Assembly (NCBI GenBank): GCA_022826505.1
Contig: JAJDUQ010000052.1
Location: 1-64,000 of the forward strand
DNA length: 64,000 bases
Direction of reading: 5' to 3'
Origin: Gammaproteobacteria bacterium
Lineage (GTDB): Bacteria > Pseudomonadota > Gammaproteobacteria > HK1
The notes under the pieces are model-generated. The model was given only the letters and a program-made list of their open reading frames with translations. It searched no databases and had not been told where the DNA came from. The number at the start of each line of letters is the position of its first letter. The stretch's first letter is position 1. A program made the translations under genes and the position numbers. This document shows positions 1 through 64,000 of the stretch, piece after piece.

Positions 1-46
1 CGTCTCGGCGCCGGCTCAACGCTTGGTGCTCATCGGGGGTGGGCAT
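1..46 (-). CDS. 5' end of a divergent gene, product unknown (MPTPDEHQALSRRRD...), truncated by the window edge
   Basis: ATG on minus strand at 46 preceded by AGGAGAG-like RBS; divergent to metF. Confidence 0.35.
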   Translation of the reverse strand, partial: MPTPDEHQALSRRRD

Positions 47-288
47 GACGTTCTCTCCTGCCTGCCTGTATTGTATGCAGACAGAATCCTGCCATATCCC
101 AGCCTACTTTTCACAATCCCAAAAATCTGACGTGCACCCATGCGCGATAGCGGGTTTGTCGGGTGCGAGCGTGATGCCGTATCCTCGCGCGCCTCATCTT
201 CGTACCTCGGCCTCCGGGCACCGGGTTTCGACCCCGCATCGAGGCGCCCGCGGATGGCACCGGGCGCGGCTACCTTGGGAGCAACCTC

Positions 289-1161
289 GTGAGCAACCTC
301 AGAACTGCGCTCGACGGCGATCGATTCGTCGTCACGAGCGAGCTGACGCCGCCGAAAGGCACGTCGCTGGATCCGCTTCTGGAGCGCGCGCGCATGCTGA
401 GCCGCCATGTCGACGCATTCAACCTGACCGATTCGCACGCCGCTCGCATGGCGATGGCACCGATGGCGGTCGCCCATCATCTGGTCGATCTGGGACTCGA
501 GCCCATCATGCAGATCACAAGCCGCGACCGGAACCGGATCGCCATTCAGGCCGACCTGCTCGGAGCGTGGTCGCTGGGCGTGCGAAACATCGCGTTCATG
601 GGAGGCGATCCACCGAAGAACGGGGACCATCCCGACGCGAAGGGGGTCTTCGACGTCGTGTCCGCCGACATCATTCGCGCCGCGGCCGGCATGAGCGGCG
701 GGAAGGACATGACCGGCAATGCGCTCGACGGCTCTCCCGAGTTCTGCATCGGTGCGGTGGTCAATCCGGGAGCGAGGGAACTCGACAAGGAGATCGATCG
801 GATGATCGAGAAGCGCGATGCCGGCGCCACGTTCTTCCAGACCCAGGCAATCTACGATCCGGGAGCCTTCGAGCGGTTCGCGAACCGCGTCGACTCGCTC
901 GGCGTGCACCTGCTCGCGGGGATCATCCCCGTGAAGTCACCGAGGATGGCCGCCTACATGAACGAGCATGTACCGGGCATCGATGTCCCCGAGGCGCTCA
1001 TCCGCAAGCTCGCCGATTCCACCGACCGGGCCGCGACGAGCAGTGAGATGGCGGCGGCGGTCATCGCGGACATTCGTTCCATGTGCAAGGGAGTGCACGT
1101 CATGGCCATCGGATGGGAAGACAAGGTGCCGGGCATCCTCCAGGCATCGGGAGTCCGCTGA
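289..1161 (+). CDS. metF: methylenetetrahydrofolate reductase family protein
   Basis: VTSELTPPKG, AFMGGDPP, FFQTQAIYDP motifs; followed by metK and ahcY. Confidence 0.85.
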   Translation: MSNLRTALDGDRFVVTSELTPPKGTSLDPLLERARMLSRHVDAFNLTDSHAARMAMAPMAVAHHLVDLGLEPIMQITSRDRNRIAIQADLLGAWSLGVRNIAFMGGDPPKNGDHPDAKGVFDVVSADIIRAAAGMSGGKDMTGNALDGSPEFCIGAVVNPGARELDKEIDRMIEKRDAGATFFQTQAIYDPGAFERFANRVDSLGVHLLAGIIPVKSPRMAAYMNEHVPGIDVPEALIRKLADSTDRAATSSEMAAAVIADIRSMCKGVHVMAIGWEDKVPGILQASGVR

Positions 1162-1276
1162 TCCGCCGAGAGCGCCACGCGGGCGGATTCCGCATGGATT
1201 CGTGACTGCGCAGTGCGACTCCCGACCGGTGCCTTGATCGAGGCCATACCCCACAACGTCAACAGGAATTCGAAAC

Positions 1277-2443
1277 ATGGCAAGTTATCTGTTCACGAGC
1301 GAATCGGTCTCGGAAGGCCATCCGGACAAGGTCTGCGATCGTGTCTCCGATACGGTCGTCGACATGTACCTCGGCGCCGACACCGATGCGCGGGTCGCGT
1401 GCGAGACGCTCTGCACGACGAACCTCGTCGTCATCGCAGGGGAGGTGCGAGGTCCCGATTCCATCGGAACGGACGACATCGAGTCGGCGGTGCGCGACGC
1501 CATCCGGGACATCGGATACGAGCAGTCCGGGTTTCACTGGAAGAACGCCAACATACAGGTGCACCTGCACAAGCAGTCCGCCGATATCGCGCAGGGAGTC
1601 GACGCGGCCGGAAACAAGGACGAGGGAGCGGGTGATCAGGGGCTGATGTTCGGGTACGCATGCCGGGAGACGCCGGTGCTGATGCCCGCGCCCATCCATT
1701 TCTCCCACCAGATTCTGAAGCGGATGGCCGAGGCGCGGCACGCGGGCTCGACACCCGGTCTCGGGCCGGACTCGAAAAGCCAGGTCACGCTGCGCTACGA
1801 AGACGGCAAGCCTGTCGCGGCGACCTCCGTGGTGGTCTCCACCCAGCACGATGCATCGCTGGGACAGGAGGAGGTACGGGAACTCGTCCGACCCTTCGTC
1901 GAGAAGGTGTTGCCGGATGGATGGATGTGTCCCGAGAAGGAGTTCTACGTCAACCCCACCGGGCGCTTCGTCATCGGCGGCCCCGACGGCGACTGCGGAC
2001 TCACCGGACGGAAGATCATCGTCGACACCTACGGAGGCGCGGCGCTTCACGGCGGCGGCGCGTTCTCGGGCAAGGACCCCTCCAAGGTCGATCGCTCCGC
2101 CGCGTACGCGGCGCGCTACGTCGCCAAGAACGTCGTCGCGGCCGGCCTGGCCGAGCGTTGCACCATTCAGGTCGCCTACGCGATCGGAGTGTCCAAGCCG
2201 CTCTCGGTCTACGTCGATACCGCCGGCACCGGGAGGGTCGACGAGTCGAAGCTCTCGGAGGTCCTCCAGGATCTCGTCGACCTGTCGCCTCGCGGCATCC
2301 GCGAACGGCTCGGACTCAGCCGGCCGATCTACGGCCGCACTTCGGCGTACGGCCACTTCGGCCGGGAACCCGAGCCGGATGGCGGCTTCTCCTGGGAACG
2401 CACCGATCTGGTTCCCGATCTCAAGAGCGCATTCGGGGCCTGA
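1277..2443 (+). CDS. metK: S-adenosylmethionine synthetase
   Basis: [48 protein letters not shown]. Confidence 0.97.
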
Positions 2444-2530
2444 GCCGCAGACCGGTGCCGGGCGACGGTATCGCGAACGTCGATGCACGCGCCTGGCCGT
2501 CACGACCGAACCATTAACGAAATGTGAACC

Positions 2531-3826
2531 ATGACGACCAAGGAAGACTTCAAGATCAAGAATCCGGCGGATGCCGAATGGGGTCGCAAGGAAATTGCGA
2601 TTGCCGAGACGGAGATGCCGGGGCTGATGGCGCTGCGAACCGAGTACGGCGAAGAGCAGTCGTTGGCTGGAGCGAGAATCGCCGGCTGCCTGCACATGAC
2701 GATCCAGACCGCGGTGCTCATCGAGACCCTGACCGCGCTCGGCGCCGAGGTGCGCTGGAGCTCGTGCAACATCTTCTCCACCCAGGACCATGCCGCAGCC
2801 GCGGTTGCGGCGGCCGGTGTTCCGGTCTTCGCCTGGAAGAACGAGACGGAGGAGGAGTTCTGGTGGTGCATCGACCGCACCATCGAAGGCCCGGGCAGTT
2901 GGCGGCCGAACATGATCCTCGACGACGGTGGTGACCTGACCGCGGTCATGCACGAGAAGTTCCCCGAGCTGATGGACGGCGTTCGCGGTCTGTCCGAGGA
3001 AACCACGACCGGCGTACAGCGCCTTTACGACATGGAGAAGGCCGGTACCCTTCTGGCTCCCGCCATCAACGTCAACGACTCCGTCACGAAGTCGAAATTC
3101 GACAACCTCTACGGGTGTCGCGAGAGCCTGGTCGACGGAATCAAGCGAGCCACCGATGTCATGATTGCCGGGAAGATCGCGGTGGTGAACGGATTCGGCG
3201 ACGTCGGCAAGGGCTCGGCCGAGAGCCTGCGAAGCCAGGGAGCACGGGTCGTGGTCACCGAGATCGATCCGATCTGCGCCCTGCAGGCGGCGATGCAGGG
3301 CTACGAGGTCCGCACCATGGACGAGGTCGCGCCGGTCGCGGACATCTTCGTGACCGCGACCGGCAACGTCGACGTCATCACCATCGACCACCTGCGGCAG
3401 ATGAAGGACCGCGCGATCGTGTGCAACATCGGGCACTTCGACTCGGAGATTCAGATCGAGGCGCTGCGCAACTACCGGTGGCACAACGTGAAGCCGCAGG
3501 TCGACGAGGTCGAGCTGCCCGACGGCCGCCGGCTCATCGTTCTCGCCGAAGGCAGGCTCGTCAATCTCGGCTGCGCGACCGGCCATCCGAGCTTCGTGAT
3601 GAGCGCATCGTTCACCAATCAGGTGCTGGCCCAGATCGAGCTGTGGCGGCATCCCGAACGTTACGAAAGAAAGGTGTACGTGCTTCCGAAGCATCTCGAC
3701 GAGAAAGTCGCGGCGTTGCACCTCGACAAGCTCGGCGTGAGGCTCACGACACTCAATGAGAAGCAGGCCGAGTACATTGGCGTCGACCCCGCAGGACCCT
3801 TCAAACCGGAGTACTATCGGTATTGA
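2531..3826 (+). CDS. ahcY: adenosylhomocysteinase
   Basis: [46 protein letters not shown]-terminal KPEYYRY. Confidence 0.97.
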
Positions 3827-3850
3827 GCGGTGCAGCGGGAGGACGACACC

Positions 3851-4171
3851 ATGAACGCAGTGCGGCGGCACCATGACATGGGCGGGCTCGACGCCGGCCA
3901 CATCGACCGGGACGAGCACGACACGGCTCCCTGGGAGAAGCGCGTGGACGCGCTGAGGGTGCTCCTCGGGCAACGCAATCTCCTCTGCGTGGACGAGTTG
4001 CGCCGGGGCATCGAAGAGCTCGGAGCCGACGCCTACGACCGCTACAGCTACTACGAGCGGTGGATGGCGTCCATGACCAACCTGCTGCTCGAGAAGAAGA
4101 TCATCGGCGTGAGCGAGCTCGGGGCGCGCATGGCCGAGATCGAGGCCGGCCGGAGGTACGAGCTCGGATGA
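3851..4171 (+). CDS. scnB: thiocyanate hydrolase beta subunit-like (N-terminal half of nitrile hydratase beta)
   Basis: HHDMGGLDAGHIDRDEHDTAPWEKR...RRGIEELG...YYERW; stop overlaps next start (ATGA). Confidence 0.65.
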   Translation: MNAVRRHHDMGGLDAGHIDRDEHDTAPWEKRVDALRVLLGQRNLLCVDELRRGIEELGADAYDRYSYYERWMASMTNLLLEKKIIGVSELGARMAEIEAGRRYELG

Positions 4172-4476
4172 CCGGCGCGGCTGCGAGATTCTCTCCGGGC
4201 GATCGCGTGCGTGTACACGAACGGTACCCGCCCGGGCACGTGCGCACCCCCTGGTATTGCCGCGGACAGGTCGGAGAGATCGAGCGCATCTGCGGGCGGT
4301 TCCGCAACCCCGAGCAGCTTGCGTACGGCAATCGCGACGCGGCGCACGAGGTGCTCTACCGCGTGGGTTTCGCGAGCCGCTCGCTCTGGCCCGACTATGG
4401 CGGCAGCGAACGGGATCGCGTGGAGATCGAACTCTACGAGCACTGGCTCGATCCGGTTTCGGAGGACGCGAAATGA
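4168..4476 (+). CDS. scnA: thiocyanate hydrolase alpha subunit-like (C-terminal half of nitrile hydratase beta)
   Basis: FSPGDRVRVHERYPPGHVRTPWYCRGQVGEIERICG; overlaps next gene by ATGA. Confidence 0.65.
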   Translation: MTGAAARFSPGDRVRVHERYPPGHVRTPWYCRGQVGEIERICGRFRNPEQLAYGNRDAAHEVLYRVGFASRSLWPDYGGSERDRVEIELYEHWLDPVSEDAK

Positions 4477-5168
4477 GCGGACACGAACATGCCGGCGGAC
4501 AGACGCACGGACACGAACGTCAGCACGCGCACGGTCACGGCGGATACGACGTGGATCCGACCCACCATCACCCGCCCCAGCCGGACATGGAAGACACCCC
4601 CCTCGCTTACCACCAGATCATGCAGATGGCGGTGGTGTCCCTCCTCATCGAGAAGGGGGTCGTCACCGCCGACGAGATGCGGGCGCAGGTCGAGCGGATC
4701 GACACATTCACCCCGGCCCGCGGCGCACGGCTCGTGGCCCGCGCCTGGATGGACGACGGGTTTCGCGAGCGGCTGCTGGCCGATTCGAAGACCGCCGCGG
4801 CGGAGACCGGCATCGACGTCGGACCCATACCGATACTCGTGATGGAGAACACACCCGAGACCCACAACGTCGTGGTGTGCACCCTTTGCTCGTGCTATCC
4901 GCGATTCCTGCTCGGCCGTCCTCCCGACTGGTACAAGTCGCGGAGCTACCGCAGCCGCACGGTGAGTGAGCCGCGCCGGGTGCTGGCGGAATTCGGAACG
5001 GAGATCGAGCCCGGCCGCCGGATTCGGGTCCACGACAGCACCGCCGACATGCGGTACATGATCCTGCCGATGCGCCCAGCCGGCACCGAGGACATGAGCG
5101 AGGAGGAGCTGGCGGAGATCGTCACTCGCGACAGCCTGATCGGGGTGACGGAACCACGAGTGAACTGA
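4473..5168 (+). CDS. scnC: thiocyanate hydrolase gamma / cobalt-type nitrile hydratase alpha-like subunit
   Basis: VVVCTLCSCYPRFLLGRPPDWYKS metal-binding motif; His-rich N-terminus; three-gene split layout. Confidence 0.75.
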   Translation: MSGHEHAGGQTHGHERQHAHGHGGYDVDPTHHHPPQPDMEDTPLAYHQIMQMAVVSLLIEKGVVTADEMRAQVERIDTFTPARGARLVARAWMDDGFRERLLADSKTAAAETGIDVGPIPILVMENTPETHNVVVCTLCSCYPRFLLGRPPDWYKSRSYRSRTVSEPRRVLAEFGTEIEPGRRIRVHDSTADMRYMILPMRPAGTEDMSEEELAEIVTRDSLIGVTEPRVN

Positions 5169-5177
5169 GGTTCGCGA

Positions 5178-5676
5178 TCAGAGTCCTTCCGCGATCGCAT
5201 CGTCCCGCTCACGATATTCTCGCAACGCCTGAAGCGTGATCCGAGTCGCGGACCACAGGAACAGTCCGGCCATCGTGGTGGCGACCAACAGGTCGGGCCA
5301 CGCGGTGCCCGACGCCCAGACACCGCTCGCGGCAAGAATGACCGCAACGTTGCCGATCGCGTCGTTCCGGCTGCACAGCCACACGGAGCGGACATTGGCC
5401 TCGCCGTGCCGGAACCGCAGGAGCAGCAGCACGCACGCAAGGTTCGCAGCCAGGGCCAGGAAACCAACCAGGCCCATGATCTCCGCCTTCGGAACCCCGA
5501 GCACCAGCACCGCATGGAGGGTGTCGGCGAACACCCAGAGCCCCATGACGGCGAGGGTCAGGCCCTTGAGCAGGGCGGCGGCGGTGCGAGCCCGTATCGA
5601 CCTGCCGATAACGTAGAGGCTGAGCCCGTAGGTGAGCGTGTCGCCGAGAAAGTCGAGGGCGTCATCCTCGTAGGGA
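5178..5676 (-). pseudogene. 5'-truncated cation diffusion facilitator-like transporter
   Basis: DALDFLGDTLTYGLSLYVIG...RSVWLCSRNDAIGNVAVILAASGVWASGTAWPDLLVA; normal N-terminal helix upstream of DALDFLGD is missing in that frame. Confidence 0.6.
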
Positions 5677-5814
5677 CCGGGATTCGACGAGCTGTCGGCA
5701 GTGTTGTCGCCCCCGTCGTCACAGAGTCTGGAGAGGAGTCCCCACTTCTTGCCGCGTCACGTCCACAGCCGCGAATCAGTGGTGAACAGAGATGCGACGA
5801 TGCGACCGCGGGGT

Positions 5815-6120
5815 TCATTCCCGCGGCGGCGGGATGGGGTTGCGAAGGCCGTCGACGAGGCCGTTCAGCGTTCCCTGTTGCTCGACGAGCCGGGTGATCT
5901 CCTTCGCGAACGCCAGCCGATCGGCTCGTCCTTCGGCGCGCATGTCGTTCATCGACGCTTCGATTCTCGCACGGTCGGCCCGCACCTCGGCGCGCATCTC
6001 TCCCTGATTCACGAGGATGAGGCCTGCGAGCGCGACCCCGACCGTCAGGATCGTGATCGTCTCCTGCGACAGCGAGAACCTTGACTGCTTTGTTCCTTCC
6101 GGTTCCTCGCGATGGTCCAT
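5815..6120 (-). CDS. small single-TM coiled-coil protein, copy 1 of a tandem pair
   Basis: KQSRFSLSQETITILTVGVALAGLILV...ITRLVEQQGTLNGLVDGLRNPIP; paralogue of next ORF. Confidence 0.6.
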   Translation of the reverse strand: MDHREEPEGTKQSRFSLSQETITILTVGVALAGLILVNQGEMRAEVRADRARIEASMNDMRAEGRADRLAFAKEITRLVEQQGTLNGLVDGLRNPIPPPRE

Positions 6121-6173
6121 GGGTCAAATCGTCAGTTCAGAATGTTCTCGATGGTTCGGCGACGCCGCAGCGG

Positions 6174-6440
6174 CTACTCCTCCGAAGACGGGATGGGGTT
6201 GCGGAGACTGTCGACGAGGCCGTTCAGCGTTCCCTGTTGTTCGACGAGTCGAGTGATCTTCTTGTCGAACGCCTCACGGTAGGCCTGTCCCTCGGCGCGC
6301 ATCTCTCGCATTGCCGCATCCAATCTGGCGCGCTCGGCACGTGAGTCTCCCAGCATCACGAGCAGAAGCCCGGCAAGCGCGGCCCCGACCGACAGGATCG
6401 TGATCGTCTCCTGCGACAGCGAGAATCTGGTCTGCTTCAT
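6174..6440 (-). CDS. small single-TM coiled-coil protein, copy 2 of a tandem pair
   Basis: MKQTRFSLSQETITILSVGAALAGLLLV...ITRLVEQQGTLNGLVDSLRNPIP. Confidence 0.6.
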   Translation of the reverse strand: MKQTRFSLSQETITILSVGAALAGLLLVMLGDSRAERARLDAAMREMRAEGQAYREAFDKKITRLVEQQGTLNGLVDSLRNPIPSSEE

Positions 6441-6787
6441 GTCACGAGATTCCCGGTTCCGATCCACGATCCAGTATCCGTTCAGAGTCGCTGGACACAC
6501 CCGATTGCGTTGCCGGACAGGATAGTACGCAATCCGACGAGGTTCGCGTCCTCCCAGGGCGCCCGGCGTCAGCGCGGAGAGATGAATGCGTAGGCAGGGA
6601 GCCGGTCATGCCACTCCCGGAACGACCTTTGCCCGACTGTACGCGGGGCACGTGGTGACGCCATGCACATCCATGCGTCCGGGAGCAGCGAGTTCGGCCC
6701 TGCCGGGTTGGTCGAGTACCGTCGGACACTCTCCCGGGTGTCGAGCCACCGCGGCCGACTGGCACGAAAGAACCGCCTCCCGACCGA

Positions 6788-7411
6788 TTACCCGACGGCG
6801 ACGATTTCCGCGCCGAACTCCGCCGCTTCGTCCTGGAGCATCTCCCACAGGGCGAGACCGAAGCTGCGGAAGACGTAGAGCCGGAATTCCTCGTGGCCGG
6901 ACTTGACGACCTGAACGTTGAAGGGACCGGCAAGCGTCACGGCGCTGTCGCCGCCGCGCATCGCCTCGACGTCGATGGGACAGAGCTTCGCCAGCAGGTC
7001 CGTCGCCGCCGGACCGGACACCCGCGCGACGGTTCTCGCGTGACTGAGATCGGTGGTGCTCGCTCCGTGGTCACGGAGTGCATTTTCGATATGCGCGATC
7101 AGCTCGCTCGGACCCTGCTCGTCGCTCTCGGCGAGCCACTGGTCCGGTCCGTTCCACGCGTAGCGCACCGAGCCGGCATGAAACGTTCGATTGGCGGCAA
7201 CCTCGTCCTCCGATGGGCCGAGCGCTGCCGCCAGCACATCGGGCTCGGGCGCACCGTTCAACTGCACCATCGAACGCGGTCGAGACTCCGCGAGCAGGAC
7301 ACCGGGGGCATCCTCCACTCGCGCGCCGGACCGCCCGATCCGATAGTGGCGGTCGAGTGCGCTGCGTCTGGCTGGTACGCTCACTTTGTCTACCTCTCCT
7401 GGAAGTCGCAA
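6788..7411 (-). CDS. soxG: sarcosine oxidase gamma subunit
   Basis: C-terminal RLYVFRSFGLALWEMLQDEAAEFG; position downstream of soxA. Confidence 0.8.
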   Translation of the reverse strand: MRLPGEVDKVSVPARRSALDRHYRIGRSGARVEDAPGVLLAESRPRSMVQLNGAPEPDVLAAALGPSEDEVAANRTFHAGSVRYAWNGPDQWLAESDEQGPSELIAHIENALRDHGASTTDLSHARTVARVSGPAATDLLAKLCPIDVEAMRGGDSAVTLAGPFNVQVVKSGHEEFRLYVFRSFGLALWEMLQDEAAEFGAEIVAVG

Positions 7412-7467
7412 CGATCCCCAACGCGGCTCGGCCGGGAATCAGTGGCTCGACGATCCACCGTGCCGCG

Positions 7468-10400
7468 TCATCCCTTCGGCCGCCGGTTCTCGGGATCGAT
7501 GAACACGTGATCGGTGATCCGGACCGGGACGTGGCTCCCCGTGAGCGGTGACGCGGCGTAGAGCATCTTGCCCTTCCAGTCCTCGGCGTCGTCCATCAGC
7601 GCCAGCCCGATGTAGCGTTGCAGCGTGGGGCTGTAACAGTTGGACGTGACATGGCCGAACATCCGCATCGGCCTCGGGGCGGTGGGATTCCACACCAGAT
7701 GCCCGCCGCGGGGGACCGCATTGCCGTTTTCCGAGACGAGCCCCACGAACGTCTTGCGCCGCCGCTCGCTCGTGCGGAACCGCTCGAGCGAGCGGCGGCC
7801 GATGAAGTCCTCGTCCTTCTCCATCCGGTCGAATCCGAAATCCGCGGGAATCGTCCGCCCGTCCAGCTCGTTCGGAACCACGTGCCCCTTCTCGATGCGC
7901 AGCACGCTGAGCGCCTCGGTGCCGTAGGGCATGACGTCGAACGGTTCCCCCGCCGCGAGCAGCGCCTCCCACACGTGCACGCCGAAGTCCGCCGGGCAGT
8001 GCACCTCGCAGGCCCGCTCGCCGGAGAACGTCATGCGGATGATGCGCACCGGCGCTCCCGCGACCGTCGCCTCCATGCAGCCCATGAACGGCAGCGCCTC
8101 GTCGGAGACGTCGGCACCGTCGCAGGCGGCTGCGAGCAGATCCCGTGCTCGGGGCCCGGCCACCGCGGTGCCGGCCCACTGATCGGTGACCGACGTCAGG
8201 TGGACGTCGAGCTCGGGCCACACGGTCTGCGCGTAGCGCTCCAGGTGCATCATCACCGCCGCGGCGTGGCCGGTGCCGGTGGTGAGGTAATACTCGTCGT
8301 CACGAATGCGGGTGCAAGTGCCGTCGTCGAGCACGAACCCGTCCTCGCGCAGCATGAACGCATATCGGCAGCGGCCCACTCGGAGATTTCGGATCCGGTT
8401 GATGTACACGCGGTGCAGGAACTCTCCCGCATCGCGGCCGCGCACCTCGATCTTCCCGAGGGTGGAGACGTCGACCATCCCGACCGCCTGGCGAACATGG
8501 AGCGCCTCGCGGTTGATGGCGTCCATCATCGACTCGCCGGGACGGAGATAGTACTGGGCGCGCATCCACGGCCCGACGGTGACGAACGTCGCGCCATGAT
8601 TCGCATGCCAGTCGTGCATCGGCGTCCGCCGGACCGGCGCCTGCTGGACACCGACTTCGCGGCCGGCGACTGCGCCAAGCGCGACCGGCGAGTACGGCGG
8701 CCGGAAGGTCGTGGTCCCGACCGCGGGGATCTCGCTGCCCAGCGTGGCGGCGAGCACCGCGAGCCCGTTGACGTTGCTGGTCCGGCCCTGATCCGTCCCC
8801 ATCCCCAGGGTGGTGTAGCGCTTGAGGTGCTCGACGGAGGCATATCCTTCGCGCGCCGCGAGCTCGACGTCGGCCACCGTCACGTCGTTCTGGAAGTCGA
8901 CGAAGCGCTTGCCGTGGCGCCAGGAGGGGACCGGTACCGCCCAGAGCGTTCGCGCCGGGGCGCAGTCGCTCCACTCCCGCACCGTCGGACAGGTGGGCTC
9001 CGATTTCACCTTCAGTCCTGCGGCGCGAACCGCATCGGAACCGGCCACGACGCCGTCGGACAGGCATTCGGACAGGCTCGGCAGTCCGCGCGCGGCACCG
9101 GCCGAGCGTTCGCGCTGCACGCTCTCGCCCGGCACGAACGCCGCGCGCTCGGCATCGAACCGCAACCGGCCCTGAGATTGGGAGAACAGGTGTACGGTCG
9201 GATTCCAGCCGCCCGAGACGCACACGAGATCGCACGGCATGCGCCGGGAGTCGTCCCCGACCGAGGCGCCGTCCGGCGAGAGCGAACGCAACTCCACGCC
9301 GTCCACCCCGGTGCGGCCGATCGCGCGCATCACCACCGCGCCCGAAATCAGCTCGATCCCGAACCGCTCGGCGACGGCCAGCGCATCGCTCCCCGGACCG
9401 TCGTCGCGTGCGTCGGCGATTGCGACGATGTTCGTCCCCGCGTTCAGCATCGGCTCTATCGCCTCGTACGCCGAATCGTTGTTCGTGCCGATGACGCAGC
9501 GATCGCCGAGCCGGACTCCGTACTGAACCGCGTAAGTCCGCGCGGCGGAGGCCAGCATCACACCGGGAAGGTCGTTGTTCTCGAACGGGAGGGGGCGCTC
9601 GATGGCGCCCGTGGCGAGTACCACTTCCTTCGCGCGAATCCACCACAGCCGCTGCCGCGGACTGTGCTCGGGAGGTTCGGCGACGTGGTCGGTACGCCGC
9701 TCCAGGGCGACGATCATGTTGTCGTCGTAGTATCCGAGTGCGGTGGTACGGCTCAATACGCGGACGTTCGGACAGGATGCGAACTCGTCGCCGATGCGGG
9801 AGACGAACGCCATCGGGTCGCCGTTCTCGATAGTGTCGGTTGACGCGAGAAGGCTGCCGCCGAGAGTGGGCGCGTCGTCGACGAGGATGACGCGCACACC
9901 CGACCGCGCGGCGGTGAGCGCCGCCATCAGACCGGCCGGACCGGCACCTGCGACGAGTACGTCACAGAAGGCGTAGCGGCGATCGTAGTGATCGGGATCG
10001 GGTTCGTTCGGGGCTCGTCCAAGCCCCGCCGCCTTGCGGATGAAGTGCTCGTACAGCATCCACCACGATCCGGGCCACATGAACGTCTTGTAGTAGAACC
10101 CGGCCGGCAACAGCTTCGAGGCAATGTTGCTCAGCGCGCCCACGTCGAATTCGAGTGACGGCCAGCGGTTCTGGCTGGCAGCGACAAGGCCGTCGTAGAG
10201 CTCCACCTGGGTCGCCTTCAGATTCGGCTCGGCCCGCGCCCCTTCGCGGACGCGAACGAGGGCGTTGGGCTCCTCCGACCCGGCTCCGAAGATGCCGCGC
10301 CGCCGGTGATACTTGAAGCTGCGACCGACGAGCCGCACGCCATTGGCGAGCAGCGCGGAGGCCAGGGTGTCGCCTTCGTACCCCTCGTGGCGCGTACCGT

Positions 10401-10473
10401 CGAAGGTGAATGCAAGCGGTGCGGAGCGGTCGATGCGCCCTCCGCGTTCGGCCCTGTGGGTCTGCCGGTTCAT
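7468..10473 (-). CDS. soxA: sarcosine oxidase alpha subunit
   Basis: SFKYHRRRGIFGAGSEEPNALV, FAD/NAD motifs, GCV-T-like C-terminal half; likely start MNRQTHRAERGGRI inside the longer listed ORF. Confidence 0.95.
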   Translation of the reverse strand: MNRQTHRAERGGRIDRSAPLAFTFDGTRHEGYEGDTLASALLANGVRLVGRSFKYHRRRGIFGAGSEEPNALVRVREGARAEPNLKATQVELYDGLVAASQNRWPSLEFDVGALSNIASKLLPAGFYYKTFMWPGSWWMLYEHFIRKAAGLGRAPNEPDPDHYDRRYAFCDVLVAGAGPAGLMAALTAARSGVRVILVDDAPTLGGSLLASTDTIENGDPMAFVSRIGDEFASCPNVRVLSRTTALGYYDDNMIVALERRTDHVAEPPEHSPRQRLWWIRAKEVVLATGAIERPLPFENNDLPGVMLASAARTYAVQYGVRLGDRCVIGTNNDSAYEAIEPMLNAGTNIVAIADARDDGPGSDALAVAERFGIELISGAVVMRAIGRTGVDGVELRSLSPDGASVGDDSRRMPCDLVCVSGGWNPTVHLFSQSQGRLRFDAERAAFVPGESVQRERSAGAARGLPSLSECLSDGVVAGSDAVRAAGLKVKSEPTCPTVREWSDCAPARTLWAVPVPSWRHGKRFVDFQNDVTVADVELAAREGYASVEHLKRYTTLGMGTDQGRTSNVNGLAVLAATLGSEIPAVGTTTFRPPYSPVALGAVAGREVGVQQAPVRRTPMHDWHANHGATFVTVGPWMRAQYYLRPGESMMDAINREALHVRQAVGMVDVSTLGKIEVRGRDAGEFLHRVYINRIRNLRVGRCRYAFMLREDGFVLDDGTCTRIRDDEYYLTTGTGHAAAVMMHLERYAQTVWPELDVHLTSVTDQWAGTAVAGPRARDLLAAACDGADVSDEALPFMGCMEATVAGAPVRIIRMTFSGERACEVHCPADFGVHVWEALLAAGEPFDVMPYGTEALSVLRIEKGHVVPNELDGRTIPADFGFDRMEKDEDFIGRRSLERFRTSERRRKTFVGLVSENGNAVPRGGHLVWNPTAPRPMRMFGHVTSNCYSPTLQRYIGLALMDDAEDWKGKMLYAASPLTGSHVPVRITDHVFIDPENRRPKG

Positions 10474-10543
10474 CGGTGTCCATCCTTTGCGCGGAACGAA
10501 TGCGAGCGCCCCGACGGGATCCGGACCCACTGCCGATACCGGC

Positions 10544-10828
10544 TCATCGGTGTTCGTCCTCGCCGAGGTCGGACCCGGGAGGTCCGCTACCGTGCACCCG
10601 ATGGGTCCACGTGTCGCGCTTGACCTTGATCCAGCTCCGGCACCCGGAGGTGTGCTGCCACCATTCGTTGTGAGGCCCGCGGGGGTTGTCGCGGATGTAG
10701 ACGTGATCGAGCCATTCCTCGGCAGAGACCGCATCGGGGTCGGCGGGTCGGTCAACCGTCGCGTCGCCCCCGTAGGTGAACTCGATGTGGGCGCGTGGCC
10801 CGCACCATGGACACGTAATCAGCAGCAT
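10544..10828 (-). CDS. soxD: sarcosine oxidase delta subunit
   Basis: MLLITCPWCGPRAHIEFTYGGDA...WLDHVYIRDNPRGPHNEWWQHTSGCRSWIKVKRDT. Confidence 0.95.
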   Translation of the reverse strand: MLLITCPWCGPRAHIEFTYGGDATVDRPADPDAVSAEEWLDHVYIRDNPRGPHNEWWQHTSGCRSWIKVKRDTWTHRVHGSGPPGSDLGEDEHR

Positions 10829-10886
10829 GCTGGTGGCTCCCTGTGGCTCGCTGCTACGCCGGTGTCGTGCAATCGAGTGGTCGCAG

Positions 10887-12149
10887 CTAGTGCGCCTGCG
10901 GACTGGCCCCGACGCCCTTCTCGTCGAGGATCTCGCCCCGGTGGAATCGGTCGAGCCGGAACGCCGCGTTGAGCGGATGCGGCTCGTCGTTGGCGATGGT
11001 CCAGGCGTGGCACCAGCCCGCCGCGGGGGTGGCCTTGAATCCGCCGTAGCACCAGCCGCCGTCGAGGTAGAGGCCCTTGACCGGCAGCTTGCCGAGGATC
11101 GGGCTGCCGTCCATCGTCATGTCCATCACCCCGCCCCAGGTCCGCATCAGCCGCAACCGACTGAGGAATGGGAAGAGCGAGATCGCACCCTGGATCACGT
11201 GTTCCAGCGTCGGCAGGTTTCCGCGCTGGGCGTAGGAGTTGTAGAAGTCCAGGCTGCCGCCCATCAGGATTTCGCCCTTGTCGGTCTGGCTGATGTAGCA
11301 GTGGGCCGCGCCGGAGGTCACCACCGTGTCGATGGCCGGCTTGAGCGGTTCGGTGACCGCCGCCTGCAGCACATGCGACTCGATGGGCAGCCGAATGCCG
11401 GCCATCGCCGCCAGACGCGAGCTGTTGCCCGCCACCGCGATGCCGACCTTCTTCGCCCCGATGTAGCCGCGCGTGGTCTCGATTCCGGCCACGCTGCCAT
11501 CATCGGTCCGGATGCCGGTGACCTCGCAGTTCTGGATGATGTCGATCCCGTACGAGTCCGCGCCCCGCGCAAATCCCCATGCCACCGCGTCGTGCCGGGC
11601 GGTCCCGCCGCGGCGCTGCACGAGTCCGCCGGTGACCGGAAAGCGCGCGTTGGGCGAGCAGTCGAGGAGCGGAACCATGGCCTGGACCTGGTCGACCGAG
11701 AGCCACTCCGCGTCGATGCCGTTCAGCCGCATCGCGTTGCCGCGGCGGCGTGCCCCGTCGATCTGGGAATCGTTGTGCGTGAGGTTCACCACCGCGCGCT
11801 GGCTGAACATCACGTTGTAGTTGAGATCGCTCGTGAGACCTTCCCACAGCTTCAGCGAGTGCTCGTAGAAGTGCGCGTTGGGCTCCAGCAGGTAGTTCGA
11901 GCGAACGATGGTGGTGTTGCGTCCGGTGTTGCCGCCGCCGAGCCAGCCCTTTTCCACCACCGCGACGTTGGTGAGGCCGTGGAGCTTGGCGAGGTAGTAC
12001 GCGGCCGCCAGTCCGTGACCGCCGGCGCCGACGATCACGACATCGTACTCGCGCTTGGGCTCCGGACTGCGCCACGCCAGCGGCCACCGCTGGTGGTGGC
12101 TCAGCGCATTTCTGGCAAGGCTGAAGATGGAATAGCGCACGCTTGGCAT
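10887..12149 (-). CDS. soxB: sarcosine oxidase beta subunit
   Basis: YDVVIVGAGGHGLAAAYYLAKLHGLTNVAVVEKGWLGGGNTGRNTTIVRSNYL. Confidence 0.95.
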   Translation of the reverse strand: MPSVRYSIFSLARNALSHHQRWPLAWRSPEPKREYDVVIVGAGGHGLAAAYYLAKLHGLTNVAVVEKGWLGGGNTGRNTTIVRSNYLLEPNAHFYEHSLKLWEGLTSDLNYNVMFSQRAVVNLTHNDSQIDGARRRGNAMRLNGIDAEWLSVDQVQAMVPLLDCSPNARFPVTGGLVQRRGGTARHDAVAWGFARGADSYGIDIIQNCEVTGIRTDDGSVAGIETTRGYIGAKKVGIAVAGNSSRLAAMAGIRLPIESHVLQAAVTEPLKPAIDTVVTSGAAHCYISQTDKGEILMGGSLDFYNSYAQRGNLPTLEHVIQGAISLFPFLSRLRLMRTWGGVMDMTMDGSPILGKLPVKGLYLDGGWCYGGFKATPAAGWCHAWTIANDEPHPLNAAFRLDRFHRGEILDEKGVGASPQAH

Positions 12150-12515
12150 CCCTGGATCCGGCCCGCGGTGAATATACACGCGATTGCCTCGAATTCACTG
12201 CGATTTCGGGAAATTCGCCGTAAACCGCGCCATCAGGACCGGACCAGCTTCGTACGGTTCCGGCGGGGGGCCGGAGCAGCCGAATGGAGACGTTCGAGGT
12301 GTAGCAAAATAGCTACAAGACGCAGACCGCATGCGCGCGGACGGGGATCTCGTCGGTCTCGACGAAATCGTCCACGTGGTTGGTGTGTGACATCGCCGGC
12401 CGTCGACTCGTTGACCGCATCTACACCCAGCCGCACCCGTCACGGCGCGGCTTGCAAGCATGTCCACGATTCGAAATCGAATTCCTCGACCGTCGCGTGA
12501 AGGGTGTGAAATGGA

Positions 12516-12627
12516 GGCGACCCGCACCAGCCGCACCCCGGCACTCGCGTCCGTCGCTGCCGCTGCTCCCTTCCGGGCCTGACGGGGTTCACGACCTGGC
12601 GATGCGAGGGGACCGATGCGAGCCGCC
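12516..12627 (-). ncRNA. ffs: signal recognition particle RNA, bacterial small (4.5S) type
   Basis: Minus-strand CCAGGUCGUGAACCCCGUCAGGCCCGGAAGGGAGCAGCGGCAG matches the conserved SRP apical domain; ends GGCGGCUCGCA/UGCGGGUCGCC pair. Confidence 0.93.
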
Positions 12628-12865
12628 ATCGACCGTGTCCTGAATCGCGAAGGGTGGCGAGGATATCATGTGTCCCGCTGCTGCTCCCAAACCTCTCGCC
12701 AGCGCCTGCGAGGCCGCTGCGCGAACCCGGAAGTACGAATGCTCGAGGCTTCAGGCGGTCCCCGCCTCCTCGAATCGCCGTTGAATTTGGTCAATATGCA
12801 CTCGGAGTACGCGCCGGTCCGAAGATTGCGGACTCGCGGCGGCTCACTTACCCTTTGCGGCCTCC

Positions 12866-12956
<91 letters not shown>

Positions 12957-13439
12957 ATATATCTTTAAAAACAATCACTTACGTAAATCATACCACAATT
13001 CGTACCACAAGAATAAAAAGCTTGAGTGACGCCACTTGGCGTTTTCTGAGCCCATCCTGACCACCGCAAAGCCTTCCTCCCCTCCTTCCTGCACCCGCTC
13101 GAAGACAGCGCTTTCTCTTGATGCCCGCGTCTCCGGTGGGGGGTTGATCGAACCCGTGCCCAGCCGCGCGGCCCGTCGTGCGGGGTTCGATCTGGACGAA
13201 AACGATCGGTGGGGGACACGACAGATGAGATCCAGCAAACGCACTCCGATCTCGTCGAGGAGATCCTCGGTGCGGCCGGTGAGCCGCATGTCGCTCGGCG
13301 AAAGCTCGACCGTACCGCGGGGGTGGTTGTAGTCGCAGATCAGCGGCCAGCGACACTGCAACAGCCAACAGCGTGCTGACGTCCCTGTGACGTCCCTGTG
13401 GTTGACGAACCTCACATATCTGTTCGACGATATCCTGCC

Positions 13440-13637
13440 ATGAAGGCTCGCCAGTTTCTCAGGAAACTCCGAGCGCGAGGCGCTACGGTGGACGCGGGCC
13501 GCGGCAAGGGCGGACACGTCTACGTGAGACACGGAGGCCGCAAGTCAATCGTCAAGATGCACGGCTCGAAAGATCTCGACAACAGCTACGTCAAGCTGGT
13601 CTGCCGCCAGCTCGGCATCGACCCCGAAGATCTGTAG
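13440..13637 (+). CDS. hicA: HicA-type mRNA interferase toxin
   Basis: MKARQFLRKLRARGATVDAGRGKGGHVYVRHGGRKSIVKMHGSKDL...RQLGIDPEDL. Confidence 0.8.
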   Translation: MKARQFLRKLRARGATVDAGRGKGGHVYVRHGGRKSIVKMHGSKDLDNSYVKLVCRQLGIDPEDL

Positions 13638-13648
13638 GAGCGACCGGC

Positions 13649-14077
13649 ATGCAGTTCCGCTATCCACTCGATCTCTTGTCGTCCGAAAGTCAGGTCATTG
13701 CGCGGGTGATCGACGTGCCCGAAGCCATCACCTTCGGGGAGGATGCCGAACACGCCATCCATGAAGCCGAAGATGCCCTCGTCGTCGCCCTAGGTGGCTA
13801 TATCGCCGACCGCGAACGGGTTCCGACCCCGAGCGAACCAGGTCCGGAGCAGCCCGCCGTCACATTGTCGCCGCTGGTGACGGCCAAGGTCGCACTCCAC
13901 AACGCAATGCTCGAACGCGACATGACGAAGGTCGCCCTGGCGCGCAAGCTCGGCGTCACCGAGACGATCGTGCGCAGACTGCTCGACCTCGATCATCGCT
14001 CGCATATCGGTCATGTCGAGCTGGCGCTGGAGCAGCTCGGGTACCGCCTCGTGACCTCGGTTGCGAAGGTCGCTTGA
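13649..14077 (+). CDS. hicB: HicB-type antitoxin
   Basis: HicB-like domain (GEDAEHAIHEAEDALVVALGGYIADRERVPTPSEP) plus C-terminal HTH; directly downstream of hicA. Confidence 0.85.
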   Translation: MQFRYPLDLLSSESQVIARVIDVPEAITFGEDAEHAIHEAEDALVVALGGYIADRERVPTPSEPGPEQPAVTLSPLVTAKVALHNAMLERDMTKVALARKLGVTETIVRRLLDLDHRSHIGHVELALEQLGYRLVTSVAKVA

Positions 14078-14146
14078 ACGCCTGCCGGGTGCAAGCGGGT
14101 ACTCCGGGTCGTGGTTGCCGGAGCGAGTTCAGGGTGATGGGGGAGC

Positions 14147-14659
14147 ATGATGATGCGGCCCATTCATCCTTGGGGGCGACCCGACCGCCTAACGCAATGG
14201 CGAGCGACCCTCAACAGGCTCCGCTCTAGTTCTTGCGTTTTCGACCTCATGGTCGAAGTCGCTGGCCATTTCATGGAGGAGGAACACTCGAGATACGCGA
14301 TGACGGGGCACTCGCTCGGCGGTGCCGTCGCGCAACACGTCGGCCAACATTACAGCCAGAGCCGGACCAGCCAAGGGTTTCGCGCGTTCGCGTTCAACGC
14401 ACTCGGAACCGACGCGCAGGCCAATCCAGCGATTCTCCAAAGCTTCGTGATCGACGGAGATCCGGTGCCAGCCATCGGGGCACGCATTGGCCAGGTCCAA
14501 GCAGGACGGGTGGTGCGCTTCACGCCGCCGGACTCGGACGACTGGAGGATTCCGGCACGGTTTTCATTGGACCGCCACCGGCTGTCTAGCGTTCAACGAG
14601 CACTCTGCCACTGCATGAAAGGCAGAGGAGCCTTGACCGTCAATCCAGCGTACCAATGA
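14147..14659 (+). pseudogene. fragment of a class-3-lipase-like / alpha-beta hydrolase
   Basis: GHSLGGAVAQHVGQ nucleophile elbow and FNALGTDAQ; too short for a full lipase. Confidence 0.4.
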
Positions 14660-15072
14660 GCGGCGCTCCGCCAGCAGAGGCTCGAGCAACGTAATCGGAG
14701 CCGAGTCGCAACAAGAACATCGGAACGGGTCGCGCAGGCGCGAAGCACGTATCGACCGCGCCCCGGGTCCGCATCGCGCAGCCCCGGGGCGGGCGTGGGG
14801 TAGCTGAGTGCTGATGGGCGATCCGCTGCCTCGCTGAGCGAGACGGGCGGAGCCGCAGCAAGAGCTGCGAGAGTGCCCTGTGACGCCTTACGCTGCCGAC
14901 CCAGGCGGCGGCTGCGGCGTGCCGGTTGTCCGACAGTGGCCGCGAGCACGGTTTCGGCGCGCCGCGCTTGCAAGCGTTGCGCTTCGTCCGCACGGCCAGG
15001 GAGTGCCCCCGGCCCCGCTTGCAACGCCACGCGCCACGGCTCGGAGGCATCGTCAATCCCGGGGGGTTCCCC

Positions 15073-15110
15073 GGTCACCGCACCGGACCGTGAGGTCCCG
15101 TGCGGTGACC
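15073..15110. repeat. hairpin-forming inverted repeat (17-bp arms, one mismatch, GTGA loop on plus strand)
   Basis: ggtcaccgcaccggacc-gtga-ggtcccgtgcggtgacc. Confidence 0.8.
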
Positions 15111-15230
15111 GCCTCGCCGTTTGGCTTGAGCGGGCCCGCCTCCGCTTCGGAGTAGCCCGTCGTGCCTGGGGCGGGGCGTTAAGCCCGCGCGACATCGCGA
15201 TGGATCGCGATACGGCACCTGATTGCGCCT

Positions 15231-15366
15231 TGCGGGCGTCGTGCACGTAGTACAGGTACAGGAACGGCTCGTGCAGTGTCGCCAGGTCGTCGCGTTCGAG
15301 TTTCGCCCGTTCCAGGGTGCTCGACATGGAGCGGGGATGGCACCACAGGAAGACGAGCCTGTTCAC
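15231..15366 (-). pseudogene. N-terminal remnant of a sulfotransferase-family gene
   Basis: RLVFLWCHPRSMSSTLERAKLERDDLATLHEPFLYLYYVHD then unrelated sequence; GTG start overlaps RND stop (GTGA). Confidence 0.55.
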
Positions 15367-18300
15367 TCCTCGCCCCCCCGTCTTCCCGCATTCCAGGACA
15401 AGAAACGCTCGCGCCACGCCAGCAGGGCCGGTACGAAAAACAGGACGACGAGGGTCGAGAAGGCGAGCCCGAACGCAATCGTCACCGCTATCGGAATCAG
15501 AAACTGTGCCTGCAACGAGGTCTCGAACATGAGCGGGGTGAGACCCGCGACGGTCGTGAAGCTCGTCAGGAGCACCGCGCGAAGGCGCAGGCAGGCGGCC
15601 TCCTCGATCGCGGCGGCGCCCGGCAGGCGCTCCCGGAGCCCTTCGTAGAACGTGACGAGGACGATGGAGTTGTTCACCACGATCCCCGAGAGCGCGAAGA
15701 AGCCCAGTACGGAGAGCATGGACGCGTCGATATCCATCACGTAGTGGCCCACCAGCACCCCCACGAGACCAAACGGGATGGCGGTCATCACCAGCAGCGG
15801 CAATCCGTAGGAGCCGAAGACCCAGGCCAAGATGAGGAAGATCAGCGCCAGCGCGACGACGAGGCCCGTGCGCATGTCTCCAAGGGTCCGCTCCTCGGTC
15901 CTGCTCCGGCCCTCGAGCGAGTACTCGACGGTGTGACGGCGGCCGATCTCGGGCAGAATCCGCTCGAACAGCACCCGGTTGACGTCGCGCGCGGTCGTGA
16001 CCCGCGCATCGATGTTCGCGGTGACGTTGACCGCAAGCCGTCCGTCGGTATGGCGCAGCACGTCGAATCCGCGCCGGAAGCGGAGGTTCGCCACCGTGTC
16101 GAGGGGTACCGTCGCCCCGGACGGAGAGACGACCCCGACCGCGCCGAGGCTCGCGAGACGGTTGCGTTCCGCGTCCGGGAGCATCACCCGCACCTCGATC
16201 TCGGCGTCCTCGTCCTGGAAGACCTGCGCGAGACGTCCGTCGTACGCGGCACGGAGCTGTCTCCCCACATCCGCCACCGTGAACCCGAGCGCTTCACCCA
16301 CCGGCGTGAGCTCGAAGACGAGCTGCCTCCGACCATGCGGCATGTTGTCGGCGACGGAGAGGGCGCCCGGCACTGCGGCAAGGCGGACCACCATCTCGGA
16401 TGCCGCTGCCTTGAGGGTTGCGGGGTCGTGCCCGACGAGCTTCGTATCGCTGTCCGCGCCCGGGGGACCGATCGCGGCCTCCGAGATGACCACCGAATCG
16501 ACGCCCGGCCGATCCGGTACATGGCGTTCCCAGGCCTGCATGGCCTGCGCGTTGCGCGTCCGGCGGCGATCGGAGTCGACGAGCTGGACCGCCACCACCC
16601 CTTCGTCGGCTCCGAGCCGCACGTACGCAAGCCTGACGAAGTCCTCGCCGACCTCGCGCTCCGCCGCGCGCAGCGCCCGCTCGACCTCCAGCACGTAGGC
16701 CCGCATCCGCTCGCGCGGCGTCCCCGCAACGAACCGGACGTCGGCATGGACAAAGCTCGTCTCGGGCGTCGGAAAGAAGTGGAATTTGAGGTGGCCGCCA
16801 AGCACCAGACCAGCCGCGGCGAGCAGCATCGCCAGACCCAGGGCGAGGACGATGGCGGGCGCGGCCACCGCGCCGCGCACCATCGGCCGGAACACTCGCT
16901 CCCGAAACCGCTCGACTCCGGCGTCGATGGCGGTGCGCATCCGCCCGGCCCGTTCGCGGGGCGGGAAGTGGGCGCGCAGATGGCCAGGCAGGATCAGGAA
17001 GCATTCGACGACCGATGCCGCGATGACGCAGATCACCACCAGCGGGATCTGGAACAGGAACTGCCCGATGAACCCGCCCACCATGAGCAGCGGAACGAAC
17101 GCCGCGATCGTGGTCAAGGCCGCTGCCATGACGGGGACGAGCATGCGCCGTGCGCCACGTTCGGCCGCTTCGGCCGGCGCCGCTCCCCGCTGGAAATGCG
17201 CCAGCCCGTCCTCCCCGACCACGATTGCATCGTCGACGATGATGCCGATCGCCATGATGAACGCGATCAGGCTGACCATGTTGATGCTGCCGCCGGCCAG
17301 CCAGAGGGCGGCAAGCGCCGCCATGAAAGATACCGGGATCCCGATGGCTACCCAGAACGCTACCCGTCCGTTCAGCAGCAGAAACAGGATGACGAGCACG
17401 AGCACGAGCCCGCCGCCGCCGTTCTTCAGCAGCAGCGCGAGTCGATCCCACACGCGCGACCACGGCTCGTTCAGGACATGGATGGTCACGCTCGGGGGCA
17501 GCGCCGATTCGGCCCTTTCGAGCCAGTCGCGCAGCTTCTTCCCCAGCTCCAGGGTGTCGCCGGTGGTGCTGCGCTGAAGGTCGAACACCACCGCGGGCCG
17601 TCCCTCGTGGAGCACCTCGATCTGACTGGGCCGCGGGCGGCGCTCGAGCACCGCGACGTCCCTGATCTCGATCCGCCGTCCCCGCTCGTCGGCGAGCACC
17701 GGGATCCGTTCGAACTCCACTTCCCGGCGGCGCTGTGCGAGGGCGCGCAACTGAATCGCGAAGTCGTCACGCCCGACCGTCCCCGCCGGCATGTCCCGGC
17801 TGTACCGGTCCACACGGTCCGCGATTGCATCGAGCGAAAGGCCCAACTCACGCAAGGTCGCGCTCGCCACCTGGATCGCGACCTCTTCCTCCGGATCGCC
17901 CTCGATCTCCACCCGATCGATCCCGACATCCAGCAGATCGCGCTTGATGCCGCGTGCGAGGCGACGCAGCGCCACACGGCTCTCAGGGCCGGTGAGAAGC
18001 AACGTGGCGATGGTCTCGTAGACCTTGCGCTCAGCCACGGCGGGCGAGCCTGCGGACTCCGGCAGGCTGCGCATCGCGTCCAACCGATCCTTGATCTCGT
18101 CCACCGCCTCGTCGATGTCCGTCTCTTCCCGGAACTTCAGGCGCAGGGCGGTCCTGCCGTCGCTGGTGGTGGAGGTGATCTCGTCGAGTCCGTCGAGCGT
18201 GCGCAACTCCGCGTGAAGGGGCAGGGTAATCCGGTTCGCGACGTCCTCCGCCCCGGCGCCCGTCCAGGCCACATCAACCGTCACCACGGCTCGGGCCACG

Positions 18301-18410
18301 TCCGGGAGGTACTGGCGGTCGAGCTCGCCGAGGGCGACCGCACCCGCCAGGATCATCAGCGCCATGAGGAGATTCGGCGCCACCGGGTGGCGCACGAAGA
18401 GACCGATCAA
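15363..18410 (-). CDS. RND-family efflux permease (AcrB/HAE1-like)
   Basis: about 1015 aa; IAFIMAIGIIVDDAIVVGED, repeated TM clusters, typical RND layout. Confidence 0.92.
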   Translation of the reverse strand: MIGLFVRHPVAPNLLMALMILAGAVALGELDRQYLPDVARAVVTVDVAWTGAGAEDVANRITLPLHAELRTLDGLDEITSTTSDGRTALRLKFREETDIDEAVDEIKDRLDAMRSLPESAGSPAVAERKVYETIATLLLTGPESRVALRRLARGIKRDLLDVGIDRVEIEGDPEEEVAIQVASATLRELGLSLDAIADRVDRYSRDMPAGTVGRDDFAIQLRALAQRRREVEFERIPVLADERGRRIEIRDVAVLERRPRPSQIEVLHEGRPAVVFDLQRSTTGDTLELGKKLRDWLERAESALPPSVTIHVLNEPWSRVWDRLALLLKNGGGGLVLVLVILFLLLNGRVAFWVAIGIPVSFMAALAALWLAGGSINMVSLIAFIMAIGIIVDDAIVVGEDGLAHFQRGAAPAEAAERGARRMLVPVMAAALTTIAAFVPLLMVGGFIGQFLFQIPLVVICVIAASVVECFLILPGHLRAHFPPRERAGRMRTAIDAGVERFRERVFRPMVRGAVAAPAIVLALGLAMLLAAAGLVLGGHLKFHFFPTPETSFVHADVRFVAGTPRERMRAYVLEVERALRAAEREVGEDFVRLAYVRLGADEGVVAVQLVDSDRRRTRNAQAMQAWERHVPDRPGVDSVVISEAAIGPPGADSDTKLVGHDPATLKAAASEMVVRLAAVPGALSVADNMPHGRRQLVFELTPVGEALGFTVADVGRQLRAAYDGRLAQVFQDEDAEIEVRVMLPDAERNRLASLGAVGVVSPSGATVPLDTVANLRFRRGFDVLRHTDGRLAVNVTANIDARVTTARDVNRVLFERILPEIGRRHTVEYSLEGRSRTEERTLGDMRTGLVVALALIFLILAWVFGSYGLPLLVMTAIPFGLVGVLVGHYVMDIDASMLSVLGFFALSGIVVNNSIVLVTFYEGLRERLPGAAAIEEAACLRLRAVLLTSFTTVAGLTPLMFETSLQAQFLIPIAVTIAFGLAFSTLVVLFFVPALLAWRERFLSWNAGRRGGEE

Positions 18411-18602
18411 GCCATCGCTCCGCGGTCGCGTCCGTCCCTACTGTACCGGCAGACCTCCGAAGCGGCGATGCGGTCTCCGGCGGTCTCCGGCGCCCCGAAA
18501 AGGGAGGCGGGTCCGGCCCCTGCACCGGCCGAGTCGTCGGAGCCCCACTCGTGCCGGCGAGTCGGTACTGCCGCACCCCAAACATGGCAGAATTATCCAG
18601 TC

Positions 18603-19523
18603 ATGCTGGGAAGCCCACTCTTTCGCGACCGGGCACTGATCCGCAGCGCACAGCCGGAGCCGCTCGACGATCTCCTGCGGGTCACCGCTCCGCACGAATG
18701 GCTGCTGCTCGCCTGCCTTGCCGCCACCCTGCTCGCCGCCGCCTTGTGGGGTGGTCTCACCCGCGTGGAGCAGACTGTGTCCGGGGCCGGCGCGCTCGTG
18801 CAACCGGGCGAGCGTTACGCCGTAGTCTCCGCCGCATCGGGGGTCGTCACGGAAGTCACGGCGGAAGTGGGGGATCGGGTCGAGGCCGGTGAGGAGATCG
18901 CCCGTCTCGATCTGCCGGAGCTTCGCTGGCGTCTGCGGATCTCCCGCGCGCGGGTCGCCCTGCTCGAGGAACGGGCGAGGAGTCCGGAGGCTCCGCCCGG
19001 AAGCTGGCTGGATGCGGAGCTGGCCGCCGCCCGCGCGGAAGTGCTCGAGCTCGCGGCCCTCGACACGGCCGGAGCCGTCATCGTCAGCCCGCGTGCCGGC
19101 GAGATCACCGCGAACGGCCTCGTCGCAGGACAGGCGATCGGCGTCGGCGAGTCGGTGGCCGAGGTCCGCACCGGCCTCCGCCGCGAACCGGAAGCAGTCC
19201 TGTTCGTCGCGCCCGAGCAGAGCCGGCGCATCGACGCCGGCATGAAGGCGAGGGTCACGGTCACGGACCGATCCGGCGCCCGGGTCTTTGCCGGCGAGGT
19301 CGCCGAGGTATCCGCGCGGCCGGTGGATCTTCCCTCGTGGCTCTCGCGGATCGGAGTTGTGTCGTCCGAGGCGCCCGGTTCTCCCCGCCATCTGGTCAGG
19401 CTGACCGTGCGCGGCGCCGGAGATGCGCGGATGCCGGACGGTGTGCCGTGCCGGGTCGAGATCGTGGTGGCGCGGCGCTCGCCGCTCGGTCTGCTGGTGT
19501 CGTCGGCCGGGCGCCCGCGGTGA
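18603..19523 (+). CDS. NHLM-type bacteriocin/RiPP system secretion protein (HlyD-like membrane fusion protein)
   Basis: SGAGALVQPGERYAVVSAASGVVTEVTAEVGDRVEAGEEIARLDLPELR; precedes two ABC genes; nested at the 3' end of a spurious 1415-aa ORF. Confidence 0.8.
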   Translation: MLGSPLFRDRALIRSAQPEPLDDLLRVTAPHEWLLLACLAATLLAAALWGGLTRVEQTVSGAGALVQPGERYAVVSAASGVVTEVTAEVGDRVEAGEEIARLDLPELRWRLRISRARVALLEERARSPEAPPGSWLDAELAAARAEVLELAALDTAGAVIVSPRAGEITANGLVAGQAIGVGESVAEVRTGLRREPEAVLFVAPEQSRRIDAGMKARVTVTDRSGARVFAGEVAEVSARPVDLPSWLSRIGVVSSEAPGSPRHLVRLTVRGAGDARMPDGVPCRVEIVVARRSPLGLLVSSAGRPR

Positions 19524-19575
19524 AGGGCGCAGCGCGCCCGGCCGTCGAGCGCATCCGCTGTCCGTCGGTGCGCTG

Positions 19576-21798
19576 ATGGCGGCCGGACGAATGCACACCG
19601 GCGCCTCGCATGCTTCGTGCGCACCTCGCGGGCGGAGGCGGGTGCGCACCCCGGTGGTGATGCAGCTCGAAGCCACCGACTGCGGCGCCGCCTGTCTCGG
19701 GATCGTGCTCGCCCACTTCGGACGCCGGGTCTCGCTGGAGGAGCTGCGCGAGGCATGCGGGGTCGGGCGCGACGGCTCCAACGCGGAGGACCTCGTCCGC
19801 GCCGCCCGGCGCTACGGGGTGGAGGGCACCGGGTGGCGCCGGGAGATCCATCAGCTCGCGACGATGCCCCTGCCCATGATCCTCTTCTGGGGGTTCAACC
19901 ACTTCGTCGTCCTCGAAGGTATCGGCGAAGACCGCTGGTTTCTCAACGATCCGGCGGTCGGCCATCGGGTCGTCGACCGGGACACTTTCGACCGCGACTT
20001 CACCGGTGTCGCGCTGGCCTTCGAGCCCGGGGAGACGTTCCGGCCGGGCGGCGATCCGCCCGGAGTCCTGCCGCGGCTGTGGCCGTGGCTGCGCGAGTTC
20101 AAGGCGTCCCTGGTCTTCGCCGCGCTGTGCGGGCTGCTCCTCGTGGTGCCGATGCTGGCGCTGCCGCTGCTGCTCTCGGTCTTCGTGGACCACGTGCTCG
20201 GAAGCGGTCAGGCCGACTGGGGCGCCGCCATGACCGGTGCGATGGCGGCGGCCGGCGGGGCGACCTGGCTGTTGACCTGGCTGCAGATGCGTTCGCTGCG
20301 CAAGCTGACCGTTCGCCTGTCGATCGACCGGTCGGACCGCTACATCACCCGGCTCCTGCGGCTTCCCATGCAGTTCTTCGCCCACCGGTACGCGGGCGAT
20401 CTGGCGTCGCGGGTCCAGTTGATCGACCAGGTCGCAGAGGTCGGGGCGAGTCAGTTGACGGGCCTGGCGATCGAGCTCCTGATGAGCATCGCCTTTCTCG
20501 CGCTCATGCTCGCCTGGGACCTCCCACTGGCGCTTGTCGTCGCCGCGCTGGGCGCACTGTGCTTGTCGGCAATGCGCCTGACGGGCCGTCTTCGCAGGGA
20601 TCAGAACCATCGGCTGCGCCGCGATCAGGGTCTGCTTCAGGGCGTGGGCATGGCGGGGCTGCACGCCGTCGATACGCTGCGGGCGACGGCGCGCGAAGAC
20701 GACTTCTTCTCGCTCTGGAGCGGCCGTCAGGCGACCGAGCTGCAGGCCCGGCAGAAGTTCGCGGAGCTCGGTCACCTGACCCTGGCGCTCCCCGCCCTGT
20801 TCCATCTGCTCGGCGCGGCCGTCGTGCTCGGCGTCGGCGGGTGGAGGGTGATGTCGGGCGAGATGAGCACCGGCATGCTGATGGGCTTCTACGTCCTGGC
20901 CGTGAACTTCCTCAATCCCATCGGCCGTTTCGCGCGGTTCTCGGACCAGCTCGAGACGCTGGGAGCGGACCTGCAGCGCCTGGACGATGTCTTCGACGCC
21001 CCGGAAGATCCGGAGTTCGACGCCGGGGAAGCCGAACCATCCCGGAGCATCGTGACCTTCGCGGGACGCCTGCGCCTGAGCGGAGGGCTGGAGATGCGCG
21101 GCGTCACGTTCGGCTTCCAGCGCAACCGCCCGCCGCTCGTCGAGAACCTGAACCTGACGATCGAGCCCGGACAACGGGTGGCGGTGGTGGGGCCGAGCGG
21201 CTCGGGCAAGACCACGCTCGCGCTTCTGGCCGCGGGCATGTACCGGCCGTGGTCCGGCGAGATCCTCTTCGACGGGCACGTTCGCGATGCGATCCCTCGC
21301 GAGGTGCTGACCGCCTCCGTGTCCGTCGTCGATCAGCACGCCGTTCTGTTCGCGGGGACGGTGCGCGACAACCTGACGATGTGGAATGCGCAGACCCCCG
21401 ATGAACACCTGACCGCCGCCACTCGGGACGCGGCGATTCACGAGGAGATCATCGCCCGCCCGCTCGGCTACGACTCTCACGTGGAGGAGGGAGGGCGCAA
21501 CTTCAGCGGCGGGCAGCGCCTGCGCCTGGAGATCGCCCGCGCGCTCGTCAACAACCCCACGCTGCTGATCCTGGACGAAGCCACGAGCGCCCTGGATACG
21601 CTCACCGAGCTGCAGGTGGACGACAACCTGCGGCGCAGGGGCTGTAGCTGCCTCATCATCGCGCACCGGCTGAGCACCATTCGCGATGCCGACCGGATCA
21701 TCGTCCTGAATCGGGGCCGCGTGGTCGAAGAGGGGACCCACGAAGCGCTGATGGCGGTCGAGGACAGCTTCTACGGCAGGTTCCTCCGTGGCCAGTGA
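19576..21798 (+). CDS. NHLM-type RiPP export ABC transporter with N-terminal C39 peptidase
   Basis: C39 triad Cys (DCGAACLGIVL), His (NHFVVLEG), Asp (LNDPAVG); Walker A GPSGSGKTT; signature FSGGQ; ILDEATSALD. Confidence 0.92.
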   Translation: MAAGRMHTGASHASCAPRGRRRVRTPVVMQLEATDCGAACLGIVLAHFGRRVSLEELREACGVGRDGSNAEDLVRAARRYGVEGTGWRREIHQLATMPLPMILFWGFNHFVVLEGIGEDRWFLNDPAVGHRVVDRDTFDRDFTGVALAFEPGETFRPGGDPPGVLPRLWPWLREFKASLVFAALCGLLLVVPMLALPLLLSVFVDHVLGSGQADWGAAMTGAMAAAGGATWLLTWLQMRSLRKLTVRLSIDRSDRYITRLLRLPMQFFAHRYAGDLASRVQLIDQVAEVGASQLTGLAIELLMSIAFLALMLAWDLPLALVVAALGALCLSAMRLTGRLRRDQNHRLRRDQGLLQGVGMAGLHAVDTLRATAREDDFFSLWSGRQATELQARQKFAELGHLTLALPALFHLLGAAVVLGVGGWRVMSGEMSTGMLMGFYVLAVNFLNPIGRFARFSDQLETLGADLQRLDDVFDAPEDPEFDAGEAEPSRSIVTFAGRLRLSGGLEMRGVTFGFQRNRPPLVENLNLTIEPGQRVAVVGPSGSGKTTLALLAAGMYRPWSGEILFDGHVRDAIPREVLTASVSVVDQHAVLFAGTVRDNLTMWNAQTPDEHLTAATRDAAIHEEIIARPLGYDSHVEEGGRNFSGGQRLRLEIARALVNNPTLLILDEATSALDTLTELQVDDNLRRRGCSCLIIAHRLSTIRDADRIIVLNRGRVVEEGTHEALMAVEDSFYGRFLRGQ

Positions 21799-24736
21799 GG
21801 CGGGCCGCCGCGGCCCGGGTCCGGGACCGCTCGCGGAGTACGCGGCTCGCGCCGGCGAGCTTCGTGTGTCCGCGGCGAACCGGCCGGTCGAGCTGAGAGA
21901 TCCCGAGGTCGCCTGGCTCGTCGTCCGCGGTGCGCTCGATGTCTCGGTTGCGGAGTACGCGGACGGCCGGGTTCTGTCGGCGTTCAGGCACGTGCTGCGT
22001 CTCGGGCCGGGTCGCCTCGCATTCGGAGCCGGCAACGGAGGGACGGAACGCGGCTTCAAGCTCGTCGGGAAGGGCCTGCCGGACTCCCGGCTGTACCGGA
22101 TCCCGATCCCTCCCCTGCTCGACGAGGTCGCGAAGGATCCGGGCGGGGCGGACCTCGCCCAGGCGCTGGCCGTCGGGGCCGACGCCTGGGTCGAGGACTT
22201 CGCGGGAGCTGTCGCGCGGGCGGTGGCACCGCGTCCGCCCTCCGTGCTCCAGATCGAGCCTGGACAGGATGCGCAGGCGCTGACCACCGGCATCCTGACG
22301 GCTCGCCACGGAGTGGTGTGGATCCGCGGCGAGGCCCTGGAGGCCGCCTTCCTCGAGACGGAGGATGCCGGCGCCGAGGGACCGGGCCTGATGCCGGTCA
22401 CGCCGGATGCATGGATAGCGCTGCGTCGCACGGAGGGCATCGCCTGCGTCTCCTCCGCCGAGCTGGACCCCGGCATCCTGGTGCGGCGGGCGCTGCCGGA
22501 GTTTCACCGGCTGGCGTTCGGCGCCGAGGCGAGCAACCGCCGGCTGATGCTGGCGGACGAAGCCAATCTGCAGGCGGCGCAGGTCGTTCAGCGCCGCCGC
22601 GAAGAGGCCGCCGCGAGGCGGAGTCTGGAGGCCCTGTCCCGCGCGCGTGCGGAAGACCCGGCCGCCGACAGAAGCGCGCTGGTGGCCGCGTTGCAGGCGA
22701 TCGGCCGGCACGAGGGCATCTCCATCCGGACCCCGGTGGTGGGCGAGGGCCTGGAGCCGTCCCTGGACGACATCGTGCGGGCGTCGGGGGTGCGCGCCCG
22801 GCGCGTGCGGCTGTCCGCAGAGGCTCGGTGGTGGCTCGGGGACAGCGGCGCCATGCTGGCTTTCCGTCGCGAGGACGACCGGCCCGTGGCCCTCCTTCCG
22901 GGCGCGGGTGGCCGGTATCGGGTCCTCGACCCGACCACCGGGCGGTCGGAGCGCGCCGACGCCGGCACCACCGGGGAGCTCCTCGAGGATGCGCGGCTGC
23001 TGTACCGGACGTTGCCGAACGACCGGCCCGCCGGCGTGGGGGACCTCGCCGCCGTCGCCGGCGGCGGGCGCGTGGCCGGCGACCTGGTCCGTCTCGCGGT
23101 GGCGGGTGTCGGCGCCGGGATTCTGGCCCTCGCCCCGGCGGTGGCGGTCAATGTGCTGATCGGCTCCGTGATTCCGTCCGGCGACCCGGGCGCGCTCGTC
23201 CAGCTCGCGGGGGTGCTCGTCGGGCTCTCGTTCATGGCCGCCTTGTCGCAGCTTTTCCGCGGTACGGCGCTGATGCGCCTGGAAGGCCGGATGGTGGCCC
23301 GGATGAGCGCCGCGCTCTGGGACCGACTGCTGCGCCTGCGGCCGCGGTTCTTCCGCGGCTTCACCTCGGGTGAGCTCGCCTCGCGGGCGGCGGCCTTCCA
23401 GGAGCTGCGCGACCGGGTGTCCGGGGCGGTGGCCGACGCTCTGCTGTCGGTGCTGTTTCTGCTGCCGATGTTCGCGCTGCTCTTCCACTACGACACCGCG
23501 CTCGGCTGGCTGACCCTGGGCCTGGGCCTCGCGGCGCTGGCCCTCACGTCGCTCGTCGTCGGACTTCTCCTCGGTCCGCAGCGGCGTCACGTCGAGATGA
23601 CGCGCGAGCTCGCGGGCGAGTTGTTCCAGTTCATCAACGGCATCGGCAAGCTGCGCACCACCGGAACCGAAGGGTCGGCCTTCGCCGCCTGGGCACACCG
23701 ATACCGGGAGCTGAAACGGGCCTGGATCCGCATCTCCGTGCTCACCGAGTACGCCACCGCGTTCAGCGCCGCGGTGCCCGCGCTGGCCGGCGCTGCGCTG
23801 TTTGCGGTCGCGCTGCGGCAAGGCAAGGGTGGGCTCGCGCCCGCCGACTTCCTCGCCGTCTACACCGCTTCGATGGTGTTCTACATGGCCATGGTGCGGC
23901 TCGGCCAGTCGCTCCAGGCCGTCGCCACCATCGTGCCCGGGTGCGAGCAGGTGCACCCCATCGTTCGGGCCAGGCCCGACTCCGCGCCCGGCGGCGGCGC
24001 ACGGGTCACGCTCCAGGGCGAGATGGCCTTCCAGCGCATCAGCTTCCGCTACTCCGAACGCGGTCCGATGGTGCTCCGGGACGTCACCATCCACGTCAGG
24101 CCCGGTGAGCTCGTCGCCATCGTGGGGGAATCCGGGGTCGGCAAGAGCACGCTGTTCCGCATCGCCCTCGGTCTCGAAGAGCCGTTGTCGGGGGCGGTGT
24201 ACTACGACGGGAAGGACCTCGCCCACCTGGACCGCGATGCGGTGCGCCGGCAGGTCGGCGTGGTCACGCAGGAGGGCCGTCTCCAGGGCGGCAACGTGCT
24301 CGACAACATCATCGGCGTCACGAACGACCTGGGCGTGGACGACGCCTGGCGTGCCGCCCGCCGGGCGGCGGTCGAACGCGACATCGCCGCGATGCCGATG
24401 CAGATGCTCACCACCGTGGGCGAGAACGCATCGACCTTCTCCGGGGGGCAGATCCAGCGGATCCGCATCGCGGCGGCCCTGGTGCACGAGCCGCGCATCC
24501 TCCTTCTCGACGAGCCCACCAGTTGGCTCGACACGATGAGCCAAGCCGAGACCATGGAAGGCATCGAGAAGTCCGTCGGCACCCGGATCGTGATCGCCCA
24601 TCGTCTGTCCACCATCCGCAAGGCGGATCGCATCTACGTGCTCCAGGACGGGCGCGTGGTGCAGGCCGGGGAGTTCGAGGAGCTGCTGGGGCAGGAGGGT
24701 CCGTTCCGCGATCTGGCCCGGCGGCAGATGGTCTAG
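21788..24736 (+). CDS. NHLM-type RiPP export ABC transporter, second permease/ATPase subunit
   Basis: Long N-terminal domain, TM domain, GESGVGKST, FSGGQIQRIRIAAAL, LLLDEPTSWLD; GTG start overlaps preceding gene. Confidence 0.9.
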   Translation: MASEAGRRGPGPGPLAEYAARAGELRVSAANRPVELRDPEVAWLVVRGALDVSVAEYADGRVLSAFRHVLRLGPGRLAFGAGNGGTERGFKLVGKGLPDSRLYRIPIPPLLDEVAKDPGGADLAQALAVGADAWVEDFAGAVARAVAPRPPSVLQIEPGQDAQALTTGILTARHGVVWIRGEALEAAFLETEDAGAEGPGLMPVTPDAWIALRRTEGIACVSSAELDPGILVRRALPEFHRLAFGAEASNRRLMLADEANLQAAQVVQRRREEAAARRSLEALSRARAEDPAADRSALVAALQAIGRHEGISIRTPVVGEGLEPSLDDIVRASGVRARRVRLSAEARWWLGDSGAMLAFRREDDRPVALLPGAGGRYRVLDPTTGRSERADAGTTGELLEDARLLYRTLPNDRPAGVGDLAAVAGGGRVAGDLVRLAVAGVGAGILALAPAVAVNVLIGSVIPSGDPGALVQLAGVLVGLSFMAALSQLFRGTALMRLEGRMVARMSAALWDRLLRLRPRFFRGFTSGELASRAAAFQELRDRVSGAVADALLSVLFLLPMFALLFHYDTALGWLTLGLGLAALALTSLVVGLLLGPQRRHVEMTRELAGELFQFINGIGKLRTTGTEGSAFAAWAHRYRELKRAWIRISVLTEYATAFSAAVPALAGAALFAVALRQGKGGLAPADFLAVYTASMVFYMAMVRLGQSLQAVATIVPGCEQVHPIVRARPDSAPGGGARVTLQGEMAFQRISFRYSERGPMVLRDVTIHVRPGELVAIVGESGVGKSTLFRIALGLEEPLSGAVYYDGKDLAHLDRDAVRRQVGVVTQEGRLQGGNVLDNIIGVTNDLGVDDAWRAARRAAVERDIAAMPMQMLTTVGENASTFSGGQIQRIRIAAALVHEPRILLLDEPTSWLDTMSQAETMEGIEKSVGTRIVIAHRLSTIRKADRIYVLQDGRVVQAGEFEELLGQEGPFRDLARRQMV

Positions 24737-24860
24737 CCCCGGTCCGGAAGAACGTTTCGAGGGGCGTGGCTGCGACCGCACCGGGCGTCTCCCGGCTCGA
24801 GGGGGCGCTGCGGAGTTCGGCCTCGGCCGGCGGCGTTGTCTCCCGCCTGTAACGTCTCCG

Positions 24861-25970
24861 TCACCCCTGCGGCCGCACCGGCACGCAGCGCAGCCCGGTA
24901 TACGCCTTGGCGCGCACTCCGCCTTGCTCGACCAGGAGCTTGACGTGATTGATGCCCAGGTAGAGGAGATGGACGCCCCTGGCACCATACAGTTGCCGGA
25001 CTCCGGGCCACGCGAGCAGGCCACGCGCTTTCTCCGGGAGACACCAGCCGCACGCCTGCAGCCGCTCCACAACCGGTCTCCAGTCCTCGATGTCCGTCGC
25101 GAGCCAGTCGTCCTCCCGATCCCATTTCTCCCTGACGAACAGCTCCACCCCCAGACGCGGTGCCGTTCCATGGGCGGAGACATCCACCGACAGCCGGAAG
25201 CGGCTGCAAATGTCCCGGAAGTCGCTCAGAGCCGAGACCACGACGTCGGAGTCACCGGACCATTGCACGCATTCCAGGAAACCGGGGACCTCCGCTCTTT
25301 CGAGTCGCTGAACCAGTATCCGGAGCGCCCGCGGCGCGCGGCCCGGCAACGCCCCGATATGGGCCACCTCGCCGCCCGCCGGCAGGGCGTCGAAGGCTCG
25401 CTGCACCGCGCGCCGCTCCCCTTCGTCCGGCTCCCACCCCACCGCCGCGGCGATTCCGGCCGCCGCGGTGCGGGGACTGCAGTGATGCGGGTCCTTGCGT
25501 TCCGGGGTGCGCGTGCGCCGCGTCTTCAGGAACACGCCGGGCGCAGCCCCTCCCCGCGCGACCTCCGCCACGTCGTACTCGAGGGTCATCCCGTTGTTCC
25601 AGTCGGCCACCGAATTGCCTCGGGACGGTCCATCGGGGTCCATCAAGACGAGATGCCGGGCGAGCCCTGCGGCCGCCGGACTCGCTTCGTCCGTCGTTCC
25701 CCGCCGGATGTAGTACCGGGCCAGGACCTGCCCCGGGATGACCACGACGAAGAAGTCCGCTGCGGGTGCCGGGGCGTCGAGCCGGAACTCGAAGCCGCAC
25801 CGGGACGCGACCCCCTTCTCCGGAAGTCCGCCAATGCGGTCAAGGAGTCGAGTCCACTCCGGGCCACCGATCAGTTCGCGCGGGATGAATGCGCGCAACG
25901 CCTCGAGGAGCGCTCCGAACTTCCCGCCGGCGCGGGCTTCGACCGTTGCGGGCGCCTTGCCATCGGACAT
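24861..25970 (-). CDS. uncharacterised protein, candidate RiPP-associated enzyme
   Basis: about 369 aa (MSDGKAPATVEARAGG...ARYYIRRG...GINHVKLLVEQGGVRAKAYTGLRCVPV); between ABC genes and cyclase-like gene. Confidence 0.7.
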   Translation of the reverse strand: MSDGKAPATVEARAGGKFGALLEALRAFIPRELIGGPEWTRLLDRIGGLPEKGVASRCGFEFRLDAPAPAADFFVVVIPGQVLARYYIRRGTTDEASPAAAGLARHLVLMDPDGPSRGNSVADWNNGMTLEYDVAEVARGGAAPGVFLKTRRTRTPERKDPHHCSPRTAAAGIAAAVGWEPDEGERRAVQRAFDALPAGGEVAHIGALPGRAPRALRILVQRLERAEVPGFLECVQWSGDSDVVVSALSDFRDICSRFRLSVDVSAHGTAPRLGVELFVREKWDREDDWLATDIEDWRPVVERLQACGWCLPEKARGLLAWPGVRQLYGARGVHLLYLGINHVKLLVEQGGVRAKAYTGLRCVPVRPQG

Positions 25971-25981
25971 CGTGCGTTCCG

Positions 25982-27055
25982 TCAGGCTCGCATGGCCCGG
26001 GCCATCGCCCCGATGCAGCACGCGGTGGTCAGCGCCTCGGATGAAAACCGGCCGTCAACGCCGGGTCGGCATTTCCAGATCAGGCACTCCGGCCAGCCGC
26101 CATTGGCGTGTTGCGCCTCCAGCACCCCTTCCAGCGCGCGCCGCACCACCTCCTCTTCCCCGGTGGCTTGCAACTGGACCAGCGCCGTCACCGCCTGCGC
26201 CAAGCGATACGCGTCGATGGTTTCGCCGCCCGCTTCGAGCCACCCCACGATCCGTGCGGCCAGCGTGGCGCGCAACCGGGCGAATACCGGCGGGGCGAGG
26301 CGGCTCGCGCGTGCCATCGCCGCGTACAGATCCATCGTCGAGAGGTAGTAGGGCGACGTGCCCGGTTCGCGCCCCTCCTCGACCAGCTTTGCGAGCCACC
26401 ACTGCGCTGCCCGGGTCTCCGGCCGGTCGCCGAGGTAGGCGAGGACGTTCGCGTTGACGACCGAATCCACCAGGTTCGGGGAGGACTCGGGCACGTCCCC
26501 GGAGGCCATCCGGGCGGATTCTGTTGCGTGGAATGGTTTCAGACGTTGGCCCCGGCGGACCATCCACGTTCGGAAACGTCCTTCATCGTCGCGGCAGGAC
26601 AATATCGGCCCGACGTTGCGTCCCATCAAGACCCAGAGATGCGACCCGGCGGCGACCGAACAAAGCACCGTGTCGTCCAGGTCGGGAACCAGTTGGGGAT
26701 AGTACCGCCATACCCCCGGATACTCGATGCGGGAGTGCAGGAATGCGCGGCTTCTCGAGCCTAGGGCCGCGGCCCTGGAAGTGCCGCACGCCTCCAGGGC
26801 CAGTATGCCGGCGGCTGCAGCGAAAGGCGTCCGCTCGGGCACCACCAATCGGCCGCCGTCATGGATTCCGAAGGCAGGCCAAGCTCCTTCCGCCCCGATG
26901 ATCGCGTCCAGAAAGCGGAGCCCGGACTCCACCGCTCGTGCCATTGCTTCCCGCAGAAACCGGTATCCCGGCCCGCGCATGGGCTGCCTCTTCTTCACCC
27001 GCTCCGATGTCTGCGGCTCCGGAGCGAGCGATACGTCGAAATCGGAAGGCGCCAA
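25982..27055 (-). CDS. terpene cyclase / prenyltransferase-squalene-oxidase-repeat-like alpha-barrel protein
   Basis: LVPDLDDTVLC resembles class II cyclase DxDD(T/A); QW-like repeat QHANGGWPECLIWK; RFLDAIIGAEGAWPAFG. Confidence 0.65.
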   Translation of the reverse strand: MAPSDFDVSLAPEPQTSERVKKRQPMRGPGYRFLREAMARAVESGLRFLDAIIGAEGAWPAFGIHDGGRLVVPERTPFAAAAGILALEACGTSRAAALGSRSRAFLHSRIEYPGVWRYYPQLVPDLDDTVLCSVAAGSHLWVLMGRNVGPILSCRDDEGRFRTWMVRRGQRLKPFHATESARMASGDVPESSPNLVDSVVNANVLAYLGDRPETRAAQWWLAKLVEEGREPGTSPYYLSTMDLYAAMARASRLAPPVFARLRATLAARIVGWLEAGGETIDAYRLAQAVTALVQLQATGEEEVVRRALEGVLEAQHANGGWPECLIWKCRPGVDGRFSSEALTTACCIGAMARAMRA

Positions 27056-27120
27056 GCCATTTCGGTTTGTGCGAACACCGTAAGGGGTGGCCTCCGCACA
27101 TCAAGACCGTGTTGTCACGA

Positions 27121-27387
27121 TTACCATCCGCTAGCGTCAAAGTCGTCGTTGCTGCCGCCGCTCACCCGCGCCATCTCTGCGTCCGTGAGGCGATTGCTCC
27201 TGGGAAGGACCAGGTGCGCGGCCGTGCTGTCCTCTTCGTGCACGTGAACCGTCAGCCCCTCGGGGATGGTCACCCCCAGCTCCTCCTTGAGCACGTTGTG
27301 CGGATCATCAAGCAGTCGTGCCCGGAACTCCACGTCTTCGGCCGCCTTGGCGAGGAGCTCAGCCTGCATCTGTTCGGCAGTTTTCAT
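27121..27387 (-). CDS. NHLP-leader RiPP precursor peptide (predicted core SNDDFDASGW)
   Basis: LLAKAAEDVEFRARLLDDPHNVLKEELGVTIPEGLTVHVHEEDSTAAHLVLPRS..LTDAEMARVSGG|SNDDFDASGW; GG site matches C39 peptidase. Confidence 0.88.
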   Translation of the reverse strand: MKTAEQMQAELLAKAAEDVEFRARLLDDPHNVLKEELGVTIPEGLTVHVHEEDSTAAHLVLPRSNRLTDAEMARVSGGSNDDFDASGW

Positions 27388-27460
27388 GGTCGCTCTCCGT
27401 TGTCGGTTCGGAACTTTTCAGAGGGGGTGTCATGGTAGAATGCAATCATCAGGAAAGGCA

Positions 27461-27492
27461 ATTCGCGAACGAAGTCATTCGCGAACGAAGTC
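27461..27492. repeat. perfect 16-bp tandem direct repeat (attcgcgaacgaagtc x2)
   Basis: Two exact adjacent copies upstream of the precursor gene. Confidence 0.9.
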
Positions 27493-27660
27493 AGCGGCAA
27501 TCCGGCACGACACCGTACCAGCACTTCGGATACCATCGCGTATGGGGTTTCATGCTCGCGCGAACGTCTCCTTCGGACGCATGTCCACGCCGGACGCAGC
27601 GCCCGCATTCCATTCGAGACTAGCGTATCATCAACGTCCGGACGGACTTGGCCTGCTGTG

Positions 27661-27921
27661 ATGAAGCGTCGTACCACCCCGCCTTCCGCACCCCCTCTGG
27701 AGGCGACGGCGTCCGGGAATCTCCTGCGGGGCGGGACACCGATCGTGTCCTTTGCCCACCGGACCGCCTTCCAACAGGAAGCGGATTACCTGCTGGCTCT
27801 GTCCGCCGGTGATGCAGCCCGCCCCGTTCCACGTATCAGCATCAAGATCGTCGCGGACGCCCTCGCCCGGGAGCCGGAAGGAACGACGGCTTCGGAGAAA
27901 TTGGACGAGCCGCGTGGCTGA
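27661..27921 (+). CDS. hypothetical small protein
   Basis: 86-aa ORF upstream of and co-directional with the oxygenase; no motif recognised. Confidence 0.35.
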   Translation: MKRRTTPPSAPPLEATASGNLLRGGTPIVSFAHRTAFQQEADYLLALSAGDAARPVPRISIKIVADALAREPEGTTASEKLDEPRG

Positions 27922-27999
27922 ACGACGCGGCGCACCCCGCCGGAACCGTCACCTCGGACCGGAGCCGTCCGGCGACCCGACCCAGCGCAACGCCTGAGG

Positions 28000-29340
28000 A
28001 TGTCTCTCCTGCAACCGGACCCTGCGCAGTCCGAGCCCCGTGATTCCTCGCCGGTCGAGGTGCTCGTGGCAAGCCCCGAGCGGCTCGGAACGGCGCCTGG
28101 GCTCGACGGCATCGTCCGACCACTCTCCACGCAGGAGTTCATCGACACCCGCTACCGGGACAAGCGCGCGGTCCTGTTCCGCTCGGAGAGCCCGCGCTTC
28201 GCCTCCCTGTGCACCTGGGAGGAGCTCAACGAGCTGCTCCTTCTGGGCTTCGGGCAGGGCCGAATGCGCCTCGTCCGGGACGGCGGGCCGATCGCCGAGC
28301 GCAACTACACCACCCCGAAATTCGGCCACGGATGGAGAGGGCCGCGCGAGGGCGAAGTCCGGCTCGACGACCGGCGGCTGACCGCCTTTCTGCGCAAGGG
28401 CGCCACCGCTATCCTGCGCGGGATCGAGGATTTCCATCCCCCCGTTCGTCTCCTGGTCGATACCTTCGAGGAAGCCCTGGGCAGCTACACCGGAGTCAAC
28501 CTCTACGCCTCATGGGCGGCGACCCGAGGCTTCTCGACGCACTGGGACGACCACGACGTGTTCATCCTCCAGGTCGCCGGTGCAAAGCGTTGGCACCTCT
28601 ACGGCGAAACCCGCCGCTTTCCGCTCATCATGGATTCGGAAGCGAACCTGACGCCGCCTCCGGAGAGGGTGTGGAGCGAGGTCCTCCGGGCGGGCGATGT
28701 CCTCTACATACCGCGGGGCTGGTGGCACGACGCCCGCACCGAGGCCGTCGATGGCGCCGGCGGCACAGGAAGCCTGCACCTCACCGTCGGCGTCATCTCG
28801 GTCACCGGGTTCGACTTCATGGCGTGGCTCTCCGGCCGGCTCGCCCGTCACGAGGCGTTCCGCCGCGACCTCCCCCACCCTTCCGACGTGACTGGCGACG
28901 CCCACTACGCAGCACTCCGGGAGCTCGTCCTCGAAGAGCTTGGCGGAGACGCCGGACGGAGGTTCCGCAGCCACCTGCGCTCCACCTGGTCCGAGCACCC
29001 GCGCACGACACTCGGCCCATACCTCGAGCCCTGGAAGTCTCCCGACTGGGAGAGTCACGGAATCCGGCTCCGAGGCGCCCGGTATGCGACGCTGGAGCGG
29101 AACGCCGACGGGGACACGGTGCTGGAGGCGAACGGCTACCGCTGGACCTTCGACCCTCGGTGCATGGAGCTGATCGTTCCCCTGATCCAGGGCGGAACGG
29201 TGAGGGTCGGCACCTTCCGGGAAGCGGCCCCGGAGGGCGCTCCGGCATCGCTCGCCGACGAGTTCCTCGTGCTGCTGGTCGAACGCGGGATCGCGCACTG
29301 CGTTCCGCCGGACCCCGCTTTCGACCCGAGCACTGAATGA
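28000..29340 (+). CDS. JmjC/cupin-4-type 2-oxoglutarate/Fe(II) oxygenase
   Basis: GVNLYASWAATRGFSTHWDDHDVFILQVAGAKRWHLY ... GDVLYIPRGWWHDA; ribosomal-oxygenase-like fold signature. Confidence 0.85.
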   Translation: MSLLQPDPAQSEPRDSSPVEVLVASPERLGTAPGLDGIVRPLSTQEFIDTRYRDKRAVLFRSESPRFASLCTWEELNELLLLGFGQGRMRLVRDGGPIAERNYTTPKFGHGWRGPREGEVRLDDRRLTAFLRKGATAILRGIEDFHPPVRLLVDTFEEALGSYTGVNLYASWAATRGFSTHWDDHDVFILQVAGAKRWHLYGETRRFPLIMDSEANLTPPPERVWSEVLRAGDVLYIPRGWWHDARTEAVDGAGGTGSLHLTVGVISVTGFDFMAWLSGRLARHEAFRRDLPHPSDVTGDAHYAALRELVLEELGGDAGRRFRSHLRSTWSEHPRTTLGPYLEPWKSPDWESHGIRLRGARYATLERNADGDTVLEANGYRWTFDPRCMELIVPLIQGGTVRVGTFREAAPEGAPASLADEFLVLLVERGIAHCVPPDPAFDPSTE

Positions 29341-29365
29341 CACGTCGGGCGGCCAGCCCACCGGG

Positions 29366-29665
29366 TCAGGCCATCTGCCGGCGGACCAACTCCATGAAGG
29401 GACCCTCGGCCTTCATCAACACCCGAAGGTACCCGTCTGCGACACCCGGCCCTCCTGCAGCACGTAGATGCGGTCGGCCATCCGGATGGTCGACAGATGG
29501 TGGGCACTGACGAAGCGGGTGATGGCGAGTCCCGCCACGCCCTGCATCTGACCGTCTGCATCCACATCGGCATGGCGACGATGTCTTCGTCGATGGCGGC
29601 AGGCGGTCGCCGGACTCGCGTGGGTACGGCCGAGGTGGCGGTGTCCACCGCCGGCCCGGTGCTTG
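29366..29665 (-). pseudogene. decayed 3' end of a second NHLM-type ABC2 transporter gene
   Basis: Fragments in two frames: [49 protein letters not shown], and [16 protein letters not shown], matching intact ABC2. Confidence 0.8.
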
Positions 29666-29919
29666 AAGCCCTATAGCGGATACGCTACATGACGGGGATG
29701 GGATAGACGGTCGAAACCGTCTCGGCCGTCGATGCCGAAATCGCATTCGAGGCCCTGCCCGTGGCGGTGCGCGCCCGGACGGAGCTCACCCACGCGGCTG
29801 ACGGTGGGTCTGGTGCGGGACGAGGGCCGAGGCGGGACCTCGGAGTTCCAGCCCTGGTTGAATCGCCGACGCGACAGCATGTGGTTCGGCGGGCAAGCGC
29901 GACGATGTCCACCGCAGGT

Positions 29920-31278
29920 CTACACCAGCAGCGCGTTGTGATTCCGGGCGATGAAGTCAGTCGCAGCGTCTCCGGCGCGAAACTCGGGATGTGTTACGCA
30001 GGCGGCGAGATACCCTGCATTCGTGGCGATACCGCCGACTTCGACCGAGTCGAGCGCTTCGCGCATCCGGTCGATGGCGGCGTCACGGTCGTCACCGCGC
30101 ACGATGATCTTCGCGAGCAGCGGATCGTAATGGAAGGTGACCTCGTCACCCTCGCGGAAGCCGGTGTCGATACGCACGTCGGGGCCTGGCTCCGGCAGTC
30201 GAAAACGGACGAGCCGACCCGGCGACGGCATGAAGTGCCTTGCAGGATTCTCGGCGTAGAGCCGGCATTCGATGGCGTGGCCTGACGCGATGACGTTCCC
30301 TTGCTCAATCGGAGTCAGATTCCCGCGGACGAGTTCGATCTGCCAGGCCACGAGGTCGGTGCCGGTCATCATCTCGGTCACCGGATGCTCGACCTGGATG
30401 CGGCAGTTCATCTCGAGGAAGAAGTAGTCCATCCGCTCCGCGTCCACCACGTACTCCACCGTGCCGGCGCCGTGGTAGCGCTCGTGCCGGCACAACGCGA
30501 CCGCGGCTTCGGCCATGTCGTCGCGCAGCGACTCCGACAGCCCGGGGGCCGGTGATTCCTCGATTACCTTCTGGAAGCGCCGCTGTACCGAGCAGTCGCG
30601 TTCGTGCAGATGCACCGCTTGGCCGTCGCCGAAGCCGAAGACCTGAATCTCGATGTGCCGCGCCCTTTCGACGAAACGTTCCAGATAGATGGCCGGATTG
30701 CCGAACGCCTTGCCGGCCATCGATGCGGTCGCCTCGGCGACCTTGCGCAGCGAGGCCTCGTCGTCCACCTTGCGCATCCCGATCCCTCCGCCGCCCGCGG
30801 ACGCCTTGACCAGCAGCGGGTAGCCAACCTCGGCCGCCGCGTCCTCGATGCCGTCGAGCGTCTCGGCGTCGAATCGCGGACTTCCGGGCAGCACCGGCAC
30901 GCCGGCGGTACTCGCGATCTCGCGGGCGCGCTCCTTGTCGCCCATGTTCTCGATCGATCGGGGATCGGGACCGATCCAGACGAGTCCCGCCGCCTCGACC
31001 GCACGCGCGAACGCCGCGTTCTCGGACAGGAATCCGTACCCTGGGTGGATGCCTTCAGCGCCGGACGCGATTGCCGCCTCGACCAGGCGGGCCCCCACCA
31101 GATAGCTCTCCCGCGCGGGTGGCGGACCGATGGGCACCGCCTCGTCGGCGAGCGTGACGTGGCGCGCACCGGCATCCGCCTCGGAATGCACCGCGACGGC
31201 AGCGATCCCCAGGCGGCGGCAGGATTCAATGACCCGACAGGCAATCTCGCCCCGGTTCGCGATGAGGATCTTCTTCAC
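29920..31278 (-). CDS. acyl-CoA (acetyl/propionyl) carboxylase biotin carboxylase subunit
   Basis: KKILIANRGEIACRVI, KASAGGGGIGM, EMNCRIQVEHPVTEM. Confidence 0.93.
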   Translation of the reverse strand: MKKILIANRGEIACRVIESCRRLGIAAVAVHSEADAGARHVTLADEAVPIGPPPARESYLVGARLVEAAIASGAEGIHPGYGFLSENAAFARAVEAAGLVWIGPDPRSIENMGDKERAREIASTAGVPVLPGSPRFDAETLDGIEDAAAEVGYPLLVKASAGGGGIGMRKVDDEASLRKVAEATASMAGKAFGNPAIYLERFVERARHIEIQVFGFGDGQAVHLHERDCSVQRRFQKVIEESPAPGLSESLRDDMAEAAVALCRHERYHGAGTVEYVVDAERMDYFFLEMNCRIQVEHPVTEMMTGTDLVAWQIELVRGNLTPIEQGNVIASGHAIECRLYAENPARHFMPSPGRLVRFRLPEPGPDVRIDTGFREGDEVTFHYDPLLAKIIVRGDDRDAAIDRMREALDSVEVGGIATNAGYLAACVTHPEFRAGDAATDFIARNHNALLV

Positions 31279-31403
31279 ACCGACACGCAGAGCCGGAACG
31301 TCTCCGCGCGCTCGGCAAGCACCGCGTGCCGGCGAGCGTGACGCCGTTCCGTCTTCAGGAATTCCGGAGCGAGATTTACCATGCGCGACATTCTGCCGTC
31401 ACA

Positions 31404-31733
31404 ATGGCGCGACGCACCATGGCCGAAACCATCCGCAGGGTCACCCTGCGGCGTCTCGGGATGCCGCTGCACGTCCCGTACAAGCTCTCCTACCGCACCT
31501 TCGAGGAGTTCGAGCCCTATCTTGTGGAGATCGTCACCACCGAGGGGGGGCACGGCTTCGGGGACGGGCACATCTCGCCGGGATCGAGCGACGAGACTCG
31601 CGAAGGGGGCTGGGCATTCTCGCGCGAGATGGCGGGCGCCTTGCTCGGAAACCGGCCACGCCTCGACCATGATCGGGTTGCGGGGCACACGACGGCATGC
31701 GAGATATTCGAGGAATTCACCCATGCCTCATGA
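31404..31733 (+). pseudogene. N-terminal fragment of a mandelate racemase/muconate-lactonizing (enolase superfamily) protein
   Basis: IRRVTLRRLGMPLHVPYKLSYRTFEEFEPYLVEIVTTEGGHGFGDGHISPGSSDETREGGW; barrel domain absent. Confidence 0.6.
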
Positions 31734-33258
31734 CGAAATGCTGGCCGAGCTCGACCGCAGGCGTGAACGCGCATCGGCGATGGGCGGCGAGGAGAAGCTC
31801 GCCCGGCGCCGGGAACGCGGCACCCTCAATGCGTTGGAGCGGCTGAGCCACCTCGTCGACGAAGGCTCGTTCGTCGAGACCGGCCTCCTCGGCGCGTCGG
31901 GGATGTTCGCCGCCGACGTCGCGAAGACGCCACGCGACGGCAAGGTCGCGGGGTTCGCCCGCATCGACGGCCGCGACGTGGCGGTCTGCGTCAACGACTT
32001 CACCGTGAAGGGTGCCTCCACCAGCGCCACCAACTCGAAGAAGATGGCGCACATCCGGCGCGTGGCGACCGAGAAGGGCTTCCCGTTCGTCCACATCGGA
32101 GAGTCCACCGGGGCGCGGCTGCCGGATGCGATGGGCTCGCGCGGGATGGGCCTGCTGCTCGGCAACGATCCGACCCAGTTCCGCCGCACCCGGGAGAGCC
32201 CCTGGGCGGCGGCGGCGCTCGACGCCTCGTTCGGGTCGTCGGCGTGGCTGTGCTGCGTGTCGGACTTCGCGGTGATGAAGAAGGGCTCGACGATGTGCGT
32301 GTCCAGCTCGCGGCTGGTGTCGATGGCCATCGGCGAGGAGGTCGATCTCGAGGAGCTTGGCGGCTGGCGGCTGCACGCCGAGAGCACCGGGCTCATCGAC
32401 CGGTTCGTCGACACCGACGAGGAGGCGATGGACGAGATCCGGCGCTTCCTCTCCTACATGCCGAGTCACAACATGGAGGCGTCGCCGGCGGTGCCGGTGG
32501 CGGCCGATGCGGCCGGGGATCAGCGGCCAATCCTCGACGTGCTCCCCGAGCGCCGCACCCAGGTCTACGACATGCGGAAGATCATCCGCATTCTCGTCGA
32601 CAGGGGCAGCTACTTCGAGCTGAAGCCCCGCTTCGGCCGCCCTGCCGTCACCGCGCTCGCGCGACTGAACGGACGCAGCGTCGGCGTCGTGGCCAACAAC
32701 CCGATGGTCGGCGGCGGCGCCCTCTCCGCCGAGGCGTGCCGGAAGATCATCGACTTCCAGGTGCTTTGCGACTCGTTCAACATCCCCATCGTGCGGTTGA
32801 TGGACACCCCGGGCTTCGTCGTCGGCACCGACGCCGAGCGCAAGGGCGCCCCCGGGTGGATCATGAACTTCATGAACTGCACCTGCCTCGTCACGGTGCC
32901 GAGCATCACCGTGCTGGTGCGCAAGGCCTACGGCCGCGCCTACGTCGCGATGGGCGGCGGGCGGCACAACGACGAGATGATTGCGTGGCCGGGCGCCGAG
33001 GTGAGCTTCATGGATCCGGTGTTCGCGACCACCATCGTGCACGGCAAGGCACCTGGCGACGAGGGTTTCGAGGAGGCGCTGGCGCACATCCGCAAGGACA
33101 TCGAGGTGTGGGACATGGCGACGATCTACTCGGTGCAGAACGTCATCAAGCCACAGGAGACGCGCGACTACCTGATTCGCATGCTCGACGTGTACCGCAA
33201 CCGGCGCAGCGCGGAGATCGGGAAACATCTCATGCAGAACTGGCCGACGAGCTTCTGA
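31723..33258 (+). CDS. acyl-CoA carboxylase carboxyltransferase subunit
   Basis: ESTGARLPDAMGSRGMG, MDTPGFVVGTDAERKG, MGGGRHNDEMIAWPGAEVSFMDP. Confidence 0.92.
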   Translation: MPHDEMLAELDRRRERASAMGGEEKLARRRERGTLNALERLSHLVDEGSFVETGLLGASGMFAADVAKTPRDGKVAGFARIDGRDVAVCVNDFTVKGASTSATNSKKMAHIRRVATEKGFPFVHIGESTGARLPDAMGSRGMGLLLGNDPTQFRRTRESPWAAAALDASFGSSAWLCCVSDFAVMKKGSTMCVSSSRLVSMAIGEEVDLEELGGWRLHAESTGLIDRFVDTDEEAMDEIRRFLSYMPSHNMEASPAVPVAADAAGDQRPILDVLPERRTQVYDMRKIIRILVDRGSYFELKPRFGRPAVTALARLNGRSVGVVANNPMVGGGALSAEACRKIIDFQVLCDSFNIPIVRLMDTPGFVVGTDAERKGAPGWIMNFMNCTCLVTVPSITVLVRKAYGRAYVAMGGGRHNDEMIAWPGAEVSFMDPVFATTIVHGKAPGDEGFEEALAHIRKDIEVWDMATIYSVQNVIKPQETRDYLIRMLDVYRNRRSAEIGKHLMQNWPTSF

Positions 33259-33442
33259 TGTCACCCGCGCGACACCGCCTGTCGCGGTCCGGATCGGACG
33301 CGAGGAGCGGCGCCTGCGCCGTCACGAAGGCGGTTTCGAATCGGGATGCGTCTCCCCGCGCGGTCGTGCCCCGGATCCCTTCGGCGTGGTCGTTGCGGCG
33401 AATGCGGCCGGAGCGGCAATCCCGCACTCGCGGAACCGCGCC

Positions 33443-35809
33443 ATGCCGGCCGGCCACGATGCGGTGGCGAATGCGGCCGCTGGGCTCGGGCGCACGCGCA
33501 CGCATCCGCCGTGCCGGGACGCGCTGGTGGGAATTGGCACGGAGACGCGTGCGGCCTGGTCCGCCCGGAACCGGAATGCACAGGCGGTGAGCCGCTCGAT
33601 CGTCGCCGCCGCTCTCGAAGCCGGTCGCCATGCGCTGACCGAGATCGAGGGCAAGACGCTGCTTGCCGAGTGCGGAGTCGGGGTCCCGCGACACCGGATC
33701 GTGACCGGTGCCGAAGAAGCGACTTCCGCCGTCACCGGCCTGCGCGGCCCGTTCGCGGTGAAGGTGGTCTCCAGCGACATCCTCCACAAGAGCGACGCCG
33801 GAGGTGTCGCGCTCGGGTTGCTGGACAGTACCGACGTCGCCGACGCCATTCGTGACATGGCACGCAAGACCGCCATCGCCGCCGCCGCGGTCGATGGCTT
33901 CCTCGTGGAGGAAATGGCGCCGGCCGGTCTGGAGGTCGTGGTCGGGGCGGTTCGCGATCCACAGTTCGGCCCGATGGTGATGGTTGGTATGGGCGGAATT
34001 TTCGTCGAGGTGCTCGGCGACGTGAGTTTCCGGCTTTGCCCGATTGTCCGGTCGGAGGCCGCCGCGATGCTCGATGAACTCAAGGGCGCGGCGCTGCTCG
34101 ACGGTGCGCGCGGAGCCGATCCGGTCTCGCGCGAAGCCGTCGTCGATGCGCTGCTCGCCGTCGGCGGCGAGGGCGGGTTGATGCTCCGCGAGGAAGGTAT
34201 CGCCGAGATCGACGTGAACCCGATCATCGCCACCGCCGACGGTGCGGTGGCGGTCGACGCGCGCGTGCTTCTGCGCCCCCCCGACAACACCGCCAGAGCG
34301 CTCGGGAAGCGCGCGCGCGACGACCTGTCGACACTGGAGCGATTTCGCCCGCTGTTTCGCCCCGGGACGGTGGCGGTGGTCGGTGCCTCGGCAACGAAGC
34401 CGACCATCGGCAATACGTTCATTCGCCGCATGCAGGCGTTCGGCTACCCCGGCACGATCTACCCGATCCATCCCAGGGCCACGCACATCGAGGCGCTGCC
34501 CGCGTATCCGAGCCTCGGCGAGACACCGGAGCCGGTGGACTACGCCTACGTGGCCATCGGCGCCGAGCGTGTGCCGAATCTCCTCGCCACCGCCGCCGGC
34601 AACGTGGCCTTCGCGCAGGTCATCACCAGCGGGTTTCGCGAGGAGGGCAACTCCGATCTGGAGGATCGCCTGGTCGCCGCCGCCCACGCCGCCCGCGTGC
34701 GGCTCGTCGGCCCCAACTGCCTCGGCACGTACTCGCCCCGCGACCGCAGCCTCACCTTCCCCGTCGACGCTCCCACGGAGTCGGGGCGCATCGGCGTCGT
34801 CACCCAGAGCGGAGGCCTCGGCACCGACGTCATCAAGCGCGGGCAGTGGAAGGGGCTCGGCCTGTCCGCGCTGGTGACCGCGGGCAACTGCGCCGACGTG
34901 GGGCCCGCGGACCTCGTCGAGTTCTACCTCGCCGACGACCGGACCGATGCGATCGGACTCTATCTGGAGGATGCAGGCGACGGTCGGCGCTTCTTCGAGC
35001 TGCTGCGCGGAGCGTCGCGGCCCAAGCCGGTAGTGGTGCTTCGCGGCGGGCGCTCCGGCCCCGGTCGGACCGCCGCGATGTCGCACACCGGGGCGCTCGC
35101 GGGCGACGGCCGCGCCTGGAATGCGCTCGCGGCGCAGACGCCGGTCGTCCTGGTCGATACCGTGGACGCGTTCCTCGATGCGCTGATTGCGGTGCAGTAC
35201 CTGACCCTGCGCCCTGAACGGCCCACGACTTCGGTCGCGCTGTTCGGCAACGGCGGCGGCACCGGCGTGCTCGCGACCGACTTCTTCGCCGAGCGCGGGC
35301 TCGCGGTGCAACCGTTCGAGGGCGCGGCGAAGGAAGCGCTCCTCGCCCTCGGGCTGCCGCCCGGCACGAGCGTCGCCAACCCCGTGGACACGCCGGTGAT
35401 CACCCTGCAGACCGGCGAGGGACGCATCGCGAACGAGATTCTGGACATCATCTACCGGCACGCGCGACCCGACGCGGTGGTGATGCACCTCAACCTCGCG
35501 TCGTTCGTGGGGCGGGCCGGCGTCGACCCGGTGGACAACCTCATCCAGGCCGCGGTGCGCATCGGGCACGCCTACCCGGGCCAGGCCCACTTCGCGCTCG
35601 CGCTGCGGGTGGATGGCTCGCCGGAGCTCGACGACGCGAAGCGCCGTTACTGCGCGCTCGCCCGCGATGCGGGCATCCCGGTATTCGACGAGCTCCCCGA
35701 GGCGGCGCGAGCCCTCGCCGCAGTCGCGCACCTCGAACGCGCCCTGGGCCGCATGGATTCCCGCCTTTGCGGGAACGACACAAACGCAGAGTCCGTCATT
35801 CCCGCGTAG
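33443..35809 (+). CDS. acyl-CoA ligase (ADP-forming), fused ATP-grasp/CoA-binding subunits
   Basis: KTLLAECGVGVPRHR, LKVVSSDILHKSDAGGV-like region, VAVVGASATKPTIGN, LVGPNCLGTYSP, SHTGALAG; exact start uncertain. Confidence 0.85.
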   Translation: MPAGHDAVANAAAGLGRTRTHPPCRDALVGIGTETRAAWSARNRNAQAVSRSIVAAALEAGRHALTEIEGKTLLAECGVGVPRHRIVTGAEEATSAVTGLRGPFAVKVVSSDILHKSDAGGVALGLLDSTDVADAIRDMARKTAIAAAAVDGFLVEEMAPAGLEVVVGAVRDPQFGPMVMVGMGGIFVEVLGDVSFRLCPIVRSEAAAMLDELKGAALLDGARGADPVSREAVVDALLAVGGEGGLMLREEGIAEIDVNPIIATADGAVAVDARVLLRPPDNTARALGKRARDDLSTLERFRPLFRPGTVAVVGASATKPTIGNTFIRRMQAFGYPGTIYPIHPRATHIEALPAYPSLGETPEPVDYAYVAIGAERVPNLLATAAGNVAFAQVITSGFREEGNSDLEDRLVAAAHAARVRLVGPNCLGTYSPRDRSLTFPVDAPTESGRIGVVTQSGGLGTDVIKRGQWKGLGLSALVTAGNCADVGPADLVEFYLADDRTDAIGLYLEDAGDGRRFFELLRGASRPKPVVVLRGGRSGPGRTAAMSHTGALAGDGRAWNALAAQTPVVLVDTVDAFLDALIAVQYLTLRPERPTTSVALFGNGGGTGVLATDFFAERGLAVQPFEGAAKEALLALGLPPGTSVANPVDTPVITLQTGEGRIANEILDIIYRHARPDAVVMHLNLASFVGRAGVDPVDNLIQAAVRIGHAYPGQAHFALALRVDGSPELDDAKRRYCALARDAGIPVFDELPEAARALAAVAHLERALGRMDSRLCGNDTNAESVIPA

Positions 35810-35850
35810 CGTGTCCCCGCGACGGCGGGGGAGCGGGGATCTGCGGAATT
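35753..35850. repeat. dispersed-type palindromic repeat with two GC-rich hairpins
   Basis: ggaTTCCCGCctttGCGGGAAcgac ... cattcccgcg ... tCCCCGCgacgGCGGGG; runs through the ligase stop codon. Confidence 0.6.
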
Positions 35851-35972
35851 CGGGACCGATTCTCCTCGAAATACCGTCAACCGATGACGGATGTCCTCGG
35901 CCCGCGGCGCGACGCTGACGCTTCCCGCGCGGGCGCCCTGGGCCGGTTGCGTCCCGCGGGCCGATTCGCCGT

Positions 35973-36194
35973 TCAGGCCTCGAGCCGTGCGACCACCGTT
36001 CCTTCGGTGACGACGGCACCCTCTTCCGTGAGTATCGCGGCGACGGTTCCGTCCTCCGGTGCGGTGACCGGAATCTCCATCTTCATCGACTCCAGAATCA
36101 GGATCGCCTCGTCCTCCTCGACGCGGTCTCCCACCGCCTTGACGATCTTCCAGACGTTGCCGGTGATCTCGGTCTTGATGTCGAGTGTCGCCAC
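35973..36194 (-). CDS. biotin/lipoyl attachment protein (acyl-CoA carboxylase biotin carrier)
   Basis: ILESMKMEIPVTAPEDGTVAAILTEEGAVVTEGTVVARLEA; GTG start. Confidence 0.85.
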   Translation of the reverse strand: MATLDIKTEITGNVWKIVKAVGDRVEEDEAILILESMKMEIPVTAPEDGTVAAILTEEGAVVTEGTVVARLEA

Positions 36195-36441
36195 TTGAGT
36201 TTCTCCCAGTCTGTCCGTAGACCTCGCACAGGGCCCTCCCGGTGCGTCCGAGCGATTTCCGTGCCGCTGGCGTATGCGGCGATTCAATCCATGCAACGCA
36301 CCGTCTCGTCCCGACCGCCGCTCGCTGCCGCATCCGCCGTGCGGTGCGGCCCCATCGCCGAGGTCCGGTCGGGACGGTGCGACGGCTGGAAACATGTGCA
36401 AGTGAAGCCGGCACGGCCGCACGACCGTGCCGGTGCCGCGC

Positions 36442-37344
36442 TCAGACCGGAGCCGCCTCGGCCTTGACCTGGGTACGGTGCATCACCCGGCGAACTTCCG
36501 GCGGGAACGCGTCGCGCCGGTGCATGACGCAGCGGTTGTCCCAGATCACGAAATCGCCGACCCGCCACCGCTGATGCCACGTCCGGGCGCCGAGTTCCTC
36601 GACATGCGCCCACAACGCGTCGAGAAGCGATTCCGAGTCGGCGAGCGGCAACCCGTTCACGTAGGTGTTCTGCCGTCGGCCGACATAAAGCGCCTTCCTT
36701 CCCGTCTCCGGATGCGTGCGCACGATGGGATGGCTCGATCCCGGCAGCGCCGCGACGTCCAGCGTCCCGCTCGCCTTCGCCTCGGCGAGCGGCGGGCCAC
36801 CGGCTCGATCGTACCCATCCAGCGTGTACTGGGTGTCATGCTTGATGGTGCGTCCCTCGACCTGCGCCCGAAGCGTCTCCGGAAGTGTCTCGTGAGCGTG
36901 ATACATGTTGAGGAACCCGGTGTCGCCCTCGCCCTCCGGCACTTCAAGGGAGAACAGGCAACTCGCCTTCGGCGGGACCGGCGTGTAGGACATGTCCGTA
37001 TGCCACAGGCATTCGCCGTCGCCGAGCGACCCGATCGGCGACCCGTTCTCGACCACGTTCGATATCACGAACATCTCGGGAAGCCCTTCGACGAACGCTT
37101 TGCCGTGACCCGGAATCGGGGCGAGATCGAGCTCGCCGAACCGGCGGCTGAAGTCAATCATCTGCGGGTCGGTGAGGACCTGATCGCGGAACCGGAGCAC
37201 CTGGTGGTCGAGCCACGCGCGATAGATGCGGTCGAAGACGGCCTCGCTCATCGGTGCGGCGAGGTCGACCCCCGTTATGTCCGCCGCAATCGTGTTCGAA
37301 AGTGGACGGACCTCAATCACATCGGATGCGATGGTCGCTCGCAT
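36442..37344 (-). CDS. TauD/TfdA-family 2-oxoglutarate dioxygenase
   Basis: LGDGECLWHTDMSYTPVPPKASCLFS; MHRRDAFPPEVRRVMHRTQV. Confidence 0.9.
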   Translation of the reverse strand: MRATIASDVIEVRPLSNTIAADITGVDLAAPMSEAVFDRIYRAWLDHQVLRFRDQVLTDPQMIDFSRRFGELDLAPIPGHGKAFVEGLPEMFVISNVVENGSPIGSLGDGECLWHTDMSYTPVPPKASCLFSLEVPEGEGDTGFLNMYHAHETLPETLRAQVEGRTIKHDTQYTLDGYDRAGGPPLAEAKASGTLDVAALPGSSHPIVRTHPETGRKALYVGRRQNTYVNGLPLADSESLLDALWAHVEELGARTWHQRWRVGDFVIWDNRCVMHRRDAFPPEVRRVMHRTQVKAEAAPV

Positions 37345-37355
37345 GCGGTTATTCC

Positions 37356-37370
37356 CGTATCGACGATACG
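37356..37370. promoter_or_regulatory. perfect 15-bp palindrome, candidate operator upstream of the TauD-type gene
   Basis: CGTATCGACGATACG; a further CGTATCG half-site at 37378-37384. Confidence 0.4.
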
Positions 37371-37640
37371 CAACAACCGTATCGTCGACGCTCAGGACAC
37401 GCAACTCCGCAATTCGCGAGCCCTGCGAGCGCGCGTCGTACGCGTATCGACCCCCGAATCGGGCAGCCGCGGCTGAGACTTTCCCGCGAGAAGTGTAAGC
37501 TCGACAATGGCCTGCGGTCCGGGGCGCGAGTGGCCCGGGAGATTCCCGTGGCACCCGGCCCGTTGCAATGCCGACGGTTCGACGACTGCCGAAGAGCCTT
37601 GGGCCGCCAGTCTCCGCATTGGACGCACGACCGAATCGAG

Positions 37641-38720
37641 ATGAGGCATTCCTCGACACCACGCATCGCGATGCATCGCAACAGGCTTGACGGCCCCTTC
37701 GCCTGGACCCGGCAGCGTTTCGAGACGACGGGTCGCTGGCGATTCGAATTGACGCGGACCGAAATCGACGACCTCGACCGGGCCGTTGACGCCGCACGCA
37801 CGGCAGGCCGAAGCCCTCGCGACCTCCGCCGCGAGGACTTCCCCCTCCCGGTGCTTGGCGAGAAGCTCGCCGCCATCGCCGACGAGATCGAGAATGGATG
37901 CGGGGTCGCCCGTGTATTCGGACTGCCCATCGAGCGCTACGACGAGACGTCGGTGGAACTGCTGTGGATGGGAATCGGCCGACACCTCGGAGCGTTGCGC
38001 AACCAGGACCCGCACGGGCAAATCATCAGGCGCATCGTCGACGAAGGTCCGGATCGGGGAGAACGCTACGGCCGGATCGACGATAACGGCCGACCGTTTC
38101 TCTCCAGCCGGGCCAGGGTCGCCTCCGCCGGGGCGTTGCGCTGGCACACGGACCGCGTGGACGTGGTCGCTCTGCTCTGCGTACGCCCGGCGATGCGCGG
38201 CGGGGTGAGCCGCCTGGCAAGCTCGGTGGAGGTGCGCAACACCATCGCGGCACGGCGACCGGATCTCCACGACGTCCTGTGCAACGACATCTACCGATAA
38301 CGGCTCGGGGAGGAGACGGGCGGCGACCGCCTGGCCTATCCGTTGCCGGTTTTCGGCATCCGGGACGGAAAGTTCACCAGCCACTACTCGCGCACCTACG
38401 TCGAGGCGGCCCAGCTCAACCCGGACGTGCCGAAGATGTCGGATGCGCAGTGGGAAGCACTCGACCTGCTCGCCGATGTCTGCCAGGAGCTGCACACCGC
38501 CCATGATTTCGAGCCCGGGGAGATGCAGATACTCAACAACCACGTCGTCTATCACGCCCGTGACGCCTACGAGGACGCGGAGCACGCCGAAGGAAAGCGG
38601 CTGCTCTACCGCCTGTGGATCTGCCCTGCGGTCAACCGGGCTCTGCCGCACGGGCACGAGGTGCTGTGGGGGAACATCGACGCGAATTCGTTGCGCGGCG
38701 GGATCGAATTCAGCGGGTGA
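37641..38720 (+). pseudogene. TauD/TfdA-like dioxygenase interrupted by one in-frame TAA
   Basis: ORF ends NDIYR-TAA at 38298-38300; same frame continues RLGEETGGDRLAYPLPVFGIRDGKFTSHYSRTYVE...VYHARDAYEDAE. Confidence 0.7.
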
Positions 38721-38954
38721 CGGCCAGGGGACCCACCCCCGGGCGAAAAACCTGCCGTTTCCCGGGGAGAGCTTCGCATTGGGCAACGTCGAGGTCGCGG
38801 GCGATTGATCGCCTCGACCTTCGTCAATGCTCTGCGGGTCCGCCGTCGCCAGAACGTGATGCCGCGGTCCGCTTGCGCGCCCCTCCGAGAGCCGTCGCCA
38901 CGAGACTTCACGCAGCACGGCCCCGGAGCCGCCTGAGCAAACCGGCCTCGGGAT

Positions 38955-41057
38955 TCAGCGCAGCGGACTCAACTCGGTGATCTCCCGCCGGAAGGGCACT
39001 TCGTCCCCGGTGTCCGGCGCACCATCCAACTCCTCTGCGTAGCGGCGTCCTGCGTACACCGCGTGGGCGATGGTCGCCGGCGCGAGTGCATCGCCAATCG
39101 TGACCACCGACTCGATACGCGCATCGTGCCATTCGGCGGCACGTGCATCGAGGTCGTGGGCCAAGCGATCTTCGGGTTCGCGCGACGTGACCAGCATCAC
39201 CGCGTCCGCCTCCACCTCTTCGGTTCGGCCAGTGAACACGCAGGACGCGGAGATCACACCATCGGCAACCGATTCAAGGTTGGCGAACGGATGAATCCGC
39301 ACTCCCTTCTCGAGCAGCCGCGCCTGGATGCGGTGCTGCTCCATCGTGTTGCGGGTCCAGGTCGACACCTCGGGGGCCGGGGTCAGGTAGTAGGTCTCGC
39401 AGCCCATGTCGGCGAGCACCTCGGCCATCAGCCCCCCCATGTAGTAGTTGTCGTCGTCCCAGACCACCACTCGCCGCCCCCCCGGGAGGGTCGTTCCGTC
39501 CATCACGTCGTCGGGAGACAGCACGCGGGCGCCGGTCGCAATCGGCATGGGCCGCGTCCAGTGATGCCCGATACCGTCTCGCCGCCAGCGCGATCCTGTA
39601 GCGACGACGACCCGCGGGAAGCCGAACTCCAGCACGGACTCCGCGTCCAGCTCCGAGTCGAAGTAGATTCGCACGTTCGCAAGCTGGTGAAGCTGCTGTT
39701 CCCGGTGGTCGCGTACCCGCGCCCAGGCGGAGAGTCCCGGCAGACGGCATTCCCGAACCACTCTGCCGCCGAGCTCGGTGCCCTTCTCCGCCAACGTCAC
39801 GTCGTAGCCGCGCTTGCCGAGTGCCAGCGCCGCCTCCAGCCCGGCGGGACCGGCGCCGACGATCAGCACGGACTTGTTCGATGCCTTCGGCCGGATGCGC
39901 TCGGGATGCCATCCCTTGCGCCATTCCTCCCCCATCGTGGGGTTCTGCGTGCATCGGATCGGCGACATGGTGAAGTCGCCCGAGACGCAGATGTTGCAGC
40001 CGATGCACTCGCGGATGTCCTCCGGGCGGCCTTGTTCGATCTTCCGGGGCAGGAACGGATCGGCGATCGATGGGCGCGCGCATCCGATCAGGTCGACCAG
40101 ACCCTTCCGGATGACCGACACCATTCTGTCGGGGGACGTGTATCGCCCCACCGCGACCACCGGTTTCGTGGTCAGCTTTCTGACGCCCTCGATGAACGGC
40201 TCGTGCCCGCCCTCGGGTCCGAAGCGCGAGGTGACCGAGTCGTTCTCCCAGGCCGCCAGCACCAGATCCCACAGGTCGGGAAGCTCGGCGAGCAACCCGA
40301 TCGCGTCTTCGGCCTCGGATTTTTCCAGTCCGTCCGCACCCAGAAATTCGTCCATCGAGATACGGCACGGCACCGCGCAGGTGTCGCCAACCGCCTCGCG
40401 GGTGTCGATCAGAATCTCCTTCAGGAGGCGGACCCGATTCTCGAGCGAGCCGCCGTACTCGTCGGTTCGCCGGTTGTAGTGGCGAGACAGGAAGTGATGC
40501 AGAAAGGTCAGGGAGTGGCCGGCGTAGACGTAGACGAGGTCGAATCCGGCGCGGCGCGCACGCACCGCCGCCGCGCGGTGCCAGCGCCGAAGATCGCGGA
40601 TGTCGCGACGGGTCATGGCCCGCGCCTGAACCGGATCGTAGGTGAAGGTCATCACCGGGAGGGCGGACGGCCCCATCGGCACCTCGCGGCTGTAGAAGTT
40701 CGGCCCGTTCACCCCGTTGTAGGCAAGCTCGATTCCTGCCAGCGACCCGAACTCGTGAATCCGATCCGCCATCCGGGCCAGCATCGGGATGTCCCGGTCG
40801 TCCCAGAGCCGCAGCTCGATGAACGGCGTGATGTCCGAGGTATGGTGGAACTCGACCTGTTCGGTGCACACCACCGCCCAGCCGCCTTCCGCCTTCACGC
40901 CGCGCATCCATGCGAGCGCGGTGGGGTCTCGATAGCCCATGCCGTTGCAGTGAGGGACCTGGTAGAAGCGGTTCCTCGCCGTGACCGGCCCGATGGGGAC
41001 GGGCTCGAACAGGATGTCGTAGCGGGGATCACGTCTTGAATCTCGGGACATCGTCAA
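38955..41057 (-). CDS. trimethylamine-dehydrogenase-like FMN/4Fe-4S/FAD oxidoreductase
   Basis: OYE-type barrel, CIGCNICVSGDFTMSPIRCTQNP cluster motif, VLIVGAGPAGLEAA. Confidence 0.88.
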   Translation of the reverse strand: MTMSRDSRRDPRYDILFEPVPIGPVTARNRFYQVPHCNGMGYRDPTALAWMRGVKAEGGWAVVCTEQVEFHHTSDITPFIELRLWDDRDIPMLARMADRIHEFGSLAGIELAYNGVNGPNFYSREVPMGPSALPVMTFTYDPVQARAMTRRDIRDLRRWHRAAAVRARRAGFDLVYVYAGHSLTFLHHFLSRHYNRRTDEYGGSLENRVRLLKEILIDTREAVGDTCAVPCRISMDEFLGADGLEKSEAEDAIGLLAELPDLWDLVLAAWENDSVTSRFGPEGGHEPFIEGVRKLTTKPVVAVGRYTSPDRMVSVIRKGLVDLIGCARPSIADPFLPRKIEQGRPEDIRECIGCNICVSGDFTMSPIRCTQNPTMGEEWRKGWHPERIRPKASNKSVLIVGAGPAGLEAALALGKRGYDVTLAEKGTELGGRVVRECRLPGLSAWARVRDHREQQLHQLANVRIYFDSELDAESVLEFGFPRVVVATGSRWRRDGIGHHWTRPMPIATGARVLSPDDVMDGTTLPGGRRVVVWDDDNYYMGGLMAEVLADMGCETYYLTPAPEVSTWTRNTMEQHRIQARLLEKGVRIHPFANLESVADGVISASCVFTGRTEEVEADAVMLVTSREPEDRLAHDLDARAAEWHDARIESVVTIGDALAPATIAHAVYAGRRYAEELDGAPDTGDEVPFRREITELSPLR

Positions 41058-41102
41058 GCCTCCACGCGCCGAAGAAGGTCAGATCGGACCAATGGATCGT
41101 GC

Positions 41103-41687
41103 CTATTTCGACCAGGCTCTCTCAAACGGAAAGACTTCGAAGATCGAATCGGCAAGTGCGTAGACTTCCTGATAGTCATATCTTCTTCCCAACCTGGGTG
41201 TCCAATAACGCCCGTGCGCCAGCCAGTGTCTGTATTTGAAAGCACCGATCAGTTCCGAAACGATCGACCGCAACTCGGGATATTCTTGCTTCCACCTTGG
41301 CAGGATATCGTCCTCGAGCGATACGCGTGCTCCCTCCTTCGTGTACAGTCGTCTGAGAACTCTCGACAATCCATCCCGTTTTCTTGCTTGACTGCGTTGA
41401 ATGAAATCGATGCGGAAGGCAGCCTCCAGTGCTGCCAGAATATTCATGGATGAATTGCGTTCGTTTTCGTCGAGAATCTCGACCATTTCCTCTTCGACTT
41501 CTTCGAGTGTGTATCCGGAGAAACGAGTATTCAGACGGGCGTTTTTTCGAGAAAAGTAAAGCCTTACTGCCAATTCGACATCACGATGATGTCGGTCGAT
41601 ATCGGCAAGTGCGAGATGATCTCCGGAAAAGCTGAATCGTAGACGTTTACGTGATCGTACAGAAATCGTCCCTCTGTCTCTAACCAT
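41103..41687 (-). CDS. HEPN-domain-like protein
   Basis: RHWLAHGRYW (R-X4-H motif) in a C-terminal helical region; overlaps upstream gene. Confidence 0.6.
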   Translation of the reverse strand: MVRDRGTISVRSRKRLRFSFSGDHLALADIDRHHRDVELAVRLYFSRKNARLNTRFSGYTLEEVEEEMVEILDENERNSSMNILAALEAAFRIDFIQRSQARKRDGLSRVLRRLYTKEGARVSLEDDILPRWKQEYPELRSIVSELIGAFKYRHWLAHGRYWTPRLGRRYDYQEVYALADSIFEVFPFERAWSK

Positions 41688-42222
41688 TGACTACTTCCAT
41701 GACTGCCGTCTGGAATGTCTCCTCCTGAAATTCTATATATCTAATGTTCGGTGGGGGTGTCGATATCTTCCATGTCCACTCGGTAGTCGTGTGTTCCGGT
41801 TCGTGATGTGCCGGATCGTCATCTTCATTCCGAATTCGGACACGAACGTCAGGGGCGGAGGAATTTGCCGGGACGAGGACAAATCTCACGGTACCACTTG
41901 GTCCGTTCATATCGACCCGGCCCTTGGCACCAAACAAGTTCGTGCCGATAGGATCGAAATTTACTGCGGCGTTTCCGATAGTTACCTTGAGTGCCTCGAC
42001 TTCGTATCTGCCTATGTATCGTTCGTGAATGCGTTTCGTCACAAATTCGGTCCTCACTTTTTTCTGATCAACGTAGATTTTCAAAAAATCCAAAACCTTG
42101 TTGTTGAATTGATCGAGACGACCCCTCCATTCTTCAAGCTCTCTCGCCCAATCAATCGAGCGTTCAGTCTCCTTCGCCGCCTGGTGCTGACGATTCACGA
42201 AGTCTTCGAAGGATGTAGCCAT
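41680..42222 (-). CDS. uncharacterised partner of the HEPN protein
   Basis: 180-aa ORF, 8-nt overlap with the HEPN gene, locally low GC. Confidence 0.65.
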   Translation of the reverse strand: MATSFEDFVNRQHQAAKETERSIDWARELEEWRGRLDQFNNKVLDFLKIYVDQKKVRTEFVTKRIHERYIGRYEVEALKVTIGNAAVNFDPIGTNLFGAKGRVDMNGPSGTVRFVLVPANSSAPDVRVRIRNEDDDPAHHEPEHTTTEWTWKISTPPPNIRYIEFQEETFQTAVMEVVNG

Positions 42223-42271
42223 GAATGTCTCCGGATGATGCGTCCTCGATGGGAATCATCGACGCAGGGAG

Positions 42272-42520
42272 TTACCGGTCAAATGCATCGTCAAGATATT
42301 GGTCATGCGCCTCGGCGAGATCGGAGTTTCCCGAGCGAAACCGTCCCTCGAGATCGCGGAGACGGCCGGCAGACCGGTAGACGTCCGGGACGCTGCATCG
42401 CGCCGCGCACTCGATGTCGGATTCGGGCATCGACTCGTTCGCCAAGCGTTCGACCGTTAGCTCCGAGTTCTCGATCGCTTGCGCCGGCGCTTCAGTGATC
42501 TCGATTCGAGTTCGCATCAT
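42272..42520 (-). CDS. small hypothetical protein
   Basis: MMRTRIEITEAPAQAIENSELTVERLANESMPESDIE...; 82 aa. Confidence 0.4.
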   Translation of the reverse strand: MMRTRIEITEAPAQAIENSELTVERLANESMPESDIECAARCSVPDVYRSAGRLRDLEGRFRSGNSDLAEAHDQYLDDAFDR

Positions 42521-42563
42521 GCTGGTATGGTAACGCAATGTGAGCGAGTCCCCGCGCCGTCGT

Positions 42564-43439
42564 CTATCCTTCGTACCCCAGGCTACGGCCCAGATCCGCC
42601 GCGGCCTCGGACAGCCTTTCCCTGATTCTCGCCTGGGCCACGCGGTGGAATCGGTCCGCCAGGCCGGTAATGCCGACGGAATAGAGGACGTGTCCGTCAT
42701 CGGCCGGAACCGGATGCCCGTAGCTCAGCACACCTGCGTCGAGTTCGTTCTCGCACACCGCCATCCCGGCATCGCGAATTCGCGCCATCTCCAGGCGAAT
42801 TTCGGCTTCGTCGACCTTGGTCCGGCTGGTGTAGCGGACCCGGGGCCGGGCCAGGTAGCTGGCGATGAAGTGCTCGTCCTGGAAGGCCAGGATCGCCTTG
42901 CCGGAGGCCGCCGCATGCAGCGGCAACCGGCGGCCCGGCTGGACGAAGGCCCGATCGGATCCCAAGGGCCGCTTCATCAACACCGATTCGGCGCGGTCAC
43001 CGTTCAAACGCGCCAGGTGGGCGGTCTCGCCGAACTCCTCTACCAGTCGATTCAGAATCGACTGGGCTCTCTCGGAGTACTCCGCCACGTCCATGGTCAG
43101 GTGAAGGAGTGTCCTCAACCTGGGGCCGGGCACGTACCTCTTGGAACCGGCGCGGGTGCGCAGCAGATCGAGATCCGCGAGTCCGCGAAGCAGGCGGTGC
43201 ACCGTCCCGGCCTGCAGGTCCAGCTCCTGAGCGATCTCGGTGAGCGTCAGGCCGGTCCGCGCGGCGGCGACCGACTCGAGAATCCTGATGTATCTTCCCA
43301 GCGGGCTGTCATTTCGCTCGGAGCGAGGAGCCCCGTTGTCCACGCTCGACTCCGACGAGCGATGTCGTCCTCGATGCGGCACGCCCGAATTCGTGCGGTG
43401 CGCCAGCGCTCGATGACGCTTGCCCGCAGTGCGCGTCAT
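42564..43439 (-). CDS. IclR-family transcriptional regulator
   Basis: TLTEIAQELDLQAGTVHRLLRGLADLDLL HTH; ASGKAILAF effector domain. Confidence 0.9.
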   Translation of the reverse strand: MTRTAGKRHRALAHRTNSGVPHRGRHRSSESSVDNGAPRSERNDSPLGRYIRILESVAAARTGLTLTEIAQELDLQAGTVHRLLRGLADLDLLRTRAGSKRYVPGPRLRTLLHLTMDVAEYSERAQSILNRLVEEFGETAHLARLNGDRAESVLMKRPLGSDRAFVQPGRRLPLHAAASGKAILAFQDEHFIASYLARPRVRYTSRTKVDEAEIRLEMARIRDAGMAVCENELDAGVLSYGHPVPADDGHVLYSVGITGLADRFHRVAQARIRERLSEAAADLGRSLGYEG

Positions 43440-43575
43440 GGACCCGAATTGCCGTGGGCGACGCGGGCCGCGGCAGCAGGTGCGGTGCGGCAATGCGGCC
43501 GTCCACGTACAGGACCGAACGTGGCCCCCGCCGACACGTGTCCGGTGGCCGAATTCGTGCCGGCGGCGACCCCGC

Positions 43576-45918
43576 TCACGCTCGTGTCCGGGTCCCGTCA
43601 GGTTTGTCCTGACGTTTCAGCGCCTTGACGACACGTTCCGGGGTGATGGGCATCTCGAACACGCGCACCCCGATCGCGTCGGCGACGGCGTTGGCGATGG
43701 CCGGTGCAACCGGAGTCATGGCCGGCTCGCCGATGCCCTTGGCGCCGTACGGACCGACCCCGCTGCGCGATTCCAGGATGATGCACTCGACCTTGGGCAT
43801 ATCCATTGCGGTCGGCATCAGGTACTCACTGAACGAAGGGGTGGTCAGCCGCCCCTCGTCGTAGAGCATCTCCTCGCTGAGCGCATACCCCTGCCCGTTC
43901 TGGGCGCCGCCCTGAATCTGACCCTCGACCGCGGCCGGATTGATGCACTGGCCGACGTCGTGCGCCGCCACGCTCTTCAGCACCTCGACCTCGCCGGTGT
44001 CCGTGTCCACCGACACCTCGACCGCGTGCGCGCCGTAGGCGTAGTCCGGATGGGCCTGTCCCTGGCCGGTCTCCGGATCGAGGACATCGGTGAACGGAGC
44101 ACGGAACATCGAGAGCTCGGAGCGGTGGATGCCTTCGGCGCCGCAGATGCGGACCAGATCGACCATGGACAACGACTTGTCGGGGTTGTCCACCACGAAG
44201 ACTGCGTTGTCGCCCATGTCGACCGCGTCGGGCTCCACGCCGAACTGCTTCGCGGCGCGTTCCACGAGACGTGCCCGGAGCGCCTCGGCCGCCTGCTTCA
44301 CCGCGTTCCCGGTCATGTACAAGGCCCGGGTCGCGGTGGTGGTGCCCGCGAGCGGGGTCACCGCGGAGTCGCTGTTGTAGACGACGACGTTGTCCAGGGT
44401 GACGCCGAGAACCTCCACCGCGATTTGGCCGAGGGCCGAAATCTGCCCCGCGCCGATGTCGGTAACGCCGGACCGCACCACTACGGTACCGTCCATCTCC
44501 ACTCCAACCCAGGCTTCGGACGTGTCGTGCAGGAAGGTGAGTCGGCCGTAGCTCTGCTGGTAGCAGGCGATGCCGCGGCCCACCCGGATCGGGCCTTCGC
44601 ACGGGGTGGCCTCGCCGAGCGCGGCCCAGGCCCTTTCGGCGCACTGGTCGGTCCAGATTGCGCTGGGCGGAACGAATCCGGTCGACATCGGCTCACCGGT
44701 CCTCAAGAAGTTGCGCCGTCGAAACTCCATGCGGTCCATCCCGAGGACCTTCGCCACCTCGTCCATCTGCTGCTCGTAGGCGGCGCACGCCTGCAGGGCA
44801 CCGAATCCGCGAAAAGCGCTGGTGAACATGTTGTTGGTCGCCACCGCGCGGGCGAACACGTTGAGGTTGTCGACCCGATAGGGGCCGGGAGCGGCCACCA
44901 GCGCGTAGAGCAGGACGTACGGACTCAGAAACACGTAGGCCCCCGAGTCGGCCACCATCCGAACGTCGAGCGCGGTGATCCTGCCGTCGCTCGTGACCCC
45001 GGTGCGGTAGGTCAGGATGAAGGGGTGGCGCTTGCCGTGGCCGACGAACGAATCCTCGCGGGTGTACTCCAGGCGCACCGGCCGGCCGGTGCGCTTCGCG
45101 AGCAGGGCGAGATAGACCTCGACGGTAAGATCCTCCTTGCCCCCGAAGCCACCGCCCACGAGGGCGCCGCGGATACGGACCTTGTTGTGGGGCACTCCGA
45201 TGGCATCGGCGATGGGTCGGAAGTGCTCGATCACCTGGGTGGAGACTCGAATGTTGACCACTTCGTTCTCGTCCATCCACGCCAGCCCTACCTCTGGCTC
45301 GAGGAAGGCGTGCTCCTGGAACGGCGTGCGCCAGGTGTTCTCCACCACCACGTCGGCTTCGGCGAAGCCCGCCTCGATGTCGCCCTTCCTGATCCTGCGC
45401 TCCGCGACGATGTTGTCGGGTTCGGTCACCACGGGCGCGCCCGGCTTCATGGCCTCCAGCGGGTCGTAGACGCCGGGGATGGACTCCAGTTCGGCCTCCA
45501 CCAGCTCCATGGCGTGGTCCGCAACGTCGCGAGTCTCCGCCGCGATCAGCGCCAGCGGCTCGCCGAAGTACCGGACCCGCTCCCTGACCAGAATCTGCTG
45601 ATCGGTGTCCAGACGCTTCTGACCGGTCTGGCCGGGAATGTCGGTCGACGCGGTGCGATCGGGGAGGTCCTCGGCGGTCAGGACGCACGCGACCCCTTCC
45701 AGCGCCCGCGCTCTCGAGACGTCGAGCCTCACCAGCCGCGCACTCGCGACATCCGCGCGCACCACACGCATGTGCAGCATGCCCGGCATCACGTAGTCGC
45801 CGGCGTAGGGAGTCCGGCCGGTCACCTTGCCGGGCGCGTCGATTCGGGTCAGTGGTCGGCCGACCTGCCGGAACCGGATGTTGGGCCGGGCCTGCAATTC
45901 ACCGGTGGCGTCGGTCAT
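43576..45918 (-). CDS. molybdenum hydroxylase large (MoCo) subunit, xanthine/CO dehydrogenase family
   Basis: TPYAGDYVMPGMLHMRVVRAD, GGGFGGKEDL, TDIGAGQIS, YGAKGIGEPAMTPVAPAIANAV. Confidence 0.93.
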   Translation of the reverse strand: MTDATGELQARPNIRFRQVGRPLTRIDAPGKVTGRTPYAGDYVMPGMLHMRVVRADVASARLVRLDVSRARALEGVACVLTAEDLPDRTASTDIPGQTGQKRLDTDQQILVRERVRYFGEPLALIAAETRDVADHAMELVEAELESIPGVYDPLEAMKPGAPVVTEPDNIVAERRIRKGDIEAGFAEADVVVENTWRTPFQEHAFLEPEVGLAWMDENEVVNIRVSTQVIEHFRPIADAIGVPHNKVRIRGALVGGGFGGKEDLTVEVYLALLAKRTGRPVRLEYTREDSFVGHGKRHPFILTYRTGVTSDGRITALDVRMVADSGAYVFLSPYVLLYALVAAPGPYRVDNLNVFARAVATNNMFTSAFRGFGALQACAAYEQQMDEVAKVLGMDRMEFRRRNFLRTGEPMSTGFVPPSAIWTDQCAERAWAALGEATPCEGPIRVGRGIACYQQSYGRLTFLHDTSEAWVGVEMDGTVVVRSGVTDIGAGQISALGQIAVEVLGVTLDNVVVYNSDSAVTPLAGTTTATRALYMTGNAVKQAAEALRARLVERAAKQFGVEPDAVDMGDNAVFVVDNPDKSLSMVDLVRICGAEGIHRSELSMFRAPFTDVLDPETGQGQAHPDYAYGAHAVEVSVDTDTGEVEVLKSVAAHDVGQCINPAAVEGQIQGGAQNGQGYALSEEMLYDEGRLTTPSFSEYLMPTAMDMPKVECIILESRSGVGPYGAKGIGEPAMTPVAPAIANAVADAIGVRVFEMPITPERVVKALKRQDKPDGTRTRA

Positions 45919-46018
45919 CGTCGGTCCTCCCCTGCGCTGGTGCCGAACCTGGACCCGTGGGGGATCCGAATCTCCGGGGCATGGTCGCGGCCGCGACGCG
46001 GGCTCTCGCTCGTTCGGG

Positions 46019-46507
46019 TCATGGTCGGGCCCTCCCGGCGCGCATGATGGCCGCCGCCTCCTCCACCGCCTCGAACACCTTCGTGTACCCCGTGCAGCGG
46101 CAGAGGTTGCCGCTCAGGCCGAGGCGGATGTCATCCTCGGTGGGGTCCGGGTGGGCGTCGATGATCGCCTTCGCCGCGATGATGATGCCGGGGGTGCAGT
46201 AACCGCACTGGGCGGCGCCGCCGTCGGAGAATGTCTGCTGAACCGGATGCAGCGCATCCAGGTCGCCCAGACCGGAGACGGTCGTGATCTCGGCGCCTTC
46301 GACCGTCCAGGCGAGAGTCAGGCAGCTATCGACCGCCATCCCGTCGACAAGGACCGCACAGGCGCCGCAGTCGCCCTTCTCGCAGCCGCACTTGACCTCC
46401 ATGTGGCCGATCTGGCGCAGTGCCTCCAGGAGCGTGCGGTGGGCGGGAAAGCTGCCCGGCTCGTTGCGCCCGTTGACGCGAAGCGTGATGGTGCGTTCGG
46501 TGGACAT
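46019..46507 (-). CDS. molybdenum hydroxylase 2Fe-2S subunit
   Basis: CGCEKGDCGACAVLVDG; QCGYCTPGIIIAAKA; LSGNLCRCTGY. Confidence 0.95.
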   Translation of the reverse strand: MSTERTITLRVNGRNEPGSFPAHRTLLEALRQIGHMEVKCGCEKGDCGACAVLVDGMAVDSCLTLAWTVEGAEITTVSGLGDLDALHPVQQTFSDGGAAQCGYCTPGIIIAAKAIIDAHPDPTEDDIRLGLSGNLCRCTGYTKVFEAVEEAAAIMRAGRARP

Positions 46508-46524
46508 GGTTCTCGTCCTCTGTG

Positions 46525-47391
46525 TCAGTTGAGCCGGTCCCAGGCCTGCGACACCAGTCGCCGGGTCAGCGCCTCGACGGTGTGGAGGCGGTATTCGGCC
46601 GAGGCCCGCACGTCGTCGATGGGACTGGCCACGGCGGTGGCCGCTGCCGCGGCTTCGTCGATCAGCTCCGGTGTCAGTGCCCGTCCTTCCAGCACCGCTT
46701 CGGCCTTTCGGGCCCGCAGCACAAAGGGCGCGACCGCACCGAGCGCGATGCGCGCACGGGTGCAGACACCGCCGGATGCGGCCAGAGTCAGCGCCACGCC
46801 GGTGACGGTGATCGCGTCGCCCTTGCGGCGAGCGAGCTTGTAGAAGGTGTTGATCGACGGCTCGGGCAGGCGCGGCCAGGAGATGCGGGTGATCAGCTCG
46901 TCGGACCGGCGCACGTCGCGCTTGTAGGCGAGGAAGTACTCGTCGAGCGCCAGCGTTCGGGTGCCGGCCACGCTGGCCAGCGTGACGTCCGCGTCGAGCG
47001 AAAGCAGCGGCGGCACCAGGTCCGCGGCCGGGGAGCCGCAGGCGATGTTGCCGGCCACGGTCGCGGTGTTGCGCACCATCAGACCGGCGAACAGACGCGC
47101 GGAATCGACGAGCGACGGCGCCGCCACCGCGATTTCCGGCGACTCCAGCAGGTCCGTGACGGTGGTGCCCCCTCCAATCGAGATGCCTTCCCGGGTGAAC
47201 TCCATTCCCCGCAGCTCGCCGACGGCTCCGATTCCAACGATTCGGTCCGGACGTTCGCGCTTTGCGCGCATGTCGACGATGAGGTTCGTGCCCCCGGCGA
47301 TGGGAACCGTCTTCGACCCCTTGCCGGCGGCGAGGGCGTTCAGGGCGCCGGCCAGATCGCGGGGTATCTCCAGCTCGAACGGTGCGTACAT
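46525..47391 (-). CDS. molybdenum hydroxylase FAD-binding subunit
   Basis: PIAGGTNLIVDM, IGGGTTVTDL, ASVAGNIA-type NTATVAGNIACGSPAAD. Confidence 0.92.
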   Translation of the reverse strand: MYAPFELEIPRDLAGALNALAAGKGSKTVPIAGGTNLIVDMRAKRERPDRIVGIGAVGELRGMEFTREGISIGGGTTVTDLLESPEIAVAAPSLVDSARLFAGLMVRNTATVAGNIACGSPAADLVPPLLSLDADVTLASVAGTRTLALDEYFLAYKRDVRRSDELITRISWPRLPEPSINTFYKLARRKGDAITVTGVALTLAASGGVCTRARIALGAVAPFVLRARKAEAVLEGRALTPELIDEAAAAATAVASPIDDVRASAEYRLHTVEALTRRLVSQAWDRLN

Positions 47392-47425
47392 TGCTCGTCC
47401 TCCGAACTCCGGTGCGCCGGCCTGC

Positions 47426-48208
47426 TCACACGTCCCAGCCGCCGTCGACCGCGATGTGCTGGCCGGTGATCTGGCGACTGTCCTCGCTCGCGAGGAACAG
47501 CACCGCGTTGGCGATGTCCTGCGCGACGGTCACGCGCTTCAACGCCATGTCCTGCACGTATTCCTCGTAGACCTGGTCGGCGGTCCAGCCGCGTACCCTC
47601 GCCTTCTCCTCGCAGAGATTCTGCATGCGGGGGCCGTCGACGATGCCGGGACAAACCGCGTTGACGTTGATGCTGTGCGGCCCGAGCTCCAGGGCCACCG
47701 TGCGCGTGATGCCGCGCACCGCCCATTTCGAGGCACTGTAGGCGGTTCGCATGGGGTAGCCGCGCAGTCCCGAGGTGCCGCTGATATTGACGATCTTTCC
47801 TTCCTTCTGCGCGATCATGGTCGGTACCACGTACTTGATCGGCAGAAAGGTGCCGCGTTCGTTTGCGGTGACGACATGGTCGAAGTCGGAAACGTCGATG
47901 TCCTGCACCGGCGTCTCGATGGGACCGGTCACACCGGCGACGTTGACCAGGATGTCGATGCGCCCTTCGAAGACCTCCAGCGCCTTGTCGACCATCTCCC
48001 TGACCTCGTCGTCGTCGGTAACGTCGCAGCCGACGACCCACGACTCGCGCCCGATGGCCCGGACCTCGGCCGCAACCTCCACCAGCGGCGCGACGTCGCG
48101 GGCGGTCAGCACGATATCCGCGCCTTCGCGCGCCAGGGTCCTGGTAATCGCCGACCCCATGCCCTTCGCGGCGCCGGTGACAATCGCCTTCCTGCCTTCG
48201 AGCTTCAT
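47426..48208 (-). CDS. short-chain dehydrogenase/reductase
   Basis: VTGAAKGMGSAITR; NVAG; YSASKWAV. Confidence 0.9.
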   Translation of the reverse strand: MKLEGRKAIVTGAAKGMGSAITRTLAREGADIVLTARDVAPLVEVAAEVRAIGRESWVVGCDVTDDDEVREMVDKALEVFEGRIDILVNVAGVTGPIETPVQDIDVSDFDHVVTANERGTFLPIKYVVPTMIAQKEGKIVNISGTSGLRGYPMRTAYSASKWAVRGITRTVALELGPHSINVNAVCPGIVDGPRMQNLCEEKARVRGWTADQVYEEYVQDMALKRVTVAQDIANAVLFLASEDSRQITGQHIAVDGGWDV

Positions 48209-48383
48209 TGCATCGTTCCCCTTGTCCTCATGAATTTGCGGGTGAAACCAGGTCACGCGTCATCGCATTGCGGGCGGAACACCGGGCCGGGTATGGCGAG
48301 CGCGGGTGTCACCCACTCCCGAACATGGCGGGCCTGCGGACAGGACGCCCCCACCCCCGAGGATGCCGGCCAGCGATCGAGAT

Positions 48384-50036
48384 TCAATCGCATCGATGTC
48401 GGCTGCTCGACGAATCCGGTGAGCCCGAGCACGACTCCTCCGCAGAGCCGACTGCTTGCGGCGTTCCGTACCCGCCTCCGCCGCAACTCTCCACGATGAC
48501 GACGTCGTTGTGCTCGAGTCGCACGTTGGCCTTGCCCGGCAGATCGGAACGGCGTCCGTCCGCATGGTCGATGGTCACGCGAAAGGGTGCCCCGGGCGCA
48601 CCGCCCTGCAGACCGTACGGCGGCACCACGCGGCGCTCGTACATCGATGTCACCGACATGTCGTCGCAGAGCACCCGGTACTCTCGATGCAGGCCTTCGC
48701 CACCGCGCTGCCGCCCTGCCCCGCCGGAGCCGTTGCGCAAGCGCTGGCACTCGACGCGAATCGGGTACTCGGCTTCGACCACCTCGGCCGGGGTGTTCAT
48801 CACATTCGACATGTGTACCCGGATCACAGGCGCCCCGTCTCGGTCGTGCCTCGCGCCTTCGCCGCCTCCATGGGTTTCATAGAATGTGGTCCAGACCCCG
48901 TCCGCCCGGCGGCCGCCGAACAGCACCAGGCCCGAAGTGGTCGGACCGCCCGCGGAGAGGCGCTCCGGCCCGGTGGGTTCCAGAGCGCGAAACACGGCGT
49001 CGGCAATCCGCTGCGAGGTCTCGTGGTTTCCCCCCACCACCGGCCGGTCGGGTCCCGGATCGAGCAGCGAGCCGGGACGCGTGACGATGTCGAGCGGCCG
49101 GTAACATCCGCCGCTCGGCTGGATGTCGGCTCCGAACAGCGTCTTGACCACGTAGAACACCGAAGCGGCGGCGATGAACGGGGTGGTGTTCACGGGCCCC
49201 CGGGCGGCGTCCGCGGTCTCGGAGAAGTCGAATGTCGCACTGTCGCCGGCGATGGTGACCCGCACCCGCACCGCGACCGGTTCGTCGCCGGCGGCGTCGT
49301 CGTCCAGCCAGTCCTCACCGGTGTAGGTGCCATCCGGGACCCCGCAGAGGGCTTCGCGCATCTGTGCTTCGGCGCGGTCGTGGATGGCGGCGATGGCGGT
49401 GAGCACGGTGTCCGTACCGTGTTCGGCGAAGATGCGGTGAAGCTGCACCTCCGCTCCTCGAGTGGCTGCCATCTGCGCGAGGATGTCGCCTTCGCGCTCC
49501 TCCGCCCCGCGTACGTTGGCGAGCACCATGTCGAGATTCTCGCGATACGGTCCTTCGGCGGTGAACAGGCGGAACGGCGGGATGCGCAGCCCCTCCTGCC
49601 AGGCGTCGGTGGCCCCCGCCACGTAGCTGCCGGGAACCGCGCCGCCGATGTCCGCCCAGTGCGCGAGGTTGACCGCGAACGCGACGATGGTGCCGCCGAC
49701 GAAGACCGGGCGAATCGCCTTCACGTCGGGCAGATGGTTGCCACCGATCTCGGGGAGATTGAGGAACCAGACGTCGCCGGGTGCGAGCCGGGTCCTGGGC
49801 ACGCGTTTCAGAAACTCCCGTACCGTGAAGCTCATGACCCCCATGTGCATGGGGATGTCGCGGCCCTGGGCGATGAGGTGGCCGTCCGCGTCGGTCAGCG
49901 CCGACGAGAGGTCGCCGGCCTCGCGCAGCAGCGGCGAGCGGGCCGAGCGCATGACCACGAGGGACATCTCCTCCGCGGTGGCGCTCAGTGCGTTGCGGAT
50001 GACCTCCAGGGTGACGGGGTCGATGGGAGTGGTCAT
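48384..50036 (-). CDS. hydantoinase B / 5-oxoprolinase-like subunit
   Basis: MTTPIDPVTLEVIRNALSATAEEMSLVVMRSARSPLLREAGDLSSAL. Confidence 0.92.
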   Translation of the reverse strand: MTTPIDPVTLEVIRNALSATAEEMSLVVMRSARSPLLREAGDLSSALTDADGHLIAQGRDIPMHMGVMSFTVREFLKRVPRTRLAPGDVWFLNLPEIGGNHLPDVKAIRPVFVGGTIVAFAVNLAHWADIGGAVPGSYVAGATDAWQEGLRIPPFRLFTAEGPYRENLDMVLANVRGAEEREGDILAQMAATRGAEVQLHRIFAEHGTDTVLTAIAAIHDRAEAQMREALCGVPDGTYTGEDWLDDDAAGDEPVAVRVRVTIAGDSATFDFSETADAARGPVNTTPFIAAASVFYVVKTLFGADIQPSGGCYRPLDIVTRPGSLLDPGPDRPVVGGNHETSQRIADAVFRALEPTGPERLSAGGPTTSGLVLFGGRRADGVWTTFYETHGGGEGARHDRDGAPVIRVHMSNVMNTPAEVVEAEYPIRVECQRLRNGSGGAGRQRGGEGLHREYRVLCDDMSVTSMYERRVVPPYGLQGGAPGAPFRVTIDHADGRRSDLPGKANVRLEHNDVVIVESCGGGGYGTPQAVGSAEESCSGSPDSSSSRHRCD

Positions 50037-50289
50037 GTCGCGAAGTCCGCCTCGCCGCGACGAGGTCGGAATCGTGGCGCCGCGCGTGCCGGGGTCGATC
50101 GGAGACGGCCCGCATGCGTGCCCCGACGTCCATCGACCACCCCGGCCACCATCACCGATCCACCGAGAGCGGATTCGCTCCCCTGCGGGATGCCCGACCG
50201 GGGCACGTCGCGAATGACGCGAGGCCGACCGGCGAAAGCGGTCGGATCCGTTTCCGTTGCCGTGAATCGGCGAGAACCGGAGGTCGGGT

Positions 50290-52308
50290 TCACGGCGTGA
50301 TCCCGGTGGCGATATGAAGGTGTCCCGCCTCGTGCGCAGTGAGCGTCGCGCCGGGGGGAACGACTACCGTCGACCACGCGTCCTCGACCACCACGGGCCC
50401 CGCGAGCCCGTATCCAGCCGCGAGACCGGACCGCGCGTACCGCGGCGTGGCGGCTGGACCTCCCGCATCGAACGTGCAGGCCGGAGTGGTCTGCGGAACC
50501 GGCTCGCCGGCCGCGCCGGGTGGCGGCGAACCGAGCCCTGCGTCGGTACGGGGGGCCGAGACGCGGAGTCTGATCGACATCAGCTCCCATGGCTCCTCGG
50601 TCGCGAAGCCGTACAGCGTCCGGTGACGGTCGAGGAACTCCCGGTTCAGACGCGCCCGATCGTCGAGAGGCGCATCGGTGATCTCGATCGCGTAGCTCTG
50701 GCCGCGGTAGCGAATGGCCGCCACCTCCTCGATCGTCACGTCCGCTTCGCCGTAACCGGCCGCGAGCAGGGGAGCAAGGAGCCGGGTCGTGAGCTCCCGC
50801 CGCGCTTGATTCACACGCTCCGCGTCCCACTCCTCCATCGCCATGCGCAACGTGCGCTGCTGCGCGTAGCTCATCTCGGCGCCGACGCAGCCAAGGGCGG
50901 AGAATACGCTGGAATGGGCGGGCACGATGACCGTGGCGATGGAGAAGGCGCGGGCCAGCTCCACCGCGTGCATCGGTCCGGCGCCCCCGAAGGCAAGGAG
51001 CGCGCACTGGCGTCCGTCGATGCCACGCTCCACCGTGACCCGGCGAAGCGCGCGAAGCATGGCCGAGTTGGCTACCCGAACCACGCCCAGTGCCGCTTCC
51101 TCCACGGTCATGTCCATGGCCGATGCCAGCGGCTCGATAGCGGCCCTCGCCGCTGCGACATCGAGTCGGATGTCGCCGCCGATGACGCGGTCCGAATTCA
51201 TGTACCCCAGCACCAGGTTGGCGTCGCTGACCGTCGGGCGATCCCCCCCGCGGGCATAGCAGGCCGGACCCGGATCGGCGCCGGCGCTCTCCGGCCCGAC
51301 GACCAGGGCTCCGTGATCGAGTCGCGCGACGGATCCTCCGCCGGCGCCGATGGACTCCACCGCGATCATGGGCTGACGCAGAGGCCTGTCACCCAGCGAC
51401 CGGCCGGCGGAAATCTGCCCTTCGCCGTCGAAGACGAGGCAGACGTCGGTGGTGGTGCCTCCCATGTCGAAGCTGATGGCATGCTCGATGCCGAGATCCG
51501 CGGCGATCCGGCCGGCCGCCGCCACACCGGCCGCGGGACCCGACGTTGCAAGGCCGAGAGGCAACTCCCGCAGCGCCTCCGGCGAGGCCATGCCGCCGGC
51601 GGAGTGGAACAGATGCAGCCTCGAGCCGGCAGGTCTCGCGGCGTCGAGCCGGTCGAGATAGCTCGCGGCAAGCGGCATGACTCCGGCGCTCAGCGCCGTC
51701 GTCGCGGTCCGCTCGTACTCCCGGGCCTCCGGATTGACCCGGTTCGAGAGTGCCACGAACGGGACCCCCTCGCGCAGCCGCTCGCCGAGAGCGTCCTCGT
51801 GGGCGGCATTGGCATAGGAGTGCATCAGCGATACTGCCACCGCCTGCGCACCGCTCTCGTCGATGCGCCGAATCGCCTCCTCGACCGAGACCGGATCCAT
51901 CGATTCCAGCACCCTGCCCTCATGATCGAGCCGTTCTCTCACCTCGAAGCGACGCTCCGCCGGCACCTGAGAGGCGAGCTTGGGTGGAAGATCGAGCCGG
52001 TAGAGATGGCGCCGATTCTGGCGCCCGATGTCCAGTGTATCGGCGAAGCCGCGGGTGGCGATCAGGGCGACCTCGGCCAGGTCGTTCTCGATGATGGCGT
52101 TGGTCACCAGCGTCGTTCCGTGAATGAGATCGTCCACGTCGGTCCATTCCAAACCGACCGCTCGCAGCGCCACCAGCAGTCCGGCCACCGGGTCGTCGGA
52201 TCGCGAAGGAACCTTCGCGATCCGCGTGTCGGAACCGCCTTGATTGAGTGCGACGACGTCGGTAAACGTACCGCCGACGTCGACCCCGACCTGCCACCCG
52301 CCCGACAT
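50290..52308 (-). CDS. hydantoinase A / 5-oxoprolinase-like subunit
   Basis: VGVDVGGTFTDVV; HGTTLVTNAIIE; SFDMGGTTTDVCLV. Confidence 0.93.
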   Translation of the reverse strand: MSGGWQVGVDVGGTFTDVVALNQGGSDTRIAKVPSRSDDPVAGLLVALRAVGLEWTDVDDLIHGTTLVTNAIIENDLAEVALIATRGFADTLDIGRQNRRHLYRLDLPPKLASQVPAERRFEVRERLDHEGRVLESMDPVSVEEAIRRIDESGAQAVAVSLMHSYANAAHEDALGERLREGVPFVALSNRVNPEAREYERTATTALSAGVMPLAASYLDRLDAARPAGSRLHLFHSAGGMASPEALRELPLGLATSGPAAGVAAAGRIAADLGIEHAISFDMGGTTTDVCLVFDGEGQISAGRSLGDRPLRQPMIAVESIGAGGGSVARLDHGALVVGPESAGADPGPACYARGGDRPTVSDANLVLGYMNSDRVIGGDIRLDVAAARAAIEPLASAMDMTVEEAALGVVRVANSAMLRALRRVTVERGIDGRQCALLAFGGAGPMHAVELARAFSIATVIVPAHSSVFSALGCVGAEMSYAQQRTLRMAMEEWDAERVNQARRELTTRLLAPLLAAGYGEADVTIEEVAAIRYRGQSYAIEITDAPLDDRARLNREFLDRHRTLYGFATEEPWELMSIRLRVSAPRTDAGLGSPPPGAAGEPVPQTTPACTFDAGGPAATPRYARSGLAAGYGLAGPVVVEDAWSTVVVPPGATLTAHEAGHLHIATGITP

Positions 52309-52347
52309 CGAAGAAATTCCCTGATGGAGTTTGTGGATTTTCAGTTA

Positions 52348-52371
52348 TCGAAATATTTTTTTGTATTTCGA
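52348..52371. promoter_or_regulatory. AT-rich inverted repeat upstream of the hydantoinase A gene
   Basis: TCGAAATA-tttttttg-TATTTCGA about 40 bp upstream of the 52308 start. Confidence 0.4.
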
Positions 52372-52482
52372 AAACACTAGACGGTGTCGGCGGCACCGTC
52401 AAGCGACACATGTCGAATTTCCCGGCACCGACGGCATCGGCCGGTCCCGGGTTCCGCTGCCCCGACACGAACAGGTTCCCGG

Positions 52483-54003
52483 TCACCGCGACTGCGGCTC
52501 GATGCCGCGCCACGCCCATTCGTTGTAGTCGTCGGGCGCACGCAGGCAGGACGCCCACACGGGGTCGCTTTCGAGCGCGTCCCACACCGGAGCGGGTCCA
52601 TGGCGGTGAGCGGCCTGGACCAGACGACGCTCGCGCTGGCTCGCACGGATCTCCACATCGAGCGCCTCCGTGTCCCAGGTTTTCGCGGCGAGACGGCGCA
52701 GCGCCGCGAGGGTGTGCGCGCGGTCCGGATCCGGGGCAAGGTCGGTACGTTCTTCGGGGTCGGCGAGAACATCGAAAAGCGTATCCGGCGCACCTCCGCC
52801 GGTCATCAGCTTGAATCGACCGTGACGGACCATGAACATCGGCGCCGGCACCCCCTCGGAGGTCATTTCCGAGAACACCGGCGCATCTTCGGCCGAGCCG
52901 GAATCGTCGCACAGAGGAATCAGGCTGGCGCCGTCCAGTGGTCTGGGCGCCCGGTTCGCGGCATCGATTCGAGCCAGCTCGCACAGCGTCGGCAGCAGGT
53001 CCACCAGCGACACGTTCTCGCGCCTTCGCCCCGCCGCGAACCTCCACGGAGCATGGACGATGAGCGGCACCCGCGACGCGTGCTCGAAGAAGTGCTTCTT
53101 GAACCACATCCCCCGCTCGCCGAGCATGTCGCCGTGGTCCGACGTGACCACGACCACGGTGTCGCGCGCGAGCCCGATCGCTTCCATCGTGCCGAGCAGT
53201 GTCCCGACCATCTCGTCGAGATAGGAGCAATTGGCGAGGTAGGCGTGACGGGCCGTGCGCACGAAGTCCTCGGTGATGCTTGGGTCGAGCAGGCCGTGGT
53301 GGACGAGCATGCGCTGGCTGTGGAGATCGCGCTCGGACTCCGGCAACAGCGCAGTTGCGGGCATCGGAACGTCCTCGTGCCGATAGCGTTCCCAGTGCCT
53401 TCTCGGCGCGTAGTACGGGTCGTGGGGATGCGTAAACGACGCCAGCAGGAAGAATGGGCCTCGATCCCGGTCGCGCGCGAGGTCGTGCAGCCGGGAAACG
53501 GCCCGGAAGAGCACCGTCTCGTCGTGATCCATCTGCACGCTGCGCACGCAGATCCCGGAGCGGGTGATGCTTCTTGCATCGTTGTTCGAGTCCATTCGGA
53601 CCTCGTCCCAGCTCGGCGCCCAGTCGAAGTCCGTGGGGTACAGCTCCGGAACGAGTCGTTCGTGAAATCCGTGCAGCATGTCCGGTCCGACGAAGTGCTG
53701 CTTGCCGGACAACGTGGTGCGATAGCCGGCGAGCCGCAGATAGTGCGCCATGGTGGGCGTTGCGGCGGTGAATTCGGCACCGTTGTCGAAAGCACGCACG
53801 CGCGAAGGCAGCATTCCGGCGAGCATCGAGAAGCGGGACGGCGCACAGAGCGGAAAGTTGCAGTACGCACTCTCGAACACGACCCCTTCGTGACACAGCC
53901 GGTCGAGATGCGGCGTCACCGCCGGGCCGCCGTACGCGGACAACACCTGGGGCTTGAGCTGATCGGCTTGAATGAACAGGATGTCGGGCAGGGTATCGGT
54001 CAC
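52483..54003 (-). CDS. betC: sulfatase, choline-sulfatase-like
   Basis: NFPLCAPSRFSMLAGMLPSR (C-x-P-x-R), SDHGDMLGERGMWFKK, C-terminal EIRASQRERRLVQAAHRHG; GTG start. Confidence 0.75.
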   Translation of the reverse strand: MTDTLPDILFIQADQLKPQVLSAYGGPAVTPHLDRLCHEGVVFESAYCNFPLCAPSRFSMLAGMLPSRVRAFDNGAEFTAATPTMAHYLRLAGYRTTLSGKQHFVGPDMLHGFHERLVPELYPTDFDWAPSWDEVRMDSNNDARSITRSGICVRSVQMDHDETVLFRAVSRLHDLARDRDRGPFFLLASFTHPHDPYYAPRRHWERYRHEDVPMPATALLPESERDLHSQRMLVHHGLLDPSITEDFVRTARHAYLANCSYLDEMVGTLLGTMEAIGLARDTVVVVTSDHGDMLGERGMWFKKHFFEHASRVPLIVHAPWRFAAGRRRENVSLVDLLPTLCELARIDAANRAPRPLDGASLIPLCDDSGSAEDAPVFSEMTSEGVPAPMFMVRHGRFKLMTGGGAPDTLFDVLADPEERTDLAPDPDRAHTLAALRRLAAKTWDTEALDVEIRASQRERRLVQAAHRHGPAPVWDALESDPVWASCLRAPDDYNEWAWRGIEPQSR

Positions 54004-54493
54004 GAGATTCTCCGAGAACGGTTTCGAAACGTGCGCCCGGGCGGGGTCGCCGGGGATCGTCCCGGACCGATACCACTCACCACCGCCGGCGACAAGGAGC
54101 ATCTGCGCCCCGCATCCCGGTGCGGCTCGACCTTCGGGGGTGGTTCCCTGCGACGAATTCGCGCGCGATGGTGGCGCGTGCCCACACGCCGGAGGTGACC
54201 GACAGGGGCTCGAGGTGGTATCGCGGGTCGCGCCGTGCGACCGGGGTGCGGTCGGTGGCGCCGGAATTCATGCGCAAACCGAAGGGCCTTGTGACCGGCG
54301 GCGAGGCCACTTAGCATCAGGGCCGGATCGGATGTGACGTCGTGCGGCACACGGTGCGGGATACGGGATTACAGGTGACCCAGATCGCTTCAACCCCGGC
54401 AGTTCGACAAGCATGCGCACGGTCCCACCGGAGCGGGCCGCCGGTATCGTGGCTGCTCCAAGCGCCAATTGCCGATCTGCACGGGCTGTCCGG

Positions 54494-55927
54494 ATGAACT
54501 TCGACGCCTACGATCTCGATGCTGCGTTCTACGACGAGATGTTCATGCCCGACGGCACGCCGCGCGCGCACTGCCATGCCCTGTTCGACACCCTGCGGAG
54601 GATGCCTGACGACGAACTGAGCAGCATGCAGGATCGGGTCACGCGCTCGTTCTCGAACGAAGGCATCACCTTTACCGTCTACGGCGACGACGAAGCCGAC
54701 GAACGCATCATCCCCATCGACTGCGTACCCCGTATCGTGTCGGGGGCCGATTGGCGGTTGCTCGAGTCGGGCCTCACCCAGCGCATTGGGGCCCTGAACC
54801 GGTTCCTGGAAGACGTGTACGGTGACGCCCGAATCGTCTCCGAAGGCGTGATTCCCGCCGACGTGGTGCGGGGCTGCCCGCAGTACCGCATCGAGATGCG
54901 CGGGGTCTCCGTCCCTCACGGTACCTGGGTCGCGATCTGCGGCACCGACCTGGTGCGTACCCACGACGGGTTCCTGGTGCTGGAGGACAACCTCCGATGT
55001 CCCTCGGGGGTGTCGTACATGATCGCGAACCGCAAGGTCGTGAAGAAGAGCCTGCGGCGTCTCTACCGGAGCTGCCGGGTGCGGGAAGTCGAGCACTACG
55101 GGACAGTGCTGCGAAAGACCCTGTGCGCTCTCGCTCCCGGCGACCGATCCGACCCGTGCATCGTGCTGCTGACTCCCGGTGTCTACAACTCCGCGTTCTA
55201 CGAGCACATGTTCCTGGCCCAGGAGATCGGAGCGGCGCTTGTCGAGGGACGCGACCTCGTGGTCCGCGACGGCTTCGTCTACATGCGCACGACCGAGGGG
55301 CTTCGGCGTGTGGACGTGGTCTATCGACGAATCGACGACGACTTTCTCGACCCTCTCGTCTTCCGCCCCGACTCCCTGCTCGGCGTGCCCGGGTTGCTGC
55401 ACGCCTTCAAGCTCGGGCGCGTCGCCCTGGCAAACGTGCCGGGAACCGGTGTCGCCGATGACAAGAGCGTCTACGCATACGTCCCGGACATGATTCGCTA
55501 TTACCTGGGCGAGGAACCGATTCTGGCCAATGTCGAGACGCATCTGTGCCGACGGCCGGAGGATCTGGAGTACACCCTCGACAACCTGGAAAACCTGGTA
55601 GTCAAGCGCGTCGGAGAGTCCGGCGGCTACGGCATGCTCGTCGGCCCGCATTCGACGCCCGAGGAACGCGCGAGCTACGCCGAGCAGATTCGTGCGAATC
55701 CCTCCGACTTCATCTCCCAACCGGTCCTCGCCCTCTCGCGTGGACCCTGTTTCGTGGAGGGTCGCGCCGAGCCGCGACACGTCGACTTGCGACCGTTCGT
55801 GCTGCACGGCCGAGAAACCCGCATCGTGCCCGGCGCGTTCTGCCGCGTGGCATTGCGTGAGGGCAGCCTCGTGGTGAACTCCAGTCAGGGAGGCGGCGGC
55901 AAGGACCTCTGGGTGCTGGAGGACTGA
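54494..55927 (+). CDS. circularly permuted ATP-grasp type 2 protein
   Basis: YDEMFMPDGTPRAHC, EDNLRCPSGVSYMIANR, VKRVGESGGYGMLVGP. Confidence 0.93.
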   Translation: MNFDAYDLDAAFYDEMFMPDGTPRAHCHALFDTLRRMPDDELSSMQDRVTRSFSNEGITFTVYGDDEADERIIPIDCVPRIVSGADWRLLESGLTQRIGALNRFLEDVYGDARIVSEGVIPADVVRGCPQYRIEMRGVSVPHGTWVAICGTDLVRTHDGFLVLEDNLRCPSGVSYMIANRKVVKKSLRRLYRSCRVREVEHYGTVLRKTLCALAPGDRSDPCIVLLTPGVYNSAFYEHMFLAQEIGAALVEGRDLVVRDGFVYMRTTEGLRRVDVVYRRIDDDFLDPLVFRPDSLLGVPGLLHAFKLGRVALANVPGTGVADDKSVYAYVPDMIRYYLGEEPILANVETHLCRRPEDLEYTLDNLENLVVKRVGESGGYGMLVGPHSTPEERASYAEQIRANPSDFISQPVLALSRGPCFVEGRAEPRHVDLRPFVLHGRETRIVPGAFCRVALREGSLVVNSSQGGGGKDLWVLED

Positions 55928-56899
55928 ATGCTTTCGCGCAGCGCTCAAGGGTTGTACTGGATGGGGCGCTATCTGGAGCGGGCGGGCCAACTGTGCCGCT
56001 TGTTGCAGTTGCAGGTGGAAGCGCTCGTGGATCGGCCGATCTCCGAGATTCACTTCGGCTGGAGGCGAATCTACGCGGTCCTCGACCGCGGACCACCTTT
56101 CGGAGCCGATTTCGAGGTCGACGAGAGCGACGATTTCGCCCTGGCGGATTCCTACACATTGGCGGGCGATCTGACGTTCGAACGGTCCAATGCCGAATCG
56201 ATTCGGGGTTGCTTCGCCCTTGGCCGCGAGAACGCGCGTCAGATGCGCCACTGCATCAGCGGGGAGATGTGGACTTGTCTGAACCTGGCCTGGCTGCGAA
56301 TTCGCGATCTCGAAATCGAGGACATCTGGAAAATCTCCCCGGAAAATTTCTACGCTCGCACGACACGGGAAATAGACACGTTCGCGGGGGTAGCCGACAC
56401 GACGATGTATCGTGACGAAGGCTGGCGTTTCATGCAGCTAGGGCGGTTCATGGAACGTACCCAACTACTCGTCGCCCTGCTGCTCGCTCAACTCGCTACC
56501 GGTCGGACGCTGGTTGATGGCTCCGATTCGGGATGGACGAGCCTGCTGCGTGCATGTCAGGCATTCGACGCCTACAAGCGAAGCTACAGCGTCGACGTCC
56601 GACCCGGCAATGTTCTGGATCTGCTCGTTGCGGACCCGCGGCTGCCCGGCTCTCTGCACCGTTCGCTGGAAATTCTTGCATGGGAACTGGCCGCCATCGG
56701 TTCGAGCCCGGACTCTGCCGCCGGCGCCGCGGCCGAGCGCCTCGCCGGCCGACTGGGTGCGCTGATTCGCTACGAGTGGCCGGATCGGCAGGACCGCGAG
56801 GAATTGCTCTCGCAGGTCCGCGAGCACTCCCTCAAGCTGCACGATCTCGTGAACACCGCATACTTCGACTACAACCTCGAGGCTGCCCCGGTTCGCTGA
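55928..56899 (+). CDS. alpha-E domain-containing protein
   Basis: MLSRSAQGLYWMGRYLERAGQLCRLL; follows ATP-grasp gene. Confidence 0.93.
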   Translation: MLSRSAQGLYWMGRYLERAGQLCRLLQLQVEALVDRPISEIHFGWRRIYAVLDRGPPFGADFEVDESDDFALADSYTLAGDLTFERSNAESIRGCFALGRENARQMRHCISGEMWTCLNLAWLRIRDLEIEDIWKISPENFYARTTREIDTFAGVADTTMYRDEGWRFMQLGRFMERTQLLVALLLAQLATGRTLVDGSDSGWTSLLRACQAFDAYKRSYSVDVRPGNVLDLLVADPRLPGSLHRSLEILAWELAAIGSSPDSAAGAAAERLAGRLGALIRYEWPDRQDREELLSQVREHSLKLHDLVNTAYFDYNLEAAPVR

Positions 56900-56915
56900 C
56901 CCCGGGGCTGGCGTC

Positions 56916-57893
56916 ATGCGTTACGAAATCGAACATGTTTCGCGCTACCACTACGCCACCCGCGTGCGGCAGTGCACAATGCTCCTGTGTCTGGAACCGA
57001 ACGATGATCGGCGGCAACGATTGCTGCATTTCGAAATCGAGACGCATCCGACAGGCGCACTGAGTCGGGAGATCGACAACTTCGGGAACCCGCGACACGT
57101 ATTCGCCCTCCACCAGGCGCACGCCGTTCTGGAAATCACAGCCCGTTCCACAGTCGAGTCGACACCACCGGTCGCGCTTCCGACACGCCTGGACTCCGGG
57201 GCCTGGAAGGAAATTCGTACCCGCGCCGACTCATTTCCGGACTGGGACTTCACGCACGCAAGCCCGTTGATCCGTCCATCCACCAATCTGGAGGCGTTCG
57301 CCGAGCGACATGGCATCAGGCGCGGGGCCGATCCTCTCGAGAGCCTGTTGCGCCTTTCGAATACGCTCCATCGCCGCCTGCGCTACGTGCCGGGCGCCAC
57401 CTCGGTGGAGTCCTCTGTCGACCATGTGCTCGAGACCGACTGCGGAGTCTGCCAGGACTACGCTCACGCAATGATCGCCGTGGCCCGATCCTGGGGCATC
57501 CCGGCCCGTTACGTTTCCGGGTATCTGGACGTGACCGGCCAGACCGGGAGGCACTCGCCGGACAACGCCACCCATGCCTGGGTGGAATGCCGGCTGCCGA
57601 ATCTCGGCTGGGTCGGATTCGATCCGACCAACCGGAGCCTCGCCGGCCCGGGACATGTACGAATCGCGGCCGGTCGTGACTATCGGGATGTCTCTCCGAC
57701 CCGCGGAATCGTTCAGGGTGGCGGGAAATCGCGCCTCGAGGTCACCGTCGATGTGCGCACAGATTCCGATGCCGGGAGTTCGGCACCAGGGTTGCGGTTT
57801 CCGGACGCGCCGGGTTGGGCAGCCCGGGAAGGGGACACGGCCGGGAACTCGACGCCGCCAGCCCAATGCCGAGCGGACATGCAGGAGACGTAG
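56916..57893 (+). CDS. transglutaminase-like cysteine peptidase family protein
   Basis: DCGVCQDYAHAMIAVARSWGIPARYVSGYL; ATHAWVE; GFDPTN. Confidence 0.93.
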   Translation: MRYEIEHVSRYHYATRVRQCTMLLCLEPNDDRRQRLLHFEIETHPTGALSREIDNFGNPRHVFALHQAHAVLEITARSTVESTPPVALPTRLDSGAWKEIRTRADSFPDWDFTHASPLIRPSTNLEAFAERHGIRRGADPLESLLRLSNTLHRRLRYVPGATSVESSVDHVLETDCGVCQDYAHAMIAVARSWGIPARYVSGYLDVTGQTGRHSPDNATHAWVECRLPNLGWVGFDPTNRSLAGPGHVRIAAGRDYRDVSPTRGIVQGGGKSRLEVTVDVRTDSDAGSSAPGLRFPDAPGWAAREGDTAGNSTPPAQCRADMQET

Positions 57894-58179
57894 CTCGACG
57901 TCGCTCCGAGAGTATTTTCCGGACGAATCCGCATGTGTTGCGGGTTTGCGGGACATCGTTCGGGTCGGGTGAAACCGCGCAAGGCGATCAGCCGGAATGC
58001 GCTGCGCCGACCGGGCTTGTCCTGCGTGGCAGTTGCCTGTCCGGCGGACTGACAAATCGCGCAGCCGCTGCCGGTTCGTGTCCGACATTGCCCTCGGTCT
58101 CGGACGGGGCTATTCTCTTTCCGATTCAGCCGCCAAGCTCAGGGGCACGCTCCACAACATCAACCAGGACGCGAGGCAG

Positions 58180-58518
58180 ATGGACATTCACACCGAACGG
58201 AAAAATGGAACGCTGATCGCCAAGGCGCAGGGACGCATCGACGGCGTGAACGCGCGCGATTTCGAAGAAGCCCTGAAGGCCGCGATCAGCGCCGACGACA
58301 GCACCGTCGTCATGGACCTCGAGGGTCTCTCCTATATCAGCAGTGCGGGTCTTCGCGTCATCCTGCTGATTGCAAAGACGCTGCGCAAGCGGAATGCCGA
58401 GCTCCTGCTCTGCTCGCTCTCGGACCCGATTCGGGAGGTTTTCGAGATCAGCGGCTTCGACAAGATCATCCCGGTGCACGCCTCCCGCGAGCAGGCTCTC
58501 GCTTCCGTCGGCGGATAG
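58180..58518 (+). CDS. STAS-domain anti-sigma factor antagonist-like protein
   Basis: VVMDLEGLSYISSAGLRVILLIAKTL. Confidence 0.88.
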   Translation: MDIHTERKNGTLIAKAQGRIDGVNARDFEEALKAAISADDSTVVMDLEGLSYISSAGLRVILLIAKTLRKRNAELLLCSLSDPIREVFEISGFDKIIPVHASREQALASVGG

Positions 58519-58659
58519 GGCGGTCCCTGCCGGGGCTGGGCGCGTCGTCCCGGATCCGGGCGACGCGCCGGCACCCGGGTTCACACGTCGGCGGAACATC
58601 CGGGCCGCGGTCGTCTTGCAGAGCCGCCCGCAGCGGATGTGTCCGGGTGTGTTTCCGCG

Positions 58660-59637
58660 TTACAGAAGTGCGCGCACCGCGTCGCGTTCATCTTCGAGCT
58701 CGGCGCGTGTCGCATCCATCTTCCTCCGGCTGAACTCGTCAATGTCCAGGCCCTGCACGATTCGGCAGGCACCATTCTCGACCGTGACCGGGAAAGAGTA
58801 GACCAGCCCTTCCGGAATTCCGTAGCTACCGTCGCTGGGGATCGCCATGCTGGTCCAGTCGCCGTCGGCGGTGCCATGCACCCAGTCGCGCACATGGGAA
58901 AGTCCCGCGTGGGCAGCGGAAGCCGCGCTGGAGAGGCCACGCGCCTCGATGACTTCGGCGCCGCGCTTCTGGACGCGGGGAATGAATCGGTCACGGATCC
59001 ACTCGAAGTCGAGTCGTTCCATCGCCGGCTCGGCGCCAATCATGGCGTGGTTGAGGTCGGGATACTGGGTCGCGGAGTGATTGCCCCAGATCGTCACCCG
59101 GCGAATGTCGGAGACCGCGGCTGCGGTCTTCTCCGCAACCTGACTGACGGCCCGATTGTGATCGAGCCGCATCATCGCCGAGAACTGCGCAGGGGCCAGA
59201 TCCGGCGCATTTCGCATCGCGATCAGAGCGTTGGTATTCGCAGGATTGCCAATCACCAGCACCTTCACGTCACGGCTTGCACAATCGTTCAGGGCTCGGC
59301 CCTGCGGACCGAAGATTCGGCCGTTCTCCGCGAGCAGATCTCCGCGCTCCATGCCCTTCCCGCGCGGTTTCGCACCGACCAGGATCGCGTAGTCGGCATC
59401 CTTGAACACGACGGCCGGATCGTCGGTCGTCACTACGTCCTGCAGCAAGGGATACGCACAATCGTTCAGCTCCATGACGACACCCGACAGAGCGCCCAGC
59501 GCGGGTGCAATTTCCATCAGGTTCAATGCAATCGGCCGATCCGGGCCGAGCATCTCGCCGGATGCGATGCGAAACAGCAGCGAGTATCCAATCTGGCCGG
59601 CCGCACCGGTGACGGCAATTCTCGCAGGTGAGCTCAT
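58660..59637 (-). CDS. mdh: malate dehydrogenase
   Basis: [47 protein letters not shown]. Confidence 0.95.
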
Positions 59638-59696
59638 GCGACGGTCTCCCGTTGGTCAGTGTTTCGACGTTCTCCGACGAGTGGGGGGCTACGTGC

Positions 59697-60998
59697 TCAA
59701 CCCCGATCCGTCATGCGCACGTAGTCGCGCCTCGCCGCGCCTACGTAGCGCTGCTGCGGGCGGCCGATTCGCTGTTCTTCTCCGCTGAAGAATTCCATCC
59801 AGTGCGCCACCCAGCCGACCGTGCGCGATATGGCAAAGATCACGGTGAACATGTTCAGAGGAATTCCGAGGGCGCTCAGAATGATGCCGGAGTAGAAGTC
59901 CACGTTGGGATAGAGGTTGCGCTCGACGAAATACTCGTCCTGAAGGGCGATCTCTTCCAGGCGCAGCGCGATCTCGAACAGCGGCTGGTTGCCGGCGTCC
60001 AGATCCTGGAGAAGGTCGTGGCACGCCTGGCGAATCAATGTCGCGCGAGGATCGAAATTCTTGTAGACGCGGTGACCGAAGCCCATCAGACGAAACGGAT
60101 CGTTTCTGTCCTTCGCCCGCTCGACATATCTGGGGATCTCGGCCGGATCACTGATGTCCCGGAGCATGTTGATCACCGCCTCGTTGGCGCCTCCGTGCGC
60201 CGGACCCCACAGCGTCGCGATTCCCGCTGCGACGCAGGCATACGGATTGGCCCCGGAGCTGCCCGCGAGCCGTACCGTGGACGTGCTCGCGTTCTGCTCG
60301 TGGTCGGCGTGCAGGATCATCATCAGCTCCAGCGCGCGGACCGCGACGGGGCTGGGGATGTACGGTTCGGCCCGCACTGCGAACATCATCTGGAGGAAGT
60401 TCTCAACGTAGCCAAGCGAGTTGATGGGATACATGAAGGGCTGGCCGATGCTGTACTTGTAACAGTCGGCGGCGATTGACGGGAGCTTCGCAATCATGCG
60501 AATGGCGGCGAGTTCCCGGTGTTCGGGCTCACTGATGTCCAGGGTGTCGTGATAAAAGGTCGAGAGGGCGCCCACGATGCCGACGAGCATTCCCATCGGA
60601 TGGGCATCGTGCTGGTATCCGGCGATGAATCGCCGAATTCCCTCGTGGACCATCGTGTGGCGACGGATCTCGGCGTTGAATTCGCTCCACCTCGCCTTGG
60701 CCGGCAACTCGCCGTACAGCAGGAGATGGCAGACTTCGAGAAAATTGCTGTGCTGGGCGAGCTGCTCGATCGGATAGCCTCGATAGAGCAGCACGCCCTC
60801 TTGCCCGTCGATGTAGGTAATCGTGCTCGAGCAACTCGCGGTCGACGCGAAACCGGGATCGTAGGTGAAGTAGCCCAACTTCGACGGCAGGGAACGGATA
60901 TCGAGCACCGCGTGCCCGTGCACGCCCTCGAGCACTTCGCATTCGACGCTCTCACCCGACGTGCTGTCAGTGACCGTGACGACCTTGCGATTCTTCAT
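59697..60998 (-). CDS. gltA: citrate synthase
   Basis: [66 protein letters not shown]. Confidence 0.96.
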
Positions 60999-61279
60999 GC
61001 TGCTCTCCCGTGACTCGGGATCTGCCGACGCACACACCCCGGAAAAGCGAAGCTGCCGGGGGTCCAACCCGTCTCGCCGGCCGTCCTGCCAATGACGCTC
61101 GTGGGATGCGGATGCCGGCCGGCTCGGGAACGCCGCGATGGATCCGGCACCAGCGAAAAGGCCTCGTGCGGCAAATCATGCTCTCACACGAGTCGGGACT
61201 TTTGTACCCAATGCGCGACTCCGATCGGCTAGACTTCCCCTCGCTCGAGTCATCTGTCATCCGAGTCGAGAGTCGAACT

Positions 61280-64000
61280 ATGGATCCGTCCATGTTGCAG
61301 ATCGGGAACGCAGAGTTCCTCGACACGCTCTACCTCGCCTACCGCAACGATCCGGATTCCGTCGATTCGAAGTGGCGTGCGTTCTTCGCCGCACTCGATG
61401 ACGGTGCCGCCTCGCAATCCGCGGCGGATCGGCACGATGTCTCGGAACTCACCAGGAGGCGGATGGCCGAGTTCACCGAGCAGCAGATGAAGGTAGTGGC
61501 CCTCATCAATGCAAATCGGTATCGCGGGCACCGAGGTGCCGACATCGATCCGATCAAGGTCTATGAACGGCCCCCGGTCCCCGATCTCTATCCCGAGTAC
61601 TACGGTTTCGGCGAGCACGATCTCGACCGTGTGTTCAACGCCGGGACGCTGCACATCGGCAAGCCGGAGGCGACACTGCGGGAGATTCACGAGCTGTTGC
61701 GCGACTCCTATCGCGGCTCCATCGGCACCGAGTTGACTCACCTGTCCTCCACCGAGCAGAAACGATGGGTCCAGGAGCGGCTCGAACGGTGTCGCGGGCG
61801 TCCCGGGTTCGACGCGGCCAAGAAGCGCGACATCCTGCGTTGGGCAACGGCGGCCCGCAAGCTGGAGGACTATCTGCACCGCAAGTACGTCGGCCAGAAG
61901 CGATTTTCCCTGGAAGGCGGCGAAAACCTGATTCCGCTACTCGACGAAATTGTCCAGGACGCCGGCGGCCGCGGCGTCCGTGAAGCGGTCATCGGCATGG
62001 CCCACCGGGGTCGGCTCAACGTGCTGGTGAACATCCTCGGCAAGCACCCGGGAGCACTGTTCGGAGAGTTCGAAGGCGAGATCGACGTCGGACTCGGCTC
62101 CGGTGACGTCAAGTATCACCTCGGCTTCTCCTCCACGGTGGAAACGCCCGGCGATCCCGTTCACCTGGTGCTCGCGTTCAATCCTTCCCACCTCGAAGTC
62201 ATCAATCCCGTCGTGGAAGGCTCGGTACGGGCACGCCAGGAGCGGCGCGGCAATTCCTCCCGCGACCAGGTGCTGCCGATTCTGATTCACGGAGATGCCG
62301 CCTTCTCGGGTCAGGGAGTGGTCACCGAGACCCTGAACCTCTCGGAGACGCGCGGTTACGGCACCGGGGGAACCCTGCACATCGTGGTGAACAATCAGAT
62401 CGGGTTCACCACCAGCGACCCCCTCGATTCGCGCTCGACCCTGTACTGCACCGATGTCGCGAAACTCGTGCAGGCGCCCATCTTCCACGTCAACGGCAAC
62501 GACGCAGAGGCGGTGGTCTTCGTGGCCAAGCTCGCTCTCGACTTCCGGATGCGGTTCAACAAGGATGTGGTCGTCGACATGATCTGCTTCCGTCGTTACG
62601 GCCACAACGAGGCCGACGAGCCGCTGGCGACGCAGCCGATGATGTACAAGAAGGTTCGGGATCAGCAGGGACCGCGCAAGGTCTACGCGGACCAGCTCGT
62701 CGCCGAAGGCGTCATCGAACCCGGCGAGCCGGAAGCGATGTCCGAGGCGTATCTTTCAGACCTCGAAGCGGACCGGGTGGTGTCGAGACCTCTCGTCGAC
62801 GACGAGAGGAACCGGTACCTGGCGAACTGGACGCCCTACATCGACACCGACTGGCGGGCATCGTGCGATACCGCGGTGGATGTCGAACGGATCGAACGCC
62901 TCGGCAGGAAGCTCTGCGAGTATCCCGACGATTTCGAGCTGCATCGCAGCGTCAGGCGAATCGTCAACGCCCGACGGGAGATGGCCCGCGGCGAGCGGCC
63001 GATGGACTGGGGGTTCGCCGAGAACCTGGCCTATGCAACGCTGCTGGAAGACGGCTACTCGGTGCGCCTGTCCGGCCAGGACAGCCAGCGCGGCACGTTC
63101 TTCCATCGCCATGCCGTGCTTCACAACCAGAAGCAATTCGGTACTCATACCCCGCTCGAACACCTGTTCGAAGGTCAGCCACGATTTCGGGTCATCAACT
63201 CGATGCTTTCCGAAGTCGCAGTCCTCGGGTTCGAGTACGGCTACTGCACCGCCGAGCCGGAAGGCCTGACCATCTGGGAGGCCCAGTTCGGAGACTTCGC
63301 GAACGTTGCTCAGGTCGTCATCGACCAGTTCCTGAGCTCGTCGGAGGTGAAGTGGGGCCGGTACTGCGGACTGGTGCTGATGCTCCCGCACGGGTACGAC
63401 GGCCAGGGGCCCGAACACTCCTCGGCTCGCCTGGAACGATTTCTCCAGCTCTGCGCGGAAGACAACATGCAGGTGTGCGTGCCGACGACGCCGGCACAGA
63501 TGTTTCACTTGCTGAGACGGCAGCTCCTGCGGCCCTACCGCAAACCGCTCGCCATCATGAGTCCCAAGAGCCTGCTCCGACACCGGTTGTCGACCTCGAC
63601 TCGCGAAGATCTGTGCACGGGCGGATTTCAGGCGCTCATCGACGAAATCGACAATATCGATCCGGGCCAGGTCACCCGGCTCGTGATGTGCTCGGGAAAG
63701 GTCTTCTACAACGTCCTGGAACGACGGCGCGAGGCCGGACTGCGGCACGTGGCCATCGTCCGGGTGGAGCAGATCTACCCGTTTCCGGAAGAGGAGATTC
63801 GCGCGATCCTCAAACGATACCCCAAGGCCACGGAAATCTGCTGGGCGCAGGAGGAACCGCGCAACCAGGGGAGCTGGTTCTTCATGCTGTCGCGACGGCA
63901 CCTCGCGGGCTGCATCCAGCGAAAGCACAAGCTGATCTATGCGGGCCGCGACTACTCGGCCTCCCCTGCCGCGGGCTATCTCAATGTGCACACGAGCCAG
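61280..64000 (+). CDS. sucA: 2-oxoglutarate dehydrogenase E1 component, truncated by window end
   Basis: MDPSMLQIGNAEFLDTLYLAYRNDPDSVDSKWRAFF; IGMAHRGRLNVLVNILGK; HGDAAFSGQGVV; no stop before 64000. Confidence 0.95.
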   Translation, partial: MDPSMLQIGNAEFLDTLYLAYRNDPDSVDSKWRAFFAALDDGAASQSAADRHDVSELTRRRMAEFTEQQMKVVALINANRYRGHRGADIDPIKVYERPPVPDLYPEYYGFGEHDLDRVFNAGTLHIGKPEATLREIHELLRDSYRGSIGTELTHLSSTEQKRWVQERLERCRGRPGFDAAKKRDILRWATAARKLEDYLHRKYVGQKRFSLEGGENLIPLLDEIVQDAGGRGVREAVIGMAHRGRLNVLVNILGKHPGALFGEFEGEIDVGLGSGDVKYHLGFSSTVETPGDPVHLVLAFNPSHLEVINPVVEGSVRARQERRGNSSRDQVLPILIHGDAAFSGQGVVTETLNLSETRGYGTGGTLHIVVNNQIGFTTSDPLDSRSTLYCTDVAKLVQAPIFHVNGNDAEAVVFVAKLALDFRMRFNKDVVVDMICFRRYGHNEADEPLATQPMMYKKVRDQQGPRKVYADQLVAEGVIEPGEPEAMSEAYLSDLEADRVVSRPLVDDERNRYLANWTPYIDTDWRASCDTAVDVERIERLGRKLCEYPDDFELHRSVRRIVNARREMARGERPMDWGFAENLAYATLLEDGYSVRLSGQDSQRGTFFHRHAVLHNQKQFGTHTPLEHLFEGQPRFRVINSMLSEVAVLGFEYGYCTAEPEGLTIWEAQFGDFANVAQVVIDQFLSSSEVKWGRYCGLVLMLPHGYDGQGPEHSSARLERFLQLCAEDNMQVCVPTTPAQMFHLLRRQLLRPYRKPLAIMSPKSLLRHRLSTSTREDLCTGGFQALIDEIDNIDPGQVTRLVMCSGKVFYNVLERRREAGLRHVAIVRVEQIYPFPEEEIRAILKRYPKATEICWAQEEPRNQGSWFFMLSRRHLAGCIQRKHKLIYAGRDYSASPAAGYLNVHTSQ

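What the first reader, a model, noticed from the sequence alone, without database searches (positions are those of the whole stretch)
27121..27387. NHLP precursor with an unusually short 10-residue predicted core, SNDDFDASGW
The leader shows NHLP hallmarks (DxxFRxRLLxDPxxxLxEELGVxIPEGLxVxVxEE...HLVLP...LTDAEMARVSGG), ending at a double glycine. The remaining core is only SNDDFDASGW. It is acidic, lacks Cys and Thr, and has one Phe and one C-terminal Trp. This argues against lanthionine or azole chemistry and suggests Asp hydroxylation, aromatic modification or macrocyclisation.
Basis: partly seen in the sequence, partly recalled or inferred. Interest (0 to 1): 0.85.

Follow-up and report, generated by a model that had tools for sequence, protein, structure and literature searches.

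The report
Peptide probably capped with cyclised terpene
A short bacterial peptide precursor ends in a tryptophan that is probably decorated with an isoprenoid chain and then folded into a terpene ring by two enzymes encoded right behind it, and related bacteria carry arrays of such precursors with different peptide sequences in front of the same final residue.

Summary
Window 27387..27121 (minus strand) encodes an 88-aa NHLP-leader RiPP precursor (TIGR03793, 69.4 bits, cut-off 50.9) ending ...VSGG/SNDDFDASGW. The second gene (P4, 24861-26021) has no family match. Its AlphaFold model matches only ABBA/DMATS aromatic prenyltransferases among the first 46 PDB hits. [quoted passage not shown] P4 homologues elsewhere lie beside NHLP precursors with hypervariable, Cys-free cores. 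Of 86 different cores, 52 end in Trp, against 7 (maximum 22 in 2000) after shuffling. The closest relative (P4 62% identical) has the same gene order. Best explanation: P4 prenylates the C-terminal Trp, P3 cyclises the chain, and the C39 transporter cuts after GG and exports the product. Both chemistries are known in RiPPs (PalQ; NctPC), so this is a new variant: separate enzymes, an NHLP leader and combinatorial cores. No activity is shown. 'Unusually short' is not special: related cores run from 7 to 28 residues.

The parts
27121..27387 (-). NHLP-leader RiPP precursor, 88 aa (P0002)
   Evidence: translation; TIGR03793 over cut-off
27154..27387 (-). NHLP leader, residues 1-78, ending ...LTDAEMARVSGG (L-x4-M where the relatives have L-x4-L)
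   Evidence: LxxxxL role from PMC10858898
27124..27153 (-). predicted core SNDDFDASGW; predicted prenyl acceptor is the terminal Trp88
   Evidence: C-terminal Trp conserved across relatives
27393..27398 (-). GGAGAG, ribosome-binding-site-like
   Evidence: upstream sequence printed
25982..27055 (-). P3 (P0003): stand-alone class II terpene cyclase-like alpha/alpha barrel, 357 aa, TTG start proposed
   Evidence: Foldseek top 28 all class II terpene cyclases; profile match to drimenol synthase and squalene-hopene cyclase
26672..26683 (-). P3 motif DLDD (residues 125-128); D127 is the predicted proton donor, invariant in the family
   Evidence: aligns with the residue changed in AsDMS D333N
24861..26021 (-). 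P4 (P0004): ABBA-fold aromatic prenyltransferase-like protein, 386 aa from GTG 26021, or about 369 aa from ATG 25970
   Evidence: AlphaFold pTM 0.84; Foldseek; no sequence family
28000..29340 (+). JmjC_2/Cupin_4 2-oxoglutarate oxygenase (P0006), divergent from the precursor; adjacent to P3 in three sister genomes
   Evidence: PF08007; NO66/MINA match with HxD...H; conserved in the islands
19423..21798 (+). NHLM ABC1: C39 peptidase/permease/ATPase (leader removal and export)
   Evidence: TIGR03796 901 bits over cut-off; catalytic DCG, H and D seen
21788..24736 (+). NHLM ABC2 permease/ATPase
   Evidence: TIGR03797 694.9 bits (just under the cut-off of 709.4)
18642..19523 (+). NHLM HlyD-type adaptor (start uncertain; profile match to TIGR03794 positions 1-113 only)
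15363..18410 (-). RND (AcrB-type) permease, also present at the edge of the sister islands; role in this system not shown
   Evidence: PF00873; 52% identity to L060 998-4153

Best explanation
This is a small RiPP gene set that makes a terpene-capped peptide. (1) The NHLP leader of P0002 recruits the enzymes. [quoted passage not shown] (3) P3, a single-domain class II terpene cyclase, protonates the far end of the attached chain through D127 and closes it into one or more rings, as MstE does on prenylated hydroxybenzoate. (4) The JmjC oxygenase may hydroxylate the peptide or the terpene. (5) The C39 domain of ABC1 cuts after SGG and the ABC1/ABC2/HlyD complex exports the product, SNDDFDASG-W*. 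Shown here: the genes, the leader family, the predicted folds, the conserved catalytic Asp, the co-occurrence, and the C-terminal Trp signature across relatives. Inferred: every reaction, the chain length, the position on the indole, and the order of steps.
For: P4: AlphaFold pLDDT 80, pTM 0.84, with strands and helices in five alpha-alpha/beta-beta repeats. The first 46 Foldseek PDB hits are all aromatic prenyltransferases (CloQ 3.6e-6, DMATS1, CymD, AmbP1/3, NphB, PagF, FgaPT2), followed by noise. Basic and aromatic residues (R239, R245, H370, K372, K383, Y385 in the numbering) are near-invariant in about 55-60 homologues. P3: the first 28 Foldseek hits are class II terpene cyclases, including MstE bound to prenylated hydroxybenzoates. 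The profile aligns its invariant Asp with the drimenol-synthase residue mutated in D333N. A Nostoc plasmid protein fuses the same cyclase domain to a UbiA prenyltransferase and a PhyH oxygenase. Linkage: the closest relative L076 (Rhodobacteraceae MAG contig, P4 62% identical) has precursor, precursor, P3, P4 and a convergent ABC2 end, as here, and the tree pairs it with the window P4 at 100/99. Substrate: G300, G301 and G303 carry 16-19 precursor matches each; 52 of 86 different Cys-free cores end in W and 78 contain W, against a shuffled mean of 7.3 and maximum of 22. Donor supply: two polyprenyl synthases elsewhere in the genome. Precedent: PalQ/PalX (PMC10853753); NctPC as cited in PMC13290415.
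Against: No enzyme activity, product or expression has been seen. P4 has no sequence relative of known function, and TM-scores to known prenyltransferases are modest (0.33-0.57). The P3 model is weaker (pLDDT 71, only six sequences). Most P3 homologues have DLDS rather than DLDD. Not all P4-linked precursors end in Trp: a clade ends in Tyr (APTxDSY), SAR202 ones in VNIS/YPI, and Nostoc UHCC 0926 cores have no Trp. The window core ends GW, whereas 37 of 52 relatives end in NW or DW. P4 also lies in LCCCW clusters beside a halogenase, so a terminal Trp alone does not name the chemistry.
Confidence: 0.68

Rival explanations
1. P4 prenylates the C-terminal Trp but P3 does not cyclise the chain; P3 is an inactive or structural alpha/alpha barrel (for example a leader-binding chaperone), and the product is a linear prenyl peptide like PalX.
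For: P3 homologues in G304, G311 and G314 are fused to an NHLP-leader-like N-domain, which could mean a protein-interaction role; the second Asp of the DxDD motif is Ser in most homologues.
Against: The proton-donor Asp is invariant in 11 diverse sequences and aligns with the drimenol-synthase residue mutated as D333N; the Nostoc UbiA-cyclase fusion keeps DLDDT.
Confidence: 0.17
2. The P4 target is another residue (Asp or Ser side chain, Phe83 or the backbone carboxylate), or several residues, and the terminal Trp is needed for something else, such as oxidation by the JmjC enzyme.
For: Some P4-linked cores lack a terminal Trp; ABBA enzymes in cyanobactins modify Ser, Thr, Tyr, His and Arg (PMC12715784).
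Against: Trp is the only residue enriched at a fixed place: 52 of 86 cores end in it and 78 of 86 contain it. Asp and Phe positions are not shared, and SGWDTW in L076 has no Phe.
Confidence: 0.1
3. The precursor and its neighbours are a decayed or silent remnant of the large arrays of the sister genomes, with no product.
For: This genome has one such precursor against 16-19 matches in sisters.
Against: All frames are open, P4 and P3 keep their conserved residues, the C39 triad is present, and the same compact order occurs in the distant relative L076.
Confidence: 0.05

Closest known systems
PalX/PalQ of Paenibacillus alvei (PMC10853753)
   Same: NHLP precursor with a short core ending in Trp (DNVRRFFW); a peptide prenyltransferase acts on that C-terminal Trp.
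   Different: PalQ is of the isoprenoid-synthase superfamily, not an ABBA barrel, and PMC10853753 describes the cluster as three genes (histidine kinase, precursor, prenyltransferase) with no cyclase.
NctPC and ChrPC systems (Hubrich et al. 2024, doi 10.1016/j.chempr.2024.07.026; not held, read through PMC13290415)
   Same: Trp prenylation followed by class II (MstE-like) terpene cyclisation on a ribosomal peptide; the NctPC P domain is an ABBA barrel of low similarity to cyanobactin prenyltransferases.
   Different: There the two domains are one fused protein; here they are separate genes with an NHLP leader, a C-terminal Trp, no lanthionine synthetase seen, and arrays of precursors. Whether P4 and P3 are sequence relatives of NctPC could not be tested.
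srp clusters of sponge microbiomes (SrpE, SrpC, SrpI; PMC10858898, PMC10286304)
   Same: NHLP precursors with a terminal Trp. Clusters with the same LCCCW core occur in the same bacterial family and also carry P4 and P3 homologues.
   Different: The window core has no Cys, and no YcaO or halogenase homologue was found in the window.
MppC lanthipeptide prenyltransferase (PMC12715784)
   Same: ABBA-type enzyme, leader-dependent, geranylates Trp.
   Different: Nif11 leader, works on a LanM-made macrocycle, no cyclase reported in the text read.
Cupin-4 plus NHLP gene-cluster families of sponge microbiomes (PMC9426513)
   Same: NHLP precursor with a PF08007-type oxygenase, noticed there by genome mining.
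   Different: No prenyltransferase or terpene cyclase role was proposed in the passages read.

Membership tests
NHLP-leader RiPP precursor (TIGR03793) | Leader profile over the curated cut-off, ending in a GG-type site | tested here: met
   69.4 against 50.9 bits; VSGG
NHLP-leader RiPP precursor (TIGR03793) | NHLM export genes (ABC1 with C39 peptidase, ABC2, HlyD) nearby | tested here: met
   ABC1 over the cut-off; ABC2 and HlyD below their cut-offs but best matches
ABBA-fold aromatic prenyltransferase (P4) | Ten-strand barrel of alpha-beta-beta-alpha repeats | tested here: met
   predicted model only:
ABBA-fold aromatic prenyltransferase (P4) | Sequence similarity to a characterised member | tested here: not met
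   no Pfam or NCBIfam hit, no PDB profile hit at E <= 1
ABBA-fold aromatic prenyltransferase (P4) | Transfers a prenyl group to Trp | not testable with these tools
   needs an enzyme assay
Class II terpene cyclase, MstE/drimenol synthase type (P3) | Single alpha/alpha barrel matching solved class II cyclases | tested here: met
Class II terpene cyclase, MstE/drimenol synthase type (P3) | Proton-donor Asp of the DxD[D/T] motif | tested here: met
   DLDD here; third position invariant
NctPC-type fused prenyltransferase-cyclase | Both domains in one polypeptide | tested here: not met
   two separate ORFs, 27055-25982 and 26021-24861
NctPC-type fused prenyltransferase-cyclase | Sequence homology to NctPC | not tested
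   the NctPC sequence and paper are not held
PalQ-type Trp prenyltransferase | Isoprenoid-synthase fold with the first aspartate-rich motif | tested here: not met
   P4 models as an ABBA barrel
srp proteusin cluster | Cys-rich core with YcaO cyclodehydratase and brominase | tested here: not met
   no Cys in the core; no homologue of the L066-L071 YcaO or halogenase in the window

The most novel reading that the evidence does not exclude
A combinatorial peptide-terpenoid system. Bacteria of this family and other marine MAGs carry arrays of up to about 19 NHLP precursors with unrelated cores, most ending in Trp, served in trans by a few stand-alone ABBA prenyltransferases and one stand-alone class II cyclase. 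The result would be a library of peptides each capped by a polycyclic indole-terpenoid; the window holds a minimal one-precursor version.
Probability: 0.5. Interest if true: 0.78.

Novelty: new variant of a known kind. Interest (0 to 1): 0.62.

Why it matters
If true, P4 is a prenyltransferase family without a known sequence relative that tolerates very different peptides as long as they carry the leader and a terminal Trp, and P3 is a cyclase that closes terpenes on a peptide. Together they would be a two-enzyme tool for adding cyclic terpenes to the C-terminus of chosen peptides. It would also assign a function to precursor arrays in marine symbiont-type genomes, and it predicts that srp-type LCCCW clusters, studied for bromination, may carry a prenylation and cyclisation step as well.

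Tried and rejected
Lanthionine or azole chemistry: no Cys or Thr in the core and no YcaO homologue in the window. Reading the plus-strand ORFs 24924-26348 and 26861-27661 as genes: no family match, and conservation follows the minus-strand ORFs. The precursor as single query in genome contigs found nothing. A P4 alignment of all 18 sequences was too diverse for a pattern scan; a five-sequence one worked. Control set of unrelated NHLP precursors from 300 genomes of the phylum: apart from the window's own genome only weak, long-frame matches below the cut-off, probably nitrile hydratase subunits, so not usable. Small controls instead: G306, same family without P3/P4, has a core without Trp; Tistrella plasmid cores contain Trp but do not end in it. 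The founding paper on isoprenoid-cyclised RiPPs is not held, so whether it lists relatives of this locus is unknown. The names P3 and P4 are mine.

Full report
OBSERVATION. The described ORF is real and lies on the minus strand, 27387 to 27121. It matches the NHLP leader family over its curated cut-off (69.4 against 50.9 bits) and ends ...LTDAEMARVSGG followed by SNDDFDASGW and a stop. Its G+C by codon position fits the neighbouring genes, and a GGAGAG precedes the ATG.

SURROUNDINGS. Downstream on the same strand follow P3 (27055-25982) and P4 (26021-24861; an ATG at 25970 would start it about a dozen bases after the P3 stop). Neither passes any Pfam or NCBIfam cut-off; P3 has only a weak squalene-hopene cyclase match. 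Convergent to them lie HlyD, ABC1 with a C39 peptidase, and ABC2 of the NHLM export type. The peptidase has its DCG cysteine, histidine and aspartate. On the other side, divergent, is a JmjC_2 oxygenase related to NO66, MINA and YcfD, with the iron-binding HxD...H pattern. An RND permease (15363-18410) lies beyond the transporter and recurs in sister islands.

WHAT P4 IS. An alignment of 18 homologues gave an AlphaFold model with pTM 0.84 and five repeats of two helices and two strands. Foldseek against the PDB lists 46 aromatic prenyltransferases of the ABBA/DMATS kind before the first unrelated hit: CloQ, DMATS1, AnaPT, AmbP1/3, CymD, NphB, EpzP, PagF, FgaPT2. By sequence there is no PDB match at E <= 1. 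TM-scores are modest (0.33-0.57), so this is a fold assignment, not a close relationship. Near-invariant basic and aromatic residues (R239, R245, H370-x-K372, K383-x-Y385) would suit diphosphate binding; that is inference.

WHAT P3 IS. The model is weaker but its first 28 hits are all class II terpene cyclases, among them MstE in complex with farnesyl- and geranylgeranyl-dihydroxybenzoate, that is, an enzyme that cyclises a chain attached to an aromatic ring. A profile of eleven homologues aligns across about 270 positions with drimenol synthase. The residue of P3 that is invariant in the family (D127, third position of DLDD) falls on the Asp that reads Asn in the D333N structure of that enzyme. 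The other Asp positions are less strict: DLDD here and in L076, DLDS or EVDS elsewhere. A Nostoc sp. C052 plasmid protein joins the same domain, with DLDDT, to a UbiA prenyltransferase and a PhyH oxygenase, independent evidence that the domain works on prenylated molecules.

THE FAMILY OF PRECURSORS. Sister genomes G300, G301 and G303 have 16, 19 and 18 precursor matches, most in islands that also hold several P4 copies, one P3 and the JmjC gene. A scan with P4 reached 27 loci in MAGs labelled Alpha- and Gammaproteobacteria, Binatia, Spirochaetia, Chloroflexi and Acidobacteria; nearly all hold NHLP precursors close by. Their leaders are alike and their cores are not: after the GG, for example, GDWNITSDW, FERHEGFYNINW, ARPRGQEWDPRTW, ELTWAAYRRATSHW. 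Over all sets, 86 different Cys-free cores give 52 ending in W and 78 containing W; shuffling the same residues gives 7.3 W-terminal cores on average and at most 22 in 2000 trials. Many cores are related to each other, so this is a measure of pattern, not an exact probability. In 37 of 52 the residue before W is Asn or Asp; the window has Gly. Precursors far from any P4 in G300, G301 and G303 also mostly end in W, so the enzymes probably act in trans.

CLOSEST RELATIVE. L076 (JAPOOS010000109.1, labelled Rhodobacteraceae MAG) has two precursors (cores LLPSVSY and SGWDTW), P3, P4 and then the end of a convergent ABC2: the order of the window. The tree joins the two P4 proteins at 100/99. The core sequence is not conserved between them; a terminal aromatic residue is.

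LIMITS OF THE PATTERN. One P4 clade is linked to cores ending in Tyr (APTxDSY), SAR202 relatives have cores such as VDVNWDTVNIS, and Nostoc UHCC 0926 cores lack Trp. Distant P4 relatives occur in a Nif11/LanM cluster of Pseudanabaena, in a protein whose C-terminal part is annotated as a 2OG-Fe(II) oxygenase, with a core ending PPIKW, and in Azospirillum B510 beside NHLP precursors at least two of which end in W. The acceptor residue may therefore vary across the family; for the window Trp88 is the best candidate.

RELATION TO KNOWN SYSTEMS. C-terminal Trp prenylation of an NHLP peptide with an 8-residue core is known from PalX/PalQ (PMC10853753), by an enzyme of another fold. Prenylation of Trp followed by MstE-like cyclisation is known from NctPC, a fused ABBA-cyclase protein, and from ChrPC (as described in PMC13290415; the original paper is not held). 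Leader-dependent Trp geranylation by an ABBA enzyme is known from MppC (PMC12715784). Sponge srp clusters carry NHLP peptides with LCCCW cores that are brominated on Trp (PMC10858898). Clusters with exactly that core in G304, G311 and G314 also hold P4 and leader-fused P3 homologues, which the papers read here do not mention. Cupin-4 plus NHLP families were noted in sponge metagenomes (PMC9426513). The window system is therefore a new variant of a known kind. It differs in having two separate enzymes, an NHLP leader, no ring-forming peptide step, and combinatorial cores.

VERDICT. The precursor is real beyond reasonable doubt. That P4 is an ABBA-fold prenyltransferase I hold at about 0.9; that it acts on Trp88 at about 0.7; that P3 cyclises the chain at about 0.6. 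Chain length, indole position, the role of the JmjC enzyme and the biological use of the product are unknown. A sponge or other host association is inferred only from the srp-type relatives in the same family.

Noticed in passing
window 4113-5165 (+): An ORF with two successive NHLP-leader-like stretches (45 and 51 bits) rather than one leader and a core; a similar double protein lies on G000:C222 (L075 1902-2510).
   Followed up: no
L066 5741-7168, L067 15837-18146, L068 5591-6967: P3-like cyclases carry an NHLP-leader-like domain at the N-terminus, as if the leader fold were reused as an enzyme domain.
   Followed up: partly
L066, L067, L068 (G304, G314, G311): srp-type clusters (core LCCCW) hold P4 and P3 homologues, together with a Trp-halogenase-type gene (L066 15326-16762 and its homologues). 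The srp papers read here do not mention a prenyltransferase.
   Followed up: partly
L106 3760-7449 (Nostoc sp. C052 plasmid pC052_D): One 1230-aa protein joins PhyH oxygenase, UbiA prenyltransferase, a P3-like class II cyclase and TPR repeats; annotated only as a TPR protein.
   Followed up: partly
L103 5974-7776 (Pseudanabaena galeata plasmid pPg_03): A P4-like domain in a protein annotated as 2OG-Fe(II) oxygenase, in a Nif11/LanM lanthipeptide cluster whose precursor ends in Trp.
   Followed up: partly
L145 5001-6483 (Paenibacillus cellulosilyticus plasmid): Five unannotated NHLP-type precursors in a row, four ending RKxxWx and one FIWT (Trp next to last).
   Followed up: no
L077, L078, L080, L081, L083: Identical or near-identical cores (for example FERHEGFYNINW, ARPRGQEWDPRTW) in chromosome-level MAGs labelled as different phyla and classes: recent transfer or wrong labels.
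   Followed up: no
L060 4881-6524 and counterparts in L063, L065: A DUF4143/AAA_14 ATPase gene sits inside the precursor islands of the three sister genomes.
   Followed up: no
window 10544-12179 (-): A sarcosine oxidase delta subunit gene (PF04267) and an FAD-dependent oxidoreductase (DAO) gene next to each other, probably sarcosine oxidase subunits.
   Followed up: no
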